Source: Immundisolibacterales bacterium (GTDB taxonomy: Bacteria > Pseudomonadota > Gammaproteobacteria > HK1). From it: a stretch of DNA of 64,000 nt. Positions 1 through 64,000 of this stretch are shown piece by piece; position 1 is the first letter of the stretch, and each line of letters begins with the position of its first letter. The notes beneath the pieces were generated by a model, which was given only the letters and a program-made list of their open reading frames with translations, was not told the DNA's origin and did not search any database. The DNA lies in contig JAPOPW010000012.1 in NCBI GenBank assembly GCA_026712715.1, positions 62,001 to 126,000 of the forward strand. Reading direction: 5' to 3'. Position numbers and translations under genes: made by a program.

Positions 1-820
1 GACTCGGGATCTCCCCTTCCAGGGTGAACCGGGGGAGGTCCACCTCAGGGTCCGGATAGAGGACCGAGGACAGCAGCGCGCGGCTGTAGGGGTGCAGCGG
101 ACGCTCGAAGATCGCCTCGGTCTCGCCGGTCTCCACGATCTTCCCGAGGTACATGATCGCCACCCGGTCGCAGACGCGCCGCACCGCGGTGAGATCATGG
201 CTGATGAAGAGGTAGGAGACCCCGAGGTCCGCTCGCAGATCGGAGAGCAGATCGAGGACCTCGGCCCGCACCGAGACGTCGAGGGCCGAGGTCGGCTCGT
301 CCAGCACCACCAGGTCCGGCCGGGTGGCGAGCGCCCGCGCGATGCCGATCCGCTGCTGCTGTCCGGCGCTGAACTGATGAGGATAGCGGTTCATCGTGCC
401 CGATCCGAGCCGCACGAGGTCGAGGATTTCGGCGACTCTATCCAGTCGCTCCGCCGGTCCCGCCGATCCGGCGAGCTTCAGGGGTTCTTCCACGATCGCC
501 CCGATGCGCATCCGCGGGCTCAGCGAGTCGTACGGCTCCTGGAAGACCATCTGGATGCGCGGACGCAGGGCGCGAAACGACCGGGGCTCCATCGCGAGGA
601 GATCCATGCCGTCGAATCGAATCGCTCCCGCGGTCGGTTGGATGAGGCGAAGGATGCACCGCCCGGTCGTCGTCTTTCCCGAGCCGCTCTCTCCGACGAG
701 GGCGAGGGCTTCGCCCCCCCCGATCTCGAACGACACGTCGTTGACGGCCTGGACCTTCCGGCGCCGGTCCATCGGGAAGTGCTTGACCAGCCCGTCGACG
801 GCGAGGAGGGGGCCGGACAT
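1..820 (-). CDS. Peptide-type ABC transporter ATPase (OppF/DppF-like), cut by window edge
   Basis: Second cytoplasmic ATPase of a peptide/opine/nickel-type importer, which powers uptake through the two permeases encoded upstream. The frame is open from the ATG at 820 to the window edge, about 273 codons. Visible motifs are Walker A GESGSGKT (residues 43-50), a Walker B ending in LDEPTSALD, and the C-terminal HPYSRALL motif typical of OppF/DppF. The ABC signature reads FSAGQQQR, with Ala where the family usually has Gly. The start overlaps the upstream ATPase stop (ATGA), so the two are translationally coupled. The 3' end lies outside the window. The transported substrate cannot be told from the ATPase. 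Confidence 0.9.
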   Translation of the reverse strand, partial: MSGPLLAVDGLVKHFPMDRRRKVQAVNDVSFEIGGGEALALVGESGSGKTTTGRCILRLIQPTAGAIRFDGMDLLAMEPRSFRALRPRIQMVFQEPYDSLSPRMRIGAIVEEPLKLAGSAGPAERLDRVAEILDLVRLGSGTMNRYPHQFSAGQQQRIGIARALATRPDLVVLDEPTSALDVSVRAEVLDLLSDLRADLGVSYLFISHDLTAVRRVCDRVAIMYLGKIVETGETEAIFERPLHPYSRALLSSVLYPDPEVDLPRFTLEGEIPS

Positions 821-1800
821 CAGACCGCGACCTCGCCGTGCGCGATGGCCGCCGCCCGGAGGCAGCGAACCCATCGGCCGGCGGCAGGCTCCGCCGGGCC
901 GGGGATCGACGCTTCGCACGCGGGCTCCGCGAGGGCGCAGCGCGGCGCGTAGGAGCAGCCGTCAAGCGCGGGAGGAAGCAGCGCCGTCGCCTCGGCGCGT
1001 CCGACGGCCCGGTCCCTCGCCGCCGCCGCGGCGCGCAGCAGCCGCGCGCTGTAGGGATGGAGCGGCTGGCGAAAGAACGTCCCCACCTCGGCCTGCTCGA
1101 CGATCCGGCCCGCGTACATCACCGCGACGTCCCGGCAATAGTGGGCAACGACGCCGAGATCGCGCGAAACGATGAGCGCGGCGGCCCCCCGGTCGCGAAC
1201 GAGGCCGCGGATCAGATCGAGGATCTGGCGCGAGATCGTCACGTCGAGGCCGGCCGTCGGCTCGTCGATGAGGAGGATCTTCGAATCGTGGGCGAGCGCC
1301 ATCGCGATGATGATCCGCTGGCACATCCCGCCGCTCATTTCGTGTGGATACCCGGCAAGACGAAGCTCCGGGTCGGGGATCCCGACCATGCCGAGGAGCT
1401 CGACCGCGCGCGCCATCGCCGCCTCCTTGCTCACGTCGGCGTGGGCGCGGATGACCTTGGCGATCTGGTCGCCAATCGTCGTCAGCGGATTGAGGTGCTT
1501 GCGCGGCTCGGGGGTGGTGAGCGCGATGTCCCTGCCCCGAATGCGTTCGAGCTCGGCTTCGCCGTACTCGAGGAGGTTCGCGCCCTCGTACTCGATCCGT
1601 CCGCCGTCAATCGCGAACGGCGCGTCGAGCAGGCCGAGCACCGCACGCACGAGCACGGTCTTGCCCGAGCCGGATTCCCCAACGACCCCGATGGTCTGCC
1701 CCGGCTCCAGATCGAGGGAGATCCCGTGCAGGATTGCCGTCCGGCCGCGGTCCGTTTCGAACGAGACGTGCAGGTCGTCGATGGCGAGGAGAGTCGGCAT
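820..1800 (-). CDS. Peptide-type ABC transporter ATPase (OppD/DppD-like)
   Basis: First ATPase of the importer, 326 aa, the usual length for OppD/DppD. Walker A GESGSGKT is at residues 41-48, followed by signature MSGGMCQR, Walker B LLIDEPTAGLD and a C-terminal oligopeptide-transporter extension with the Cys-containing motif YAPRCALAEPACE. That extension is seen in peptide, nickel and glutathione importers. The gene starts 15 nt after the upstream permease stop and overlaps the next ATPase by one base, so it is part of a five-gene operon on this strand. Confidence 0.93.
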   Translation of the reverse strand: MPTLLAIDDLHVSFETDRGRTAILHGISLDLEPGQTIGVVGESGSGKTVLVRAVLGLLDAPFAIDGGRIEYEGANLLEYGEAELERIRGRDIALTTPEPRKHLNPLTTIGDQIAKVIRAHADVSKEAAMARAVELLGMVGIPDPELRLAGYPHEMSGGMCQRIIIAMALAHDSKILLIDEPTAGLDVTISRQILDLIRGLVRDRGAAALIVSRDLGVVAHYCRDVAVMYAGRIVEQAEVGTFFRQPLHPYSARLLRAAAAARDRAVGRAEATALLPPALDGCSYAPRCALAEPACEASIPGPAEPAAGRWVRCLRAAAIAHGEVAV

Positions 1801-1815
1801 CCGCCCCAGTCCGAT

Positions 1816-2745
1816 CTAGACCCGCTTGGTCGGATCGAGGAATTCCTTCAATCCGTCGCCGACGAGGGCGTAGCCGAGAATGGAGATGCCGAGCGCGATG
1901 CCCGGAAAGAGGGCCGTCCACCACTGCCCGGTCATCATGTTGGGGGCGCCGATCGCGATCATCGAGCCCCATTCCGGGGTGGGGACCGGCACCCCGGCGC
2001 CGACGAAGCTGAGCCCGGAGGTCAGCAGGATGGAGAACCCGATGGTCGGCGAGATGTTGGCCACGGGCGGGGTCAGCGCGTTCGGCAGCACGTGGAAGAA
2101 CGCGATCCGCCACTCCGAGTTGCCGGCGCACCGCGCCGCTTCGATGAACGGGCGCTCGCGCACCTGGAGCACCGCGCCGCGCGTGATGCGAAGGAAGAAC
2201 GGGATGTTGAGGAACGCGAGGGCGGCGATGACGTTGATCGCCCCCGGCCCCCGGAACCCGACGAGGGCGAGGGCGAAGATGAACACCGGGAATGCCTGCA
2301 CGATGTCGGCGGCGCGCATGATCCCTTCGCTCGCGTAGCGCGCGAGACCGCGCTCGCCGCCGAAGAATCCCGAGATGACCCCGAGCAGCACGCCGAACAC
2401 GAAGGCGATGAAGGTCGAGACGAGGGCGATCGTCAAGTCGATGCGGGGCGCCGCGATGACCCGGGAGAAGATGTCCATGTTCGAGACGTCGGTTCCGAAC
2501 GGGTGCCGCCACGAGGGCGGCTGCAGGGTATCGCCGGGCAGCGCGGTCTCGGTCGGATAGGGGCCGATATACGGGCCGACCGCGGCGAGGAACACGGTAA
2601 TGCCGACGATCGCGAGGCCGGTGAGAAAGGCCGGCCGCTGGCCGACGAAACGGGCGAAGGTGTGCAGCCCGCCCGCCCGGGGGATGGGAGCGGCGGCGGC
2701 AATCCCCCCGCTCGCGGGCGACGGCACCTGCACCGCCTCGCTCAT
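1816..2745 (-). CDS. Peptide-type ABC permease (DppC-like)
   Basis: Inner-membrane permease of the BPD_transp_1 family, 309 aa from the ATG at 2745. This start is preceded by GGTGGA and gives MSEAVQVP; an upstream in-frame start at 2778 is less attractive. The protein has an N-terminal membrane segment (FLTGLAIVGITVFLA), a DppC-type extracytoplasmic region and further hydrophobic helices. An EAA-like cytoplasmic loop contains EAARCAG, the site that contacts the ATPases. It pairs with the DppB-like permease upstream. Confidence 0.9.
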   Translation of the reverse strand: MSEAVQVPSPASGGIAAAAPIPRAGGLHTFARFVGQRPAFLTGLAIVGITVFLAAVGPYIGPYPTETALPGDTLQPPSWRHPFGTDVSNMDIFSRVIAAPRIDLTIALVSTFIAFVFGVLLGVISGFFGGERGLARYASEGIMRAADIVQAFPVFIFALALVGFRGPGAINVIAALAFLNIPFFLRITRGAVLQVRERPFIEAARCAGNSEWRIAFFHVLPNALTPPVANISPTIGFSILLTSGLSFVGAGVPVPTPEWGSMIAIGAPNMMTGQWWTALFPGIALGISILGYALVGDGLKEFLDPTKRV

Positions 2746-2847
2746 TCCACCGGTGCCTCGCCTGGCCCCGGCGCGCAACGCGCATTGCGCACTGCCTCCG
2801 TCATCTCCGATGTCCTTCCCTCGTCACCCACGTGCATCCGCCGTCGC

Positions 2848-3855
2848 CTACTTGATCCGGGGGTCGACGACGAAGTACGCGAGGTCGACGACGAGGAAGA
2901 CGAGCATGGTGAACACGGCCGACAGCAGCACGACGCCCTGCAGGGCCGCGTAGTCCGAGTTCACCACCGACTGCACCGCATACTGGCCGAGACCGCCCCA
3001 CGCGAACACCGTCTCCACGAGGACGGCGCCCCCGAGGAGGAACCAGGCGAGGATGCCGGTCACCGTGATGATCGGGGGCATCGCGTTGCGCAGGGCATAC
3101 CGCCACTGCATGAGCCGCGGGAGCCCGGCTGCGCGTGCGTAGACGACGAACTCCGAACCGAGCATGTCCTCCATCGCCGAACGCGCGTTCTTGAGCACGA
3201 GCGGCATGTAGATGAAGACGAGCGTGAGCACGGGGAGGAAGAGGTGCGACGCGGAAGAGAAGAATGCGGCCCAGTTCGCGGTCAACAGAGCGTCGACGGT
3301 GTACATGCCGGTGATCGTCTCGGGTGTCGACACCATGAGGTCGATCCGCCCGATCGGGCCCGGCAGCAGGCCGAGGTGAAAGAAGAAGACGAAGATCGCG
3401 ATGAGCGCGAACCAGAAGTCCGGGAGCGCCCCGGCCATCATCCCGTAGAGGAACACCGCCCGGTTGATGATGCCCCGCTTCCGGATCGCGGTGTAGACGC
3501 CGAGTGGCACCCCGATGAGGACCGAGAAGACCACCGCGTACCCGATGAGCTCCATGGTGGCCGGCAAGCGCTGCCGAACGTCGGTCATCACCGGCTGCGA
3601 GGTGCGCAGGGACATGCCGAAGTCCCCCCGGATCACGCGTTCGATGTAGCGTACGTACTGGACGTGTATCGGCTGGTCGAGCCCGAGCTGGCGGCGCACC
3701 TCCTCCACCCGTTCCTTGGTCGCGAACGGCCCGGTGTAGAGAAAGGTCGGCTCGCCCGGCATCTGGCGGACGAGGAAGAACACGATGAGCGACACGAGCA
3801 GGAGCTGCACCGGAAGAAGCAGCAGCCGTCGTGCGATATAGCGTGCGAAGCGCAT
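2848..3855 (-). CDS. Peptide-type ABC permease (DppB-like)
   Basis: Inner-membrane permease, 335 aa, with the N-terminal layout of DppB/OppB: a basic start (MRFARYIARRL), a long hydrophobic helix ending FFLVRQMPG, then a periplasmic domain and further helices. The EAA-type loop reads VVYARAAGLP. It lies between the SBP gene (240-nt gap holding a strong hairpin) and the DppC-like permease, about 100 nt away with a smaller inverted repeat at 2773-2790. It forms the heterodimeric channel with the downstream permease. Confidence 0.92.
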   Translation of the reverse strand: MRFARYIARRLLLLPVQLLLVSLIVFFLVRQMPGEPTFLYTGPFATKERVEEVRRQLGLDQPIHVQYVRYIERVIRGDFGMSLRTSQPVMTDVRQRLPATMELIGYAVVFSVLIGVPLGVYTAIRKRGIINRAVFLYGMMAGALPDFWFALIAIFVFFFHLGLLPGPIGRIDLMVSTPETITGMYTVDALLTANWAAFFSSASHLFLPVLTLVFIYMPLVLKNARSAMEDMLGSEFVVYARAAGLPRLMQWRYALRNAMPPIITVTGILAWFLLGGAVLVETVFAWGGLGQYAVQSVVNSDYAALQGVVLLSAVFTMLVFLVVDLAYFVVDPRIK

Positions 3856-3992
3856 GCTATCGGCGAACGGGCTCGGCCGGCGGCGGCCCGGAACAACCCC
3901 CTCCGCGGGAACGGGCGGCCGGCGCCGGGGCGAGCATCAAAGGGCTGTCCCCGACGCTCTCCGCGAAAGCCGAGCGCCGGGGCGGACCCGGT

Positions 3993-4017
3993 TCCGCCCC
4001 CGCGCCGCGGGGGCGGA
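3993..4017 (-). terminator. Perfect 11-bp GC hairpin after the SBP gene
   Basis: Arms at 3993-4003 and 4007-4017 are perfectly complementary (11 bp) around a 3-nt loop. On the minus strand it lies about 80 nt past the SBP stop and before the first permease. There is no T-run, so it is better read as an mRNA-stabilising or attenuating hairpin than as a classical terminator. Confidence 0.55.
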
Positions 4018-4095
4018 CCTCGACTCCCCTGTCCGGACCCCGCCGGGCGTCCCGGCGAGGTCCGTTCCCTTCATTGCGAACCGATCGGCTTCAGG

Positions 4096-5733
4096 TCACT
4101 TGTAGAGCCGGTCGAAGTGGATGTTGTTGTCGGGATACCACGAGAATCCCTTCCACTCCGCCTTGAGCGCCTCGCGCCAACCGGGGTTGACGAGGAAGAT
4201 CCACGGCACCGTCTCCGCCACCCGCTCCTGGATGCGCAGGTCCATCGCCAGGCGCTCCGGCCCGAAGTCGGTGACGAACATCTTCTCCGTCAGCTCATTC
4301 AGCTCGGGGTCGTCGTTCTGCACCGCGTCCATCACGTTCACCTCCGGGTGGGTCAGGTAGACCCAGGCGGTGTAGCCGGTGTCCGCGATCCACGGCCACT
4401 GGAAGTTGTCGCAGTGGGCCATCTGCTTGCGGCTGAACTTGGTGTCCGAGTACACGGCGGACGGCAGGCCCTGTAGCTGCACCCGGATCCCGATCTTCTC
4501 GAAGTTGCTCTTGATGAGGGTGCAGGTCTCCTCCATCTCGGAGATCGCCTTGTCGTACGAGATGGTCATGTCGAACCCGTCCGGGTATCCCGCCTCCGCG
4601 AGCAGCATCTTCGCCTTTTCGAGGTCCTCCTCGTACACCCAGAACTTGTCCGTCGCGTTCGGATAGATCTGCGGCGTGATCGTCTTGATCCGTTGGCCGC
4701 GGCCGAAGTAGACCTTCTGGTGGATGTCCTCGTAGGGAACCGCGTAGGCGAGCGCCCGGCGGACCTCCGCCTTGGCCATGATCTCGTTGGTCTGCACCGG
4801 GCCGAAGTAGGGGATGAAGTTCCCCGGGTGGAATGCAACCTGAAGATTCGGGTCGTTCTCCACCTCCCGGTACTCGCGCTGGCGAAGCCGCATCGCATAG
4901 TCGACCTGACCGCGCTTGAGGAGCGCAAGGCGGGTCGCCGAATCGGGCACGATCTTGGCGATGACCTTGCCGACCGCGGGCCGCGGCTCGAAATTGGGGT
5001 TCCGCACCAGGATCAGCTCCTGGCCCGGGGTGTGGCTCTCGAGGTGGTAGGGCCCGAAGCCCGCCGTGTTGCTCTTCAGCCACTCCTTCGCCCACGGGTC
5101 GTCCGCCGTCGCGTGCTTCATCGCCTCGGTGGAATCGAACACCCCGCCGTAGTAGTTCATGGCGAGTAGCTGCAGGAAGAGCGGGTTCTTCGCCTTGATC
5201 CTGAACTGGACGGTGTAGGGGTCCGGACAGGAGACGTCCTCGTGCTTGTCGATGAGGAGCACCTTGGTGAAGAAGAACTTGACCGCCTTCATCTCGAAGC
5301 CGCGCTCCCAGCTCCAGCGGTGGTCCTCGCAGGTCATCTCGTTGCCCGCGTAGCTGACGATGCCCTTGCGGAGCTTGAACCGCCAGATGGTTCCGTCCTC
5401 GGACTCCTCCCAGCTCTCCGCCCAGCGGCCGGTGACCTGCTTCTCGCCTTCCTGGTTGACCCCAGCGCCGCACGTTCCGTGCTCGGGGTACCAGACCGAT
5501 ACGTACTGGACGAGGTCGCCCGCGTACGTGTTGTACATGATGTTCTCGACTTCCATCGTGAACGCAATCTCGTCCACGGCGGGCGGGCTTGCCGCATAGG
5601 CGGCGATCAGGGTGTGGTCCTGATCGGAGGGCGGCGGGGCCATGCAGTCGATTTCCGCATGGGCGGCGCTTCCGAGAGCGAACGCTCCCGTCGCCGCGAA
5701 TGCCGCGATGCTTCGACGAATTGTTGTCTTCAC
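4096..5733 (-). CDS. ABC transporter peptide/opine-type substrate-binding protein
   Basis: Periplasmic SBP of family 5 (DppA/OppA/NikA class), 545 aa, a normal length. It has a Sec signal peptide: basic MKTTIRRS, a hydrophobic stretch, and cleavage after AHA near residue 27. The mature part shows family 5 features, including RWAESWEESEDGTIWRFKLR and CEDHRWSWERGF, the region where this class carries its signature. It is the first gene of the five-gene importer operon. Ligand identity (peptide, opine, glutathione or other) cannot be assigned by eye. Confidence 0.92.
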   Translation of the reverse strand: MKTTIRRSIAAFAATGAFALGSAAHAEIDCMAPPPSDQDHTLIAAYAASPPAVDEIAFTMEVENIMYNTYAGDLVQYVSVWYPEHGTCGAGVNQEGEKQVTGRWAESWEESEDGTIWRFKLRKGIVSYAGNEMTCEDHRWSWERGFEMKAVKFFFTKVLLIDKHEDVSCPDPYTVQFRIKAKNPLFLQLLAMNYYGGVFDSTEAMKHATADDPWAKEWLKSNTAGFGPYHLESHTPGQELILVRNPNFEPRPAVGKVIAKIVPDSATRLALLKRGQVDYAMRLRQREYREVENDPNLQVAFHPGNFIPYFGPVQTNEIMAKAEVRRALAYAVPYEDIHQKVYFGRGQRIKTITPQIYPNATDKFWVYEEDLEKAKMLLAEAGYPDGFDMTISYDKAISEMEETCTLIKSNFEKIGIRVQLQGLPSAVYSDTKFSRKQMAHCDNFQWPWIADTGYTAWVYLTHPEVNVMDAVQNDDPELNELTEKMFVTDFGPERLAMDLRIQERVAETVPWIFLVNPGWREALKAEWKGFSWYPDNNIHFDRLYK

Positions 5734-5958
5734 GTCGTTCTTCTCCCTGGTCCAATTTCAATTCCGGAAGTCCGGAGCGGACTCCCGGCATCGCCCGCCT
5801 TCGCGGAGCCGGGTACTCCGTTCACCTGGCGCGGGGCGGACCGTGTCCCAATGTTCGCACGTTCTCGCGACGCACGCCGACGGGACGGGTTCGGGCCACG
5901 CACGGCCCCCGACCCGGGTCGACCGAGCCTCGCGGTACGTGGCCGGCGGGCAGTCGTG

Positions 5959-6960
5959 TCAGGCGTCCGCGTCGCGGGTGGCGGGGACGTACAGCGCGGT
6001 CGCGGCGCGCAGGGCATCGGCCACCTCGGCGCGGAGGGCCGGGGGGCCGAGCACCTCGACCTCCGGACCGTACTTGAGGATGTTCATGACGAGCTCGCGG
6101 GATTCGGTGTAGGGCACCTTGAGCTCGTAGCGGCCGCTCTCGTCGAAGGTGCCCTCCTGACGCGAGTGCCAGACCTCGTCGGCCACCCAGCGCGACTGCA
6201 TCTCGGTGAAGCGGAGGTGGGCCAGGCGGGGACGCCCCTTCCCGGCAAAGATCCCGTAGCCGGCTCCTAGGTCGCGGTCGAGGGTGAAGTCCGCGATGTC
6301 GCGGGCGGGCTCGTCGACCACCGCCGCGTGGCGGACGCAGTCGAGGGCGAAGCTCCGAAGGTCGTTTCGCAGGTGGCACCACGCGTCGAGGTACCAGTTC
6401 TCGCGGTAGTGCACGAGGCGCTGCGGAGAAAGGGTTCGCTCGAGGGTCTCGTCGCGCGGGCGGCTGTAGTGGACGACGCGCACCCGGCGGCGCGCGAGCA
6501 GCGCCTCGCAGATGGTACCGAACTGCGCGGATCGGACCTCGCGGCGGGGCGCGTGCAGGATCCGGACCCTCCGCGCCACTTCCGGAGCCCCCCCATCGCC
6601 TTCACCGCCGAGGAGCGCCCGCGCCCGTTCGATCAACGGCTCGACGTGCGGCCCGAGGAGGCCCGGGTGGACCCTCTCGAGGAGCTCTCGGAGCGCGAGG
6701 AGCGCCCGGATCTCGGTCTCGTTCAGCCACAGCCCCGGAAGGGAGTAGCGGGGCGCGGCCGGGGCCGGCTCCACGAACCGATAGCCGCCGGCGCTCCGAT
6801 CCCACGCGATCGGTGCGTGCAGGCGGTCGCGGAGATACTCGAGATCGCGCTTGAAGGTGGCGCGCGAGATCCCGAGCTCTCCGAGAAAGCTCTCGATGGA
6901 GACGACCCCGCGCTCCCTGAGCAGGGCGTCAATCCGGTAGAAGCGTTCGGTCCGGTCCAT
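5959..6960 (-). CDS. WYL-domain transcriptional regulator
   Basis: Transcription factor of 333 aa. Residues 1-60 form a winged HTH of the DeoR-like type (FLGELGISRATFKRDLEYL), followed by a WYL effector domain with the diagnostic WYL triplet at residues 189-191 and a C-terminal WCX-like region. The start at 6960 is supported by AGGAGG about 9 nt upstream. The same frame stays open to 8508, but that part is antisense to the dioxygenase gene and is not used. The gene is divergent from the TauD-like dioxygenase (198-nt gap) and upstream of the ABC operon on the same strand, so either could be its target. Confidence 0.9.
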   Translation of the reverse strand: MDRTERFYRIDALLRERGVVSIESFLGELGISRATFKRDLEYLRDRLHAPIAWDRSAGGYRFVEPAPAAPRYSLPGLWLNETEIRALLALRELLERVHPGLLGPHVEPLIERARALLGGEGDGGAPEVARRVRILHAPRREVRSAQFGTICEALLARRRVRVVHYSRPRDETLERTLSPQRLVHYRENWYLDAWCHLRNDLRSFALDCVRHAAVVDEPARDIADFTLDRDLGAGYGIFAGKGRPRLAHLRFTEMQSRWVADEVWHSRQEGTFDESGRYELKVPYTESRELVMNILKYGPEVEVLGPPALRAEVADALRAATALYVPATRDADA

Positions 6961-7158
6961 TCGCCCGCCTCCTGGAGGCGACCCATTCGGCCTGCCGACC
7001 CAATCGGGCTCGGGCGTGGCTGCGAAATGGTAACCGCGTGGCACGTGGACAGCCGCCACGAGCCTCCATAGACTCGCCGGAGCGGCATTCGACCTCTCCG
7101 CGCCGAACGGCCCGGCGGGCCGCTTGCAGCAATCTCGAGCAGCAGGAAGACCGAAACG

Positions 7159-8310
7159 ATGGCAACCGTTAGCGCGTCCCGCTCGGCGGAAATCCCCACC
7201 CCGTCCGCCCGCCCGCCAAGCGCCCCGCCGCCCGTCCCCGGCGCAACCGCCCTCGCGGAAATGGAGGCGGGGGAGCTCCCGCGCCGCTACGACGGGCCGG
7301 CGGCCTGGACGGGAGCCGAGATGCGCGAGCGCGACGATTGGATCGTGCGGCTCACGGCGGCGGATCGCGCGGAGCTGGACACAGCATGGCGCGCGACCTC
7401 GCATCTTCCGATCGAGGGAATCGGGCCCGGAGACTTCCTCCTCCCCGACCTCGGCCCGCGGCTCCTCGCGCTCCGCGACGAGATCATCGAAGGGCGCGGC
7501 TTCGTGCTCCTTCGCGGCCTCGACATCGAGGGCTGGCCGATCGAGCGCACCGCGCGCACCTACTGGGGGCTCGGCTCGTGGTTCGGCCGGGCGGTGTCCC
7601 AGAACGCGATGGGACACGTCCTCGGGCACGTCCGCGACCTCGATTTCCACACCCGCGATCCGAACGTGCGCACCTACCAGACCACCGAGCGCCAGTTCTA
7701 TCACTCGGACTCGTGCGACATCGTGGGGCTGCTGTGCGTCCAGCCGGCGAAACGGGGAGGCCTGAGCAGCATCGTGAGCTCGGTGACCCTCTACAACGAG
7801 ATGGCGCGCCGGCGCCCCGAGCTGGCCGCCGTCCTTTCCGAGCCGGTACCGTTCGACCGCCGGGGCGAGGTCCCCGAGAACGAGGAACCGTTCTTCCTGA
7901 ACGCGGTGTTCAACCACCACGCGGGGCTCGTCTCGAGCTACGTCTCGAGGCGCTACATCGAGTCCTCGCAACGCCACCCGAGCGCGCCCCGGATCACCGC
8001 GCTCCACGTCGACGCCATGGATCTCCTCGACGAGCTCGCCGAGGACCCGGAGCTGCATCTCGACATGGAGTTCAGACCCGGCGACATCCAGCTCCTCCAC
8101 AACCACACGATCTTCCACGATCGCACCGCGTTCGAGGACTGGCCGGAACCGGAACGCAAGCGGCATCTCCTTCGCCTGTGGCTCTGTCCCCCGAACGGCC
8201 GGCCCCTCCCCGATCGCTACGCGGCCCGCTGGGGCGGCACCACCATCGGCGACCGGGGCGGGATCGTCTGCCCCGGCACGAAGCACCACGCGCCGCTTGC
8301 CCCGGTTTGA
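7159..8310 (+). CDS. TauD/TfdA-family Fe(II)/2-oxoglutarate-dependent dioxygenase
   Basis: Non-haem iron, 2-oxoglutarate-dependent oxygenase of 383 aa. The metal triad is visible: HSD with His182 and Asp184, and a distal His near residue 320 in IFHDRTAF. An Arg-rich segment (RKRHLLRLWL) follows and is expected to bind 2-oxoglutarate. The C-terminal PPNGRPLPDRYAARWG region is common in uncharacterised TauD-like proteins. The first 30 residues are low-complexity Pro/Ala. It is divergent from the WYL regulator, its most likely controller. No taurine or 2,4-D genes adjoin, so the substrate is unknown. Confidence 0.9.
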   Translation: MATVSASRSAEIPTPSARPPSAPPPVPGATALAEMEAGELPRRYDGPAAWTGAEMRERDDWIVRLTAADRAELDTAWRATSHLPIEGIGPGDFLLPDLGPRLLALRDEIIEGRGFVLLRGLDIEGWPIERTARTYWGLGSWFGRAVSQNAMGHVLGHVRDLDFHTRDPNVRTYQTTERQFYHSDSCDIVGLLCVQPAKRGGLSSIVSSVTLYNEMARRRPELAAVLSEPVPFDRRGEVPENEEPFFLNAVFNHHAGLVSSYVSRRYIESSQRHPSAPRITALHVDAMDLLDELAEDPELHLDMEFRPGDIQLLHNHTIFHDRTAFEDWPEPERKRHLLRLWLCPPNGRPLPDRYAARWGGTTIGDRGGIVCPGTKHHAPLAPV

Positions 8311-8411
8311 CCCGAGCGACGGTGTCCGAATCGCGCGGCGCACATCCGATTGAAGTGCGTCCCCGCATTCGGAGACCGTCGCTTCGCCGGTTCGTCGGGC
8401 GCTCCATAGTA

Positions 8412-8615
8412 TTGTGATTGTTTGAAATTTCCGGGGCGGCGGGCGATGCTCTCCCGCACGCCCGTCCAAGCTGACGGGCTCTCGAGTGCTTCGACCGGAA
8501 TTCGCCACGGAACCCGCGGCAGGAGCCGTGTCGCCGGTAACGTGCCTTCGCGGACAAGCCGATGGGCCGGGGTGATGCAGATCCCGATCCGGTGCGCCAC
8601 TTCTTGCGCGTCGAT
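8412..8615 (-). pseudogene. Fragment of recombinase-type C-terminal helix-turn-helix
   Basis: The minus-strand frame reads a recognisable HTH segment: AQEVAHRIGI, then HRLVREGTLPATRLLP, then PWRIPVEALES and RRPGNFKQSQY. This pattern resembles the HTH tail found at the C-terminus of some phage/transposon serine recombinases and excisionase-like proteins. No catalytic domain lies upstream and the surrounding frame is not protein-like, so I read it as a decayed mobile-element piece. The family assignment is from memory of the pattern and is uncertain. Confidence 0.35.
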
Positions 8616-8959
8616 CGGCTCCGGGCCTGCCGTGGCAGGGTTGAACCCGGCGATACTCTCCCGCCCGAGCGCCGATGAACTCGAGCCGCTACGGCTACCC
8701 GCTGGAGCGACAGTCGCCGGGTGGAGTTCGCACTCGCCAGGCAAGGGCGCCTTGCAAGGCGCGCTGTCTCGATGTCGTTGACAAGCTTCGATCCACTGCA
8801 AACGTGCGGATTGGCAAATCGGTATCTTGTATGATGATCATCATGGCAATAATGAAATTCAATATTTCTGCTCAAAAAAGTCCATACGTTGCTCTTTATT
8901 CAATTTCCGAGCCCCGAAACGGGGTCGATACCTACTGATGCAGATATGAAGACCATCAT

Positions 8960-8989
8960 GAAACATATTATCCGAATCGGGAAACATAT
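8960..8989. repeat. Direct repeat GAAACATAT, two copies 21 bp apart
   Basis: GAAACATAT occurs at 8960-8968 and again at 8981-8989. The 21-bp period is two helical turns, so both copies face the same side of DNA. It lies about 210 nt upstream of the sensor gene in AT-rich DNA and could be a regulator-binding site. Confidence 0.3.
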
Positions 8990-9201
8990 ATAACTCAGAC
9001 CAATTCAATTTATTCGATGAACCCGGTGGTGGTGACCCGGAACCCCGACATATAGTCATCTGCAGTCCACGCACCTCGGGTCTGACGATAGCCGTGCTTG
9101 CATCACGAATACGCGTCAGTTCATGAAACCACGCCTAGCCCGGAAATCTCACCAACTTCCTGCTGCGGACGCCGATCCATGCGCTGGTGGGCACGGCGGC
9201 A

Positions 9202-10479
9202 ATGATTGAGCCGAGCGGGTCTCGAGAGCCGCGGCGCAGGACGTCAGGCTCGCTTCCCTCGAGAGGTTTGCTGTTCGCAGCGTTGGGGGCCAGCATCGTT
9301 CTTCCGCTTGCGTTCACCGTCGCGCTGGGCAACGCGTGGCTCATTCATGCGCTCGATCAATTCAATTCGGATCTCTTGCGGATGCACGACCGGTTCATTC
9401 CGGTTGCGCGGACGAACGCTCGCGCCCACGCGGTGCATGTCGCGAGGGAAGTGGACGGTTTCTTGCTCGAGCGGTTGCAAGACGCAAATGCGATTGCGTC
9501 CGACCCGCGCGTGTCGAACGCCGCGAGAAGCGGAGCCAGGGCCCATCAGGCCCGGGGGTTCGACGATATGGACATCGAGGCGGTTGAAGCCGAGATGCGT
9601 GAGTTCCGGTCGCTCAGACTGTTCCCGAGACTGGACATCCATCTCTTCCATCATCTGTCGTCGAACCCTTTCTTGCTGGACGCCTCCGTTACCGACCGAT
9701 TCGGATACAACATCGCGATGAGCCACTCCATTCCCGACTTCGTGCAGCGCGATGAGCGGTGGTGGACAGCGGCATGGACGAACGGTCTCGACGTGGGAGA
9801 TCCCGAGTACGACAACCGCTCGAAGGTGAAATCTCTCTTCATCGCGATGCGGATCGACGAACCGATCTCCAATCGAGGGTTGGGGGTGCTGCGGGTACGT
9901 GTGGACTTGAACTACGTGCAGTCGATTCTGGATTCGACCGCCCGGTCCGTGCCCGGCATCGAGGTATCGGTGTTTGGTCCCGGCGGAGAGATGTTGGCGG
10001 ACTCGGAGCCGTGGCGCGAACGCAAGGGGGCCGCGACGCGTGCCGCGGGCGAGGGGGCGGAGCCTTCCGGGGCTGCGGGAGACCTGGCGGATGGCGACAC
10101 GATAGTGGAAGTCGCAACCACTGCCGCTCGCCCTGCCTATCGCCTGTTGCGTGCGGACTACGGCGGTCTCGGCTGGAAGGTCCGGGTCAGGGGGAAGCTT
10201 GATGAGATGTATCCGAACCTTGGCCCCCTGAAAACGATGGTGCAACAGGTGGCGGCGTGGCCGTGGTACCTCGCGGTGTTGAGTGGTGCCGGTGGCTTGG
10301 CGATCCTGGGGATATGTTCGGCCACCGTGTGGGGGCTTGCGCGAAGACACTCGCGGATTCGGCACGCCCGTTCATGGGCGACGACGCACCGGAGAAAGGA
10401 GCGAGTCCCTGTTCTGATGCTGCCGCCCCGCAAGAGCGACCCTGATTGCGTACCGAAGAGCCCTTTCTCGGCGCCCTGA
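9202..10479 (+). CDS. Cache-type membrane sensor without a recognisable output domain
   Basis: 425 aa from the ATG at 9202 (a GTG at 9187 would add 5). An N-terminal membrane helix (LLFAALGASIVLPLAFTVAL) is followed by about 300 residues of predicted periplasmic domain. Segments such as QRDERWWTAAW and LGVLRVRVDL are typical of double-Cache sensors of histidine kinases, GGDEF proteins and chemoreceptors. A second helix (WYLAVLSGAGGLAILGI) follows, then only about 55 basic, low-complexity residues. No HAMP, kinase, GGDEF or MCP domain is present. Base composition is less GC-rich than its neighbours. It may be a truncated gene or a stand-alone sensor subunit. Confidence 0.7.
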   Translation: MIEPSGSREPRRRTSGSLPSRGLLFAALGASIVLPLAFTVALGNAWLIHALDQFNSDLLRMHDRFIPVARTNARAHAVHVAREVDGFLLERLQDANAIASDPRVSNAARSGARAHQARGFDDMDIEAVEAEMREFRSLRLFPRLDIHLFHHLSSNPFLLDASVTDRFGYNIAMSHSIPDFVQRDERWWTAAWTNGLDVGDPEYDNRSKVKSLFIAMRIDEPISNRGLGVLRVRVDLNYVQSILDSTARSVPGIEVSVFGPGGEMLADSEPWRERKGAATRAAGEGAEPSGAAGDLADGDTIVEVATTAARPAYRLLRADYGGLGWKVRVRGKLDEMYPNLGPLKTMVQQVAAWPWYLAVLSGAGGLAILGICSATVWGLARRHSRIRHARSWATTHRRKERVPVLMLPPRKSDPDCVPKSPFSAP

Positions 10480-10639
10480 CCCTCGGCGAGCTGCGGCGGG
10501 TAGTCGAGCGAATTCGAAGACGGGATCCGACTTCCGCGAAAGCGCTCGAATTCCGGTCGAGTCGTACCGTCGCCGAAGCCGGCCGTGGCGTACCATGTCG
10601 AGCCGACCGACCTCGGTCGCGCCAGCGGAGGAACCGGCA

Positions 10640-11611
10640 ATGGCCGTTTCACGACGATCCTTCCTTCTGACCACGAGCATCGCCCCGCTCGCACTCCATG
10701 TCCCGACCGCCCATGCGGCCCCCGTCAAGGTGGCCGGCATCCACACCGTACCGGTGGAGAACGCCTGGAACTCGCGCCTGCACACCGCGATGCGGGAGGC
10801 GGATGCGGCGGGAACGATCGGGTATTCATTCTCCGAATCGGTGGCCAATACCGACTACCCGCGGGCCATGCGGCAATACGCCGACGAGGGCGCCCAACTG
10901 ATTGTCGGCGAGTCCTACGGGGTCGAGCGCGATGCACGTCAGGTTGCGAGGGACTATCCCGATACCGCGTTCCTGATGGGGTCCAGCGGCGGCCCCGACG
11001 GCAGCAATTTCAGCGTCTTCGGCACCTGGAACCACGAAGCGGCCTACCTGACCGGCATCCTGGCCGGATTCGTCAGCAAGGCGAACGTGTACGGCGCGGT
11101 TGGCGGGTACCCGATACCGGAGGTCAATCGGCTCATCCATGCCTTCCGGGACGGGGGGCGCGAGACCCGTCCCGATGCGAAGTTCCTCGTCGGCTTCATC
11201 GGCACCTGGTTCGACCCGCCCAAGGCCAAGGAGGCGGGACTCGCCCAGATCGACGCCGGGGCGGACGTGTTGTTCGGCGAACGCATCGGCACCGCCGACG
11301 CGGCCAGGGAGCGCGGCATCCTGAGCGTCGGCTCGCTCATCGACTACCTGCCGCGTTATCCGGGAACGGTGTTCGCCAACGCGATGTGGTACTTCCGTCC
11401 GATTGTCGATGCGGCGGCGGCGGACGTGGCGGCCGGGAACATCCAGGCCCGGGACTACAGCGAGTTCAGCTTCATGAAGCACGGCGGCAACGACATCGTG
11501 TTCGACGAGGGGCTGGTAACCGGCGAGGCCGTCGCCCTCATGGAAGAGAAGCGGGCCGCCATCAAGGACGGCTCCCTCGAGGTGGCGATCACCGACACCG
11601 AGCCGACCTGA
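10640..11611 (+). CDS. BMP/PnrA-family ABC substrate-binding protein (system 1)
   Basis: Exported ligand-binding protein of the basic membrane protein (Med/PnrA) family, 323 aa. The start at 10640 has GGAGG upstream and gives a Tat-like signal (SRRSFLLTTSIAPLAL, then HAAP); an in-frame start at 10595 lacks these features. Family features include NTDYPRAMRQYADEGAQLI, FGTWNHEAAYLTGILAG and TWFDPPKAKEAG. BMP proteins usually bind purine nucleosides or related compounds. It leads an operon with a double ATPase and two permeases. Confidence 0.9.
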   Translation: MAVSRRSFLLTTSIAPLALHVPTAHAAPVKVAGIHTVPVENAWNSRLHTAMREADAAGTIGYSFSESVANTDYPRAMRQYADEGAQLIVGESYGVERDARQVARDYPDTAFLMGSSGGPDGSNFSVFGTWNHEAAYLTGILAGFVSKANVYGAVGGYPIPEVNRLIHAFRDGGRETRPDAKFLVGFIGTWFDPPKAKEAGLAQIDAGADVLFGERIGTADAARERGILSVGSLIDYLPRYPGTVFANAMWYFRPIVDAAAADVAAGNIQARDYSEFSFMKHGGNDIVFDEGLVTGEAVALMEEKRAAIKDGSLEVAITDTEPT

Positions 11612-11672
11612 ACCTGACGAGCCGCGTCCCGATCGGACCGGGCGGCCGGACGGGGCGCACCGGGTCGGCGCC

Positions 11673-13232
11673 GTGTCGGAGTCGGGTGCGCCTTTCGTGA
11701 ACGAGGCGGCGCGCGAGGTCGTGCTGCGGGTCGCGGGGGGCACCAAGCGTTTCGGCGATCTCGTCGCCAACGACGACATCTCGCTCGAGCTCCGGCGCGG
11801 CGAGGTGCTGGGGCTTCTCGGCGAGAACGGGGCCGGCAAGACCACCTTGATGAGCATCCTGTTCGGTCACTACGTGGCCGACGAGGGCCGGATCGAGGCG
11901 TTCGGCGAGCCCTTGCCCCCAGGCTCGCCGCGGGCCGCCATCGCCGCCGGGATCGGCATGGTCCACCAGCACTTCACCCTCGCGGACAATCTGAGCGTGC
12001 TCGACAACATCGTCCTCGGATCGGAGCCGATGTGGCGGCTTCGCTCGGACCTCCGGGGAGCGGCCAGCCGCCTGCGGGAGCACTCCCGGCGTTTCGGACT
12101 CGATGTCCATCCGGATGCACTGATCGGCGAGCTCTCGGTGGGTGAGCGCCAGCGGGTGGAGATCCTGAAGGCGCTCTACCGCTCGGCCCGCATCCTGATC
12201 CTGGACGAACCCACCGCGGTGCTCACCCTCCAGGAAACCGAGTCCCTGTTCCGTACCCTGGGACAGATGGCCGCGCAGGGACTGTCGATCATCTTCATCA
12301 GCCACAAGCTGGACGAGGTGATTGCCGCCTGCGGTCGGGTGATGGTGTTGCGGGCCGGACGCGTGATCGGCGAGCGGCCGGCCACCGGAACCAATGCGTC
12401 GCGACTGGCCGAAATGATCGTCGGTCACGAAGTCCCGGCGACCCGACGATCGGCCGCGACCCCCGGTGAGCCGGTCTTCGAGCTGCGCGGCGTGAACGCG
12501 GGAACCGGCGGCCGGGACCGGCTCCACGACGTCGACCTCACCGTTCGCGCGCGGGAGATCGTCGGGGTCGCCGGCGTGGCGGGCAACGGACAGGGGTCGC
12601 TGGCCCGGGTGGCGGGCGGCCATGCCGCGCCGACGCGCGGACAGGCGTTGTTGTTCGGCGAAGATGCATCTCGCTCCTCGGCGTCCCGCGACGCGCGTGG
12701 CCGCGTCGCCAGAATCCCCGACGATCGCCACGCGCTCGGCATCGTTTCGGACCTGGCGCTGTGGGAGAACGCCATCCTCGACACGGCCAACCGGCGGCGT
12801 TTCGCCCGGTTCGGCATCATCCGGCGCCGTGAAGCGAAGGCATTCGCCGAGGAGCTGATCGAACGCTTCGACATCCGTTGTCGGGGTCCCGACACGCCCA
12901 CCGGCCTCCTGTCGGGCGGCAACATGCAAAAGCTCATCCTCGGACGTGTCTTCTCCGTTCGTCCACGCTTCATCATCGCCAACCAGCCGACCCGAGGGCT
13001 CGACGTCGGTGCCGCCGCCTACGTTCGCAAGTGTCTGCTCGAGGCGCGCGACGGGGGCGCCGCGGTGCTCGTGATTTCCGAAGACCTGGACGAAACGCTC
13101 TCCATCGCGGACCGGATTGCGGTGGTCCATCGGGGCCGCCTGTCGCCACCGAGGGCGGCCGAGAGCCTGACCAGGCGGGAAATCGGGCTGCTCATGGCGG
13201 GGCAGTGGGACACGGTCCGCGATGCGCGTTGA
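11673..13232 (+). CDS. BMP-type ABC importer ATPase, two nucleotide-binding domains
   Basis: 519 aa with two fused ABC domains, as in the ATPases of guanosine/ribose-type importers. Domain 1 has Walker A GENGAGKTT, signature LSVGERQR and Walker B LILDEPTAVLT. Domain 2 has a degenerate Walker A (GVAGNGQGS) and signature LSGGNMQK. An imperfect second site is normal in this family. The start codon is GTG, 62 nt after the SBP stop, and the end overlaps the permease start by 11 nt. Confidence 0.92.
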   Translation: MSESGAPFVNEAAREVVLRVAGGTKRFGDLVANDDISLELRRGEVLGLLGENGAGKTTLMSILFGHYVADEGRIEAFGEPLPPGSPRAAIAAGIGMVHQHFTLADNLSVLDNIVLGSEPMWRLRSDLRGAASRLREHSRRFGLDVHPDALIGELSVGERQRVEILKALYRSARILILDEPTAVLTLQETESLFRTLGQMAAQGLSIIFISHKLDEVIAACGRVMVLRAGRVIGERPATGTNASRLAEMIVGHEVPATRRSAATPGEPVFELRGVNAGTGGRDRLHDVDLTVRAREIVGVAGVAGNGQGSLARVAGGHAAPTRGQALLFGEDASRSSASRDARGRVARIPDDRHALGIVSDLALWENAILDTANRRRFARFGIIRRREAKAFAEELIERFDIRCRGPDTPTGLLSGGNMQKLILGRVFSVRPRFIIANQPTRGLDVGAAAYVRKCLLEARDGGAAVLVISEDLDETLSIADRIAVVHRGRLSPPRAAESLTRREIGLLMAGQWDTVRDAR

Positions 13233-14268
13233 GCGACGCGAGACCCCCAGCGCCTGGCTCGCGCTCGGTGCGCCATTCGCGGCGATCGCGTTGGCGCTGC
13301 TGGCCTGCACGCCGCTCATCATGTGGCACGGCTCGCCCGTGCTCGAAGCCTACGGATTGTTGCTCAAGGGCACCCTGGGGTCGCGGGGTGCCGCGACCGA
13401 GACCCTGACCCGGGCAACGCCGCTCGTCCTGACCGGGCTCGCGGCGGCGGTGGCGTTTCGCGCGAGGCTCTGGAACATCGGCGCGGAGGGCCAGCTCTAC
13501 CTCGGCGCGGCGGCGGCCGCCGCGGTGGGCGCCGGCGCCATCGCGGCGCCGCCCTGGATCCTGATTCCCCTCGTGCTCACGATCGGCGTTGCCGCCGGCG
13601 CACTGTGGCTGATCGGACCCGCCCTGCTCAAGACCCGCCTCGGCGTCGACGAGGTCGTGACGACCCTGCTGCTCAACTTCGTGATGCTGCTGTTCATCTC
13701 GATGATGATCGAGGGGCCGATGAAGGATCCGCTGGGGTTCGGCTGGCCCCAGTCGGCGCCGGTGCTGGACGAAGCGGCGCTTCCGAAGATCGTTCCGAAG
13801 TCCCGCCTTCACCTGGGATTCGTGATTGCCGTCGTCGCGGCGGTGGTGTTCTGGCTGATCGACACGCGGACGCGTTGGGGATTCGAGGCGCGCGCCGTCG
13901 GCTCCAATCCGGCCGCGGCCCGCTTTGCCGGCATGACCGTTCAGACGGTCATGATCAGGGTCGCGATCCTTTCCGGCGGGCTCGCCGGACTCGCGGGCGC
14001 GTGCGAGGTGACCGGGCTTCGCGGCTACCTCGCGCTCGACCTGTCGCCGGGCTTCGGCTACGCCGGAATCGTGGTCGCCATGCTGGCGCAGCTCCATCCG
14101 CTCGGGGTCATCGGCGCGGCCGTCTTCGTCGCGGGGGTGTTCGTCGGCGCCGACGCGATGGGCCGCACGCTCGGGGTGCCGGGCTTCATTGCCGACGTCA
14201 TCGTCGCCGCATCCCTGATGTGCATGCTGCTCGCCATGTTCGCGGCCCGGTACCGGATCCGGCGATGA
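13222..14268 (+). CDS. BMP-type ABC importer permease 1
   Basis: 348-aa membrane protein of the BPD_transp_2 (YufP/NupP-like) class with many hydrophobic helices. Characteristic segments are FRARLWNIGAEGQLYLG, LGVDEVVTTLLLNFVMLL and AVGSNPAAARFAGM. It overlaps the ATPase gene by 11 nt and the next permease by an ATGA junction, which indicates translational coupling. It forms a heterodimeric channel with permease 2. Confidence 0.93.
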   Translation: MRVERRETPSAWLALGAPFAAIALALLACTPLIMWHGSPVLEAYGLLLKGTLGSRGAATETLTRATPLVLTGLAAAVAFRARLWNIGAEGQLYLGAAAAAAVGAGAIAAPPWILIPLVLTIGVAAGALWLIGPALLKTRLGVDEVVTTLLLNFVMLLFISMMIEGPMKDPLGFGWPQSAPVLDEAALPKIVPKSRLHLGFVIAVVAAVVFWLIDTRTRWGFEARAVGSNPAAARFAGMTVQTVMIRVAILSGGLAGLAGACEVTGLRGYLALDLSPGFGYAGIVVAMLAQLHPLGVIGAAVFVAGVFVGADAMGRTLGVPGFIADVIVAASLMCMLLAMFAARYRIRR

Positions 14269-15212
14269 GCGAGCCGTTGGAGATCCTCCTCACCGCGAGC
14301 TTCTGGGCGGCGGCGGTGCGCATTGCCACGCCGCTCGTCTTCGGCACCCTGGGGGAGCTGGTGTGCGAACGCGCCGGGGTGCTGAACCTCGGAATCGAGG
14401 GAATCATGACCGCTGGCGCCATGGTCGGGTGGACGTCGGTGTACATGGGTGCGGACCTCTGGACCGGGGTGCTGCTCGCCGCAACCTGCGGGGCGGTCTT
14501 CGGCGCGCTGCACGCTCTGCTGACGGTCCCGCTCGGGCTCTCCCAGCACGTGGTCGGGCTCGGGGTGACCCTCCTCGCGTCGAGCCTGACGTACTTCAGC
14601 TACCGCCTGCTGCTGCCCGGCGCGTCCACCCCACCCACCATCGAGGCGTTTCAACCCATGTCCGTCCCGGGGCTCTCCGAGCTGCCCCTGGTCGGCGAGG
14701 CGCTGTTCAGCCAGACCCCCATGACCTGGCTTGCGCTGGCGCTGATTCTCGTCGCGGCCTACGTGCTGAACCGTACCCCGATGGGACTGGCGCTTCGCAT
14801 GGTCGGAGAGAACCCGCAGGCCGCCGAAGCCCAGGGCATCAGCGTCAATGCCGTGCGCATGACGGCGGTGATCGTGGGCAGCGCCCTGATGGCGATCGGC
14901 GGCGCCTTCCTTACCCTGGCCGCATTCAACAGCTTCTTCTTCACGATGGTCCAGGGGAGGGGGTGGGTATGCATCGCGCTCGTCGTGTTCGCCTCCTGGC
15001 GGCCCGGAAAGGCGTTGTTCGGAGCGCTGCTGTACGGGCTCTTCGATGCGTACCAGGTGCGGCTTCAGCACGCGGTGGCGAAGGAGATCCCCTATCAACT
15101 GTTCCTGATGACCCCCTACCTGCTGAGCATCCTGGCGCTGATCCTGATGTCGCGCCGCGCCACCTACCCGCAAGCGCTCATGAAGCCCTATCGAAGGGGC
15201 GAGCGGGGTTGA
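14265..15212 (+). CDS. BMP-type ABC importer permease 2
   Basis: 315 aa, BPD_transp_2 class (YufQ/NupQ-like). The start at 14265 overlaps the previous stop (ATGA); a much longer upstream reading of this frame only shadows permease 1. Hallmarks are GVLNLGIEGIM near the N-terminus, LRMVGENPQAAEAQGI and GRGWVCIALVVFASWRP. Last gene of this importer; it runs convergently into the malate/lactate-type dehydrogenase. Confidence 0.93.
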   Translation: MSEPLEILLTASFWAAAVRIATPLVFGTLGELVCERAGVLNLGIEGIMTAGAMVGWTSVYMGADLWTGVLLAATCGAVFGALHALLTVPLGLSQHVVGLGVTLLASSLTYFSYRLLLPGASTPPTIEAFQPMSVPGLSELPLVGEALFSQTPMTWLALALILVAAYVLNRTPMGLALRMVGENPQAAEAQGISVNAVRMTAVIVGSALMAIGGAFLTLAAFNSFFFTMVQGRGWVCIALVVFASWRPGKALFGALLYGLFDAYQVRLQHAVAKEIPYQLFLMTPYLLSILALILMSRRATYPQALMKPYRRGERG

Positions 15213-15228
15213 GCCGCCGGCCGCCCGC

Positions 15229-15266
15229 GACGTGCGAAGGCTTGCGACACGAAGGACTTCGCCGTC
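15229..15266. terminator. Imperfect hairpin between convergent genes
   Basis: GACG-T-GCGAAG at 15229-15239 pairs with CTTCGC-CGTC at 15257-15266: ten base pairs with one bulged T and a 17-nt loop. It sits between a plus-strand permease and a minus-strand dehydrogenase. No T-run is visible, so the assignment is tentative. Confidence 0.35.
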
Positions 15267-15326
15267 CCCGAACCGCCGCTCCGCGGGAAACGCCCGGTGT
15301 CTTCGGTGACGGGAGAGCGGCGCGGT

Positions 15327-16412
15327 TCAGGCGTTGGCGAGGAGGGCGGCCGCTTCGCTCCGGGGCAGTCCGACGAGCTCGCCGGCCGCGAGGATGCCGT
15401 CCCAGGTGACGGGGTCCACCGGCACCCCCTCCGCCATCCGCTTCTCGAGGTTCATCCGTTCGGGATCGCCCGGGACGAGGACCGGCTCGTCGGGGTTCGC
15501 GGGCGGCGACGAGGTGACGTAGTCGACGAGCTTGTCGATCTCGCGTTCCATCCACTCCGGCTCGACGAGGGAAGCCGGGTCGATGACGACGGTCAGCATG
15601 TGGTTGCAGATGGTGTCGAGCTCGTGCGTCTCCGGGTTCGAGGTCCCGCCCCCGCCGAGCACTCCGGCGAGCAGCTCCGCCGCGAAGAGGAAGCAATAGC
15701 CCTTGTGGAGCCCGAACGGCAGGATCGCGCCGCGCGCCGCCTCGTCCTCCGGGAACATGACCTTCGGGTCCGTCGTCGGCTGCCCGCCCGCGTCGACGAG
15801 GGTGCCGGGCGGCATCTCCTCGCCCTTGTTGAGGGCCACCCGGACCTTCCCCACCGCGACGAGACCCGTCGCCATGTCGAGGAGGAATGGCTCGTGCCGG
15901 GCCGTGCCGGGCACGCCGATGCAGATCGGGTTGGTGGCGAACCGTCCGTGGCTCCCCCGGTAGGGGGCGACGAGAGGCGGGTGACCGGTCACGTTCACGA
16001 AGTGGATGGAGACCATCCCGGCCGCGACCGCCATCTCCGCGTAGGTCCCGATGCGCCCGAGATGGTGGACGTTGCGAAGCGCCGCCACCACCGTGCCGAG
16101 CTCGCGCGCCCGCTCGATGAGCCGGTCCATCAGCTCCGCGCCGACCCGCTGACCGAACCCGAACCCGCCGTCGAACTGCATCACCGCCCCGCCGTCCCGG
16201 ACCAGGGAGAGCCCGGTGTTCGGGTGCATCGTGCGCTTGCGGATGTTCTCGACGTAGTGGGGTATGAGTCCGATCCCGTGGCTGTCGTGGCCCCGAAGGT
16301 TCGCGTCCACGAGGTGGTCGGAGACTTGTGCAGCCTCGGCGGGCTCGCTTCCCGCCCGTTCGAGGAGGGTGCGGATCACGCGCCGCAACTGGTTGTCCGT
16401 GAAGCTGTGCAT
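15327..16412 (-). CDS. Malate/L-lactate dehydrogenase-family NAD(P)H oxidoreductase (Ldh2/YbiC type)
   Basis: 361 aa of the Ldh_2 fold, which uses NAD(P) to reduce or oxidise 2-oxo/2-hydroxy acids such as malate, sulfolactate or ureidoglycolate. Family motifs are present: GHDSHGIGLIPHYVE near residues 43-57, VRNVHHLGRIGTYAE-type sequence around 115-130, and HGRFATNPICIGVP. The ATG at 16412 matches the usual N-terminus; an ATG four codons upstream at 16424 is possible. The Ldh2 family cannot be split into substrates by eye. Convergent with the BMP permease and divergent from the enoyl-CoA hydratase. Confidence 0.87.
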   Translation of the reverse strand: MHSFTDNQLRRVIRTLLERAGSEPAEAAQVSDHLVDANLRGHDSHGIGLIPHYVENIRKRTMHPNTGLSLVRDGGAVMQFDGGFGFGQRVGAELMDRLIERARELGTVVAALRNVHHLGRIGTYAEMAVAAGMVSIHFVNVTGHPPLVAPYRGSHGRFATNPICIGVPGTARHEPFLLDMATGLVAVGKVRVALNKGEEMPPGTLVDAGGQPTTDPKVMFPEDEAARGAILPFGLHKGYCFLFAAELLAGVLGGGGTSNPETHELDTICNHMLTVVIDPASLVEPEWMEREIDKLVDYVTSSPPANPDEPVLVPGDPERMNLEKRMAEGVPVDPVTWDGILAAGELVGLPRSEAAALLANA

Positions 16413-16602
16413 GGCGGCGCGCATTCTAGCCTGCGCGCGAGCGGGCTCAACGGGGTGCCGGCAAGGCATCATTGCAAGCCCCTCGGCGGGCGGCCGAAGG
16501 GCGCCTTGGAGCGCCTCGATCCGGGTGGCTCGCTCCGCGATCGAACGGGACCGGACGGGCTGGCCTATGATCCGGGCCCGCTTCATCCGGGAGGAACCGC
16601 AC

Positions 16603-17382
16603 ATGCCGGTCGAGCTCGAGCGCCGCGGCGCCGCCGCCATTCTCACCCTGAACCGGCCGGAAGCGCTGAACGCCCTCAGCTTCGCGGTGCTGCGCGAGAT
16701 CGAGGGGCGGATATCGGAGGTCGAGCGGGGGATCGAGGAGGGCGCGGTGCGCGCGCTCCTCGTGGCGGGGGCGGGCGAGCGCGCGTTCTGCGCCGGGGCG
16801 GACGTGACGGAGCTGATCGGCCGCACCCCCGTCGAGCACCGGCGGGGGCTGCGCTTCGGCCAGGCCCTCTTCGAGCGCATCTCGGACCTCCCGGTCCCGT
16901 CGATCGCCGTCATCGACGGGTTCGCCCTCGGGGGCGGACTCGAGCTCGCCATGGCCTGCACCTTCCGGCTCGCGAGCCCGGGCGCCCGCATGGGTCTTCC
17001 CGAGATCAAGCTCGGGCTCGTTCCGGGCTACGGCGGAACGCAGCGCCTGCCACGCCTCGTCGGCGAGGCGAACGCCCTCGACATCGTCATGACGGGCCGC
17101 ATGGTCGGGGCCGACGAAGGGCGTTCGATGGGGCTCGTCAACCGGATCGTCGAGGGCGATCCCATCGAGGCGGGGCTCGCTTTCGCGGCGGAGCTCGCCG
17201 GGTACTCCCTTCCCGTGCTGAGGCTCGCCCGCGACGCGGTGCGGCGGGCTCTCGACCTTCCGGTTCGCGAGGGTCTCGAGGTGGAGGCGGACGCCGGGGC
17301 CCTCTCGTACCAGACCGCCGACGCGGCCGAGGGAATGAACGCGTTCGTGGAGAAGCGCGCACCGGCGTTCCGCGATGCCTGA
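16603..17382 (+). CDS. Enoyl-CoA hydratase/isomerase family protein
   Basis: 259 aa, crotonase fold. GAGG sits just upstream of the ATG. Oxyanion-hole segments are visible: FCAGADVTEL near residue 64 and GFALGGGLELAMAC near 106, followed by PEIKLGLVPGYGGTQRLPRL. The conserved Glu positions of hydratases appear present (GGLELA and PEIKLG regions). It overlaps the following SDR by 8 nt, so the two act together, plausibly in degradation of a CoA thioester. The specific substrate is unknown. Confidence 0.9.
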   Translation: MPVELERRGAAAILTLNRPEALNALSFAVLREIEGRISEVERGIEEGAVRALLVAGAGERAFCAGADVTELIGRTPVEHRRGLRFGQALFERISDLPVPSIAVIDGFALGGGLELAMACTFRLASPGARMGLPEIKLGLVPGYGGTQRLPRLVGEANALDIVMTGRMVGADEGRSMGLVNRIVEGDPIEAGLAFAAELAGYSLPVLRLARDAVRRALDLPVREGLEVEADAGALSYQTADAAEGMNAFVEKRAPAFRDA

Positions 17383-18097
17383 ACGGCCGGCGGCGCGGGG
17401 CTCGTCCGTCGTCACCGGAGCGAGCCGCGGGATCGGGGCGGCGGTCGCGGTCGAGCTCGAGGCGCGCGGGTTCGAGGTCTGGTCGCTCTCACGGAGCGGC
17501 GACGCGCCCGCCGGGCGGGCGCTCACGTGCGACGTGACGGACGAGGCGGCGCTTCGCGAGGCGTTCTCGAGGATCGCGAAGGGGGGACCGATCGGCTCCC
17601 TCGTCAGCAACGCCGGGGTCCACGCGTCCGTCCAGAGCCGCAAGCTCGAGACCGCCGAGTACGAACGCATCATGTCCCTCAACGCGACCGCGGTGATGAC
17701 CGGGGCGCGCGAGATCTACCCGCACCTCGTGCGCGCGGGCGGGGGCACCATCATCAACATGGGCTCGTTCTTCGACCGGATGGCGGTCCCCTACAACCTC
17801 GCCTACTGCGCGTCGAAGGCGGCCGTCGGGGCGATGACCCGGTGCCTCGCCGCGGAGTGGGCGGAGCAGTCGATCCGGGTCATCAACGTCGCTCCCGGGT
17901 ACGTCGAGACGGCCCTCAACCGCGAGTTCCTCGCGCGCGAGGACATGCGCCGCTACCTGGAGTCGCGGGTGCCGCTCAAGCGCGCGGGCCGTCCGGAGGA
18001 AGTGGCGCGCCTCGTCGCCGCCCTCCTCACGGAGGACATTCCCTACCTCACCGGCGAGACCATCTACGTGGACGCCTCGCACGCCATCTCCCACTGA
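17375..18097 (+). CDS. Short-chain dehydrogenase/reductase
   Basis: 240 aa, classical SDR. The cofactor motif TGASRGIG is at residues 14-21, NAG near 79-81, and the catalytic residues are Ser131, Tyr144 and Lys148 (YCASK), with the normal S-x12-Y spacing. The C-terminal PYLTGETIYVDASHA resembles FabG-like SDRs. It overlaps the enoyl-CoA hydratase gene by 8 nt, which suggests a shared pathway such as successive hydration and oxidation steps. Confidence 0.91.
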   Translation: MPERPAARGSSVVTGASRGIGAAVAVELEARGFEVWSLSRSGDAPAGRALTCDVTDEAALREAFSRIAKGGPIGSLVSNAGVHASVQSRKLETAEYERIMSLNATAVMTGAREIYPHLVRAGGGTIINMGSFFDRMAVPYNLAYCASKAAVGAMTRCLAAEWAEQSIRVINVAPGYVETALNREFLAREDMRRYLESRVPLKRAGRPEEVARLVAALLTEDIPYLTGETIYVDASHAISH

Positions 18098-18172
18098 GTC
18101 CGCCCGGGGCGGGGACCGGGCTGCGGGCGGGGCGGGGACGCCGCCGCGACGAGGTTCGGTGATTCTTCCGGG

Positions 18173-19063
18173 TCATCGACGCCGGGCGCCGCGCCAGCCC
18201 TCGGCCGGGCGATCGAACCAGACGTGGACCTGACCGGTGCCGGCCGCGTTCTCGTACTCGCTGAACCGCCTCCCGATCGCGGCGCATTCGCGCCCGCCGA
18301 GGGCGGCCACCATCATCAGGTAGTGCCCGAACATGCCCTCGGGTCGATGCGGCCGGTACGCATCCATCGTGTCGATCGCCGCGGCGTGGTCGCCCGCCGA
18401 CCACCAGGCGAGCCGTTCGAGGTCGGCCGCCCGCGCCTCGGGGGTACGCACGTGCACGGGGTCGGCGGACTCGTGCCGGCGCAGCTCGGCGAGCGGCCAG
18501 AAGCGGTGGCTCAGGCCCCCGCTCGCGAGCAGCACCACCCGCTCCTGCGACCCTTCGACGGCGCGGGCGAGCGCCGAACCCACGGCGAGGAAATCCCCGT
18601 CCCGCGCGGTCTGGCAGATGCTGACGGAGATCCAGCGCTCGCCGCGATCGAGGTAGTGGGCGAGATTGACGGTCGGGTAGTGGATGGGAAGGTGCTCGTC
18701 GTCGACCGCGACGCAGGGTACCCCGGCATCCTCCCGCACCGCTTGTGCGATTCTTCTCCCGAGCGGCCGGTTCCCGGCGAGGTCGTAGGGGAGGCTCCGG
18801 ATGCCGCGGGGGAGCTCGTCGGAGGTGTAGCGGCCGCTCCGCCCCTCCTGCGCGGTGACCGCGAACTCGACGGTGGTGAACCAGTGGGTATCGAAGACGA
18901 TGAAGGTGTCGGGTCGAAGCTCGTCGAGGACCTCGCGGCGCAGCCGTTCGAGCCCCGGGACGAGACTCGATTCACGCCCTTCGTTGAGCGCGAGCCGGAC
19001 CTTCTTCGGAAGCATGATGGTCGGAACGTGCGACAGCAGCCCCGCGCCCGCAATCTCGCCCAT
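18173..19063 (-). CDS. LigB-type (class III) extradiol ring-cleavage dioxygenase
   Basis: 296 aa from the ATG at 19063. The annotated frame extends upstream to 19222, but the upstream residues are low-complexity. The protein begins with the LigB-family pattern GAGLLSHVPTIMLPK; His12 and His60 (FDTHWF) are candidate Fe(II) ligands, and His124/His128 lie in DDEHLPIHYPTVNL. These enzymes cleave catecholic rings next to the hydroxyls using non-haem iron. The C-terminal MFGHYLMMVAALGG fits the family. Neighbouring enoyl-CoA hydratase, SDR and enol-lactonase-like genes suggest aromatic catabolism. Confidence 0.87.
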   Translation of the reverse strand: MGEIAGAGLLSHVPTIMLPKKVRLALNEGRESSLVPGLERLRREVLDELRPDTFIVFDTHWFTTVEFAVTAQEGRSGRYTSDELPRGIRSLPYDLAGNRPLGRRIAQAVREDAGVPCVAVDDEHLPIHYPTVNLAHYLDRGERWISVSICQTARDGDFLAVGSALARAVEGSQERVVLLASGGLSHRFWPLAELRRHESADPVHVRTPEARAADLERLAWWSAGDHAAAIDTMDAYRPHRPEGMFGHYLMMVAALGGRECAAIGRRFSEYENAAGTGQVHVWFDRPAEGWRGARRR

Positions 19064-19349
19064 GGTTGCCTTCGCGTTCCCTTCGCCGAGTGCCGGCCCG
19101 TATCCGTCATCGCCGCCCGCGTTCTCCCGCGGGCGCAGGAAACCGCCCTCGCCACCCTCCGTCCGCGGCGGCGAGCCGCGCGGCCGGCGAGCCCGGTCGA
19201 TGGACGTCTCGTTCCGCCGCAAACTACCATGCCGCCGCCGGATGAAGGGGCATCGCGCGCTTCGCGGCGATCCGGCCGGAACCCGCGGACGCTCGACCGG
19301 AACGGGCGGTGCCGGCAGCGCGATTGCGAATCGGATCGAGGGGACGAGG

Positions 19350-19856
19350 ATGAGTGAGCTGCCGATCTACGTGCTGGAACGCGAGTTCGCCGCGCCACGC
19401 GAGCTCGTCTGGAGGGCCTGGACCGATCCCGTTCTGCTGCCGCGCTGGTACGGACCGGGGGCGGAGACCGTCGTCCATCGACTCGACCTCGAGCCGGGGG
19501 GCCTGTGGCTCCTCGAGATGCGATGGGGCGGCAACTCCCACTACCAGCGGGTCGAGTACGTTGAAGTGGAGCCGCCCGGACGCCTCGTCTGGCTGCACTC
19601 CGTCGCGGACGCCGACTGGAGCGTCGTCGCCAATCCCATGATGGCGGACTGGCCGCGGGTGCTGCGCACGGCGGTGACGTTCGAAGAGGCGGACGGTCGG
19701 ACGAAGATGCGCTTCACCTGGGTTCCGGAGAACGCGAACGGGGCGGAGGTTGCCTGCTTTGCCGCCGCGATGGGCGGCATGGACAAGGGCTGGAGCACCG
19801 GAATGGAAAAGATCGCGGAGCTGCTGGTGGAACTCGAGGCCGGGCCGAACGCCTGA
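19350..19856 (+). CDS. SRPBCC/AHSA1-family protein
   Basis: 168 aa START-like (AHSA1) domain starting YVLEREFAAPRELVWRAWTD, with the typical W-x-P-rich pattern PRWYGPGAETVVHRLDLEPGG and the C-terminal GWSTGMEKIAELL. Such proteins bind hydrophobic ligands or act as small lyases/cyclases, often near ring-cleavage genes. GAGG overlaps just upstream of the ATG at 19350. It is divergent from the LigB-like gene, with a 286-nt gap in which I see no gene. Confidence 0.88.
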   Translation: MSELPIYVLEREFAAPRELVWRAWTDPVLLPRWYGPGAETVVHRLDLEPGGLWLLEMRWGGNSHYQRVEYVEVEPPGRLVWLHSVADADWSVVANPMMADWPRVLRTAVTFEEADGRTKMRFTWVPENANGAEVACFAAAMGGMDKGWSTGMEKIAELLVELEAGPNA

Positions 19857-19863
19857 CCCGCAC

Positions 19864-19881
19864 CGGCCGAAGGTCCGGCCG
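19864..19881. terminator. Hairpin between convergent genes
   Basis: CGGCCG at 19864-19869 and 19876-19881 form a 6-bp stem with a 6-nt loop, 8 nt after the SRPBCC stop and upstream of the convergent hydrolase end. No T-run. Confidence 0.35.
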
Positions 19882-20057
19882 CTCAACTCGATGTGCTGCC
19901 TGCCGCCCGTTCGGCGGTGAGCGGGCCGGTCTCGCGCCGATCCCTCCACCGTGTCAACCGCGGCGGTTTCGCGTTCCGGTCTTCGAACCTTCGTACCCCG
20001 AAGGGCCGTCCGGTTCCAAGAGGGGGCGGGCGGGCGCGGGGGCGGAAAGCGGCCCGC

Positions 20058-20855
20058 TCAGACCTGTTTCGCAAGGAAGGTTCGCACGAGCGCGTTGAAG
20101 CGTTCGGGGTGCTCCAGGCTCGCGAGGTGACGGGCCGGGGTCAGCCACTCGAGCTCCGCGTTCGGGATGAGGCGCGCCATCTTCTCCGTCACCTCCCGCG
20201 GCGCGCCCGGGTCTTCCGGGGTGCCGATGACCAGGGTCGGGGCGGCGATCCGCGATAGCCGCGGGGTGGTGTGCAGGTGGCACATCGCCTCGACCGCGGC
20301 GGCGAAGCTCTGCGGCGGGAACCGCCGGATCGCCTCCGCCATGTAGCGGTAGCCCGGAGGTTGGCGGGCCACCGCTTCGTCGGTGAACCAGCGGGCCATC
20401 AACGTCGCGTGCAGGGGCTCGATTCCTTCCGCGACGCCCTGCCGGGCCCGCTCGCGCCACAGCGCGACCTGCTCGTCGCCGTACTCGCACGTGGTGTTGA
20501 CGAGGATGAGCGACTCGATTCGCTCCGGGTAGGCGAGCGCGAACGTCTGCGCGATCTGTCCGCCGAGCGAGACGCCGCAGAAGTGCACCCGGTCGATGCC
20601 GAGCGCATCCTGGAGTCCGGCGACGTCGGCGGCCAGCATCTCGAGGCGATACGGCCCGGGTGGCGCGTCGCTTCGCGCGTGGCCGCGGGTGTCGTAGCGG
20701 AGCACGCGCAAGCCCTCGAAGGCGTCGAGGTGCCGGTCCCAGTAGTGGAGGTCGCTCCCGAAGCAGTGGTTGAGGCAGGCGACCGGCGCCCCTTCCGGCC
20801 CGGTGAGCTCGTAAGCCATCCGGATCTCGCCCACGTCGATTCGCCCGGTCGTCAT
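20058..20855 (-). CDS. Alpha/beta hydrolase, 3-oxoadipate enol-lactonase-like
   Basis: 265 aa with the alpha/beta-hydrolase catalytic set: nucleophile Ser96 in GVSLGG, acid Asp215 in GTPEDPG and His243 in PARHLASLEHPERFN. The N-terminal region (LNHCFGSDLHYWD and RYDTRGHARSDAPPG) follows the pattern of PcaD-type enol-lactone hydrolases. In those pathways it opens a lactone formed after ring cleavage, which fits the nearby LigB-type dioxygenase, but the family also contains many esterases. Confidence 0.87.
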   Translation of the reverse strand: MTTGRIDVGEIRMAYELTGPEGAPVACLNHCFGSDLHYWDRHLDAFEGLRVLRYDTRGHARSDAPPGPYRLEMLAADVAGLQDALGIDRVHFCGVSLGGQIAQTFALAYPERIESLILVNTTCEYGDEQVALWRERARQGVAEGIEPLHATLMARWFTDEAVARQPPGYRYMAEAIRRFPPQSFAAAVEAMCHLHTTPRLSRIAAPTLVIGTPEDPGAPREVTEKMARLIPNAELEWLTPARHLASLEHPERFNALVRTFLAKQV

Positions 20856-20996
20856 CCCGTCTCCACTCCGCCGTCGTCCGTCAACTCATGATCCCCCGGA
20901 GCCGCACGCGGGGGAGGCAACGCCCGTTTCCCGCCACGAGGCCGGGTTTCGCGCAAGGTGGCCGCAAGTCCAATTTCGCGGGTCGGACGTCATTGC

Positions 20997-21650
20997 CTAC
21001 CAGGGGTGCTCGCGGCCTTCCCAGGTCCAGAAGCGGCCGTGGCCGGAAGCGTCGAGGCCGGCCATGAGGTCGAAGATTCCGCCGGCGCTCGCCTCCACCG
21101 AGACCGCGGCGTTGCGCCCGCCCATGTCGGTGCGGACCCACCCGGGATGGATGACGACCGCAAGGCACCCGCGCTCGCGCCAGCCTGCCTCGCGCGCCCG
21201 GAACGCATCGTTGAGCGCGGCCTTGGAGTCGCCGTACTTGCCGAGGCTCTTCGTCGAGCCGCGTCGGGCCCCCATCATGCTGGTGACGAGGGCGATCTTG
21301 CGCTGCTCGCTCCGGCGCACCGCGTCCATCAACGCCTCCGCGACCTCGATCGGCGCCTCGGCGTTGATCCGGTTGACGGTGGCGGCTCGCATGCCCCGCC
21401 CGTAGACGCCGGCGTTGTGGATGAGGACGTCGACGGCCTCGCCGTCGAGCGCGTCCCCGAGCGCGCGCTGCTGTGCGCGGTCCGTCACCTCGAGCCCGTG
21501 CAGGTGCACGTCGCCCGCGACTTCCCCGAGCGCTCCCGGGCGCTCCGGGGTGCGGGTGGTCGCGTGCACCCGCCACCCCGCGCTCGCGTACCGTTCGACG
21601 AGTCCGAGGCCGATGCCCCGGCTCGCCCCGATGATTGCCGCGGTGGGCAT
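20997..21650 (-). CDS. Short-chain dehydrogenase (C-factor/CsgA-like)
   Basis: 217 aa SDR with an N-terminal IGASRGIG cofactor motif (residues 7-14), IHNAGVYG around residue 80 and a YGDSK active-site Tyr/Lys. HPGWVRTDMGG follows, typical of the CsgA-like group of small SDRs. The substrate is not predictable. It is divergent from the methyltransferase gene, with only 113 nt between the chosen starts. Confidence 0.88.
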   Translation of the reverse strand: MPTAAIIGASRGIGLGLVERYASAGWRVHATTRTPERPGALGEVAGDVHLHGLEVTDRAQQRALGDALDGEAVDVLIHNAGVYGRGMRAATVNRINAEAPIEVAEALMDAVRRSEQRKIALVTSMMGARRGSTKSLGKYGDSKAALNDAFRAREAGWRERGCLAVVIHPGWVRTDMGGRNAAVSVEASAGGIFDLMAGLDASGHGRFWTWEGREHPW

Positions 21651-21763
21651 GATCGTTCCTCCCTGCCGTGTCCGGCGATGCCGGCGGAGCGCAGACCGAG
21701 CGCCCCGCCGTCCCCATCGTCATTATCATGGACGAAGACGCGGCAACCCGGGGGGCTACCGTC

Positions 21764-22582
21764 ATGATCGATCGGGCTGGCGACGACAGGGCGCTCGGCA
21801 CGTTCACCACGCTGCGGCCGGGCGGACGGGGCCGGACCGGCGGGCCGCTCGGCCGGCGCGCCTTCCTCGGGGCGGCGGGAGCCCTTGCGCTCGGGTGGGC
21901 GGGGTCGGGGTGGAGCGACGCGGACTACGCGCCGGCGCGACGCGGGATGCTGGACGCGATCGCGGACACGACGACCCGCACCGCCGCGAGCACCGGGGTC
22001 GGGGCGATCGATCCGACGGTCATGGCCGCCCTCGACCGGGTCCTCCGGCACGCGTTCGTGCCGCCGGAGATCGAGGGGCTGGCCTACGAGAACCGCCCCC
22101 TCCCCATCGGCCATGGCCAGACGATCTCGCAGCCCTACATCGTCGCCCTCATGACCCATCTGCTCGCGCTCCGCCCCCATCACCGGGTTCTCGAGATCGG
22201 CACCGGTTCCGGGTACCAGGCCGCGGTCCTCGCGGAGCTCGTCGATCGTGTGCACACCATCGAGATCGTCCCCCCGCTCGCCCGCCAGGCGACGGAGCGG
22301 CTGCCGCGCCTCGGCTACGGCAACGTCGACATCCGCCTCGGCGACGGGTACCACGGGTGGCCGGAGGCGGCGCCGTTCGAGGCAATCATCGTCACCGCCG
22401 CGGCCACCCATGTGCCGCCCCCCCTCGTCGCGCAGCTCGCCCCCGGCGGGGCGCTGGTGATCCCGGTCGGCGAGCCTTTCTCCGTGCAGATGCTGCTCCT
22501 CGTTCGCAAGGGGGCGGACGGCGAGGTGACCGTGCGCCAGATCCTTCCGGTGCGATTCGTGCCGCTGACCGGCGGGCACTGA
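21764..22582 (+). CDS. pcm: Protein-L-isoaspartate O-methyltransferase with N-terminal Tat-like leader
   Basis: S-adenosylmethionine-dependent repair enzyme that methylates isoaspartyl residues in damaged proteins. The methyltransferase core shows VLEIGTGSGYQAAVLAEL and the PCMT hallmark IGHGQTISQPYIVALMT. Unlike standard cytoplasmic Pcm, an N-terminal extension of about 70 residues carries RRAFLGAAGALALGWAGSG, which looks like a twin-arginine leader and suggests export. Start choice is uncertain: GTG 21668, ATG 21728 and ATG 21764 are all in frame, and all keep the RR segment. The stop is 9 nt before the next gene, so the two are likely co-transcribed. Confidence 0.85.
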   Translation: MIDRAGDDRALGTFTTLRPGGRGRTGGPLGRRAFLGAAGALALGWAGSGWSDADYAPARRGMLDAIADTTTRTAASTGVGAIDPTVMAALDRVLRHAFVPPEIEGLAYENRPLPIGHGQTISQPYIVALMTHLLALRPHHRVLEIGTGSGYQAAVLAELVDRVHTIEIVPPLARQATERLPRLGYGNVDIRLGDGYHGWPEAAPFEAIIVTAAATHVPPPLVAQLAPGGALVIPVGEPFSVQMLLLVRKGADGEVTVRQILPVRFVPLTGGH

Positions 22583-22591
22583 CCGCCCGCG

Positions 22592-25063
22592 ATGAATGCC
22601 GCGGAGCAACGCGCCCCCGGCGTCTTGCTGCTCGCGGCGGTGGCGCTGCTCTCGGCCGCCGCCCTTGGCTACGAGATCCTCCTGACGCGGCTCCTCGCGA
22701 TCGTCCAGTGGCACCACTTCGCGTTCATGGTGATCAGCATCGCCCTCCTCGGGTTCGGGGCGAGCGGCGCGTTCCTGCTGGTCGCGGGCGAACGGATCCG
22801 GCTTTCCGTCGGGCCCTTCGTCGCGCTCGCGGCCCTCGCGTTCGGGGTCGCCGCCCCGGCCTGCTTCGCGATCGCGCAGCACGTCCCCTTCAACGTGCTC
22901 GAGCTTCCCTGGTCGTTGCGCCCGCTCGGCTCGCTGTTCCTCATCGAGCTTCTCCTCGCCCTTCCGTTCTTCATCGCGGCGACCGCGATCGGGCGCGCCC
23001 TCATCGTCTTCGGGAGCAGCCTTTCGCGCGTCTACGCGGCGGACCTCGCCGGCGCCGGGGGCGGAGCGCTGGCCGCGGTGGGACTGCTCCATCTCCTCCC
23101 GCCGGATCGGACCCTCGACGGCCTCGGAGCGATGGCGGCCGTCGCGGCCGGGCTCGCGGCCCTGCGCGCTGCGCACATCGCCCGGTGGACGCTGCTCGCG
23201 AACGCGGCCGCCCTCATCGTGGTGCTGGCCGTCGATCCGGGCTGGGGGGAGCTTCGGATCTCGCCCTTCAAGCCCCTTCCGCAGGCGCTTCGGGTGACCG
23301 GGGCCAAGCCCGCCGAGAGCCGCTCCGGCCCCCTCGGCCTGGTGAGCGCGGTCGAGAACGAGAAGGTGCCGCTTCGATGGGCGCCGGGCTTGAGCCTCCT
23401 TGCCCGGGCGCCGGTGCCGGAGCAGGTGGCCCTCTTCGTCGATGCCGACGGGCCGACCGCGATCGTGCGCCACCGCCCGGGAAGCCCGCCGCCCGCCTAT
23501 CTCGGCGACCTCACCTCGGCCCTTCCCTACCACCTTCTCGAGCGCCCGCGGGTGCTGGTGCTGGGGGCGGGGGGCGGGATCGCGGTGCTCCAGGCGCTCG
23601 GGGGCGGGGCGCGTTCGGTGGATGCGGTCGAGCTCCAGCCGGACCTCGTCGCGATCACCCGGGATCGCTACTCCGGATTCTCCGGAGACGTGTACGGGCA
23701 CCCCACCGTCAAGCTCCACGTCGCCGATCCGCGCGCATTCGTCGAAGCGGGACGCGGGGAGGGCTTCGACCTCATCGCGGTGGATGCGCTCGGCGCGAGC
23801 CCGTCGGGGCTGCACGCGCTCGAAGAGGAACGGCTCCTCACCGTGGAGTCGATGCGGGCCATGCTCGCGCGTCTTTCGCCGCACGGGCTGCTGGCCGTCA
23901 CCGGCTGGGCCCAGCTTCCCCCGCGGGGCGGGCCGAGGGGGTTCGCGACCCTGGTCGACGCCCTCCGAACGGAAGGGATCGAGCCCGCGGCACGGCACCT
24001 CGCCTGGATCCGGAGCTGGAACACGAGCACCCTCGTCGCGAGCCGGTCGCCGCTCACGGAAGCACGGACCGCGGCCGTCCGCGACTTCGCCCGCGCGCGC
24101 GCCTTCGACCTCGTCCACGTGCCGGGGATCGAAGCCGGCGAATCCAACCGCTTCAACGTGCTGGAGCGCCCCTGGTTCCACGAGGCGGCGGCGCGCCTGC
24201 TCGGTCCCGAGCGCGAGAGATTCGTGCGCGGCTACAAGTTCGACATCCGCCCCGCGACCGACGATCGGCCCTACCTCTGGAGCTTCTTCCGGTGGGCGCA
24301 CGCACCCGAGGTCCTCGCCCTCAGCCGGGAGGGCGGAAGCGGACTCCTCGCGGTCGGCTATCTCGCCCTTCCCGTCACCCTCGTCCAGGCCGCCGTCGCG
24401 AGCGCGGCCCTCATCCTTGTCCCCCTGCTCCTCGTTCGCCGCCGCGGGGGGCGAAGCGGCACGGCGCGGCGCCCGGTGACGCTCGGCGGATTCTTCTGCC
24501 TCGGCCTCGCGTTCCTCATGATGGAGATCGCCTTCATCGGCCGGTTCACGGTGATCCTGAGCCACCCGCTGCATGCGCTCGTGGTGGTGCTCGCGGCGTT
24601 CCTCGTCTTCGCAGGAGTCGGGAGCTGGCTCGCGGGCCGGCGCGGGACCGGCGACTCGGGCAACTCGGGATCGATCACCCTTCCGGTCGCCGGCATCGTC
24701 GCGCTCGCGGCGGCCGCCATCGCCGCCCTCCCGCACCTCACGAGCTGGCTGCTCGGTTCATCGCCGGGCACCCGCATCGCGGCCGCCATCGTCCTCGTCG
24801 CGCCGCTCGCGACCCTCATGGGGATGCCCTTTCCCCGAGCCCTCGCCCGACTGCGCCGCCTGGACCCCGCGCTCGTCCCGTGGGCGTGGGGAGTCAACGG
24901 CTGCGCGTCGGTCGTCGGTGCGGTGCTCGCGACTCTGATCGCGGTCCACCAGGGCCAGGCGTTCGTCATCGCCGCGGCCGCCCTCCTCTATGCCGCGGCC
25001 GCCGTCGCCTGCGGCCGGATGGGGAGGGAATCGCGGAACCGGGAGGGATCCTCGCGCGGCTGA
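22592..25063 (+). CDS. Polytopic membrane protein with spermidine-synthase-like domain
   Basis: 823 aa. N-terminal hydrophobic helices (about residues 10-220) and C-terminal helices (about 590-810) flank a soluble Rossmann-type domain. That domain contains RVLVLGAGGGIAVLQAL, then VDAVELQPDLVAI and DLIAVDALGA, the layout of spermidine synthase/SAM methyltransferase folds. Similar fused proteins are known but poorly characterised, and true aminopropyltransferase activity is not implied. It directly follows the exported-type Pcm gene, so a link with envelope protein repair or modification is possible. Confidence 0.8.
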   Translation: MNAAEQRAPGVLLLAAVALLSAAALGYEILLTRLLAIVQWHHFAFMVISIALLGFGASGAFLLVAGERIRLSVGPFVALAALAFGVAAPACFAIAQHVPFNVLELPWSLRPLGSLFLIELLLALPFFIAATAIGRALIVFGSSLSRVYAADLAGAGGGALAAVGLLHLLPPDRTLDGLGAMAAVAAGLAALRAAHIARWTLLANAAALIVVLAVDPGWGELRISPFKPLPQALRVTGAKPAESRSGPLGLVSAVENEKVPLRWAPGLSLLARAPVPEQVALFVDADGPTAIVRHRPGSPPPAYLGDLTSALPYHLLERPRVLVLGAGGGIAVLQALGGGARSVDAVELQPDLVAITRDRYSGFSGDVYGHPTVKLHVADPRAFVEAGRGEGFDLIAVDALGASPSGLHALEEERLLTVESMRAMLARLSPHGLLAVTGWAQLPPRGGPRGFATLVDALRTEGIEPAARHLAWIRSWNTSTLVASRSPLTEARTAAVRDFARARAFDLVHVPGIEAGESNRFNVLERPWFHEAAARLLGPERERFVRGYKFDIRPATDDRPYLWSFFRWAHAPEVLALSREGGSGLLAVGYLALPVTLVQAAVASAALILVPLLLVRRRGGRSGTARRPVTLGGFFCLGLAFLMMEIAFIGRFTVILSHPLHALVVVLAAFLVFAGVGSWLAGRRGTGDSGNSGSITLPVAGIVALAAAAIAALPHLTSWLLGSSPGTRIAAAIVLVAPLATLMGMPFPRALARLRRLDPALVPWAWGVNGCASVVGAVLATLIAVHQGQAFVIAAAALLYAAAAVACGRMGRESRNREGSSRG

Positions 25064-25101
25064 AGTGGTGCCCGCCGCGCGGCGCAGGGAGGGCCGCGGG
25101 T

Positions 25102-25119
25102 CGGCCGGCACGCCGGCCG
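25102..25119. terminator. Hairpin between convergent genes
   Basis: CGGCCGG (25102-25108) and CCGGCCG (25113-25119) form a perfect 7-bp stem with a 4-nt loop, 38 nt past the membrane-protein stop and just before the convergent FKBP gene end. Likely bidirectional; no T-run. Confidence 0.45.
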
Positions 25120-25144
25120 CGCCGACCGACCGGATCGCCGCGGT

Positions 25145-25885
25145 TCAGTTCGCCGACTTGATCTCGAGGAGCTCGATCTCGAAGTGCAGCACCTGGTTCG
25201 GGCCGATGGCGCCGCCGGCTCCCTGCTCCCCGTAGGCGAGCGCGGCGGGGATCCATACCTCCCAGTGCGACCCTTGCGGCATTGCCTGCAGCGCGAGCTG
25301 CCAGCCGGGAATGACGCCGCCCAGGGTGAACTCGGCCGGCTCGCCGCGCTGGTAGGAGCTGTCGAACTCGGTCCCGTCGAGCAGTCGCCCGCGATAGTGC
25401 ACCACCACCGCGTCCTCGACCGACGGACTCGCCCCTTCGGCGGCGCGCAGGATGCGGTACTGGATCCCGTCCGGCATCTCGACGACCCCTTCGTTCTCGC
25501 GGTTCGAGGCGAGAAACTCCTCACCGGCCGAGAGATTGGCGGCCGCCTGTCGGGCCTGGGCCGCCGTGCGACTCGCCTGAAACTCGGCGTGGGCCGCCTG
25601 CATCTGTTCGTCGCTGAGGCGCGGGCGGCGGCGGTTGAGCACGTCGTCGACGGCGGCCGCGAGCGCCGCCGGGTCGATCTCGAGCAAGCCTTGTCGGCCG
25701 AGGCTCGCTCCGACCTGAAGGCCGATCATGTAGCTCATGCGCTGGACGTTCGACGTGAGGTCGAGGTCGTCCTCGGCGGCCGTCGCCGGCATGCTCGCGG
25801 CGAGCGCGAACCAACCCGCGAGGGGCAGCACGAGCCGGATGCCTGAACAAGAGCGAGGACGCGCGCGTGCGCTGGGAAGATTCAT
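25145..25885 (-). CDS. Exported FKBP-type peptidyl-prolyl isomerase (FkpA/Mip-like)
   Basis: 246 aa. A signal peptide (about residues 1-37, ending PATAAEDD) precedes an alpha-helical dimerisation region, LTSNVQRMSYMIGLQVGASL, typical of FkpA/Mip. A C-terminal FKBP domain follows: VVVHYRGRLLDGTEFDSSY and IPAALAYGEQGAGG. It assists folding of proteins in the periplasm. It is convergent with the membrane spermidine-synthase-like gene, and the neighbouring exported Pcm makes this a small envelope protein quality-control neighbourhood. Confidence 0.92.
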   Translation of the reverse strand: MNLPSARARPRSCSGIRLVLPLAGWFALAASMPATAAEDDLDLTSNVQRMSYMIGLQVGASLGRQGLLEIDPAALAAAVDDVLNRRRPRLSDEQMQAAHAEFQASRTAAQARQAAANLSAGEEFLASNRENEGVVEMPDGIQYRILRAAEGASPSVEDAVVVHYRGRLLDGTEFDSSYQRGEPAEFTLGGVIPGWQLALQAMPQGSHWEVWIPAALAYGEQGAGGAIGPNQVLHFEIELLEIKSAN

Positions 25886-26210
25886 CGTGGTTCCTCCGCG
25901 TGAGGGTGGGGAGGCGGCCGCATTGCCGCCGTCCGGCAGGGGGATTGCCGGTCCGCTGAAGACCGGGGAAGGACCACGATTGCATCGCCGGCCCGTCGCC
26001 CATCATCGCACGGCGGGCGGGTCGTGCGTCCTTCAGCTCGGCAAGGAGCGAAGCGAGCACGGAGCGGGTACCGATTGCGAGGGCGACGGCATCGTCGCTC
26101 CCCGATCCGACATAGAATCCGTCGATGCCCGTTCCGACTGTCGCCGACCACCCCCGTCGTCTCCACGGAGCTTGCGCACCGGCTGGGGGCGACGGAGTGA
26201 CGATTTCGCC
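25886..26210. other. 325-base divergent gap, no gene seen
   Basis: This separates the divergent FKBP and GAF genes. All frames here look like GC-rich noise. I saw no hairpin, repeat or strong promoter match. Confidence 0.4.
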
Positions 26211-26738
26211 ATGCAGGGAGACGCCGCCGTGAGCCGACCGTCCGACGCCGCCCGCTGGAACCTACTCCTGGACGTGGTCCGGGCATCGGCGCGACCGCAC
26301 CCGCCGGAGCCGGTCTTCGCCTCGATCGATGCCGCGCTGGGGAAGCTCGTCGGGCACAAGCTGTTCACGCTGATGGTCCTCGACCACTCGATCGGCGAGG
26401 CCGAGCGCGTCTACACCAGCGACCCCGTCGCCTATCCGGTCGCCGGGCGCAAGCGGTCGGTCGACACGCCCTGGTTCAAGCAGGTGATACAGGGACGGCA
26501 GCACTACCTCGGCCGGACGCGGGACGACATCCGCTGGGGCTTCGCCGACCACGAGCTCATCGAGCAGCTCGGCTGCCGGTCGATCATCAACGTCCTCGCA
26601 ATCCACGACGACATGGTCGTCGGCTCGGCAAACCTTTTGCACGAGGAGCACCACTACACGGCCGGCGACATCGAGGATTGCCTTCCGTTCGTCCAGTTGC
26701 TCGTCCCCTCATTCCTGTCCCTGGCCGGGGCGAAGTGA
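26211..26738 (+). CDS. GAF-domain protein
   Basis: 175 aa, a single GAF-like small-molecule-binding domain: VGHKLFTLMVLD, a central TPWFKQVIQGRQHYLG segment and CRSIINVLAIHDDMVVGSANLL. No output domain follows, so it may be a stand-alone ligand-binding protein. Starts at ATG 26211 and GTG 26229 are both possible; GGGAG lies upstream of the GTG. The gene stands alone, about 136 nt upstream of the uronate dehydrogenase. Confidence 0.8.
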   Translation: MQGDAAVSRPSDAARWNLLLDVVRASARPHPPEPVFASIDAALGKLVGHKLFTLMVLDHSIGEAERVYTSDPVAYPVAGRKRSVDTPWFKQVIQGRQHYLGRTRDDIRWGFADHELIEQLGCRSIINVLAIHDDMVVGSANLLHEEHHYTAGDIEDCLPFVQLLVPSFLSLAGAK

Positions 26739-26874
26739 ACGTTTCCGGCGTCCGGGGCCTGCGCGCCGTCCCGGTCGTGCCTGCGCCCTGTACCATTCGC
26801 TCCCGCCAGTGGAGGCGCATTCGCGCCTCGGGACGATTCGACCGCGCCACAAACCCGAAGGGAGAGACGAGAGC

Positions 26875-27687
26875 ATGAAGTACGTGCTGATCACGGGGGC
26901 GGCCGGCCTCATCGGGACCGGCCTCCGGGAGAATTTCAAGGGGCGGTACCGGCTCCGGCTGAGCGACATCCGAACCCCGGAGGATCTCCGCGACGACGAG
27001 GAGTTCGTCGAGGTGGACCTGCGGGACTTCGACGCCGTGCAGCGCATCGTCGAGGGCGTCGACGCGGTCGTGCACATGGGCGGCATCGCGAGCGAGGACA
27101 CCTGGGAGGCGATCCGGGACATCAACATCGACGGGACCTACAACGTCTTCGAGTCGGCGCGGCGGTCGGGGGCGAAGCGGGTCATCTACGCGAGCAGCGT
27201 GCACGCGGTGGGCTTCTATCCGCGGAGTCAGAAGATTGGCTCCGACGTGACCGTGCTCCCGGACAGCCGTTACGGGGTGAGCAAGGCGTTCGGCGAGGCG
27301 ATCGGTGCCCTCTACGCCAACAAGTACGACCTCGAGGTGATGGCGATCCGCATCGGGAACGCCTATCCGGAGCCGATCGACGAGCGCCGCCTCAGCATCT
27401 GGACCAGCCACCGCGACCTCGCGCAGCTCATCGGCATCGGCCTCGACCACCCGGGTCTCGGGTTCGAGGTCGTCTACGGGGTCTCCGGCAACACGCGCAC
27501 CTGGTGGGACAACTCCGCGGCCGAGCGGCTCGGCTACCGGCCCGAGGACAACGCGGAGGACTGGGCGGACGAGATCATGGCGAGCGCGCCCGAGGACCCG
27601 AACGCCATCGGCGCCGACGTTCAGGGCGGAGCCTTCGCCTTTCTCGAGAGCGGGGCCGGCGTGCCCGCGGACGACGACGACGGGTAG
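26875..27687 (+). CDS. udh: Uronate dehydrogenase (NAD-dependent epimerase/dehydratase family)
   Basis: 270 aa extended SDR that oxidises D-glucuronate or D-galacturonate to the aldarolactone with NAD+. The cofactor motif GAAGLIG is near residues 8-14, with YASSVHAVGFYP and the YGVSK active site. Udh-type signatures distinguish it from sugar epimerases: RLSIWTSHRDL, then TWWDNSAAERLGYRPEDNAE and a C-terminal DPN...QGGAF. GGAGAG lies upstream of the ATG. The nearby D-lyxose isomerase suggests uronate or rare-sugar use. Confidence 0.85.
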   Translation: MKYVLITGAAGLIGTGLRENFKGRYRLRLSDIRTPEDLRDDEEFVEVDLRDFDAVQRIVEGVDAVVHMGGIASEDTWEAIRDINIDGTYNVFESARRSGAKRVIYASSVHAVGFYPRSQKIGSDVTVLPDSRYGVSKAFGEAIGALYANKYDLEVMAIRIGNAYPEPIDERRLSIWTSHRDLAQLIGIGLDHPGLGFEVVYGVSGNTRTWWDNSAAERLGYRPEDNAEDWADEIMASAPEDPNAIGADVQGGAFAFLESGAGVPADDDDG

Positions 27688-27768
27688 CCGGGGACGCTCG
27701 CCGGCGCTCCCCGGGAAGGGGCGCCGAACGGCTTCCATTCCCACTCCAGCAACCGGGAAGCTACCACC

Positions 27769-28326
27769 ATGACCCTTCTCATCGCCGGCCTCGCCCTCTT
27801 CGTCGTCCTGCACCTCATTCCGAGCGTTCCGCCGCTACGCGCCGCGTTCGTGTCCCGGATGGGCGCAATGCCGTATCGCGGCGCATTCTCGCTCGTCGCG
27901 CTCGCGAGTCTCGTGATGGTGGTGTGGGGATTCGGGGAGGCCCCGTACGAGCCCGTCTACGCGCCCCCGGACTGGGGCCGCCACGCGGCGATGGGGCTGG
28001 TGCCGGTCGCGCTCGTCCTGTTCGCGGCGGCCAACATGCCGACGCACATCCGCGCCGCCGTCCGGCACCCGATGCTGCTCGGGCTCCTGCTCTGGGCGCT
28101 CGCCCACCTCGCGGCGAACGGAGACCTGCGCTCGGTGGTGCTGTTCGGAACTTTCGCGGGGTTCGCGGCGCTCGCGGCGGTGAGCGCGATGGTCCGCGGC
28201 AAGGGACCGGATGCGGCCAGGGCGCCGCGGCTCGCGATGGACGCGGCGGCGCTGGTGTCGGGCGCGGTCGTCGCCGGCATCCTCACTCACTTCCACGCCA
28301 CCCTGTTCGGCATGCCGGTGCTGTAG
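27769..28326 (+). CDS. nnrU: NnrU-family membrane protein
   Basis: 185 aa polytopic membrane protein with an N-terminal helix LFVVLHLIPSVPPLR, the family segment PYRGAFSLVALASLVMVVWG, and the H-rich motif HPMLLGLLLWALAHLAANGD. NnrU proteins are tied to nitrite/nitric-oxide metabolism in some denitrifiers, but many homologs lie outside such clusters. No nitrogen-oxide genes are visible nearby, so the role here is open. Confidence 0.88.
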   Translation: MTLLIAGLALFVVLHLIPSVPPLRAAFVSRMGAMPYRGAFSLVALASLVMVVWGFGEAPYEPVYAPPDWGRHAAMGLVPVALVLFAAANMPTHIRAAVRHPMLLGLLLWALAHLAANGDLRSVVLFGTFAGFAALAAVSAMVRGKGPDAARAPRLAMDAAALVSGAVVAGILTHFHATLFGMPVL

Positions 28327-28388
28327 CCCGGAAGAGGCCCCGATTTCCTGAGGTCGTGCGAGCCGCCGGTCCCGATGCTCTCGTTCAC

Positions 28389-28403
28389 GTCCGGCGCCCG
28401 GAC
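28389..28403. terminator. Hairpin between convergent genes
   Basis: GTCCGG (28389-28394) and CCGGAC (28398-28403) form a perfect 6-bp stem with a 3-nt loop between nnrU and the convergent hyuB-like gene. No T-run. Confidence 0.4.
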
Positions 28404-28444
28404 TGGCAGGGTCGGGCGGAGCGCCCGGACGGCGAAAGCAGCGC

Positions 28445-30148
28445 TCAGTCGTCCCCGGCCGCCGGGGTCGGGGCTGCAGCCGGGGCCGACCAGCTCGCCT
28501 CGCCGACCTTGCCGCCTGCGAGGTCGGCGGCGAGGAGGTCGGCGGGACGGTCGGCCGGGTCTCCGTATCCGCCACCGCCCGCCGTGTTGACCTCCACCCG
28601 GTCCCCCGGCGCGAGCCGCACGAGAGTCTTCGAGGGGATCACCTCTTCCGCCCCGTCCGCGCGTCGGATGACCGAGTGCGCGCACGCCCCGGAATCGCCC
28701 CCCGCGGCGCCCCGGGCCGGGCGCCGGTGGCGCTCGCCGCGGTGGGTGAAGACCACATCGCCCGCGAGCACCTCGTACTCGCGGCTGATCCCGAGACCGC
28801 CCCGATACGAACCGCGCCCGCCCGAGTCCGCGCGGAGTTCCGAGCGGTGCACGCGAATCGGCACGTCCATCTCGAGGGCCTCCACCGGGAGGTTCATGCA
28901 GTTCGAGCCGTCGGTCTCGATGACGTCCACGCCGTCCCGGCCCCGGCTCGCGCCGCTCCCCGCGGCGATGAGCTCGCCGACGACGTAGCGCGAGCCGTCC
29001 TCGCGGGCGCCCCCGAACGCGAGGACGTGCAGGGCGGCCGCCGCGTCGGCCGGGGCGTCCTCGGGCCGGGCCTGGCGAAGCGCGCCGATGATCGTCCCCG
29101 CGATGCGCTTGATGGTGGAGGTGCGCGAGTTGACGGGGGCCGGCTCGCGCGGGTTGACGAGACTCCCCTCCGGAAGGCGGAGCTCGATCGGCCGGAAGCA
29201 GCCGCCGTTGATCGGGATCGACGGGTCGGACATCGCGAGCACCGCGAAGTAGGCGCCCGCGCAGGCGCCGGAGGGCACGCAGTTGAAGGGCCCCCGGACC
29301 TGGGGGCTCGTGCCCGCGAAATCGATGGTAACCCGGTCCCCCGCGATCTCGATCGCGACCTCGATGCGGACCAGCTCGTCGAGATCGACCCCGTCGTTGT
29401 CGAGCCAGTCGACGTAGGAATAGCGCCCGTCCGGGAGGCGCTCGACGGCGCGCCGCACGAGCTGCTCGGAGCGGGCGAGGAGCTCGCCGGTGAGCGCGGG
29501 AAGACGGTTCGCGCCGTAGCGCTCGGCGAGCTCCGCCACCCGGCGCGCGCCGATCGAGCACGCCGCGACCTGCGCGTTCAGGTCACCCATGAACGTCTCC
29601 GGCACCCGCACGTTGAGGCAGAGGAGATCGACGAGGGTGCGGTTGACCTCGCCCGCGTCCCGGAACTTGAGGGGCGGGATGCGGATCCCTTCCTGGAAGA
29701 TCTCGGTCGCGTTCGGCGGGACGGAGCCCGGGGACATGCCCCCCACGTCCTGGTGGTGGGTCATCGCGGCGCTCAGGGCTATCGGCCGGCCGGCCGAGAA
29801 GATCGGCATGACGAGCGCAATGTCCGGAAGGTGCGTCCCGCCGAGGTACGGGTCGTTCATGATGTAGATGTCGCCCTCGCGCATCTCGGCCACCGGGAAC
29901 CTGCCGAGCACCGTGCGCACCACCGGGATGAGGGTCGCGAGGTGGATGGGGATCGCGGTCGCCTGGGCGAGCGTCTCGCCCTCGAGGGTGAAGAGGCTCG
30001 CCGACGCGTCGAGTCCCTCCTTCACGATGGGCGAGAACGAGCTCCGGACCAGGGTCGACTGCATCTCGTTCGCGATGCCGTCGAGCTTGTTGCGCACCAC
30101 CTCGAGGGTGATCGGATCGGACGCGGGAATCGTGGTTGAGGCCGTCAT
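28445..30148 (-). CDS. Hydantoinase B / 5-oxoprolinase-type subunit
   Basis: 567 aa HyuB-family protein, normally one half of an ATP-dependent hydantoinase/oxoprolinase/acetone-carboxylase-like enzyme. Hallmarks: DPITLEVVRNKLDGIANEMQ at the N-terminus, GDIYIMNDPYLGGTHLPD around residue 93, MTHHQDVGG, and a C-terminal VNTAGGGGYGDP. The partner subunit HyuA is absent from both sides, which is unusual. The end is convergent with nnrU and the start is divergent from the hicB-like gene. Confidence 0.9.
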   Translation of the reverse strand: MTASTTIPASDPITLEVVRNKLDGIANEMQSTLVRSSFSPIVKEGLDASASLFTLEGETLAQATAIPIHLATLIPVVRTVLGRFPVAEMREGDIYIMNDPYLGGTHLPDIALVMPIFSAGRPIALSAAMTHHQDVGGMSPGSVPPNATEIFQEGIRIPPLKFRDAGEVNRTLVDLLCLNVRVPETFMGDLNAQVAACSIGARRVAELAERYGANRLPALTGELLARSEQLVRRAVERLPDGRYSYVDWLDNDGVDLDELVRIEVAIEIAGDRVTIDFAGTSPQVRGPFNCVPSGACAGAYFAVLAMSDPSIPINGGCFRPIELRLPEGSLVNPREPAPVNSRTSTIKRIAGTIIGALRQARPEDAPADAAAALHVLAFGGAREDGSRYVVGELIAAGSGASRGRDGVDVIETDGSNCMNLPVEALEMDVPIRVHRSELRADSGGRGSYRGGLGISREYEVLAGDVVFTHRGERHRRPARGAAGGDSGACAHSVIRRADGAEEVIPSKTLVRLAPGDRVEVNTAGGGGYGDPADRPADLLAADLAGGKVGEASWSAPAAAPTPAAGDD

Positions 30149-30176
30149 GGTCTCCTCTGCTCAACTGGAGTCCGGA

Positions 30177-30195
30177 AGCATGATTGGACTATGCT
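30177..30195. promoter_or_regulatory. Inverted repeat upstream of hicB
   Basis: AGCAT (30177-30181) and ATGCT (30191-30195) form an inverted repeat with a 9-nt spacer, 30 nt before the hicB start. TATGCT at 30190-30195 could double as a -10 element. HicB proteins with a DNA-binding domain autoregulate, but none is visible here, so this is tentative. Confidence 0.3.
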
Positions 30196-30224
30196 ACCCG
30201 CACCCCGCGAATGAGCAAAATGCC

Positions 30225-30476
30225 ATGAACGAAGCGGCGATCCGGGTGCATATCGAGCCGTGGGAAGAAGGTGGATTCCTCGCCACTAGTCCGGATGTGC
30301 CCGGTTTGGTTGCCGAAGGGCGCAGCGTGACCGAAGCGGCCGAAATTGCGCAGGGTCTTGCGCGCAAGGTTGCGCAGTCGTGCATCGAGCACGGCGACCC
30401 GCTCCCGCGTGCGTTGGCGAGTATCCCCGAAAGCGCTGTCGAGCTGGATTTGCCGGTACCGGTCAGCGTTCCGTAG
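30225..30476 (+). CDS. hicB: HicB-like antitoxin
   Basis: 83 aa with the HicB/DUF1902-type fold: IRVHIEPWEEGGFLATSPDVPGL, then VTEAAEIAQGLARKV. It is expected to bind and neutralise the HicA ribonuclease encoded immediately downstream. The stop TAG overlaps the GTG start of hicA by one base. No C-terminal DNA-binding domain is apparent. The gene is less GC-rich than its neighbours, which suggests acquisition. Confidence 0.8.
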   Translation: MNEAAIRVHIEPWEEGGFLATSPDVPGLVAEGRSVTEAAEIAQGLARKVAQSCIEHGDPLPRALASIPESAVELDLPVPVSVP

Positions 30477-30702
30477 TGGGGCGGCTGTCCGGGTTCAGGT
30501 ACCGGGAAGTTGGGCGGCGCCTTCGACGTTTCGGCTTTGTTTTCGACCGCGTGGGCACGGGTAGTCACGAGATTTGGCGACACTCGCATTTCGGCCGGAA
30601 GGTAACGGTTCCTCGCCATTCAGAGACATGGCAGAAGGAACGCTCCGCGCAATTCTTCGGGAAGCCAAGATCGGCGTCGAGGAGTTTCCGGCCGCCCGCT
30701 GA
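30476..30702 (+). pseudogene. hicA: HicA mRNA interferase toxin gene, frameshifted
   Basis: The GTG at 30476 overlaps the hicB stop. Fifty codons read as a clear HicA: RLSGFRYREVGRRLRRFGFVF, then GTGSHEIWRH with the catalytic-type His, and GRKVTVPRHSE. After codon GAG at 30623-30625 the homology moves to another frame, which continues MAEGTLRAILREAKIGVEEF to a TGA at 30700-30702. Adding one base between 30625 and 30626 would restore a 76-aa HicA. Either the toxin has been inactivated by a 1-nt deletion or the sequence has an error here. Confidence 0.75.
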
Positions 30703-30726
30703 GCTTGGAACTGAAGGAGGGAAAAC

Positions 30727-31413
30727 ATGCTGCGTTCGGAGATCAACGCGCTCATTCGCGACGCGGAGGCATACTTCGAGGCGGAGCGTTTCCGGCTCCC
30801 GCCGTTCGCGTCGTGGACTCCCGACGACTGGGCGTGCCCCGACGGCGACATCTCGGAGATCGTCGACTGCGGCCTCGGCTGGGACATCACCGACTTCGGC
30901 CTCGGCGAGTACCACACCTGCGGCCTGCTCCTGTTCACGATGCGAAACGGCCGGCTCGCGAACCTGAAGTCCGGGGCGGGAAAGACCTACTGCGAGAAGG
31001 CGCTCGTCATCGATCCGGGACAGCACTGCCCATCCCATCACCACTGGATCAAGGTCGAGGACATCATCGTGCGGGCGGGCGGCACCATGGGCGTCGAGGT
31101 GTACAACGCCGCGGACGACGGCACCTACGCCGATTCCGACGTGACCCTGAGCCTGGACGGCGTGCGGCGGAGGGTTCCGGCGGGCACCACCCTCGAGCTC
31201 GCGCCCGGCGAGAGCGTCACCCTCGAGCCCGGCTGCTACCACAAGCTCACCGCCCCGCGCGGGCGGGTGCTCCTCGGCGAGGTCTCGGTGGTCAACGACG
31301 ACGTGAACGACAACCGCTTCCACCAGCCGGTCGGCCGGTTCCCCGAGATCGAGGAGGACGAGGCCCCGTATCGGCTTCTCATCGGCGACTACGCGAACCT
31401 CGCCCGCGCCTGA
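30727..31413 (+). CDS. D-lyxose/D-mannose ketol-isomerase
   Basis: 228 aa cupin sugar isomerase interconverting D-lyxose and D-xylulose (and D-mannose/D-fructose). Family pattern is strong throughout: GWDITDFGLGEY, then PSHHHWIKVEDIIVRAGG, VSLDG-type repeat, SVVNDDVNDNRF and PVGRFPEIEEDE. Predicted metal ligands are His104, His106, Glu111 and His172. AGGAGG lies just upstream of the ATG. It fits with the uronate dehydrogenase about 3 kb upstream as pentose/uronate metabolism. Confidence 0.88.
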   Translation: MLRSEINALIRDAEAYFEAERFRLPPFASWTPDDWACPDGDISEIVDCGLGWDITDFGLGEYHTCGLLLFTMRNGRLANLKSGAGKTYCEKALVIDPGQHCPSHHHWIKVEDIIVRAGGTMGVEVYNAADDGTYADSDVTLSLDGVRRRVPAGTTLELAPGESVTLEPGCYHKLTAPRGRVLLGEVSVVNDDVNDNRFHQPVGRFPEIEEDEAPYRLLIGDYANLARA

Positions 31414-31611
31414 TTTCCCGCTTCGCCGAGATCCGCACCCTCGCCGACCGCGTGCCGCCGGTCGCCGGGGACCTGACCCGCGCAACGGACGCGCCGGCGG
31501 ATCGAGCACGAATGGACCTTCCGGACGCCGGCCGGCATCCGGACTTCGGTCGGGTGGAGCCCGGGGCCGGGAACCCGGCGCGCCGGTAACGGGAACCAGG
31601 AGCGAACCGGC

Positions 31612-33546
31612 ATGAATACCCTACCCTTCGGAACGTGGCCGTCCCCGATCACCTCCGAGGCCATCGTTGCCGAAACGATCCGGCTCTCGTCGGTCAGCCT
31701 GGAGGCGGGTCGCGTCGGTTGGCTCGAGGGGCGTCCCGGGGAAGGCGGGCGCAACGTGCTCGTTCGAACCGACGCTTCGGGACGGCTCGAGGACCTCGTT
31801 CCCCCGCCGTTCAACGTGCGCTCCGGCGTGCACGAGTACGGAGGCGGCGCGTACGCCGTATCCGGGGACCGGCTGTGGTTCTCGAGCTACGCGGACGGTC
31901 GGGTGCATGCCCGGGCGGGCGCCGCCCCGCCGACCCCCCTCACCCCCCAAGGCTCGGCCCGGTTCGGGGATCTGACCTTCGACCCGGGGCGGCGGCGCCT
32001 GCTTGCGGTGCGCGAGACGCATCGGGGCGATGCCCCGCCCGTCAACGATCTCGTGGCGATATCGATCGACGACGGCTCCGCGCGGGTGCTCGCGTCCGGC
32101 CGTGACTTCTACGCCGCACCTGCCCCCAGCCCCGACGGACGGTACCTTGCCTGGCTCGCCTGGGACCAGCCGGACATGCCCTGGGATGCGGCGGCGCTGT
32201 GGCTCGCCGAGCTCGACCGGGAGGGAGCACCCGGCACGCCGACCCGAATCACCGGCGGCTCGGGCTGCTCCGCGTTCCAGCCCGCCTGGTCGCCGGACGG
32301 GGCGCTCTGGTGCGTCGCCGATCCGCAAGGATGGTGGAATCTCCACCGCTGGCGGGACGGGGAGCTTCGTTGCATGCATCGGGCCGGGCTCGAGTTCGGG
32401 AAGCCGTTGTGGCAGCTCGGAACGACCACGTTCGGGTTCGACGCGAGCGGATGCGTCGTCGGCACCTGGCGCACGGGCGACGGATGGCGGCTGGGCCGGC
32501 TCGATCCGAACGGCTCGATGCGCACGATTCCGCTGCCGTGGACGAGCATCGACTCGCTCAAGGTCGAAGGCTCGACGGCCGCATTCATCGGCGGCGCGCC
32601 GGACCGGAGCACCGCGGTCGTGGCGGTCGAGCTCGAGACCGGCGCCACCCGTGTGCTCCGCACGTCGAGCGCGCTTGCGATTGACGACCGCCTGCTGTCG
32701 CGTCCCGTCGCGCTCCGCTATCCGACCGGCGATGGAGGGGAGATTGCGCATGGCTACCACTACGCGCCCCACAACGCGTCGTGCCGGGCACCGGCCGGCG
32801 AGGCCCCGCCGCTCCTGGTCCTGAGCCACGGCGGCCCGACCGGAGCCACCACCGACACCCTGAACCCGTCGATCCAGTTCTGGACGAGCCGCGGCTTCGC
32901 GGTCCTCGACGTCGACTACCGGGGCAGCACCGGATACGGCCGCGCGTATCGCGAGCGACTCTACGGCGAGTGGGGAGTGGTCGACGTGGAGGACTGCGTC
33001 GCCGGCGCGTCGCACCTGGCCGGGACCGGCCGCGCGGACCCGGCCCGTCTCGCGATCCGTGGTGGCAGCGCGGGTGGCTATACCACGCTCGCGGCGCTCA
33101 CCTTCCACGACGCGTTTCGGGCCGGCGCAAGCTACTACGGCATCTGCGACCTAGAGGTGCTTGCGGCCGATACGCACAAGTTCGAGGCTCGCTACCTCGA
33201 TCGACTGATCGGCGAGTGGCCCGCCGACCGCGACGTGTACCGGGCGCGCTCTCCCCTTCACCACGCATCGCGGCTCGGGTGTCCGGTCATCTTCTTTCAG
33301 GGTCTCGAGGACCGCGTGGTTCCCCCGAACCAGGCCGAGCTCATGGCGAGCGCGCTCGAGCGGCAGCGGCTCCCCGTCGCCTGTCTCATGTTCGAGGGAG
33401 AGGGACACGGTTTCCGCAAGGCCGAGACCATGCGCCGCTGCCTCGAGGCGGAGCTCTCCTTCTACGGACGGGTGTTCGGGTTCGAGCCGGCGGATGTCCT
33501 GCCGCCCCTCGAAATCCGGAATCTCCGGCCCGAGAAAGGTCGGTGA
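31612..33546 (+). CDS. S9-family serine peptidase (prolyl oligopeptidase type)
   Basis: 644 aa. An N-terminal beta-propeller-like half (repeats such as SPDGRYLAWLAWDQPDMPW) is followed by an alpha/beta-hydrolase peptidase domain. The triad is visible: Ser486 in GGSAGGY, Asp567 in GLEDRVV and His599 in GEGHGF. No signal peptide is evident, so it is likely cytoplasmic and acts on small peptides or acyl-peptides. It stands alone on the plus strand. Confidence 0.9.
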   Translation: MNTLPFGTWPSPITSEAIVAETIRLSSVSLEAGRVGWLEGRPGEGGRNVLVRTDASGRLEDLVPPPFNVRSGVHEYGGGAYAVSGDRLWFSSYADGRVHARAGAAPPTPLTPQGSARFGDLTFDPGRRRLLAVRETHRGDAPPVNDLVAISIDDGSARVLASGRDFYAAPAPSPDGRYLAWLAWDQPDMPWDAAALWLAELDREGAPGTPTRITGGSGCSAFQPAWSPDGALWCVADPQGWWNLHRWRDGELRCMHRAGLEFGKPLWQLGTTTFGFDASGCVVGTWRTGDGWRLGRLDPNGSMRTIPLPWTSIDSLKVEGSTAAFIGGAPDRSTAVVAVELETGATRVLRTSSALAIDDRLLSRPVALRYPTGDGGEIAHGYHYAPHNASCRAPAGEAPPLLVLSHGGPTGATTDTLNPSIQFWTSRGFAVLDVDYRGSTGYGRAYRERLYGEWGVVDVEDCVAGASHLAGTGRADPARLAIRGGSAGGYTTLAALTFHDAFRAGASYYGICDLEVLAADTHKFEARYLDRLIGEWPADRDVYRARSPLHHASRLGCPVIFFQGLEDRVVPPNQAELMASALERQRLPVACLMFEGEGHGFRKAETMRRCLEAELSFYGRVFGFEPADVLPPLEIRNLRPEKGR

Positions 33547-33796
33547 GTTTTCCGGCTGGAGCGGCATCCCGGCGGACGATTCCGGAGGAGGAACGAACCT
33601 CACGGCGACCGCAAGGGTGGGAATCGGCAAGTTGAATACGCTTTGGATTTCGCGCAATCTGCGCTCGAACCGCGGTCCGGCCGAGGTCATGGAGCGGCTC
33701 GAGCTCGCCGCGTGGTCCGCCCGCGGACCGAACCGTCTCGAGGCCGAGAGACGCGACGCAGAGTCACGACGTGGTGTTGCAACGTAGAGACGCAAC

Positions 33797-34780
33797 GTGA
33801 AAAAGGCCCTGATCACCGATTTCGTGTGGCCCGACATCGAGATCGAGGGCGAGGTGCTGCGGGCGGCCGGGGTCGAGCCGTTTGCGGCTCCGGACGCTTC
33901 GGAAGAAACCCTGGCCGGGCTCGCGGTCGACGCGGACGTGATTCTCTTCTGCTTCGCGAAGGTCACCGGAAACGTGCTCCGGGCGGCCACGAAGTGCGTC
34001 GTCGCGTGCCGGTACGGGATCGGGGTGGACAACGTCGACATCGAGGCCGCGACCGCGGCCGGTATCGTGGTCACCAACGTCCCCGACTACTGCATGGACG
34101 AGGTCGGGGACCACACGCTCGGCATGATCCTCGCCCTGAACCGCCGCTTCGTTCCCCACGACCGGGCCGTGAAGGCGGGCGGCTGGTCGGCGGTGGCGCT
34201 CGACCGTCCGATGCACCGCACCCGGGGAGCGACCCTGGGGATCGTCGGGTTCGGCCGGATCGGACGGTCCGTCGCCGCGAAGGCGAAGGCGCTCGGGATG
34301 GAGACGGTGGCGTTCGATCCGCTGCATGCGCCGGGCGGGCGCATCGACGGGGTCGAGATCGGGACGTTCGAGGAAGTCCTCGAGCGCGCCGAGTTCGTCA
34401 CCGTGCACACCCCGCTCACCCCGGAGACCGAAGGCATCATCGGCGCGGCGGAGCTTGCGCGGATGAAGCCGGGTTCCATCATCGTGAACTGCGCGCGCGG
34501 CGGCATCATCGACGAAGAGGCGCTGGCGCACGCGCTCGCGAGCGGTCACCTGGCCGGAGCGGGTCTCGACGTCCTGAGCGCGGCTCCCCCGCCCGCGGAC
34601 CACCCCTTGCTCGGTCTCGAGAACGTCATCGTCACGCCGCACACCGCCTTCTTCTCGCAGGCGTCGACGATCGAGCTCGAACGCCGCACGGCGGAGGAGG
34701 CGGTGCGGGTGCTGAACGGCGAGATGCCCGAGCATCTCGTCAATCCCGAAGTGCTGGGCCGGACCCGAATCGGGCTCTGA
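33797..34780 (+). CDS. D-isomer 2-hydroxyacid dehydrogenase family, catalytic Glu replaced by Ala
   Basis: 327 aa, related to D-3-phosphoglycerate dehydrogenase and CtBP-like proteins. The NAD-binding motif GIVGFGRIG is at residues 148-156. Catalytic Arg234 (NCARGG) and His282 (VTPHTAF) are present. The active-site Glu, normally the E of LDVxxxEP, is missing: the sequence reads LDVLSAAPP, with Ala at position 263. This could lower or change activity. The nucleotide reading is unambiguous. The protein is otherwise intact and of normal length. Confidence 0.86.
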   Translation: MKKALITDFVWPDIEIEGEVLRAAGVEPFAAPDASEETLAGLAVDADVILFCFAKVTGNVLRAATKCVVACRYGIGVDNVDIEAATAAGIVVTNVPDYCMDEVGDHTLGMILALNRRFVPHDRAVKAGGWSAVALDRPMHRTRGATLGIVGFGRIGRSVAAKAKALGMETVAFDPLHAPGGRIDGVEIGTFEEVLERAEFVTVHTPLTPETEGIIGAAELARMKPGSIIVNCARGGIIDEEALAHALASGHLAGAGLDVLSAAPPPADHPLLGLENVIVTPHTAFFSQASTIELERRTAEEAVRVLNGEMPEHLVNPEVLGRTRIGL

Positions 34781-34953
34781 CCACGAGGCACTTCCGTGAC
34801 TCGCGGGCGGACGGCCGCGGAGCGCGCCCGCTCCCGCGGTTGCGCTTTCGCTGCGTCGGCTCGTCGAACTGCTCCTCTCTTGTTTCGTGAACGGGAGGAG
34901 CGGTCAGTCTGCTGCCAAGCGGTTTCGTGACCGCGCATTCCATGGAGGCGGCC

Positions 34954-36462
34954 ATGCCAATCCTGATTCGAAACGCCCGCGTCCTCACGATGGACGACGA
35001 CGACACCGAGTTCCCGCGCGCGGACATCCTCGTTCGGAGCACGAAGATCGCCGGGATCGGACCGGACCTCGACGTTTCGAACGAAGGCCGGGACCTCGAG
35101 GTCATCGAGGCCGACGGCCTCCTCGCCATGCCGGGTCTCGTCAACGGTCACCTTCACTCGCCAGGCAACTTCCTCAAGGGCGCGACCGACGACGCACCGC
35201 TCGAGATCTTCATGCTCCACGAGGTGCCGCCGTTCAGCGACGAGCCGCCCTCTGCGCACCTGAACCACGTACGAACCATGCTGGGCGCGGTCGAGATGCT
35301 GAAGCTCGGGGTGACTGCCGTTCACGACGACGCCTTCTACACCCCGCGCGCGACCGCGGAAGCCGTCGACGGCCTGATGCAGGCCTACGTCGAGAGCGGC
35401 ATGCGCGCCGTCGTCACCATCGACCAGCCGAACGTCGTCGAGTACGAGAAGTACCCGTTTCTGCGCGACCTCCTGCCGGAGGAGATCCGCCGGCGGATGG
35501 CCGAGACCCCCCGGCAGTCGACCGAGGAGCTGACCGAGCTCTACACCGGGTTCATCGAGCGCTGGAACGGCGCGTGCGCGGGAAGGCTCGGCACCGCGGT
35601 CTCGTGCTCCGCGCCCCAGCGGGTCACCCCGGAGTACCTGCAGATCCTCTCCGAGCTCAGCGAACGGCACCGGATCCCCTACGACATCCACATCCTCGAG
35701 ACGAAGCTCCAGCGGGTGCTCGGCGAGGAGAAGCACGGAAAGTCGTTCATCCGCTACGTCCACGACGCCGGCGTCCTCACCCCCCGGATGATGGTAATCC
35801 ACGCCATCTGGGTCGACGACGAGGACATCGAGCTTCTCGCCGCCTCCGGCTGCACGGTCGCCCACAACCCCATCAGCAACCAGAAGATCGGGAGCGGCAT
35901 CATGCCGTTCCGGCGGCTCCGGTCGGCCGGGGTCCCGATCTGCCTCGGCACGGACGAGGCCACCGTCGACGACAGCGCGAACATGTGGGGGGTGGCCAAG
36001 GCGGCCGGGCTCATCCACAAGATCGCGGACCCGGAGTACCGGAACTGGCCGACCGCGCCGGAGCTGCTCCGGTGCCTCACGCGCGGCGGCGCGCGCGGCA
36101 TGGGGCTCGAGGACCGGGTCGGCGCCCTCGCCCCGGGGCGCGAGGCCGACATCATCCTCGTCGACCTCAACACCATCGCGTTCACCCCGCTCAACGACCT
36201 TCGCCGCCAGCTCGTCTTCTCGGAGAACGGCTCGTCGGTGGGGATGACGATGGTCGCGGGCCGGGTCGTCTGCGAGAAAGGGCGGGTCCTCACCGTCGAC
36301 GAGGAGGCCCTGAAGGACGAGGTGCGGGCGCTCTTTCCCGCGCACCGGCGCGAGCTCGCCCGGACGGCGGCGGCCGCCGCGGAGCTCGAGCCCTACTACC
36401 GGGAGATGTACCTTCGCGCCGCCGCCCGCGACGTCGGGCTCAACCGCTGGGCCGGCCCATGA
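34954..36462 (+). CDS. Metal-dependent amidohydrolase / aminohydrolase (SsnA/TrzA/AtzA-like)
   Basis: 502 aa from the ATG at 34954, which has GGAGG 5-9 nt upstream. Metal motifs: HLH in VNGHLHSPG, His in DIHILETK, His in VIHAIW and Asp in GTDEATVDD. This layout is shared by deaminases of triazines, guanine, S-adenosylhomocysteine and related heterocycles. It hydrolyses a C-N bond, possibly of an N-rich ring, but the exact substrate cannot be read from sequence. It lies on its own, convergent with the sugar ABC operon. Confidence 0.87.
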   Translation: MPILIRNARVLTMDDDDTEFPRADILVRSTKIAGIGPDLDVSNEGRDLEVIEADGLLAMPGLVNGHLHSPGNFLKGATDDAPLEIFMLHEVPPFSDEPPSAHLNHVRTMLGAVEMLKLGVTAVHDDAFYTPRATAEAVDGLMQAYVESGMRAVVTIDQPNVVEYEKYPFLRDLLPEEIRRRMAETPRQSTEELTELYTGFIERWNGACAGRLGTAVSCSAPQRVTPEYLQILSELSERHRIPYDIHILETKLQRVLGEEKHGKSFIRYVHDAGVLTPRMMVIHAIWVDDEDIELLAASGCTVAHNPISNQKIGSGIMPFRRLRSAGVPICLGTDEATVDDSANMWGVAKAAGLIHKIADPEYRNWPTAPELLRCLTRGGARGMGLEDRVGALAPGREADIILVDLNTIAFTPLNDLRRQLVFSENGSSVGMTMVAGRVVCEKGRVLTVDEEALKDEVRALFPAHRRELARTAAAAAELEPYYREMYLRAAARDVGLNRWAGP

Positions 36463-36622
36463 CGCCCTGACCGGACCGGAAGAGCGCAGGAAGGCAGGCC
36501 GCTGCGCCCGGCCCCCGTCCTTTCGACTTCCTGCCGCTACCGGGGTCGCGCCGCCACGATGCACGAGCACCGTGCGCAAGATGGGTCCGGCATCGGCTTC
36601 CTCGCCTCATCCTCCACGCCGG

Positions 36623-36639
36623 CCCGGGTCGGACCCGGG
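36623..36639. terminator. Hairpin between convergent genes
   Basis: CCCGGGT (36623-36629) and ACCCGGG (36633-36639) form a perfect 7-bp stem with a 3-nt loop between the amidohydrolase and the convergent ABC ATPase. No T-run. Confidence 0.45.
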
Positions 36640-36668
36640 GGCCCGTTCCAATGCGCCGGCAGATTCCG

Positions 36669-37457
36669 TCACGCCGCCTCCGTGTCCACTGCATCGACGA
36701 TGTAGGCAAGCACGTCCTGCTTGGTGGCGCTTCGGCGGTCCAGGGTCGCGACCGCGCGACCGGCGCGCATCACCATGACCCGGTCGGCGACCCTGAAGAC
36801 ATGATCGAGATTGTGGCTGATGACGATGAGCGCAATTCCCTGGCTCTTGAGGTTCTGCATCAGCGCGAGGGTGTTGCGGGTCTCTTCGGGGCCCAGCGCT
36901 GCGGTCGGCTCGTCCATGACGAGGATCTTGAGATCGGTGGCGTAGATCGCTCGGGCGATCGCCACCGCCTGACGCTCACCGCCGGAAAGGTGATGAGTGG
37001 CGACGTGGATATCCTCGAGCTCGATGCCGACCTCCTCCCTGAGCACCCGCGCCGCCTCCCTGGCCATCCGATCGTTGTCGAGGAAGTTGAGGCCGAGGAC
37101 CCGGCGCTTGAGCTCGTGGCCCAGGAAGACGTTGCCCGCGGCGTCGAGGGAATCGACCAGGCCCAGATCCTGGTAGACCGCCTCGATGCCGAGCTGGCGC
37201 GATTGGCGTTTGTTCGTGATCGAGACCAGCCGCCCCTCCATGCGGATTTCGCCCTCGTCCAGCTCATGGACGCCGGTGAGGACCTTGATGAGGGTCGACT
37301 TGCCGGCGCCGTTGTCGCCGACGATCGCCAGCGCTTCGCCCGCAGCCAGGTGCAGGCTGACACCGGCGACCGCCATGACCCCACCGAAATGCTTCGCGAT
37401 CGAATGCATTTCCAGAAGCGGCGCGTCACTCCGAACGGAAGGAGGCGGCTGGTTCAT
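36669..37457 (-). CDS. Sugar-type ABC importer ATPase, single domain
   Basis: 262 aa from the ATG at 37457. Walker A is GDNGAGKST, signature LSGGERQA and Walker B LVMDEPTAALG. The single-domain size and sequence style match FrcA-type ATPases rather than the two-domain RbsA. It follows the SBP gene by only 13 nt and is the last gene of a permease-SBP-ATPase operon. Confidence 0.9.
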   Translation of the reverse strand: MNQPPPSVRSDAPLLEMHSIAKHFGGVMAVAGVSLHLAAGEALAIVGDNGAGKSTLIKVLTGVHELDEGEIRMEGRLVSITNKRQSRQLGIEAVYQDLGLVDSLDAAGNVFLGHELKRRVLGLNFLDNDRMAREAARVLREEVGIELEDIHVATHHLSGGERQAVAIARAIYATDLKILVMDEPTAALGPEETRNTLALMQNLKSQGIALIVISHNLDHVFRVADRVMVMRAGRAVATLDRRSATKQDVLAYIVDAVDTEAA

Positions 37458-37470
37458 CGATCGTGACGCC

Positions 37471-38604
37471 TCAGCGCTCGAGCGTGCCGATGCCGGTATA
37501 GCGGAAGGCTTCACGCTCCATCGCGTCCACGACGTCGGCACCCGTCTCGCCGCTCACGATGGTGATCCGTCCGAGACTCACCAGCGGGATGTCGTCGGTT
37601 CGGCCCTCAAGATGCGCGCGCACGACCTCTGCGGTCGCGACACCCACGTCGTCGCTCATGCGCATCGGCGTCGCCCAGAGCTCACCGTGGCGCAGCGCCT
37701 CGAGCTCGTCGCCCGTGCCGCCCCAGGCCGTCACCTTGACGTCGCTGCCGGCCTCCTGCACCGCGGAGATCGAACCCATCGCCATTGCGGTGTTGGCGTT
37801 GTGGATGAGCTCGACCTCCGGATAGGCCTGCAGGATCTGCTGCGTGCCGGTATAGCCGCGCTCACGCTCGAACATGCCGACGTGCTCGTACGCGACCTGC
37901 CAGTCGCTCTGGCCGGTGACGCAGTCCCTGAACCCGCCCGAGCGCTGATCGTCGATCGCGCCGGGAATGCCGCGCACCAGCGCCATCGTGCCCTCGGTGC
38001 CGAGCTTCTTGAGCACATAGTCACACATGATCAAGGCGCCGGCGAGGTGCGAGAAGCTGAGGTAGGCCAAGGGCTGCGCGCTGCCCCATGCTTGCGGCAC
38101 CACCGTGAAGTTCCAGACGATGACCTCGGTGTCCGGCTTGTCGATCAGGCGCTTGATGTTGTCCTGCTGTACCCGCAGCTCCGTGGGGCCGAAGACGACG
38201 TAGTCGAAATCCTCCTGCTCGACCTGATCCGTGTAGGTCGCCTGGACGATGTGATCGCCGACGTCCGAGGCAAATTGCGTGTCCTCGGCGGGAATGCCCA
38301 TCTCTTCGAGGCGCGCCATCATCGCCTGGTAGTTGCGCAGCCAGAAGTCCGATACGTCCTGACTCGGATAGATGAAGGCGATCTTGACCGGCTCGGCCGG
38401 GGGGTTCGCCATCGCCGCGCCGGGCTTGCCGACAATGGCCTGAAACGCCTCCAGCGTGGCCTCGTCGGTGACTTCGTAGTACTCCCAGTAGCCGTCCTCG
38501 CCGGAACCTTCCATGTCGGCCAGCGCCGCGACGTCGCGTGCCTCGGCGACAGTGGCGCAAAGGGCCAGTCCCGCAACGCTTGCGATAAGGGTGTTCAGTC
38601 GCAT
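37471..38604 (-). CDS. Periplasmic sugar-type ABC substrate-binding protein
   Basis: 377 aa family 2 (RbsB/TorT-like) SBP. The ATG at 38604 has GGGAGAAAC upstream and gives a signal peptide MRLNTLIASVAGLALCATVAEA. The mature part begins with about 50 residues (ARDVAALADMEGSGED onward) before the domain starting KIAFIYPSQDVSDFW. Mid-sequence GIPGAIDDQRSGGFRDCV and HNANTAMAMGSISAVQEAG are typical family 2 ligand-binding loops. The ligand is probably a sugar or polyol; autoinducer-like ligands are also known in this family. Confidence 0.9.
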   Translation of the reverse strand: MRLNTLIASVAGLALCATVAEARDVAALADMEGSGEDGYWEYYEVTDEATLEAFQAIVGKPGAAMANPPAEPVKIAFIYPSQDVSDFWLRNYQAMMARLEEMGIPAEDTQFASDVGDHIVQATYTDQVEQEDFDYVVFGPTELRVQQDNIKRLIDKPDTEVIVWNFTVVPQAWGSAQPLAYLSFSHLAGALIMCDYVLKKLGTEGTMALVRGIPGAIDDQRSGGFRDCVTGQSDWQVAYEHVGMFERERGYTGTQQILQAYPEVELIHNANTAMAMGSISAVQEAGSDVKVTAWGGTGDELEALRHGELWATPMRMSDDVGVATAEVVRAHLEGRTDDIPLVSLGRITIVSGETGADVVDAMEREAFRYTGIGTLER

Positions 38605-38656
38605 GATTGTTTCTCCCTTTCGTTGAACAGTCTTGCGTTCGATGACGATGCGGCGG

Positions 38657-39697
38657 TCAGGAGCGCCCGCTGCGTGCGCGTCTGAGCAGCCCGGAAAGAC
38701 CTCCCGTGCTCGGGTCCTGAAGGGCTGCGTAGAAAGCGACGGAAGTGATGATGATGAGGCCCGCCGCAACCTGCTGCCAGAAGAAGTCCAGCCGCAGCAT
38801 GACCAGCGCGTTGACCACCATGGACAGCAGCAGCACGCCGACCAGGGTGCCCGTCATGGATCCGCGCCCGCCGAACAACGACGTGCCGCCGACCACGACC
38901 GCGGCGATCGTGTGGAGGGTCAGCCCCATCCCCGCGGTCGCCTGGATCGCGTTGAGACGGCCGGTGAGCAGAATGCCCGCAAGACCGGCAAGGCCGCCCA
39001 GCAGCATGTACTGGTAGATCTTGTGCCGGTGGACGTCGATGCCGGTGAGGAGCGCGGCCTCGGTGTTGCCGCCGATCGCGACGGCGTAGCGGCCAAGGGG
39101 CGTGTACCGGTACAGAACGTAGCCGACCGCAATCGCGATGACCCCGATCACGGCCGCGACCGGCAAGAGGTCGAAGATGCGTCCCCGGCCGATCCAGGTC
39201 AGCGGGTCGGGAAACCTCGCGAGCACCATGCCGGCGGCGAGGACGAGCGCCAGCCCGCGAAAGACGAGATCGGTCGACAGCGTCGCGATGAGATCGGGCA
39301 CGCGCAGCTTGGTGACGACGAAGCCGTTCACCGAACCGCAGGCGACCCCCACCAGGATGGCGACCGCCATGGCGACGAATACGTTGAACCCGACATCCTT
39401 GATCAGCATGGCCATGATCACCGCGGAGAGCGCCGCAACCGAGCCGACCGAAAGGTCGATTCCGCGGCCGGTGATCACCAGGGTCATGCCCATGGCCAGA
39501 ACCAGGAAGATGGACGCGTCCTGCAGGATGATCATCAGGTTCTGCACACGGAAGAACCGCAGATCGGCAAACGCCATGACCAGGCAAAGCGCCATGATCA
39601 TCACCAACGGACCGAGAATATTGACGGAACGCTCTGCCCACGGAATCTCGCGTCGTCGAGATCCTTGCCGTGGCGAGCTTTCCGGAATGCTCGCCAT
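38657..39697 (-). CDS. Sugar-type ABC permease (RbsC/FrcC-like)
   Basis: 346 aa from the ATG at 39697 (an upstream in-frame start at 39742 exists but lacks support). It is a polytopic membrane protein of BPD_transp_2 type with ITGRGIDLSVGSVAALS near the N-terminal third and GGNTEAALLTGIDV, the hallmark of RbsC-like permeases. AVVVGGTSLFGGRGS follows. First gene of the operon; the SBP start is about 50 nt downstream. Confidence 0.91.
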   Translation of the reverse strand: MASIPESSPRQGSRRREIPWAERSVNILGPLVMIMALCLVMAFADLRFFRVQNLMIILQDASIFLVLAMGMTLVITGRGIDLSVGSVAALSAVIMAMLIKDVGFNVFVAMAVAILVGVACGSVNGFVVTKLRVPDLIATLSTDLVFRGLALVLAAGMVLARFPDPLTWIGRGRIFDLLPVAAVIGVIAIAVGYVLYRYTPLGRYAVAIGGNTEAALLTGIDVHRHKIYQYMLLGGLAGLAGILLTGRLNAIQATAGMGLTLHTIAAVVVGGTSLFGGRGSMTGTLVGVLLLSMVVNALVMLRLDFFWQQVAAGLIIITSVAFYAALQDPSTGGLSGLLRRARSGRS

Positions 39698-40075
39698 TCG
39701 GCACCTGCATCGCGGAGTGAAATCGATGGTCGATGCTCCCACCGCCCGCTGCGCGAGTCAAGGCGATGGCGTGGTGGCACGGCGTTATTCGGTCTTTCGC
39801 GGAGCGTTGCCGGGGCGAACAGCGCGAAGTGATGGCGCGGAAGGGACCCCGGGAGTCGTTCCGACGGGTACGCGCCGGCATTTGGTGTCACCACGTCGAG
39901 GCCAGGCGCGGGGCGATGCCACGGATCGGCCGCGGGCTTCGGTCTCGAGGTCGGCGGCGGATTCCGGGGCCATCACGGCCTCGGCAGGCGCACGATCGGG
40001 CGAGCGAGCCGTAGACTCCCGGTTTCGGACCGACCGGGGCCGCCCCGGCCCGCCACCACGTCGCCGGAGACCGAC
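39698..40075. other. 378-base divergent gap, no gene seen
   Basis: This lies between the divergent sugar permease and the ComA-like gene. Frames through it have no recognisable protein features. It must hold both promoters, but I could not identify -35/-10 pairs with confidence. Confidence 0.4.
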
Positions 40076-40882
40076 ATGACCAAGCATCCCTTCGCCATGG
40101 TTCCGCTTCCCGCCGAGCGGAGCGTCTCGAAGCCCCGCACCAGGGGCCTCACGATGATGAAGGACTCGGGACTGCCGCGCGACCACATGCGAGGCCTGCT
40201 CGATCTGATTGCGCCCTTCGTGGATTACGCGAAGCTCGTCACCGGCACCGCGCGGCTCTATCCCGAGGACCACCTTCTCGAGAAGCTCGAGATCTACCGC
40301 GAGTTCGACGTCCACACGTTCATCGGTGGCCAGTTCCTCGAGTACGTCTTCGCCACCCGGGGCTTCCCCGGCGTGCGGCCGTACTGCGAAGAGGCCCGCC
40401 GGCTCGGATTCGAGGCCATCGAGGTCTCCGACAACCGCGTTCCCCTGACCGACGAAGAACGGACCCGGCTCATCTCGACGGCGGTCGACTGCGGGCTCGA
40501 AGTCCACGGCGAGGTCGGCTCCAAGGACGTCCATTCCACCGCCGCGACCCTCGTCCGGCAGGCCGAGACCTGCTTCGAGGCCGGCTCGAAGCTGGTCCTG
40601 GTCGAGGGCGCCGAGCTCATCGACGACGACGCGCTCAACGTTCCGCTCCTGGAAGAGCTGAAATCGGGACTCGACGTCGAGAGGGTGATGTTCGAGCTGA
40701 GCGGCCCCTGGATCCCGGGGACGACGATGGCGGAGGTCTACCAGCTCCGGAACTTCCTCATCGGCGCATTCGGCCCCGACGTCAACATCGCCAACGTCAT
40801 GCCGGAGGACGTCTTCGAGACGGAGGTGCTGAGGGTCGGGATGGGGAGCGCCGGGCCGCCCGCCGGCTTCGAACGGCGCTGA
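40076..40882 (+). CDS. ComA-family protein (phosphosulfolactate synthase-like)
   Basis: 268 aa TIM-barrel-type protein with the ComA layout: KPRTRGLTMMKDSG at the N-terminus, PFVDYAKLVTGTARLY around residue 50, FIGGQFLEYVFATRG around 82 and GFEAIEVSDNRVPLT around 115. EVHGEVGSKD follows. ComA adds sulfite to phosphoenolpyruvate in coenzyme M or sulfolactate biosynthesis. Bacterial homologs exist outside methanogens and need not share the reaction. No comB or comC genes adjoin. Clear family match, unclear function. Confidence 0.82.
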   Translation: MTKHPFAMVPLPAERSVSKPRTRGLTMMKDSGLPRDHMRGLLDLIAPFVDYAKLVTGTARLYPEDHLLEKLEIYREFDVHTFIGGQFLEYVFATRGFPGVRPYCEEARRLGFEAIEVSDNRVPLTDEERTRLISTAVDCGLEVHGEVGSKDVHSTAATLVRQAETCFEAGSKLVLVEGAELIDDDALNVPLLEELKSGLDVERVMFELSGPWIPGTTMAEVYQLRNFLIGAFGPDVNIANVMPEDVFETEVLRVGMGSAGPPAGFERR

Positions 40883-40945
40883 CCCGGAACTGCGGGAAAT
40901 CTGCGGAAAGGAGACCCCGCGACGTCCGGGTTCGCGACGCGCCGT

Positions 40946-41632
40946 TCAGACGACCCGGACGGTCATGGCGCCGAGGCGATCGACCTCGAGCTCCATCACG
41001 TCGCCCCTCGCCACCGCGGCGACGCCCGACGGCGTTCCCGACAGGATGACGTCGCCGCCGGCAAGCTCGAAGTAGTCCGAGAGGTACGAGATGATCTCCG
41101 GAACCTTCCAGATCATGTGGTTGAGATCGCCCTCCTGGCGAATCTCGCCGTTCACCTCGAGCGCGATCCGGCCGTCGGTCGGATGGCCGACCCGCGACGC
41201 CGGGTGCACCGGGCCGACCGGAGCGGAGCCCTCGAAGGCCTTGCCGATCTCCCACGGCTGGCGGAGCGACTTCTTCTCCCCCTGGAGATCGCGGCGGGTC
41301 ATGTCCAGGGCGAGCGCATAGCCGTAGACGTGATCGAGCGCGCCGTCGACGGGAATGTTCACGCCGCCGGACTTGAGCATGACGGCAAGCTCCGCCTCGT
41401 GATGCACGTCGCTGGACCTGGGCGGATAGGGAAACTCGCCCGACACATTGAGATTGTCGGGGTTCTTCTGGAAGAAGAAGGGCTCCTCGCGATCGGGGTC
41501 GCCCCCCATCTCTATGGTGTGAGCGGCGTAGTTGCGTCCGATGCAGTAGACCCGACGGACCGGGAACACGAGGTCGGAGCCGGCGACGGGAAGGGTGACG
41601 GCCGGCGGCGGCTCGATTGCGAGGGTGGGCAT
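40946..41632 (-). CDS. Fumarylacetoacetase-fold hydrolase, fumarylpyruvate-hydrolase-like
   Basis: 228 aa FAH-family enzyme. YCIGRNYAAHTIEMG and PFFFQKNPDNL match the fumarylpyruvate hydrolase (NagK) subgroup of the gentisate pathway. Metal ligands are Glu79 and Glu81 in HHEAELAV, with a conserved Asp in ALDMTRRDLQ. The frame stays open far upstream across the regulator gene, but the ATG at 41632 matches family length. It is divergent from the FCD regulator with an operator-like palindrome between them, so it is the likely regulatory target. No gentisate dioxygenase is seen nearby. Confidence 0.88.
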   Translation of the reverse strand: MPTLAIEPPPAVTLPVAGSDLVFPVRRVYCIGRNYAAHTIEMGGDPDREEPFFFQKNPDNLNVSGEFPYPPRSSDVHHEAELAVMLKSGGVNIPVDGALDHVYGYALALDMTRRDLQGEKKSLRQPWEIGKAFEGSAPVGPVHPASRVGHPTDGRIALEVNGEIRQEGDLNHMIWKVPEIISYLSDYFELAGGDVILSGTPSGVAAVARGDVMELEVDRLGAMTVRVV

Positions 41633-41695
41633 GCGTGTCTCCGTTGTGGTTTCCGTGGTCTCCGGCGCGGAGGGTCGAGGTGATTTCCGACCATT

Positions 41696-41709
41696 CCCGA
41701 CCAATCGGG
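41696..41709. promoter_or_regulatory. Interrupted palindrome in FAH/FCD intergenic region
   Basis: CCCGA (41696-41700) and TCGGG (41705-41709) flank CCAA. It sits in the divergent control region and could be a second regulator site or a hairpin. Weak support. Confidence 0.25.
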
Positions 41710-41781
41710 ACGAGCTGCCGGGTTTCGAAGGGTTCATTGCCAATGATCTTCTTATGGAGTATATGTAGTCCAGTCGCGACG

Positions 41782-41795
41782 ATTGGTCAACCAAT
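41782..41795. promoter_or_regulatory. Operator-like palindrome, probable FCD regulator site
   Basis: ATTGGT (41782-41787), a CA spacer and ACCAAT (41790-41795) form a perfect 6-bp-arm palindrome. The TTGGT..ACCAA pattern is typical of GntR/FCD operators. It lies 23 nt before the FCD start and 150 nt from the divergent hydrolase start. Confidence 0.5.
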
Positions 41796-41818
41796 TCGGG
41801 AGCCGGTGCGTGGTCGCA

Positions 41819-42487
41819 ATGCCGGACATCGTGGAACGCGAGGATGCGCTCGCGGCGCTCAGGGCCTTCATCGTGGCCGGGAGGTACGAGCCGGGCGACC
41901 GGCTGCCCTCCGAGCGCGAGCTGATGGTGCGCCTCGGTCTCACCCGAACGAAGCTGCGTCGAGCCCTCGAAGCGCTGGAGCACGAGGGATCGATCTGGCG
42001 CCACGTCGGCAAGGGCACGTTTCTCGCTGCGGAAGGTTCCGGCCGCCTCGCCGATCTCAGCCGGCAGGTCACCCCGGTGCAGATGATGCGCGCGCGGCTC
42101 GCGCTCGAGCCGGCGCTCGCGAGGGAGGCGGCCATCGGCGCCTCCGGCGAGGCACTCGCACGGGTCCGCCTGAACCGGGACCGGGCGAAGGAGGCCGCCA
42201 CCTGGGACGAGTACGAGGCGCGCGACGACATGTTCCACCGCGCGGTCGCGGAGGCCACCGGGAACGTTCTGCTGCTGTCGCTCTTCGACCGGCTCAACCA
42301 GGTCCGACGGGCGGTGGCTTGGAACACGGTCGTGCGCAAGCTCCCCCACCCCCCGGCGGACCATTCGAGCTTCACCGAGCACGACCGGATCGTCGCCGCG
42401 ATCGAGGCGCGCGCTCCCGCGTCCGCCTTCGCGGCGATGCGCGATCACCTGAGCTCGGTCTCGGCGCGCCTGTTCGGAGAAGTGTGA
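41819..42487 (+). CDS. GntR-family regulator, FCD subgroup
   Basis: 222 aa from the ATG at 41819. An N-terminal winged HTH (GDRLPSERELMVRLGLTRTKLRRALEAL around residues 26-54) is followed by an FCD effector domain with metal-type residues in RDDMFHRAVAEATGN and HDRIVAAIEARAP, ending at MRDHLSSVSARL. FCD proteins are usually repressors relieved by an organic acid. It is divergent from the FAH-type hydrolase and 83 nt upstream of an ABC operon, both plausible targets. Confidence 0.9.
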   Translation: MPDIVEREDALAALRAFIVAGRYEPGDRLPSERELMVRLGLTRTKLRRALEALEHEGSIWRHVGKGTFLAAEGSGRLADLSRQVTPVQMMRARLALEPALAREAAIGASGEALARVRLNRDRAKEAATWDEYEARDDMFHRAVAEATGNVLLLSLFDRLNQVRRAVAWNTVVRKLPHPPADHSSFTEHDRIVAAIEARAPASAFAAMRDHLSSVSARLFGEV

Positions 42488-42570
42488 CACGGCGGCACAC
42501 GCAACCAACCCGCCGGGCCGCGGAAGGGGCGGCCGGATGCATCAAGCCAGGAACTTCAGGAGAACCAGCA

Positions 42571-43542
42571 ATGTTGAAATTGTTCAGAAAAGCGATGATC
42601 GCGGCGGCGCTGCCGATCGCCTTCGGACTGCCCGTCTCCGCCGCGCAAGGAGACACGATCCGGATTGCGCTCGCGGAGACCCCGTCCGACGAGCTCGCGG
42701 CGTTCTTCGTCGCGCTCGACCGGGCGAAGGCGAACGGGCTCGACTACGAATGGACCGCCTTCGCGGACGAGGAGCTGGCGATCCAGGCGGTGCTGAGCGG
42801 GCAGATGGACATCGGCTTCGGCACCCCCTATTCGGCCATGCAGCGCGCGAAGGCGCCGGTTCGGATCATCTTCCAGCTCTCGAAGCTCAAGTTCTTTCCG
42901 GTGACGACCAAGAAATACGGCTCTCTCGAGGACCTCGACGGCGAGCCCATCCTGCTGCATTCTCGCGGCGGCGGCACCGACGCGATCGCCAACGTCATCG
43001 AGGACAAGGTGGGCATCCAGTTCGGGAAACGCTCCTACGTCCCGGGCTCGGCGAACCGGGTCGTCGCGCTGGTGGCTGGTCAGGCGGACGCCACGATCAT
43101 CGATCTTTCGAACAAGAACAAGGTGATGCGACAGCACGAAGACAAGTTCAACGTGCTGCCCATGTTCGACGTCGAGGCCTCGGACGAGGCGCTGTTCGCC
43201 AATCTCGACTGGATCAAGGCGAACGAGGCGGACGTGCAGATCTTCGTCGACGCGCTGCTCAGCGTCTGGCAGGAAATGAACGCCGACCCCACCGTCGTGC
43301 GGCGCGAGACCGATCCCGACGGCCCCATCGGCCAGCTTCCGCCGGAGATCCTCGACAGCCTCGACACCTTCTACGCCGAAGCGGTCGCGGGCGGCCTTTA
43401 CGATGCGAACGGCGGCGGGCGCAAGGCGGCGATGGCGGACCTCGAGTGGTACAGCCAGGCCGGCCAGCTCGAAGGAGACCTGTCGAGCCTCGACATGAAC
43501 GATTTCTGGTACATGGCGCCGCTCGACGCCGCGATGAACTGA
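42571..43542 (+). CDS. NMT1/SsuA-type ABC substrate-binding protein
   Basis: 323 aa exported SBP with signal peptide MLKLFRKAMIAAALPIAFGL (cleavage near SAAQG) and AGGAG 7-11 nt before the ATG. The mature protein shows the SsuA/ThiY/NMT1 pattern: ELAIQAVLSGQMDIGFGTP, then GSANRVVALVAGQADATII. This class binds sulfonates, nitrate, thiamine precursors or aromatic acids. It leads an operon with two permeases and one ATPase, downstream of the FCD regulator. Confidence 0.88.
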   Translation: MLKLFRKAMIAAALPIAFGLPVSAAQGDTIRIALAETPSDELAAFFVALDRAKANGLDYEWTAFADEELAIQAVLSGQMDIGFGTPYSAMQRAKAPVRIIFQLSKLKFFPVTTKKYGSLEDLDGEPILLHSRGGGTDAIANVIEDKVGIQFGKRSYVPGSANRVVALVAGQADATIIDLSNKNKVMRQHEDKFNVLPMFDVEASDEALFANLDWIKANEADVQIFVDALLSVWQEMNADPTVVRRETDPDGPIGQLPPEILDSLDTFYAEAVAGGLYDANGGGRKAAMADLEWYSQAGQLEGDLSSLDMNDFWYMAPLDAAMN

Positions 43543-43563
43543 TTTCGCCGTACACTGCCCATC

Positions 43564-43592
43564 GGGGCGGCGCCCGGCCACGGCGCCGCCCC
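43564..43592 (+). terminator. Perfect 11-bp GC hairpin after the SBP gene
   Basis: GGGGCGGCGCC (43564-43574) pairs perfectly with GGCGCCGCCCC (43582-43592) around a 7-nt loop. It starts 22 nt after the SBP stop and ends 33 nt before the first permease. Without a T-run it more likely stabilises SBP mRNA or attenuates read-through than terminates fully. Confidence 0.6.
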
Positions 43593-43624
43593 ATTCGGGA
43601 TTTCCGTTTCGGGGGTGCCGGTCA

Positions 43625-44383
43625 ATGAGCCGATCGCTGTTTCTCAAGCTGCTTTCGGGGATCATCGTCTTCGGCGCGTGGGAGATCGCCGGGCGCATTC
43701 CGGTGAGCTACGCGTTTCCGACCTTCTTCGAATCCATGGCCGCGCTCGGCGTCATGACCATCGACGGTTCGCTCCTCGAGGCGTACGTGGACACGCTTCG
43801 TCCGCTGGTGATCGGGCTCCTCATCTCGGCCTTCATCGGGATTGCGCTCGGGCTCTGGGTCGGTCTCACCCGCTGGTTCGACTGGCTCGTCTCCCCCATC
43901 TTCATCGTCATGCAGGCGGCGCCCCTTGCGGCGCTCATCCCGCTGCTCGTTATGGTCTACGGGATCGGGCTCACGTCGAAGGTGTTCGTCGTCTGCATCA
44001 TGGCGATGCCGGTCATCGTGCTGAACACGGCCGGCGCGGTCCGCAACACGCCGACGAACCTCAAGGAGATGGGGTACTCCTTTCTCGGCAACGAACGGGA
44101 CATCATCTTGAAGATCGTGGTCCCGGCCGCATCGCCGATCATCTTCTCCGGGCTTCGCCTCGGCACCTCGGCGGGGTTCATCGGTGCGATCCTCTCGGAG
44201 CTCAAGATCACCCCCACCGGAATCGGCGACATCATCACCTACAGCCGCTCGATCGCGGACTACCCGAGCATGTACGCAGCGATCTTCTCCATCATGGTGC
44301 TCGCGGTGCTGTTCCTGAACCTCCTCGAACGAATCGAACGGTACCTCTTCGCGGGAAACGTGCGTGGCTACGCTACCGACTAG
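43625..44383 (+). CDS. SsuC/TauC-type ABC permease 1
   Basis: 252 aa BPD_transp_1 permease with an EAA-type loop (NTPTNLKEMGYSFLGNERD) and helices such as LVIGLLISAFIGIALGLWVGL. It follows the SBP and the hairpin. Its 3' end overlaps the ATPase start by 20 nt. It pairs with the second permease two genes on. Confidence 0.9.
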   Translation: MSRSLFLKLLSGIIVFGAWEIAGRIPVSYAFPTFFESMAALGVMTIDGSLLEAYVDTLRPLVIGLLISAFIGIALGLWVGLTRWFDWLVSPIFIVMQAAPLAALIPLLVMVYGIGLTSKVFVVCIMAMPVIVLNTAGAVRNTPTNLKEMGYSFLGNERDIILKIVVPAASPIIFSGLRLGTSAGFIGAILSELKITPTGIGDIITYSRSIADYPSMYAAIFSIMVLAVLFLNLLERIERYLFAGNVRGYATD

Positions 44384-45173
44384 GGTGCGCGGGGACGCGG
44401 GCGCGGACGCAACCGTCCCGGCCGCGGCGGTCTCGGCCCGCAACGTCTCCAAGAACTACGGCGAGGTCGAGGCGCTTCGGGACCTGTCGCTCGACTTCCC
44501 CCGAGGGCAGCTCACCTCCCTGCTCGGCCCGTCGGGATGCGGCAAGACCACGCTTCTCAAGATCATCGCCGGGCTGCTCGAGCCGACGGCCGGGGAGGTC
44601 GAGGTCAACGGCCGGCCGGTCACCGGGCCGGGGCCGGACCGCTCCTTCGTGTTCCAGGACTTCGCGCTCCTGCCGTGGGCCTCCGTGCTGCGCAACGTCG
44701 CCTTCGGGCTCGAGCTCCGCGGGGTCGCGATGTCGGAACGCGAGGCGATCGCCGAGAAGTACATCCGCAACGTCGGCCTCGCCGGATTCGAGAAGAGCTA
44801 CCCTCACGAGCTTTCCGGCGGCATGCGCCAGAGGGTCGGTCTCGCCCGGGCGCTCGCCGTCGACAGCGAGGTGCTGCTGATGGACGAGCCGTTCTCGGCC
44901 GTCGACGAGCAGACCCGCCGCAAGTTCCAGGAGGACCTGCTCGGCCTCGTCGCGGGAGAGAACAAGACCTTTCTCTTCGTCACCCATTCCATCGAGGAGG
45001 CGGTCTACGTCTCGGACCAGGTCGCCATCCTCCTGCCGCGCCCGAGCCGCGTGTCGGAGGTCATCCGCCCCCGCGGCCTTCGGACCAAGAATGTCGACGA
45101 CATCCGCCGCGATCCGGAGTACCTCGACATCGTGGACCGGATCTGGGCGTCGCTCCGGTCCTACGTGGAGTAG
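44364..45173 (+). CDS. SsuB/TauB-type ABC ATPase
   Basis: 269 aa with Walker A GPSGCGKT, Q-loop FQDFALLPWASVLRN, signature LSGGMRQR and Walker B LLMDEPFSAVD, the SsuB/NrtD pattern. The GTG start lies inside the end of permease 1, a coupled arrangement. The next permease begins 3 nt after the stop. Confidence 0.92.
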   Translation: MATLPTRVRGDAGADATVPAAAVSARNVSKNYGEVEALRDLSLDFPRGQLTSLLGPSGCGKTTLLKIIAGLLEPTAGEVEVNGRPVTGPGPDRSFVFQDFALLPWASVLRNVAFGLELRGVAMSEREAIAEKYIRNVGLAGFEKSYPHELSGGMRQRVGLARALAVDSEVLLMDEPFSAVDEQTRRKFQEDLLGLVAGENKTFLFVTHSIEEAVYVSDQVAILLPRPSRVSEVIRPRGLRTKNVDDIRRDPEYLDIVDRIWASLRSYVE

Positions 45174-45176
45174 GGG

Positions 45177-45929
45177 ATGAGAGTCCTCGGATTCCGGCTT
45201 CCCGGCATGTCGTCCCTGATTCTCTGGGGGCTCGTCTGGGAGGCGGTGGGCCGAAGCGGGCTCACGTTCTTCCTGCCGCCGCTGTCGGAGGTCTTCGCGA
45301 CATTCTTCGCCATCGTCGGCACCGCGCCCTTCCAGAAGGCGCTTTCGGAGACCGCACAGGCGTTTCTCGCCGGTGTGTTCTCCGCCGTCGCGATCGGAAT
45401 CCCGGTCGGGATCCTGATGGGGAAGAACCGGCTCGTCGACGAGCTTCTGCTGCCGTGGGTGAACATCTTCCTGAGCGCCCCCCTGACCGCCCTGGTTCCG
45501 GTCCTGATGGTGCTGTTCGGCTTTGGCCTCAAGTCAATCATCATCACCACCGGGCTGTTCGCGGTGTGGATCATCATCCTCAACGCGCGCGCCGGCGTCA
45601 TGCAGATCAACCGGTCGCTGGTGGAGATGGCGCGCTGCTTCGGCGCGACGCCATGGGCGGCTTTCTCCAAGGTCTACTTCTGGGCGGCGCTGCCGGAGAT
45701 CCTGGGCGGCGTGCGCATCGGCGTGATCCGTGCGGTCAAGGGCGTGATCATCGGCCAGCTCCTCATCTCGATCGTCGGCTTCGGCGCGCTGTTCGAGCTC
45801 TATTCCGCGAACTTCCTGATGAGTCACTTCTGGGCGGTGCTCGTCGTGCTGTTCGCGCTCGCCTTCGCGGTCTCGGAGGCCCTCGCCGCACTCGAGCGCC
45901 GCGTCTCGTTCTACGCCGCCAAGCGGTAG
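45177..45929 (+). CDS. SsuC/TauC-type ABC permease 2
   Basis: 250 aa, same family as permease 1: helices such as FLAGVFSAVAIGIPVGILMG and an EAA loop INRSLVEMARCFGATPWAAF. Two different permeases with one SBP and one ATPase imply a heterodimeric channel, as in some nitrate or thiamine-precursor importers. Last gene of the operon. Confidence 0.9.
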   Translation: MRVLGFRLPGMSSLILWGLVWEAVGRSGLTFFLPPLSEVFATFFAIVGTAPFQKALSETAQAFLAGVFSAVAIGIPVGILMGKNRLVDELLLPWVNIFLSAPLTALVPVLMVLFGFGLKSIIITTGLFAVWIIILNARAGVMQINRSLVEMARCFGATPWAAFSKVYFWAALPEILGGVRIGVIRAVKGVIIGQLLISIVGFGALFELYSANFLMSHFWAVLVVLFALAFAVSEALAALERRVSFYAAKR

Positions 45930-45995
45930 CTGCACCGCCACCGCCATCTCCTTCTCGCGTCCACGAAAGCGGGAGGTGAGGCGCTCCCGTAGAAT

Positions 45996-46020
45996 CGACG
46001 ACCTCCTGTAGCAGTCGTCG
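45996..46020. promoter_or_regulatory. Inverted repeat before toxin-antitoxin operon
   Basis: CGACGAC (45996-46002) and GTCGTCG (46014-46020) are perfect 7-bp arms with an 11-nt spacer, 18 bp arm to arm. It ends 17 nt before the antitoxin start, a usual place for the autoregulatory operator of a type II system. Confidence 0.45.
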
Positions 46021-46037
46021 GAGACGGGGAAGCACCC

Positions 46038-46298
46038 ATGAAGACCGACCTCGGAGAGAGAGAGAGACTGCATCGGTTGATCGACGCCGTGCCGGCGGGC
46101 GAGCTCGGGGCGGTCGAGCGCTGCCTCGAGCTGTTCTCTGAGTGCGGTGATGCGTTCTTGCAAGCCCTCATGAGGGCTCCCGAGACGGCGGAGCCATTGA
46201 GTGACGAAGACCACGAAGCGCTCGAAGAGGGCCGCCGGGCTCTCCGGGCGGACGACTGCGTGTCCGACCGTGAGTTGCGTTCCGAACTCGGGATATGA
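46038..46298 (+). CDS. Putative type II antitoxin
   Basis: 86 aa acidic protein rich in Glu/Leu: ERERLHRLIDAVPAGELGAVERCLELF, then EALEEGRRALR. It overlaps the RelE-like toxin start by 4 nt (ATGA junction), the usual antitoxin-first order. No classical DNA-binding motif is seen by eye, but small antitoxins vary widely. Assigned mainly from size, charge, position and partner. Confidence 0.7.
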   Translation: MKTDLGERERLHRLIDAVPAGELGAVERCLELFSECGDAFLQALMRAPETAEPLSDEDHEALEEGRRALRADDCVSDRELRSELGI

Positions 46299-46549
46299 CG
46301 TGGACCCTCGTATGGACACGCCCGGCGCTCAGGGACATGAAGAAGCTCGAGCGGCGACTCGCGCGCCGGATTCGAGACGGGGTGGTGGGTCCGGCTGAGA
46401 CCGGCCGCGGAGATGTCGCAAGGCGCAAGGGCGAAAGCCCGCCGGAGTGGCGGTTGCGGGCAGGAGATCACCGGGTGTTCTTCCAGTTCCAGGGAGATGC
46501 CCGGGAGATTCGGATTCTGCGCGTCCGGCGGCGCGACGAGGCGTACTGA
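46295..46549 (+). CDS. RelE/ParE-family toxin
   Basis: 84 aa basic protein with the RelE fold pattern: WTLVWTRPALRDMKKLERRLARRI at the N-terminus, EWRLRAGDHRVFFQF in the core and IRILRVRRRDEAY at the C-terminus. RelE toxins cleave mRNA on the ribosome; ParE relatives act on gyrase. The terminal Arg/Tyr pattern fits the RelE side. It is expressed with the antitoxin just upstream. Confidence 0.82.
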   Translation: MTWTLVWTRPALRDMKKLERRLARRIRDGVVGPAETGRGDVARRKGESPPEWRLRAGDHRVFFQFQGDAREIRILRVRRRDEAY

Positions 46550-46557
46550 CAGAGTCC

Positions 46558-46592
46558 GGAAGCGGAAACGGCGCTGTCCCGCCGCCGCTTCC
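46558..46592. terminator. Two-part hairpin between convergent genes
   Basis: Outer stem GGAAGCGG (46558-46565) with CCGCTTCC (46585-46592), inner stem CGGCG (46569-46573) with CGCCG (46580-46584), separated by a bulged AAA. It starts 9 nt after the toxin stop and ends 11 nt before the DUF3604 gene end. Likely bidirectional terminator. Confidence 0.6.
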
Positions 46593-46602
46593 AGCGCCGC
46601 GA

Positions 46603-48849
46603 TCAGGGGATGAGGTAGATGGGGCTCGGCCAGGCCTGGTGGCCGTTCTCGAGGGTCACGCAGGCGTAGAGGCGGGTGTCCGCGTCGCGGCGGCGCTTGA
46701 CGCGTCGGCTCACGGTCATCGAGCGCGTGGTGTTCACATCCGGAAGCCGGAAGACGCGGACCGCCTTGTAGAGCCCGCCCGCGTCGAGCCGCGTGTCGGC
46801 GAGACCGATGCCGGCGAGCTCGAGGTCCGTGTCGACCTCGCTCGTGCGAAGCCGCAGGACCCCGCCCTCGTTCTCGTCGAGCCACACGTCTATGGCCGAG
46901 AACCCCCCGGTGGTGACGCAGCGCCACGCGACCGCGTCCTCGCCGACCTGCCGGGGAAGCTGCTCGACGTTCCAGAAGTTGACGGGCGCGATGCGCTCGA
47001 CCTTCGCCCCTTCGAAGGTCGCGGTTCCCTCCCAGGAGACGTTCCGGCCCCGGCCGCGATAGTGGGCCCCCTCGCAGACGATGCGGATGCGCCGGCCGAG
47101 GTCGGCCTCCCCGTAGGGGCGCACCGTCTCGAGTCTGTCGAGACCGTCGCGAAGCTCGATCCGCTCGATGGGCGCAGGCGCGGTGACGTCGAGCCGGAGG
47201 GTCAGCTCCTCGTCGCCGGTCCGGACGATGTCCCCCATGATGGCGCGCCGGCAAGGCTCGTGCTCGACATCGCCCAGGTCCGGATTGCGGTGAAAGAGCA
47301 CTCCCGGTGAATCCAGCTCGATTGCGCTCTCGAGAAAGATGCGGGCACCGGTGGTCGCGTAGTGGTGGCGGCGGCGGAAGGCCTCGACGAGGTGGTCCCG
47401 ATCCAGCGACTCGAGGAGGTGGCAGGTGAGCCCGCCGTAGGAGCCGAACTCGGCGACCCCGGGATACTTGGCCCCGGGCCGCCCGTCGTGCCCGTCGCTC
47501 GAGGCGACGATGCCGACCCGGTAGTCCGCCTCGAAGGCGTCGAAGACGATCCACTCGAAGGTCCCCCACGCGGAGTGGATCTCGACCGAGGGCTCGATCT
47601 TCGCGTCGTGGGCGTACTTGACGTCGGCGTAGCGCCCGCCGATGTGGGCGGTGACGAGCGCGTCCTCGTGCTGAAGCGCCGCGAGGAGATCCTTCGCGCT
47701 GTGGCAGTCGGTCTCCGGATGCGTGGTGTCGTACACGAGAGCCCGGCAGGACCGGTAGATGGGCCGGCCCTCGCGCCGGTACCAGACGTTGTGGTCGCCC
47801 CCGAGGGAAGTGTTCCCCGACCACTCGTAGCCGGGGAGGGTCACGAAGCGGCCGGGCTCGTTGAACTCGGCGGTGAGCTCGTTGAGCTCCTTCCAGAACG
47901 CGTCCGTGATCTGGAAGTCGTTGCCCTGGTGGCCGCAGATGTCGAGGAACGCCCGGTCGCGGGCGAACGTGAAGTAGGCGCGGGCGGGGTTGGTTCCCAC
48001 GGTCTCCTCGCTCTGGCCATGCAGATCGCTCCAGTAGTGGCGGTACGGGGAATCGGTCTCGATGCGAAGGGGGTTCGACTCCGCGAGCGGCTCGCCGTCC
48101 TCGCCGAGGACCCGAATGCGGCGCGCTCCCGCGTCGCCAACCGAGAGGCCATCCACTTCCACGCCGAACCGTCCCGCCCGGAAGGTGACGGTCTCGGGGA
48201 GGCCGTCAATCGGCCCGTCGGCGGCGAGGCGAACGGTCCGGGCCACCCGGTCGCTCGGGTTGCCCCACCGGTCCTCGCACTTCAAGCAGAGCCGGAAGCG
48301 ATCCCCGGCCCGGCGAAGGGTCGGAAGGATCGCGACCCAGTTCACCCCCGGTCCCGGTCCGATGGCGATGGTCGGATGGGCGTCGTCGGGAAGGAGGATG
48401 TACTCGTAGCTCGCGAACGGGTCGGCGAGCACGCGGAACTCGAACCGCGGCTGGACGAAGGTCTGGAGCCGCAAGCCCGTCGAGCCCTGCCGGCGGTCGC
48501 CGAAGCGGATGACGATCCGGTCACCCGCGGAGAGATACCGGTCGCAGCGTACGTAGAGCGAGATGCCCCAGGGGCGCGTGTTGCGGCGGTGCTCGCAGCG
48601 CACGGTGAGAGGGATGCCGGTCGAGGTCTCGACGGTGGTGAACCCCGGCCCCGCCGGATCGTCGCACTGGATCATCGACTGGTCGGTCTGCATGCGAAAG
48701 GCGACCTTGAGGCTCCCCCGATCGTCGATGCCGAACTTCCCGCAGGTGTAGGTGAGGGTGAAGCTCTGCCAGCTCCCGGCCTCGAAGCGGCCGGCGGGCT
48801 CGATGGCCGCCGACCCCATGAGGTCGCGGCGGTAGTCGTGATGGGGCAT
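46603..48849 (-). CDS. DUF3604 family protein
   Basis: 748 aa. The diagnostic segment YWSDLHGQSEETVGTN is at about residues 272-287, followed by ICGHQGNDFQ and GGDHNVWYRREG. The HxH-like and Asp-rich layout suggests a PHP-like metallohydrolase fold, but biochemical function is unknown for the family. No signal peptide. The frame extends upstream to 49242 only through the GST gene, so the ATG at 48849 is used. It follows the GST-like gene by 25 nt on the same strand, which suggests a shared pathway with the oxygenase module. Confidence 0.83.
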   Translation of the reverse strand: MPHHDYRRDLMGSAAIEPAGRFEAGSWQSFTLTYTCGKFGIDDRGSLKVAFRMQTDQSMIQCDDPAGPGFTTVETSTGIPLTVRCEHRRNTRPWGISLYVRCDRYLSAGDRIVIRFGDRRQGSTGLRLQTFVQPRFEFRVLADPFASYEYILLPDDAHPTIAIGPGPGVNWVAILPTLRRAGDRFRLCLKCEDRWGNPSDRVARTVRLAADGPIDGLPETVTFRAGRFGVEVDGLSVGDAGARRIRVLGEDGEPLAESNPLRIETDSPYRHYWSDLHGQSEETVGTNPARAYFTFARDRAFLDICGHQGNDFQITDAFWKELNELTAEFNEPGRFVTLPGYEWSGNTSLGGDHNVWYRREGRPIYRSCRALVYDTTHPETDCHSAKDLLAALQHEDALVTAHIGGRYADVKYAHDAKIEPSVEIHSAWGTFEWIVFDAFEADYRVGIVASSDGHDGRPGAKYPGVAEFGSYGGLTCHLLESLDRDHLVEAFRRRHHYATTGARIFLESAIELDSPGVLFHRNPDLGDVEHEPCRRAIMGDIVRTGDEELTLRLDVTAPAPIERIELRDGLDRLETVRPYGEADLGRRIRIVCEGAHYRGRGRNVSWEGTATFEGAKVERIAPVNFWNVEQLPRQVGEDAVAWRCVTTGGFSAIDVWLDENEGGVLRLRTSEVDTDLELAGIGLADTRLDAGGLYKAVRVFRLPDVNTTRSMTVSRRVKRRRDADTRLYACVTLENGHQAWPSPIYLIP

Positions 48850-48874
48850 GGTCCGGATCTCTTCGGTGCCGCGC

Positions 48875-49504
48875 TCAGGCGACGAGGACGCCCGACATCG
48901 GGATGAAGCCCGGGATGCGCTTGACGCGGTCCGTCCAGCGGCGGATGGCGGGGTAGGGCAGGCGCGAGACCCCGCCTTCCTCGGAGAGCGCGACGTAGGG
49001 GAAGCAGGCGAGGTCGGCGATGGTGGGGTGGCCGGGCGCGCAGAGCCACTCCCGCCCTTCCTGCTCCTGGAACCACAGGTGCTCGTCCAGCACCCGGAAG
49101 GGCGCGTTCGCCCCGGCGCGCGCGCGGTCCGCGTCGAGCTCGAAGAAGATCCCGTCGTGAAGCCGCGCGGCGGAGGCGGTCGCGGTGATGCCGTCGGCGA
49201 AGGCGAGCCACTGCGCGATCTCGCCGAGGGTCCTCGGGTCACCGGCGGGATACCACCGGCCTCTCTCGTCGTGCTTCGCGGCGAGGTAGACGAGGATCGC
49301 CTGCGCGTCGCGCAAGCGGAAGTCGCCGTCCTCGAGCACCGGCACCTGGCCGAGGGGGTTCAGGCCAAGGAACCACTCGCTCTTGTGCTCGCGCTTGGGG
49401 TGGAAGTCGATCCAGCGCGTCTCCCACTCGAGACCGAGGAGGCTCAAGAGCAGCCGGATCTTGTAGCAGTTGCCGGAGAGCACGTAGTCGTAGAGACGGA
49501 TCAC
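48875..49504 (-). CDS. Glutathione S-transferase-fold protein, NdmE-like by context
   Basis: 209 aa. The N-terminal thioredoxin-like domain has MIRLYDYVLSGNCYKIRLLLS and the conserved cis-Pro region GQVPVLEDGDFRLRDAQAILVYL; a helical C-terminal domain follows. The start is GTG at 49504 with GAAAGGA upstream. In methylxanthine N7-demethylation a GST-like protein (NdmE) is a structural partner of the oxygenase. Here the gene directly follows a stand-alone Rieske gene and a Rieske-less oxygenase gene, the same grouping. An ordinary detoxification GST is the alternative. Confidence 0.85.
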   Translation of the reverse strand: MIRLYDYVLSGNCYKIRLLLSLLGLEWETRWIDFHPKREHKSEWFLGLNPLGQVPVLEDGDFRLRDAQAILVYLAAKHDERGRWYPAGDPRTLGEIAQWLAFADGITATASAARLHDGIFFELDADRARAGANAPFRVLDEHLWFQEQEGREWLCAPGHPTIADLACFPYVALSEEGGVSRLPYPAIRRWTDRVKRIPGFIPMSGVLVA

Positions 49505-49556
49505 GGCGGTCCTTTCGCGTGGCGGTTGCCGGAAGGCACCTGGTGGTGGAGAGGGA

Positions 49557-50267
49557 TCACGGCGACCCGCTCGCCTCGATCGCGTCGCGCAGCGCACACA
49601 CTCGGCCGTTCTCGCGGCGAAGGACCGCGATTCGTTCGGACGCGGGCGGTGCTTCGGCGAGCGCGGCATGGATGATCGTCTCGTCATCCGCGACCGGCTG
49701 CATTGCGTACAGGATCTCGCCCGCCTCGGCGTGGGCGCTTCGCACGGTGTACGGATCGACGGCTTCCGCCGGCGACCCGTCCGGCGCCTCCCCGGCATGG
49801 CGCGCGAGGGCGTCCGCGACCGCCGCGGCCGGAGCCCAAACGTGGATGCTGCGAAGGGTGAGCCCGGGCGGCGCCGTTCCCCGCCCGAAGCCCGGGGCCG
49901 GGCCATCGCCCGCGCCCTCCCCGGCGAGCCGCACCCAGACGTAGCCATCCGACTCGACGCACCCGAATCGCCGCGCCTTGACGATGCGGGGGGGCGCCTC
50001 GCCCGGGTGGGCCGGCCGCTCGAGGCACTGCCCGGAGCCGGACGCGTACGTCCAGCCGTGGTAGCGGCACTTGAGCCGGTCGCCGAGGTTGGTCCCGACG
50101 GAGAGCCGCACGCCCCGGTGCGGACAGCGATTCTCCCAGGCATTGACGGTGCCGTCGTCCGCGCGCCACACCGCGAGCTCCTGGCCGAGCAGGGCGGTGT
50201 GGACGATGTGGCGGGGGACGGCCTCCTCGCCACGGCACACCGGGAACCAGCGACGCTCCCGACTCAT
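49557..50267 (-). CDS. Stand-alone Rieske [2Fe-2S] protein, NdmD N-terminal-like
   Basis: 236 aa. Residues 5-110 form a Rieske domain with all four cluster ligands: Cys48/His50 in CPHRG and Cys67/His70 in CRYHGW. The lead-in LLGQELAVWR and VNAWENR is very like the extra N-terminal Rieske domain that I recall from NdmD. The rest (about 125 residues) has no recognisable oxygenase or reductase domain. Upstream neighbour is a Rieske-less oxygenase, downstream a GST-like protein. It likely passes electrons to the neighbouring oxygenase; the reductase must be encoded elsewhere. Confidence 0.85.
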   Translation of the reverse strand: MSRERRWFPVCRGEEAVPRHIVHTALLGQELAVWRADDGTVNAWENRCPHRGVRLSVGTNLGDRLKCRYHGWTYASGSGQCLERPAHPGEAPPRIVKARRFGCVESDGYVWVRLAGEGAGDGPAPGFGRGTAPPGLTLRSIHVWAPAAAVADALARHAGEAPDGSPAEAVDPYTVRSAHAEAGEILYAMQPVADDETIIHAALAEAPPASERIAVLRRENGRVCALRDAIEASGSP

Positions 50268-50325
50268 GCCCGGCTCTTCCGGGACGCCACGACCTCGGCC
50301 CGCTCTCGCTCCCGCCCGCGCCCGT

Positions 50326-51186
50326 TCAGGCGGCGGCCGGGATCGCACCGTAGGTCACGCCCTGCGCGGCAAGCCACCGGCGGTAGCTGAGCGACGAAGC
50401 ATCGGAGCGGGCGGGGACCTCCGCCCGGGGGTCGAGGGGCAGGCGCTTCGGAAGCTGGTTCTCGAGGATCGGCTTGTCCTGCGCGAAGATGAGCTGCATG
50501 AACCAGCGGTTGGTCTCGTTGTCGAGGTTGTGGGCGAGGTAGGAGAGGTAGGGGTGCGCGATGCATCGCTCCTCGCTCACCGGCTGCACGAACAGCACGA
50601 TGAAGTCCCATCGTTCGGGCTCGATCGGGTTGCTCTTGTAGAGGCACACCGTGTACGGACGGGCGACCCTGTACTCGTAGTCGACCATCATCCCGCCGTC
50701 GGCGCTCGGCGAGGCGAGGGGCTGGAAGAACCGGCACTTCGTCGCGAGGATTTCGTCCTCTTCGGTCACCGTGACCTCGTACGGCTCGACCTCGGTGTGC
50801 GGCTCGACGCCGAGGTAGTCGGTGTGGACGAACGGGAAGTGCCCCATGTCGAGGAAGTTCTCGACTGCGCGAAGTCCCGAGACGTGGACCGCGATCGAAC
50901 CCCCCGTCACGTGGATCCGATCCGCCTCGTGGCACTCGGGGAAGTGGACGATGTCCCGGTTGGGCTGGCCGATGGAGGTGAAGACGTGGCCGTAGCGGAT
51001 GCGCGCGGGGAGGGGGGCGTGCGTATCGCGCCGGGAGACGCGAACCTCGCCGGAGCCTTCGCCCGACTCGGCGATCTCGATCGGGACGCCGAGCAGCACC
51101 GTCTCGAACGAGCCTCGCGACGCGAGGAAATCGAGCTCGACGACGGCGTGCCAGTCGTTCACCAGGATCGGATCGGGCTCGGCCAT
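50326..51186 (-). CDS. Rieske-type oxygenase catalytic subunit lacking the Rieske cluster (NdmC-like)
   Basis: 286 aa. The C-terminal catalytic half of a Rieske non-haem iron oxygenase is clear: ENFLDMGHFPFVHTDYLG with iron ligands His116 and His121, and Asp237 in FAQDKPILENQ as likely third ligand. The N-terminal half keeps the shape of a Rieske domain (VNDWHAVVELDF, IRYGHVFTSIGQP) but has no CxH...CxxH ligands. Such cluster-less oxygenases rely on a partner Rieske protein, as NdmC does with NdmD. The ATG at 51186 is used; upstream codons to 51267 look non-coding. It is the first gene of the oxygenase block, 409 nt from the divergent BMP importer. Confidence 0.86.
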   Translation of the reverse strand: MAEPDPILVNDWHAVVELDFLASRGSFETVLLGVPIEIAESGEGSGEVRVSRRDTHAPLPARIRYGHVFTSIGQPNRDIVHFPECHEADRIHVTGGSIAVHVSGLRAVENFLDMGHFPFVHTDYLGVEPHTEVEPYEVTVTEEDEILATKCRFFQPLASPSADGGMMVDYEYRVARPYTVCLYKSNPIEPERWDFIVLFVQPVSEERCIAHPYLSYLAHNLDNETNRWFMQLIFAQDKPILENQLPKRLPLDPRAEVPARSDASSLSYRRWLAAQGVTYGAIPAAA

Positions 51187-51595
51187 GTCGCGTTCCCTCC
51201 GCGCTTGCCCACCGCACGCCAACGTCGGGCGGCACACCGTGGTCGTGCCCGCCTTCCGGCGCGCCACGATGCTAACAAATCGGAAACCGAGTACGTATGA
51301 GTGCGTTCAGGATTCACGGGTCATTTCACGCTGGACGGGATGAAACCCCTTTCCCCAAGGGCGAGGGGAGGAGGCGCGCACGCTCCGTGCCGCTGGCCGG
51401 CTCGAGACGCCCCGGACGGGGCTCGAGGGACGGGAAGGGGACTCCGCGGGGAGATCGTGGATACTACGCAGGCACGTGCCGGACGGCACGGGGGCGAATG
51501 AGGCGGCGGTCTCCGCACACCGGCGCAGACCGGCCGCGAGTCGCCGCCCCGGATCATCCGGCCACGCGACAGCTCAAGAGGGGGGAGACCGACCC
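51187..51595. other. 409-base divergent control region
   Basis: This lies between the oxygenase block and the BMP importer. A less GC-rich stretch at about 51270-51310 contains TACGTA at 51292-51297 and could hold the minus-strand promoter. The rest is GC-rich with no gene recognised; short frames over it are low-complexity. GGGGGGAGA ends near 51588 and serves as ribosome-binding site for the SBP. Confidence 0.4.
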
Positions 51596-52699
51596 ATGGC
51601 AAGGAACATCTCGCGCCGCGAGGCGCTCAAGTACTCGGCCGCGACCGGAGCGATGGCGACGGGCCTCGCCGGCGTGCCGCGCCTCGTCGCCGCCGCCGAC
51701 CCGCTCAAGGTGGGCATCGTCTACGTCTCGCCGATCTCCGAGATCGGCTGGACCAAGCAGCACAGCCTCGGCGCCGAGGCCATCGCCGACACCTTCGGCG
51801 AGAGGGCGAGCATCACCGCAATCGACAACGTCTGGGACCCGCAGGCGGGCGAGCGCGTGTTCGCCGAGCTCGCGAGCACCGGCCACGGACTCGTCTTCGG
51901 GACCAGCTTCTCCCACAGCACCCCGATCCAGAAGACCGCGCCCCGATTCCCCGACGTCGCGTTCGAGCACTGCTCGGGGCTCAAGCATTCAAGGAACCTC
52001 GGTACCTTCGAGGCGAAGTACTACGAAGGGACCTATCTCGCGGGCATCGCGGGCGGGCACGTGACGGAATCGAAGAAGCTCGGATTCATCGGCGGGTTCC
52101 CGATCCCGGACATCGTGGGCCCCGGGAACGCGATGCTGCTCGGCGCGCAGAGTGTCGACCCCTCGATCACCTGCAGCGTCATCTTCCTCAACTCCTGGTT
52201 CGACCCCGCGAAGGAGAAGGAGGCGACGGCCGCCCTCGTCGCCCAGGGGTGCGACGTCATCTGCTCCATGACCGACACCGCGACCGGGGTGCAGGTGGCC
52301 GAGCAGAACGGAGCGTGGTCGATCGGCTACGCGAGCGACATGCGCCAGTTCGGCCCCACGAAGAACCTCACCTCCTTCATGCTCGACTGGACCAGCGTCT
52401 ACGTCGGCGCGGCGCGCGACGTGCTGGACGGGACGTGGACCTCGAAGGTCCGGTGGCAGGGCGTGAAGGAGGGCGTGGTGACGATGTCCCCCTACAACGA
52501 CCAGCTTCCGGCGGGGGTCATCGACCAGTTGACGGTGGCCGAGGCCGCGATCAAGGACGGGTCGCTCCATCCCTACCGGGGCGAGCTCCGGGACCAGCAG
52601 GGCAACGTCCGCGTCGCGGAAGGGAGCCGGCTCTCCGACCCTGACATCCGGGGCTTCAACTGGTTCGTCGAAGGGATGGTCGGCAACCTCGAGGGCTGA
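51596..52699 (+). CDS. BMP/PnrA-family ABC substrate-binding protein (system 2)
   Basis: 367 aa. The ATG at 51596 has a strong GGGGAG site and gives a Tat-like leader (NISRREALKYSAATG...GLAGVPRL). The mature part shows the BMP pattern: YVSPISEIGWTKQHSLGAEAI, FGTSFSHSTPIQKTAPRFPD, NSWFDPAKEKEATAALVAQG and FMLDWTSVYVGAARDVL. BMP proteins generally bind nucleosides or purine-like ligands. Being divergent from the NdmC/D/E-like block, it may bring in that block's substrate. A strong hairpin follows the stop. Confidence 0.92.
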   Translation: MARNISRREALKYSAATGAMATGLAGVPRLVAAADPLKVGIVYVSPISEIGWTKQHSLGAEAIADTFGERASITAIDNVWDPQAGERVFAELASTGHGLVFGTSFSHSTPIQKTAPRFPDVAFEHCSGLKHSRNLGTFEAKYYEGTYLAGIAGGHVTESKKLGFIGGFPIPDIVGPGNAMLLGAQSVDPSITCSVIFLNSWFDPAKEKEATAALVAQGCDVICSMTDTATGVQVAEQNGAWSIGYASDMRQFGPTKNLTSFMLDWTSVYVGAARDVLDGTWTSKVRWQGVKEGVVTMSPYNDQLPAGVIDQLTVAEAAIKDGSLHPYRGELRDQQGNVRVAEGSRLSDPDIRGFNWFVEGMVGNLEG

Positions 52700-52730
52700 G
52701 CCCGGCCCATCCGGGGTTGGTCCGGGGCCG

Positions 52731-52760
52731 GTCCGGTCCCAAGCCGGGGCGGGACCGGAC
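52731..52760 (+). terminator. Perfect 10-bp hairpin after the SBP gene
   Basis: GTCCGGTCCC (52731-52740) pairs perfectly with GGGACCGGAC (52751-52760) around a 10-nt loop, 31 nt after the SBP stop and 81 nt before the ATPase. No T-run; likely uncouples SBP and transporter expression. Confidence 0.55.
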
Positions 52761-52841
52761 TCGGGCTGACCACCACGTGACAGTGACGGCCGCCGCCGGC
52801 GCCGCGAGCGGCGTGCGGACGGCCGTGTTTGCGGGGGTTCG

Positions 52842-54398
52842 ATGACGCCGCGCCTCGAGCTTCGCGGGATCACCAAGACGTTCCCCGGGGTGCTCGCGAA
52901 CGACAACGTCTCGCTTGCGGTGATGCCGGGCGAGATCCACGCCGTTCTCGGCGAGAACGGCGCGGGCAAGAGCACCCTGATGAAGATCATCTACGGGGCG
53001 CTCTCGGCGGACGAGGGCGAGATCCGCTGGAACGGGGAGCTGGTCCGCATTCCGAGTCCGACCGCCGCCCGCCATCTCGGCATCGGCATGGTCTACCAGC
53101 ACTTCTCGCTGTTCGAGACGGTGTCCGTCGCCGAGAACATCGCGGTTGCGGTGGACGAGCCGTTCGACCTTCCCGCGATCTCCGCGCGGGTGCGCGAGCT
53201 CTCCGAGCGCTACGGAATGCCGCTCGACCCGGACCGACTGCTCCACCACCTGTCCGTCGGCGAGCGGCAACGGGTCGAGATCGTGCGCTGCCTCCTGCAG
53301 CGCCCGACCCTCCTCGTCCTCGACGAGCCGACCTCGGTGCTGACCCCCCAGGCGGCCCGAAGCCTCTTCGAGACCCTGCGGGTCATCGCGGCGGAGGGGT
53401 GCAGCCTCCTCTACATCAGCCACAAGCTCGAGGAAATCCGCGAGCTCTGCGACACCGCGACGATTCTCCGGGCGGGGGCCGTCGCCGGCACCGCCGATCC
53501 GAAGACCACGTCGCCGGCGAAGCTCGCCGCGCTGATGGTGGGCTCGGCGCTGCCCGAGACGCACCGCGAGCCGGCCCGGCCCGACCCGACGCCCCGTCTC
53601 GAGGTGAGGGGCCTCGACGCCGCGGCCGAGGACCCGTTCGGCACCGACCTCGAAGACGTCTCGCTCGCGGTTCACGCGGGCGAGATCGTCGGCATCGCGG
53701 GAGTTTCCGGCAACGGACAGGCGGAGCTCGCGGCCCTGCTGAGCGGCGAGCGCACCCTGTCGGCGGACGACGATGCGCTCCGGCTCGACGGCGAGCCCAT
53801 CGGCCGCCTCGACGCGGGGGCGAGGCGGCGGCGCGGGCTCGCCTTCATTCCCGAAGACCGCCTGGGGCGGGGCGTGGTGCCGCTCATGTCGCTGCGCGAG
53901 AACGTCGTCCTGACCGCCCACGCCCGCGGCGGCATGGTGCGCGGCGGCATGGTCCGGCGCGACCGCGCGGACGCCTACGCCCGCCGGGTGATCGATCGCT
54001 TCGACGTGCGGTGCACGGGCACCGGCGCGGTTGCCCGCGCCCTTTCCGGCGGCAACCTCCAGAAGTTCATCGTGGGTCGCGAGATGGAGCTCGCGCCGCG
54101 GGTCCTCGTCGTCTCCCAGCCGACGTGGGGTCTCGACGTCGCGGCCGCCGCCTTCATCCGCCAGAGCCTCATCGACTTGAGCCGCGCGGGGGCCGCGGTC
54201 CTCGTCATCTCCGAGGAGCTCGACGAGCTCCTCGAGATCTGCGACCGCATCGCGGTGCTCTACCGGGGGCGGCTCTCGGAAGGCCGGAACCGCGGCGAGG
54301 TGACCGTCGAGGAGCTCGGCCTGATGATGGCGGGCGGGAGCGCCGCCGCCGGGGCGACGGAACCGGCCGGTCCGGCCGCCGGGCGCACGGGATCATAG
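52842..54398 (+). CDS. BMP-type ABC importer ATPase, two domains (system 2)
   Basis: 518 aa with two ABC domains. Domain 1: Walker A GENGAGKST, signature LSVGERQR and Walker B LVLDEPTSVLT. Domain 2: degenerate Walker A GVSGNGQAE and signature LSGGNLQK. This layout matches the ATPase of the first BMP system at 11.7 kb and is normal for the family. The next permease starts 4 nt after the stop. Confidence 0.93.
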   Translation: MTPRLELRGITKTFPGVLANDNVSLAVMPGEIHAVLGENGAGKSTLMKIIYGALSADEGEIRWNGELVRIPSPTAARHLGIGMVYQHFSLFETVSVAENIAVAVDEPFDLPAISARVRELSERYGMPLDPDRLLHHLSVGERQRVEIVRCLLQRPTLLVLDEPTSVLTPQAARSLFETLRVIAAEGCSLLYISHKLEEIRELCDTATILRAGAVAGTADPKTTSPAKLAALMVGSALPETHREPARPDPTPRLEVRGLDAAAEDPFGTDLEDVSLAVHAGEIVGIAGVSGNGQAELAALLSGERTLSADDDALRLDGEPIGRLDAGARRRRGLAFIPEDRLGRGVVPLMSLRENVVLTAHARGGMVRGGMVRRDRADAYARRVIDRFDVRCTGTGAVARALSGGNLQKFIVGREMELAPRVLVVSQPTWGLDVAAAAFIRQSLIDLSRAGAAVLVISEELDELLEICDRIAVLYRGRLSEGRNRGEVTVEELGLMMAGGSAAAGATEPAGPAAGRTGS

Positions 54399-54402
54399 GG
54401 AC

Positions 54403-55467
54403 GTGCGACTCCAGTTCGAACCGAGGCCCACGCCCTCGCTCGCGGCCCAGGTGCTCGCCCCGATCGCCGCGTTCGCGCTCACCGTGGTCTTCGGGTCGAT
54501 CTTCTTCCTCGTCCTCGATCTCGACCCCTTCGAGACCCTCCACGTCTTCCTCGTCCGACCCCTGAGCTCCGCGAACGGCGTCTCCGAGTGGCTGCTCAAG
54601 GCGTCTCCCCTCATCCTCATCGGCCTCGGGCTCGCGATCGGCTTCCGGGCCAACGTGTGGAACATCGGCGCGGAGGGGATGTTCATCTGCGGCGCGATCG
54701 CGGCCGGGTGGTTCGCGCTCGCCTTCGGCGACGGCGATCACGCGTGGCTGCTGCCCCTCATGGCGCTTGCCGGCATCGCGGGCGGCATGGCCTGGGCGAG
54801 CGTGCCCGCCTTCCTCAAGGTGCGCTTCGGCACCAACGAGATTCTCGTCACCCTGATGCTGAACTACGTCGCGGTCCTGCTCCTCGGCTACCTCGTGCGC
54901 GGGCCGTGGCGCGACCCCTTCGGCTTCAACTTTCCGCAGACCGCCCTCTTCGGCCCGTCCGCGCTCTTCGATCCGCTGGTCGGCGTCTACCGGGTCAACA
55001 CCTCGATTTTCATCACCCTCGTCGCGGTCGGTATCGCCTGGCTCTTCGTCCAGCACACCTTCACGAGCTACCGGATGACGGTGGGGGGCGCGGCGCCGGC
55101 GGCGGCGCGCTTCGCCGGGTTCCGGGATTCGCACTCGGTGTGGCTCGGTCTCCTCGCCGGGGGCGGCTGCGCGGGTCTCGCGGGGATGATGGAGGTGGCG
55201 GGGCCCCTCGGCCAGCTTACCGGCCACATCTCCCCCGGCTACGGGTTCGCGGCGATCATCGTCGCGTTCATCGGTCGCCTGCACCCGTTCGGGATCGTGC
55301 TCGGAGGGCTCCTCCTCTCTCTCCTGTACATGGGGGGCGAGTCGGCCCAGATCATGCTGCGGCTTCCCGCCGCGCTCACCCGGACGTTCCAGGGGGCGCT
55401 CCTGTTCTTCCTCCTTGCGGCCGACTTCCTCATCTACTACCGGCCGCGCCGGGTCGGGAGGCGCTGA
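54403..55467 (+). CDS. BMP-type ABC importer permease 1 (system 2)
   Basis: 354 aa BPD_transp_2 permease: GFRANVWNIGAEGMFICG, then FGTNEILVTLMLNYVAVLLLG and VGGAAPAAARFAGF. The start is GTG, 4 nt after the ATPase stop. It ends 8 nt before the second permease. Confidence 0.93.
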   Translation: MRLQFEPRPTPSLAAQVLAPIAAFALTVVFGSIFFLVLDLDPFETLHVFLVRPLSSANGVSEWLLKASPLILIGLGLAIGFRANVWNIGAEGMFICGAIAAGWFALAFGDGDHAWLLPLMALAGIAGGMAWASVPAFLKVRFGTNEILVTLMLNYVAVLLLGYLVRGPWRDPFGFNFPQTALFGPSALFDPLVGVYRVNTSIFITLVAVGIAWLFVQHTFTSYRMTVGGAAPAAARFAGFRDSHSVWLGLLAGGGCAGLAGMMEVAGPLGQLTGHISPGYGFAAIIVAFIGRLHPFGIVLGGLLLSLLYMGGESAQIMLRLPAALTRTFQGALLFFLLAADFLIYYRPRRVGRR

Positions 55468-55475
55468 GAGACGAG

Positions 55476-56396
55476 ATGGAAATCGCGATCGCGATCATCA
55501 CCGGAACCGTCGTCGCGGCGACGCCGCTGCTCTTCGCCGCGATGGGGGAGCTCGTCGCGGAGCGCTCGGGGGTGCTCAACCTCGGGGTCGAGGGAATGAT
55601 GCTGATCGGCGCGGTGACCGCCTTTCACGTCGCGTTCGCGGGGTACCCGCTTGCCGTCGCGGCCGGCGCGGGGGTGCTCGCGGGGGCCGCCTCCTCCCTC
55701 GTCTTCGGGGTGCTCGCGCTCAACCTCCTCGCGAACCAGTACGCGGCCGGGATCGCGCTCACCATCCTCGGGGGCGGACTCTCCGCCTTCCTCGGCCGAG
55801 AGTTCGGGGCCGCGCCCATCGATCCCGTCGAGGCGCTCCACATTCCGGTGCTCTCCGACATCCCGGTCGTCGGCCGCATCCTCTTCGACTACGACCCCCT
55901 CGTCTACGTCGCGTTCATCCTATTCGGGCTCATCTGGTGGATGCTCTTTCGCACCAAGGCGGGGCTCGTCCTCAGGATCATCGGGGAGAACCCGCAAGCC
56001 GCGCACGACATCGGGTTCAAGGTGATCCCGATCCGGTACCTCGCGGTCCTCTTCGGGGGCGCGATGGCGGGGCTCGGCGGCGCCTATCTCGCCATCGCCT
56101 ACACCCCCCTCTGGGTCGAGAACATGACCGCGGGCCGCGGGTGGATCGCGCTCGCCCTCGTCGTCTTCGCGAGCTGGCGCCCGCTCCGGGTCCTCCTCGG
56201 GGCGATCCTCTTCGGCGGGGTCAACATCCTGCAGCTCCACGCGCAGGGGCAGGGGATCGGTCCCGCGTCGGAGTTCCTCTCCGCCCTCCCCTACCTCGCG
56301 ACGATCCTCGTCCTCGTCCTCATCTCGCGCAACCGCCAGACCCAGAAGGTGAACTTCCCGGCCTCGCTCGCCAAGCCCTTCCGCCCGGGGCACTGA
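55476..56396 (+). CDS. BMP-type ABC importer permease 2 (system 2)
   Basis: 306 aa BPD_transp_2 permease with GVLNLGVEGMMLIGAV, RIIGENPQAAHDIGFKV and GRGWIALALVVFASWRPLR, the same hallmarks as the second permease of system 1. The ATG at 55476 has AGAGACGAG upstream; longer readings of the frame are shadows of permease 1. Last gene of the importer, convergent with carbonic anhydrase. Confidence 0.93.
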   Translation: MEIAIAIITGTVVAATPLLFAAMGELVAERSGVLNLGVEGMMLIGAVTAFHVAFAGYPLAVAAGAGVLAGAASSLVFGVLALNLLANQYAAGIALTILGGGLSAFLGREFGAAPIDPVEALHIPVLSDIPVVGRILFDYDPLVYVAFILFGLIWWMLFRTKAGLVLRIIGENPQAAHDIGFKVIPIRYLAVLFGGAMAGLGGAYLAIAYTPLWVENMTAGRGWIALALVVFASWRPLRVLLGAILFGGVNILQLHAQGQGIGPASEFLSALPYLATILVLVLISRNRQTQKVNFPASLAKPFRPGH

Positions 56397-56417
56397 CGGC
56401 GGCGCGCCGTGGCGCGC

Positions 56418-56432
56418 GTCCGGGACGCCCGG
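56418..56432. terminator. Hairpin between convergent genes
   Basis: TCCGGG (56418-56423) and CCCGGA (56427-56432) form a perfect 6-bp stem with a 3-nt loop, 22 nt after the permease stop and upstream of the convergent carbonic anhydrase end. No T-run. Confidence 0.4.
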
Positions 56433-56487
56433 AGGCCTTTCCGGCCGCGTCGAAACGGCGGCGGGGAGGGCGGCCGCCGCCGCCGCG

Positions 56488-57132
56488 TCACTCCGCCCGG
56501 GAGAAGTCTCCGGTCGCCTGGTCCATCGTCCAGAGCTCGCCGTCGGCGATGTCGAACCACGCGCCGTGGAGGTGGAGCCGGCCGCGGTCCTCGAGGATCG
56601 AGACACAGGGGAAGGTCCGGAGGTTCGCGACCGAGTTGCGCACCGAGACGCGTTCGAGGGCGGTCTGCCGCTCGGCCTCCGTCATCGCGCTGCCGGCGCC
56701 GGCCGCAGTCTCGCGCGCGGCGGGCCCGAGGAGGGTCATCCACTTGCCGATGAAGTCCCCCGGCGAGAGGGGCTCCGCCTCGGGGTGCAATGCGGCCCGG
56801 ATCCCGCCGCAGCGCCCGTGTCCGAGCACGACGACGTGCCGGACCTTCAGGCTCTGCACCGCGAACTCGAGGGCGGCGGAAGTGGACTGGTGGCGTCCGT
56901 CCGGCTCGTAGGGCGGCACCAAGTTGGCGACGTTGCGAACGACGAAGATCTCCCCCGGCGCGGCGTTGAAGACGGTCTCCGGCGCCGAGCGCGAGTCGCA
57001 GCAGGCGATGACCATGACCTCGGGGGTCTGTCCGTGCTCGGCGAGCGCACGATAGCGCCCGCGCTCGGGCTCGTAGCGGCTCTCCCGGAAGGAGCGGTAG
57101 CCGTCGAGGAGCGATCCCGGAAAGCCCGTCAT
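56488..57132 (-). CDS. Beta-class carbonic anhydrase
   Basis: 214 aa from the ATG at 57132 (an ATG at 57150 adds six residues). Zinc ligands and active site are visible: Cys44, Asp46 and Arg48 in CCDSR, and His105 and Cys108 in HGRCGG. It interconverts CO2 and bicarbonate in the cytoplasm. PGEIFVVRNVANLVPPYEPDG is a family hallmark. Length is typical. No inorganic-carbon transporter lies beside it. Confidence 0.94.
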   Translation of the reverse strand: MTGFPGSLLDGYRSFRESRYEPERGRYRALAEHGQTPEVMVIACCDSRSAPETVFNAAPGEIFVVRNVANLVPPYEPDGRHQSTSAALEFAVQSLKVRHVVVLGHGRCGGIRAALHPEAEPLSPGDFIGKWMTLLGPAARETAAGAGSAMTEAERQTALERVSVRNSVANLRTFPCVSILEDRGRLHLHGAWFDIADGELWTMDQATGDFSRAE

Positions 57133-57282
57133 TTCAGTCCAGCGGCGCACGTCATCGCGCCGCCACGGTTCCGGCGAACGGTCGTCTGCATGGACGGACG
57201 GACCGTGTGCGTGCGAGCCGGGAACACTCGGCCGGTCGGACTCGTCCCGGGGCGGGCGGCCATCGGATTCGGACGAGCGACA

Positions 57283-57669
57283 TCATCGTCGAAACAACGC
57301 TGCGACCTCCGGGTCGCGGAACCGTTGAACCTCCAGCGCATAGCCCGCCGGATCCTCGAAGAAGAAGTGATCGCAGAAGTCCCCGCGGCGGATTTCGGTC
57401 AGCCGGCTCACGTCGGCCTTCGACATGCGATCGTGCCAGCCTTCCACGTCTTCGTCGACGATCGTGAACAGAACCGCATTCTCGTTCCGGTGGCGAAGAT
57501 GGCCTCGACGACCGTCGACGATACCAAGGAAGCTCGAGGGCGCGGCACGAAAGACCTGCGCGAATTCCTGGTCCAGCACGAGCTCGAATCCCATGACCGA
57601 GGTGTAGAAGGGCGCGACGGCGTGGATGTCCTCGTAGTAGAAGAACGTGATCGTGCAGGTCGAACCCAT
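57283..57669 (-). CDS. VOC-family (glyoxalase/bleomycin-resistance) protein
   Basis: 128 aa single VOC domain: ITFFYYEDIHAVAPFYTSVMGFEL at the N-terminus and FFFEDPAGYALEVQRFRDPE at the C-terminus, the usual paired half-domain pattern with metal-type residues. The ATG at 57669 is used; frames reaching 58074 run into the sensor kinase gene. Function could be isomerase, dioxygenase or resistance protein. It lies between carbonic anhydrase and the sensor kinase on the same strand. Confidence 0.85.
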   Translation of the reverse strand: MGSTCTITFFYYEDIHAVAPFYTSVMGFELVLDQEFAQVFRAAPSSFLGIVDGRRGHLRHRNENAVLFTIVDEDVEGWHDRMSKADVSRLTEIRRGDFCDHFFFEDPAGYALEVQRFRDPEVAALFRR

Positions 57670-57757
57670 GGTCGTGCTCCAAATCGTGCGACGTTGAGGC
57701 CGCCGCGGTTGCCAAGCGTCGGACCGCGCGCGGCCGGCGAGTGCCCGGCTGCCGGTT

Positions 57758-59119
57758 CTACGGCTCTGCGGTCCCTGAGGATGCGGTCGCGTCGAGGGGC
57801 AGGGTGACCCGCACCCGAAGGCCGCCGTCCGGACGATCCTCCAGCCGAACCGTTCCGTCGTGGCGCCGGACGATCGCGCGCACCACGGCGAGGCCGAGTC
57901 CGGTGCCGCCGGTATCGCGGCTGCGCGACCCCTCGACGCGGAAGAAGGGATCGAACACCCGCTCCCTGAGCGCCTCCGGGATACCGGGTCCGCGGTCGTC
58001 GACGAGCACCTCGACCCTCCCCTCGCCCCGCCGTTGCAGAGCCGCTCGCGCCTCCCCGCCGTAGCGCACGGCATTGTCTAGCAGGTTCTCGAACAGGCGC
58101 CGCAACGCCACCGGCCGGCCCGACACGACGAGGCGCCGCGGGCCGTCATAGGACGTGGAGCGCCCGGCATCGGAGAGGTCTTCGACGAGGGTCCGCAGCA
58201 GGGCCGCGAGGTCGACCGGCCCGGGACGCTCGTCCGCCGCCTCGTCCCGGGCGAAGGCGAGGGTCGCGTCCAGCATGGCGTTCATCTCGTCGAGGTCCGC
58301 GGCCGCCTTCTCGCGCTGTTCGCGATCCTCGATGAGCTCCGCGCGCAGCCTGAGGCGGGTCAGCATGGTCCGGAGATCGTGCGAGACGGCGGCGAGCAGC
58401 AAGGTGCGGTCGTCCACCAGTCGACGGATTCGCGCCGTCATGCGGTTGAACGCCCGGGTGGCCTGGCGCAGCTCGCGCGAGCCGTGCTCCGGCAGGGCCG
58501 GCGCCTGCGCATCGAGCCCCAGGCGGTCGGCCGCTTCGGCGAACGCTCGCAACGGGCGCGTCATCCGGTGCGCCCCCCACACGAGCACCAGTGCAACGAG
58601 CAGCGCGGCGAGCCCCAGCCAGAAGTACATGCCGGGGCGCGGCTCGCGGGGCGTGCGAATCGCGAACTCGGCCCATGCGCCGTCCTTCAGTCCGGCCGCG
58701 ACGAGCAGGCGGGGACGCCCGCCCGGCCCGGCGTCCGGCGACTGCGCGCCGAGGCGCATCAGCACGGGGCGCGGGCGCAGCCGCTGCACCTGCACGGCGG
58801 CGCCCTCGTCGACGTGCTCCGGCGGCTGCCATTCGGCACCCTGCGGTCGCCCACGAAGCAGCCGTACCTGCACCCGACGGTCCGAGAGCGCCGCCCGAAG
58901 GCGCCCGCGCTCGGCCGCCGGCACGACCTCGAGGGCCTCGACCATCGCAACCACGCGCACCGACAGGGTCCGCGCAAAGCTCTCGGTCCTGCGCTCGCTC
59001 CGCTCCTCCTGGAGGAGCAGCCCGGCCACGAGGGCGAACAGGCCGAATCCGGCCAGCAGCAGCAGGCCGAGCCGTCCGGCCATTCCTTCCGGCCACAGGC
59101 GAAGGAGTCGCAAGGTCAT
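57758..59119 (-). CDS. Two-component sensor histidine kinase
   Basis: 453 aa. Two membrane helices (about residues 13-36 and 166-183) bracket a periplasmic domain of about 125 residues. A HAMP segment follows, then the HisKA H-box with phosphoacceptor His247 in SHDLRT. An HATPase_c domain has N-box ENLLDNAVRYG and G-boxes VDDRGPGIP and GGTGLGLAVV. The H-box reads SHDLRTML where most kinases have SHDLRTPL. It overlaps the response regulator stop by an ATGA junction and is EnvZ/OmpR-like in layout. Confidence 0.93.
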   Translation of the reverse strand: MTLRLLRLWPEGMAGRLGLLLLAGFGLFALVAGLLLQEERSERRTESFARTLSVRVVAMVEALEVVPAAERGRLRAALSDRRVQVRLLRGRPQGAEWQPPEHVDEGAAVQVQRLRPRPVLMRLGAQSPDAGPGGRPRLLVAAGLKDGAWAEFAIRTPREPRPGMYFWLGLAALLVALVLVWGAHRMTRPLRAFAEAADRLGLDAQAPALPEHGSRELRQATRAFNRMTARIRRLVDDRTLLLAAVSHDLRTMLTRLRLRAELIEDREQREKAAADLDEMNAMLDATLAFARDEAADERPGPVDLAALLRTLVEDLSDAGRSTSYDGPRRLVVSGRPVALRRLFENLLDNAVRYGGEARAALQRRGEGRVEVLVDDRGPGIPEALRERVFDPFFRVEGSRSRDTGGTGLGLAVVRAIVRRHDGTVRLEDRPDGGLRVRVTLPLDATASSGTAEP

Positions 59120-59844
59120 CGGTTCTCCCGCACCTCCACCTCCCCGGCAAACACGTAGCCGCCGCTGCGCACGGTCTTGATGAGCGCCGGGCGCTTCGGA
59201 TCGTCCTCGATTTTCCGGCGCAGGCGGCTCACCTGGATGTCGACGCTGCGGTCGAACGGGCCGGCTTCGCGGCCCCGGGTCAGGTCGAGGATCTGGTCGC
59301 GGTTCAGGACCCGGCCCGGGTGCTCCAGAAGCGCCAGCAACAGGCCGTACTCCCCGGCGGTCAGATCGACCGCTGCGCCGTCCGGCGCGTGAAGGCAGCG
59401 GCGAACGGCGTCGAGCGTCCAGCCGTGGAACTCGAAACACCTCGACCGATCGCCCTCCGGCTGGCGGTGGACCTCGGACGCGCGCCGCAGCACCGCGCGA
59501 ATGCGGGCCAGCAGCTCGCGCGGGTTGAACGGTTTCGGAAGGTAGTCGTCCGCCCCCACCTCCAGGCCGACGATCCGGTCGGTGTCCTCGCCGACGGCCG
59601 TGAGCATGATGATCGGCAGGTCGGAGTCGGCACGCACGCGGCGGCAAAGGCTCAGCCCGTCCTCCCCGGGGAGCATGAGATCGAGGACGACGAGGTCGAA
59701 CCGTCCGGCACCGAGGGCCGCGAACATCTCCCGCCCGTCGGCGGCGGTCTCGACCCGGTAGCCGTGCCCGCGCAGGAAACGGGCGAGGAGATCGCGGATC
59801 TCGCGGTCGTCGTCGACCACCAGGACGTGCGGGGCGTTCCTCAT
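59116..59844 (-). CDS. OmpR-family response regulator
   Basis: 242 aa from the ATG at 59844. The receiver domain has an acidic pocket VVDDD, phosphoacceptor Asp55 in LVVLDLMLPG and Lys in LPKPF. A C-terminal winged-helix DNA-binding domain has LTAGEYGLLLALLEHPGRVL and DIQVSRLRRKIEDDP with GGYVF. It is first of the pair, with the kinase overlapping downstream. Divergent from a His-rich exported protein 205 nt away, its likely target. Confidence 0.94.
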   Translation of the reverse strand: MRNAPHVLVVDDDREIRDLLARFLRGHGYRVETAADGREMFAALGAGRFDLVVLDLMLPGEDGLSLCRRVRADSDLPIIMLTAVGEDTDRIVGLEVGADDYLPKPFNPRELLARIRAVLRRASEVHRQPEGDRSRCFEFHGWTLDAVRRCLHAPDGAAVDLTAGEYGLLLALLEHPGRVLNRDQILDLTRGREAGPFDRSVDIQVSRLRRKIEDDPKRPALIKTVRSGGYVFAGEVEVRENR

Positions 59845-59888
59845 GGCGCCGAGTGTAGGACTCCGGGGAGTCCGGCCCGAGGGTTTTC

Positions 59889-59904
59889 TGCAACGGAATG
59901 TAAC
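59889..59904. promoter_or_regulatory. Direct repeat TGCAAC/TGTAAC, candidate response-regulator site
   Basis: TGCAAC (59889-59894) and TGTAAC (59899-59904) are spaced 10 bp, one helical turn, which is typical of OmpR-family dimers. GTTACA, the reverse complement, recurs near 59962. All lie in the divergent region between the response regulator and the His-rich gene. Confidence 0.5.
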
Positions 59905-60049
59905 GGCGCGCCGCTCCGCAACACGGCGATACAAATCCGTGCCCATGAAGACATGAACGCGTTACACGGAGTCTCCCAAGATGGAGCCCATCCGGTGTTG
60001 CCGACCTCCGTTCGGTCTCACCACTCACCCGAAACCAGGAGATGGAACG

Positions 60050-60580
60050 ATGCAGAAGTCACGATCGGAACGACTGTCCCCGCGCGCGTCATCGCTCGCG
60101 TCGTTGCTCGCGGTGTTCGCGGTGTCCGCGCTCGGCGTCCAGCCGGCGTTCTCCGCGGATCGACAAGGTGACGCCGGGAAGCGCGGACATCACCTTTCCC
60201 CCGGCGAGGCGATTCTCTTCGGGGTTGCCGCGGGAGCCCTCTACGGGATGCTGCACGATACGGAGCGACCGGGTCCGCGCCACCAAAGGGCGCATTCCCG
60301 CGGCCATCCCGGCCGGCACGGCTACTGGCACCAGTTTCCCCGGCACCCCTTCGTCTTCGCTCCGCACCACCACCGCCGCCATGGCCACCGCGGCCACCGG
60401 CACCAGTTCCACCATCACCGCCAGCATCGTCGCCACGGCCACCGCGCCCACGACCCCTGGCATCAGCACCGCCGCCACCAGCATCGCCGCCACGGCCATT
60501 TCGGCCCCCGGCTCCAGCATCCCCAACACCAGCGTCGCCACGGCCAACCGGGTTCCCGGCATGACCGCCACCAGCGTTGA
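60050..60580 (+). CDS. Exported histidine-rich protein
   Basis: 176 aa. A signal peptide (basic start, then LASLLAVFAVSALGVQPAFSA) is followed by a short segment GEAILFGVAAGALYG and about 100 residues very rich in His, with HHH, HRGH and HQHRRH repeats. It is expected to be periplasmic and to bind metal ions; the His content is the only direct evidence. Other frames over the same DNA are open, but only this one has a signal peptide. The divergent two-component system probably controls it. The family is not recognised. Confidence 0.65.
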   Translation: MQKSRSERLSPRASSLASLLAVFAVSALGVQPAFSADRQGDAGKRGHHLSPGEAILFGVAAGALYGMLHDTERPGPRHQRAHSRGHPGRHGYWHQFPRHPFVFAPHHHRRHGHRGHRHQFHHHRQHRRHGHRAHDPWHQHRRHQHRRHGHFGPRLQHPQHQRRHGQPGSRHDRHQR

Positions 60581-60715
60581 GCTGCGCACCGGGACGTGGC
60601 CGAGGGCGCTCGTCCCTCGGCTCGCGTCGGCCGGCCGTCGGCGTGGTCCTTGCTCGCGGCGGGTCCGAGGACGGCCATCCCCCTGCCGATGGAGTCACCC
60701 GCCCCGAAGGATGTT

Positions 60716-60741
60716 CGCGCCGCCGGCCGAGCGGCGGCGCG
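60716..60741. terminator. Perfect 10-bp hairpin between convergent genes
   Basis: CGCGCCGCCG (60716-60725) pairs perfectly with CGGCGGCGCG (60732-60741) around a 6-nt loop. It ends 2 nt before the creatinase stop and is downstream of the His-rich gene. No T-run. Confidence 0.5.
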
Positions 60742-60743
60742 CC

Positions 60744-61946
60744 TCAGCCGCGAACGATGTTGTGCTCCGGCCCGTACGGGAACCCGGTGATGTTCTCGGC
60801 GCCGTCCCCGGTCACCACCAGGATGTCGTGCTCGCGATAGCCGCCCGCGCCGGGCTCGCCTTCGGGGATCATGATCATCGGCTCCATGGACACCACCATG
60901 TTCGGCTCGAGCACCGTGGTCACGTCCTCGCGCAGCTCGAGCCCGCGCTCGCGGCCGTAGTAGTGGCTGAGCACGCCGAAGCTGTGGCCGTAGCCGAAGG
61001 TGCGGTTGGCGAGGAGGCCGTGGCGCGCGTAGATCGCGTTGAGCTCCGCGGCGATGTCGCAGCAGCGCGCCCCCGGTCGGACGAGCGCGATCCCCGCCTC
61101 GTGCACCTCGACGTTGATCTTCCACAGCCGAACGTGCGCCTCCGAGCACTCCTTCGCGAACAGGGTGCGCTCGAGAGCGGTGTAGTACCCGGCCGGCATC
61201 GGGAAGCAGTTGAGGCTGAGGATGTCCCCGCGCTCGATCCGGCGCGAGGTGACGGGGTTGTGGGCCCCGTCGGTGTTGATGCCGGACTGGAACCAGGTCC
61301 AGGTGTCCATCAGCTCGACGTGCGGCTGGCCGCGCCCGAGCTCGCGCACCATGGCCCGCGTCGAGTGCAGCGCCACCTCGTACTCGGGCACCCCGACCGC
61401 GATGGCCTCGACGCCGGCCGCTCCCCCGATGTCGGCGATGCGCGCGCTCTCGCGGATCCAGGCGATCTCCTCGCCGGACTTGACCATGCGCATCCGCATG
61501 GCCGCCTCGCCGACGTCTACGAGCTCCGAAGCGGGCAGCGCATCCCGGAGCTTGCGCAGCGTCCCGACGCTGACGTGGTCGTCCTCGATGCCGACCCGCC
61601 AGCCGTCCCGGACGAGCCGCTTGACGGCCACGAAGAAGTTGTCGCGGTGCCAGTCGGTGTAGACGACGTTGTCGCCGAACGTGCGCCGCCAGGGCTGCCC
61701 GCCGTCGATGTTGGCCGAAATGGTGGTCTGCGCGTCCGGCGTGATCACGAGGCCGTAGGGGCGTCCGAACGAGCAGTACAGGAAGTCGCTGAAGTAGTTG
61801 ATGTTTTGATAGGAGGTGAGGAGGCAGGCGTCGATCTGCCGCTTCGTCATGTGCGCGCGCAGCGCCGCGAGGCGGCGGTGCATCTCTTCGGGGGAGAACG
61901 TCGGTCTTGCCTTCTCGCCGTTTCGTATCGTCTTCAGCCGTTCCAT
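60744..61946 (-). CDS. Creatinase (creatine amidinohydrolase)
   Basis: 400 aa M24-fold hydrolase that splits creatine into sarcosine and urea. The match to characterised Pseudomonas creatinase is close along the whole length: SFGRPYGLVITPD, SANIDGGQPWRRT, MDTWTWFQSGINTDGAHNPVT and TFGYGHSFGVLSHYYGRE. The catalytic-base His is His229 in TDGAHNPV. Length matches the approximately 403-aa enzyme. Aminopeptidase P relatives are excluded by these motifs. Sarcosine oxidase and urease genes are not visible in the window. Confidence 0.93.
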   Translation of the reverse strand: MERLKTIRNGEKARPTFSPEEMHRRLAALRAHMTKRQIDACLLTSYQNINYFSDFLYCSFGRPYGLVITPDAQTTISANIDGGQPWRRTFGDNVVYTDWHRDNFFVAVKRLVRDGWRVGIEDDHVSVGTLRKLRDALPASELVDVGEAAMRMRMVKSGEEIAWIRESARIADIGGAAGVEAIAVGVPEYEVALHSTRAMVRELGRGQPHVELMDTWTWFQSGINTDGAHNPVTSRRIERGDILSLNCFPMPAGYYTALERTLFAKECSEAHVRLWKINVEVHEAGIALVRPGARCCDIAAELNAIYARHGLLANRTFGYGHSFGVLSHYYGRERGLELREDVTTVLEPNMVVSMEPMIMIPEGEPGAGGYREHDILVVTGDGAENITGFPYGPEHNIVRG

Positions 61947-62224
61947 CGCGGTCGTCCGATTCCTGGCCTCCGGTCGTTCAGGAAATCACCTGGTTCTTGT
62001 GAACCCAATATACCGTTCGACCGGGGGCTGTGCGGGGTGGCGCTCATGGATCCCCGGACCGCGACGTGACCGAGATGACCGAACTCGTCGATGCCGCCCG
62101 GGAAGCGATTGCCATACGGCGCGACGACCCCCAGGTCGGCCGCGCGCACGCCCGTTTCCCGCGGCTCGGGCATGAAGTGACGGCCCCGTGACCCGCGGCG
62201 CCGGAGAACGGCGACGTATTGCGG

Positions 62225-63907
62225 CTATCCGGCGCGCCGCGCGCCGGCGGCGGCATCCGCGGCGGCGCTGCTCAATCCGGACTCGAAGGTGATGCCGGTG
62301 TAGCCGTTGCGGGTCATCTCGGAGATCTTCTTGACGAACTTCGGCGTGCCGCCGGTGTAGACGAGGTAGCGGACGTTGCCCGCCTCGTGGCCGTCGACGT
62401 TCGAGTTGTAGCCGGTGAACCAGGACCGGGCCTTGCGAAGGAGCATGGCGGCGTACATCTGCGTGACGTGCTCCGTCCACTCCCGCTCGGCCTCCCGGGT
62501 CGCCTCCGCGCGCACGTGGCCGTTCGCCCACATGAACTCGAGGAGGTCGGTTACCCAGTCGACCCCGATCTCGATGCCGCGCGGAAAGTTCGTCGAGGCC
62601 GAGCAGCTCTGCGGACCCGTCGGCATGACCAGGTTCGGGAAACCGTGCACCAACATGCCGAAAAAGGTCGACGGGCCGTCGCGCCACTTCTCGCGCAGGG
62701 TCCGGCCCCCCGTGCCGCGGATGTCGATGCGGTCGAAGGAGCCGGTGATGGCGTCGAAGCCGGTGGCGTAGACGATGACGTCGAGGTGATGGTCGCCGAC
62801 GCTGGTCCGGATTCCGGTCCGGGTGATGCGCTCGATCGGCGTCTCGCTGACGTCGACGAGGTGCACGTTGCCGCGGTTGTAGGCTTCGAAATAGTTGGTC
62901 TCGAGCGGCAGACGCTGCACCCCGACGCCGTGGTCGCGCGGGATCAGCTTCTCGGCGAGCTCGGGATCGTGCACCCGTTCGCGGATGCGATTGGCGAACC
63001 ACGCGGAGAACTCCGCGTTCGCCTTCTCGTCGGTGAAAATCTCGGTGAAGTTCCGAAGCCAGATGCCGAAGCCCGGCTCGGCGTACAGCCGTGTCCACAT
63101 GGCCTCGCGCTCCGCGCGCGTGACCTCCCAGAAGCCGCGCCGATCGGGCTCGTGCTCGAAGCCGCCCGGGGTGCGCGCGCAGGTCGCGAAGATCTCGTCG
63201 TAGCGGGCACGGATGTCCGCCATCGTCTCGTCGGAGATCGCGTAGTTGTTGAGGGGCGCGGCCCAGTTGGGGCGACGCTGGAACACGGTCAGCTCCGCCG
63301 CCTCCTCGGCCATCACCGGGATGGCCTGGATTGCGGTCGCGCCGGTGCCGATGATGCCGACCCGCTTGCCCTCGAGCGCCACCGGCTCGTGCGGCCAATG
63401 GAAGGTATGGAAGGACTCGCCCTCGAAGTCCTCGACCCCCTCGATGCGCGGCATGGTCGGCGCCGACAGCAATCCCAGGGCCATGACGACGAAGCGCGCG
63501 GTGAGCTCGCGTCCGTCGCTCGTGAAGACGTGCCACCGGTTCTCGTCCTCGTGGAAGTGCGCGGCTTCCACGCGGCAGTCGAACTGCATGTACCGCCGGA
63601 GGTCGAACTTGTCGGCGACGTGGTTCAGGTACTTCAGGTTCTCGGGCTGGCTGGAAAAGGCCTCCTTCCAGTGCCACTCGTCGAGGAGCTCCTTCGAGAA
63701 CGAGTACCCGTAGGTGTAGCTCTCGGAGTCGAAGCGGGCGCCGGGATAGCGGTTCCAGTACCAGGTGCCGCCGAGGTCGCCGCCTGAATCGAGCACGATG
63801 GCGTCGACCCCGAGATCGGCGAGGCGCTTGATCTGGTAGATGCCGGCGACGCCGGCGCCGATGATGATGACCTCGTGGTGCTCGTTGCCGGCCATTGCGT
63901 CAACCAT
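62225..63907 (-). CDS. Flavin monooxygenase, Baeyer-Villiger type
   Basis: 560 aa from the ATG at 63907 (a GTG at 63973 adds 22 residues). FAD-binding GAGVAG is near the N-terminus with DLGGTWYWNRYPGARFDSES, and the NADPH-binding IGTGATAIQAIP lies mid-sequence. The Baeyer-Villiger fingerprint FxGxxxHxxxWP is present as FEGESFHTFHWP. Such enzymes insert oxygen beside a ketone to make esters or lactones. The start is near the window edge, so any upstream partners are unseen. Confidence 0.88.
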   Translation of the reverse strand: MVDAMAGNEHHEVIIIGAGVAGIYQIKRLADLGVDAIVLDSGGDLGGTWYWNRYPGARFDSESYTYGYSFSKELLDEWHWKEAFSSQPENLKYLNHVADKFDLRRYMQFDCRVEAAHFHEDENRWHVFTSDGRELTARFVVMALGLLSAPTMPRIEGVEDFEGESFHTFHWPHEPVALEGKRVGIIGTGATAIQAIPVMAEEAAELTVFQRRPNWAAPLNNYAISDETMADIRARYDEIFATCARTPGGFEHEPDRRGFWEVTRAEREAMWTRLYAEPGFGIWLRNFTEIFTDEKANAEFSAWFANRIRERVHDPELAEKLIPRDHGVGVQRLPLETNYFEAYNRGNVHLVDVSETPIERITRTGIRTSVGDHHLDVIVYATGFDAITGSFDRIDIRGTGGRTLREKWRDGPSTFFGMLVHGFPNLVMPTGPQSCSASTNFPRGIEIGVDWVTDLLEFMWANGHVRAEATREAEREWTEHVTQMYAAMLLRKARSWFTGYNSNVDGHEAGNVRYLVYTGGTPKFVKKISEMTRNGYTGITFESGLSSAAADAAAGARRAG

Positions 63908-64000
63908 GGGGTCCTGGTCCGGTCCGTCTACCACCTCGAAGATGGGAGCGGAGTGGGTTTGTCCGTTTCTCACCCGGCTCGCGCCACCGCATCGGAACCC

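Follow-up and report, generated by a model that had tools for sequence, protein, structure and literature searches.

A candidate NdmCDE-type Rieske demethylase with a free Rieske subunit in an Immundisolibacterales genome

Three adjacent genes in the genome of an Immundisolibacterales bacterium encode a Rieske oxygenase subunit that has no Rieske cluster, a small separate protein that has one, and a protein of the glutathione transferase (GST) fold. We asked what enzyme these genes would make, where its electrons might come from, and on what it might act. The genes lie in the window, by which we mean the whole stretch of 64,000 nucleotides that was analysed, in the following setting.

46609..48849, minus strand: DUF3604 (CehA/McbA-like) metallohydrolase, 25 nt downstream of the GST gene
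48875..49504, minus strand: GST-fold protein, NdmE type; 209 aa, GTG at 49504, stop at 48875
49557..50267, minus strand: free Rieske protein, homologue of the N-terminal part of NdmD; 236 aa, ATG at 50267, stop at 49557
50326..51186, minus strand: cluster-less Rieske oxygenase alpha subunit, NdmC family; 286 aa, ATG at 51186, stop at 50326
51596..52699, plus strand: BMP/PnrA-type substrate-binding protein of an ABC transporter, divergent from the trio
52842..54398, plus strand: ABC transporter ATPase of the BMP system
54403..55467, plus strand: ABC transporter permease 1 (BPD_transp_2) of the BMP system
55470..56396, plus strand: probable second BMP permease, from a reading of the sequence and the gene order in loci L019 and L026; its start is approximate, the gene being the latter part of the open reading frame 54588-56396

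The three genes and their NdmCDE relatives

The initial annotation had described three adjacent, co-directional genes, and all three open reading frames were found where it placed them, on the minus strand, with intergenic gaps of 58 nt (oxygenase to Rieske) and 52 nt (Rieske to GST); start sites in the trio were chosen by inspection. By Pfam, the oxygenase has VanA_C and no Rieske domain, the second protein has Rieske and no VanA_C, and the third has GST_N. The trio is neither a chance grouping nor an assembly artefact, since it recurs in another MAG (L019; proteins 85 to 90% identical to those of the window) and is also present in two chromosome-level assemblies (L020 and L026). The DUF3604 hydrolase is probably a member of the same operon; as a functional partner it was rejected, a targeted neighbour search having found it near the trio only in the closest relative. 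In L019, a 90% identical copy lies 3.6 kb from the GST gene rather than adjoining it.

Next, we looked at the oxygenase. The iron ligands assigned to it at the outset (H116, H121 and D237, the mononuclear iron site) were right and proved invariant across 63 aligned relatives, as did D113, the bridging Asp through which enzymes of this class connect to the Rieske centre. The accompanying statement that CxH and CxxH motifs are absent was correct as to the Rieske site, although one CxxH string, C208-I-A-H, does occur; this string belongs to the catalytic domain and lacks a CxH counterpart, and so does not mark a Rieske site. With a VanA_C-type domain and a 2-His-1-Asp site but no Rieske cluster motif, the protein belongs to the NdmC-type cluster-less oxygenases. 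The Rieske cluster-binding segment (about 55 aa) has been deleted and the N-terminal strands on both of its flanks have been kept; the model (pLDDT 91) aligned end to end with SxtT and GxtA, with a Z score of about 31 (30.8 against SxtT).

PDB searches returned no NdmC, no NdmE and no full NdmD, and we therefore sought a reference cluster. A Pseudomonas putida plasmid locus (L098) encodes near-perfect matches to the solved NdmA and NdmB and to the solved ferredoxin domain of NdmD. Its genes for a cluster-less oxygenase, a Rieske-reductase of 588 aa and a GST are flanked by a nucleobase symporter on one side and by formaldehyde genes on the other. This is the ndm cluster, with the authentic Pseudomonas NdmC. 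In the comparison with the Ndm proteins that the initial annotation had proposed, the window oxygenase was 46% identical to NdmC, the Rieske domain was 48% identical to that of NdmD over 117 aa, with the CxH/CxxH motifs of the NdmD type, and the third protein, correctly called GST-fold, was 60% identical to NdmE over 207 aa (273 bits). The best match of the latter among solved GSTs scored 81 bits, and the protein is closer to NdmE than to other GSTs.

We constructed a tree of 51 oxygenases, 45 of them cluster-less and the rest intact. All 45 cluster-less sequences, NdmC included, formed one clade apart from the intact ones (support 96/99; 100 in an earlier tree), so that the window protein, in the same clade, is not far from NdmC. 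Four supported groups could be told apart within it: NdmC with relatives from Klebsiella and Paraburkholderia (97/94); oxygenases partnered with free Rieske proteins (L017, L100 and L123-L125; 100/98); the second oxygenase of rhizobial loci; and the first rhizobial oxygenase together with that of the window (97/98). Since the window oxygenase falls in a subfamily separate from NdmC sensu stricto, at 46% identity, it is a member of the NdmC family and not an NdmC orthologue. The intact oxygenases nearest to the cluster-less clade (L014, L015, L126 and L127) are likewise encoded next to a BMP transporter.

With the oxygenase as the sole query, a search gave 77 loci, and the 64 with at least 4 kb downstream were counted as having room for the partners. 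Relatives of the Rieske protein and the GST adjoin the oxygenase in 63 of these 64. Across the oxygenase-seeded set, the reductase is fused to the Rieske protein in 65 loci, and two oxygenases stand in tandem in 54. An independent sample of 369 genomes of the same class yielded six strong matches, namely, the window's own genome, three new cluster-less loci and two intact oxygenases; all three new cluster-less loci carry both a free Rieske gene and a GST gene. The near-perfect co-occurrence of the trio, together with the single cluster-less clade, supports the initial annotation in its claim of a system related to NdmCDE. Neither of the two outcomes that it had named as fatal, a distant oxygenase clade and a lack of co-occurrence across genomes, was observed. 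The parallel holds, and it is one of homology.

The Rieske protein, its extra domain and its electron donor

The second protein is a free Rieske protein with all four cluster ligands, as had been claimed: C48, H50, C67 and H70 are invariant in an alignment of 52 relatives. The FMN/NADH reductase and plant-type 2Fe-2S domains are absent from the chain, whose reading frame ends at 236 aa, and residues from about 118 to 236 make up an extra domain. The model of the protein (pLDDT 88; structure modelling left out sequences from plasmid records) aligned with whole SxtT/GxtA alpha subunits over 228 of its 236 residues (6-293 of theirs, Z 21.3, rmsd 2.7), which indicates that a catalytic-type helix-grip domain, in shortened form, makes up its C-terminal half. 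Comparing profiles, we matched the central strands of this region to the catalytic domain of the oxygenase (87% probability). An HMM of the extra domain matched the oxygenase catalytic domain and two NdmD proteins, and it matched the CBB5-type NdmD weakly (E = 0.059). Reading the extra domain for iron ligands, we found no D-x-x-H-x4-H and no third ligand.

In the published account of NdmCDE, the Rieske domain was "split off" (PMC4408171). In the models, by contrast, the oxygenase and the Rieske protein resemble two copies of a single alpha subunit that have degenerated reciprocally, rather than the products of a simple domain split-off. Duplication of one alpha subunit with reciprocal loss would be the simplest reading of these models and of a weak sequence signal. 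If it is true, two half-active alpha-like chains would be needed for one working electron-transfer border, and the N-terminal region of NdmD would be a degenerate oxygenase subunit rather than a domain cut from NdmC.

The domain architectures of the Rieske chains vary. In the NdmD type, the Rieske and extra domains are followed by FNR and Fer2 domains, and the first two stand alone in the window, L019, L013, L020, L026, L074, L075, L079, L086 and L100, the free protein of L100 being accompanied by a separate VanB-type reductase. A protein of Paraburkholderia tropica (L088, 8893-10074; 394 aa) combines Rieske, extra and plant-type Fer2 domains and has no flavin domain, and in L120 a free Rieske protein lies near a free Fer2 protein that is 57% identical to the ferredoxin domain of a rhizobial NdmD-like protein. 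In the Rieske tree, the fused or free state needs three changes; the window protein belongs to a clade of five genomes (100/99) in which the Rieske protein is free and all ligands are conserved, and several early branches, some of them long, are free as well. The 351-aa Rieske proteins of L020 (8932-9984) and L026 (8931-9983) were considered as less-reduced intermediates and rejected, their extra length being a Gly/Ala/Asn-rich low-complexity insert between the two domains.

A dedicated reductase was found nowhere in the 64-kb window. The window genome encodes a single FNR-type (PF00175) reductase, on another contig, with its Fer2 domain first, unlike NdmD. Fer2 matches elsewhere were rejected as donors, as they look like molybdenum-hydroxylase subunits or a cyclase-linked ferredoxin. 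The many oxygenases of this genome may share one donor or use another class of reductase. Its assembly, 98% complete, contains 16 Rieske-domain matches against the one FNR-type reductase.

Gene neighbours, proposed reaction and rival readings

To narrow down the substrate, we counted neighbouring genes by targeted searches around the loci. A BMP transporter is present in 66 of 77, and the window's substrate-binding protein is 67% identical to the one beside rhizobial ndmCDE-like clusters; the best NCBIfam matches of the window system, all below cut-off, fall in a putative family of B6 transporters. FrmA (S-(hydroxymethyl)glutathione dehydrogenase) lies downstream of the GST gene in 30/77 loci and FghA (S-formylglutathione hydrolase) nearby in 12/77, both above NCBIfam cut-offs; many of these loci are from related rhizobia, the Roseobacteraceae and Pseudomonas cases being separate. 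Guanine deaminase is encoded near five loci (L022, L035, L074, L083 and L095; TIGR02967 above cut-off for L022 and L074). Of these, L074 is a free-Rieske locus in which XdhA, XdhB and XdhC accompany the guanine deaminase, and a xanthine/uracil-type permease lies near L079. The window trio itself has neither FrmA nor guanine deaminase next to it; elsewhere in the same genome, guanine deaminase and xanthine dehydrogenase are encoded 8 kb apart on one contig and FrmA on another. The BMP transporter, the FrmA and FghA genes and the guanine deaminase and XdhABC genes together point to demethylation with release of formaldehyde and with guanine or xanthine as the product. From these neighbours we infer that the substrate is an N-methylated purine, perhaps a methylguanine or a methylxanthine. 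Where the initial annotation had named an N- or O-dealkylase, the neighbours thus favour the first of the two, as N-demethylation of a purine.

In Rieske oxygenases, electrons are handed on between subunits: they leave the Rieske centre of one and reach the iron of the next via a bridging Asp. A review gives this distance, for NdmA and NdmB, as 12.1 Å between subunits against 44.7 Å within one, and it reports NdmCDE as a 360-kDa complex with three copies each of C, D and E (PMC10380055). Our preferred reading, to which we give a probability of roughly 60%, is that the window trio is a heteromeric Rieske demethylase of the NdmCDE type, with the free Rieske subunit in the role of NdmD and an N-methylpurine as substrate. 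The oxygenase would contribute the iron site and bridging Asp that it keeps without the cluster-binding segment, and the Rieske protein would contribute its cluster site, its catalytic domain being apparently shrunken and devoid of iron ligands. The two would form an assembly of the alpha3-alpha'3 type with the NdmE-like GST as scaffold; with oxygenase and Rieske chains facing each other and braced by the GST, the need for transfer between subunits would be satisfied by complementary halves. Electrons from an unlinked reductase or ferredoxin would pass from the Rieske centre of one chain through D113, across the subunit border, to the iron of the oxygenase. The adjacent BMP transporter would bring in the N-methylpurine, the methyl group would be released as formaldehyde, and the product would go on to guanine deaminase and xanthine dehydrogenase. 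A broader version, which we hold tentatively, as possible rather than probable, is that the whole NdmCDE family arose by alpha-subunit duplication and reciprocal cofactor loss, and that the window form is ancestral-like, lacks the fused reductase, shares an unlinked one, and removes the methyl group from a methylguanine-type base that stems from the turnover of RNA or DNA.

The same split enzyme could instead act on something other than a purine, as an O- or N-dealkylase or a hydroxylase of another small heterocycle imported by the BMP system. BMP-type transporters carry other substrates too, and here the closest NCBIfam family is the putative B6 one; the probable operon includes the DUF3604 hydrolase; and SxtT and GxtA, the closest intact relatives of known structure, are alkaloid hydroxylases. 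We nevertheless think this unlikely, given that relatives adjoin guanine deaminase, XdhABC and FrmA/FghA genes, that L079 lies near its nucleobase-type permease, and that the characterised NdmC is a purine demethylase. Clade and three-protein make-up would also suit a plain NdmC orthologue, that is, a 7-methylxanthine N7-demethylase for caffeine-type compounds, but the subfamily of the window oxygenase (97/98) is separate from the NdmC subclade (97/94), the relatives sit with guanine deaminase and not with NdmA/NdmB, and the window holds no caffeine cluster, which makes it rather improbable.

A decayed, non-functional ndmCDE-like operon that has lost its reductase might be suspected from the Rieske-fused reductase of most relatives (65 loci) and from the window genome, with no obvious replacement reductase nearby. 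Such decay is scarcely credible, however, when the free form keeps all ligands in five related genomes (100/99) and occurs in several other lineages, and when it stands beside a VanB-type reductase in L100 and a free Fer2 ferredoxin in L120. As for the GST-fold protein, the well-conserved GST N-domain and the use of glutathione in formaldehyde handling by FrmA would fit an ordinary catalytic glutathione transferase acting on the product. We consider this quite improbable, because the protein is so similar to NdmE, for which a structural, non-catalytic role has been reported (PMC4408171, PMC10380055), and adjoins the oxygenase in 63/64 loci.

Relation to known systems

The window trio resembles NdmCDE of P. 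putida CBB5 in its cluster-less oxygenase, separate Rieske chain, NdmE-type GST and gene order, the three genes being adjacent and co-directional in the window as well. It differs in that its Rieske protein is free, without the FMN/NADH and plant-type ferredoxin domains; in having a single oxygenase, of a different subfamily, and no NdmA/NdmB nearby; and in having a BMP transporter where NdmCDE has a nucleobase symporter. NdmA and NdmB, the N1- and N3-demethylases of methylxanthines, are also Rieske oxygenases that demethylate purines at nitrogen, and their catalytic domain is similar, but they are intact, with a Rieske centre of their own, and only 20 to 28% identical to the window oxygenase. 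SxtT and GxtA, although the best solved structural match for both window subunits, are likewise intact, a single alpha-subunit chain carrying the two metal centres together.

The ndmCDE-like clusters of Mesorhizobium and Sinorhizobium contain the closest oxygenases outside the window's own bacterial family (60 to 65%) and the same divergent BMP transporter (67%). In these clusters, unlike the window, the NdmD-like protein is a fused reductase of 588 aa; there are usually two oxygenase genes, together with a GntR regulator, and often FrmA/FghA or guanine deaminase genes alongside. The Paracoccus alcaliphilus plasmid locus L100 and the gammaproteobacterial loci L017/L120 and L123-L125 share with the window the free Rieske protein, the cluster-less oxygenase and the GST, and L100 and L120 share its BMP transporter as well; however, their gene order is Rieske-oxygenase-GST, their oxygenases form a separate subfamily (100/98), and L100 has its own separate VanB-type reductase and an annotated 8-oxoguanine deaminase. 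The L120 locus (G013, 553-9219) holds a complete unfused set: besides a GST, a cluster-less oxygenase and a free Rieske protein, the set comprises a BMP transporter, a free Fer2 ferredoxin and an intact NdmA/B-like oxygenase.

The initial annotation had called the gene arrangement new. This stands for the reductase-less Rieske partner but not for the cluster type as a whole, since ndmCDE-like clusters in Mesorhizobium and Sinorhizobium were noted earlier, with function unknown (PMC4408171). The open-access literature that we searched yielded no account of an NdmCDE variant whose Rieske protein is free, of NdmD having a catalytic-type domain, or of a Rieske enzyme from bacteria that demethylates 7-methylguanine, nor any mention of guanine deaminase in association with NdmCDE-like loci. 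Relative to the literature found, what is new is the Rieske chain without a fused reductase, which occurs in several other lineages too, and the nature of its extra domain. A natural pair of chains of which one carries the Rieske centre alone and the other the iron alone would isolate the electron step between subunits, in a form testable with single-centre mutants. Moreover, such loci are widespread beside genes for guanine deaminase, xanthine dehydrogenase and formaldehyde detoxification, which suggests that bacteria commonly have an undescribed route for N-methylpurines; if this is true, caffeine N7-demethylation would be one specialised case of it.

Three other features of the window were observed. 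A creatinase-like M24 metallopeptidase (Creatinase_N and Peptidase_M24; 60744-61946, minus strand) is encoded near the demethylase region. A second ABC transporter resembling the BMP type lies at 10595-14268 on the plus strand, its BMP-like protein 28% and its ATPase 42% identical to the rhizobial one. A phosphosulfolactate synthase-like gene (40076-40882, plus strand; TIGR03849, 150 bits, below cut-off) lies upstream of ABC transporter genes at 43625-45929.
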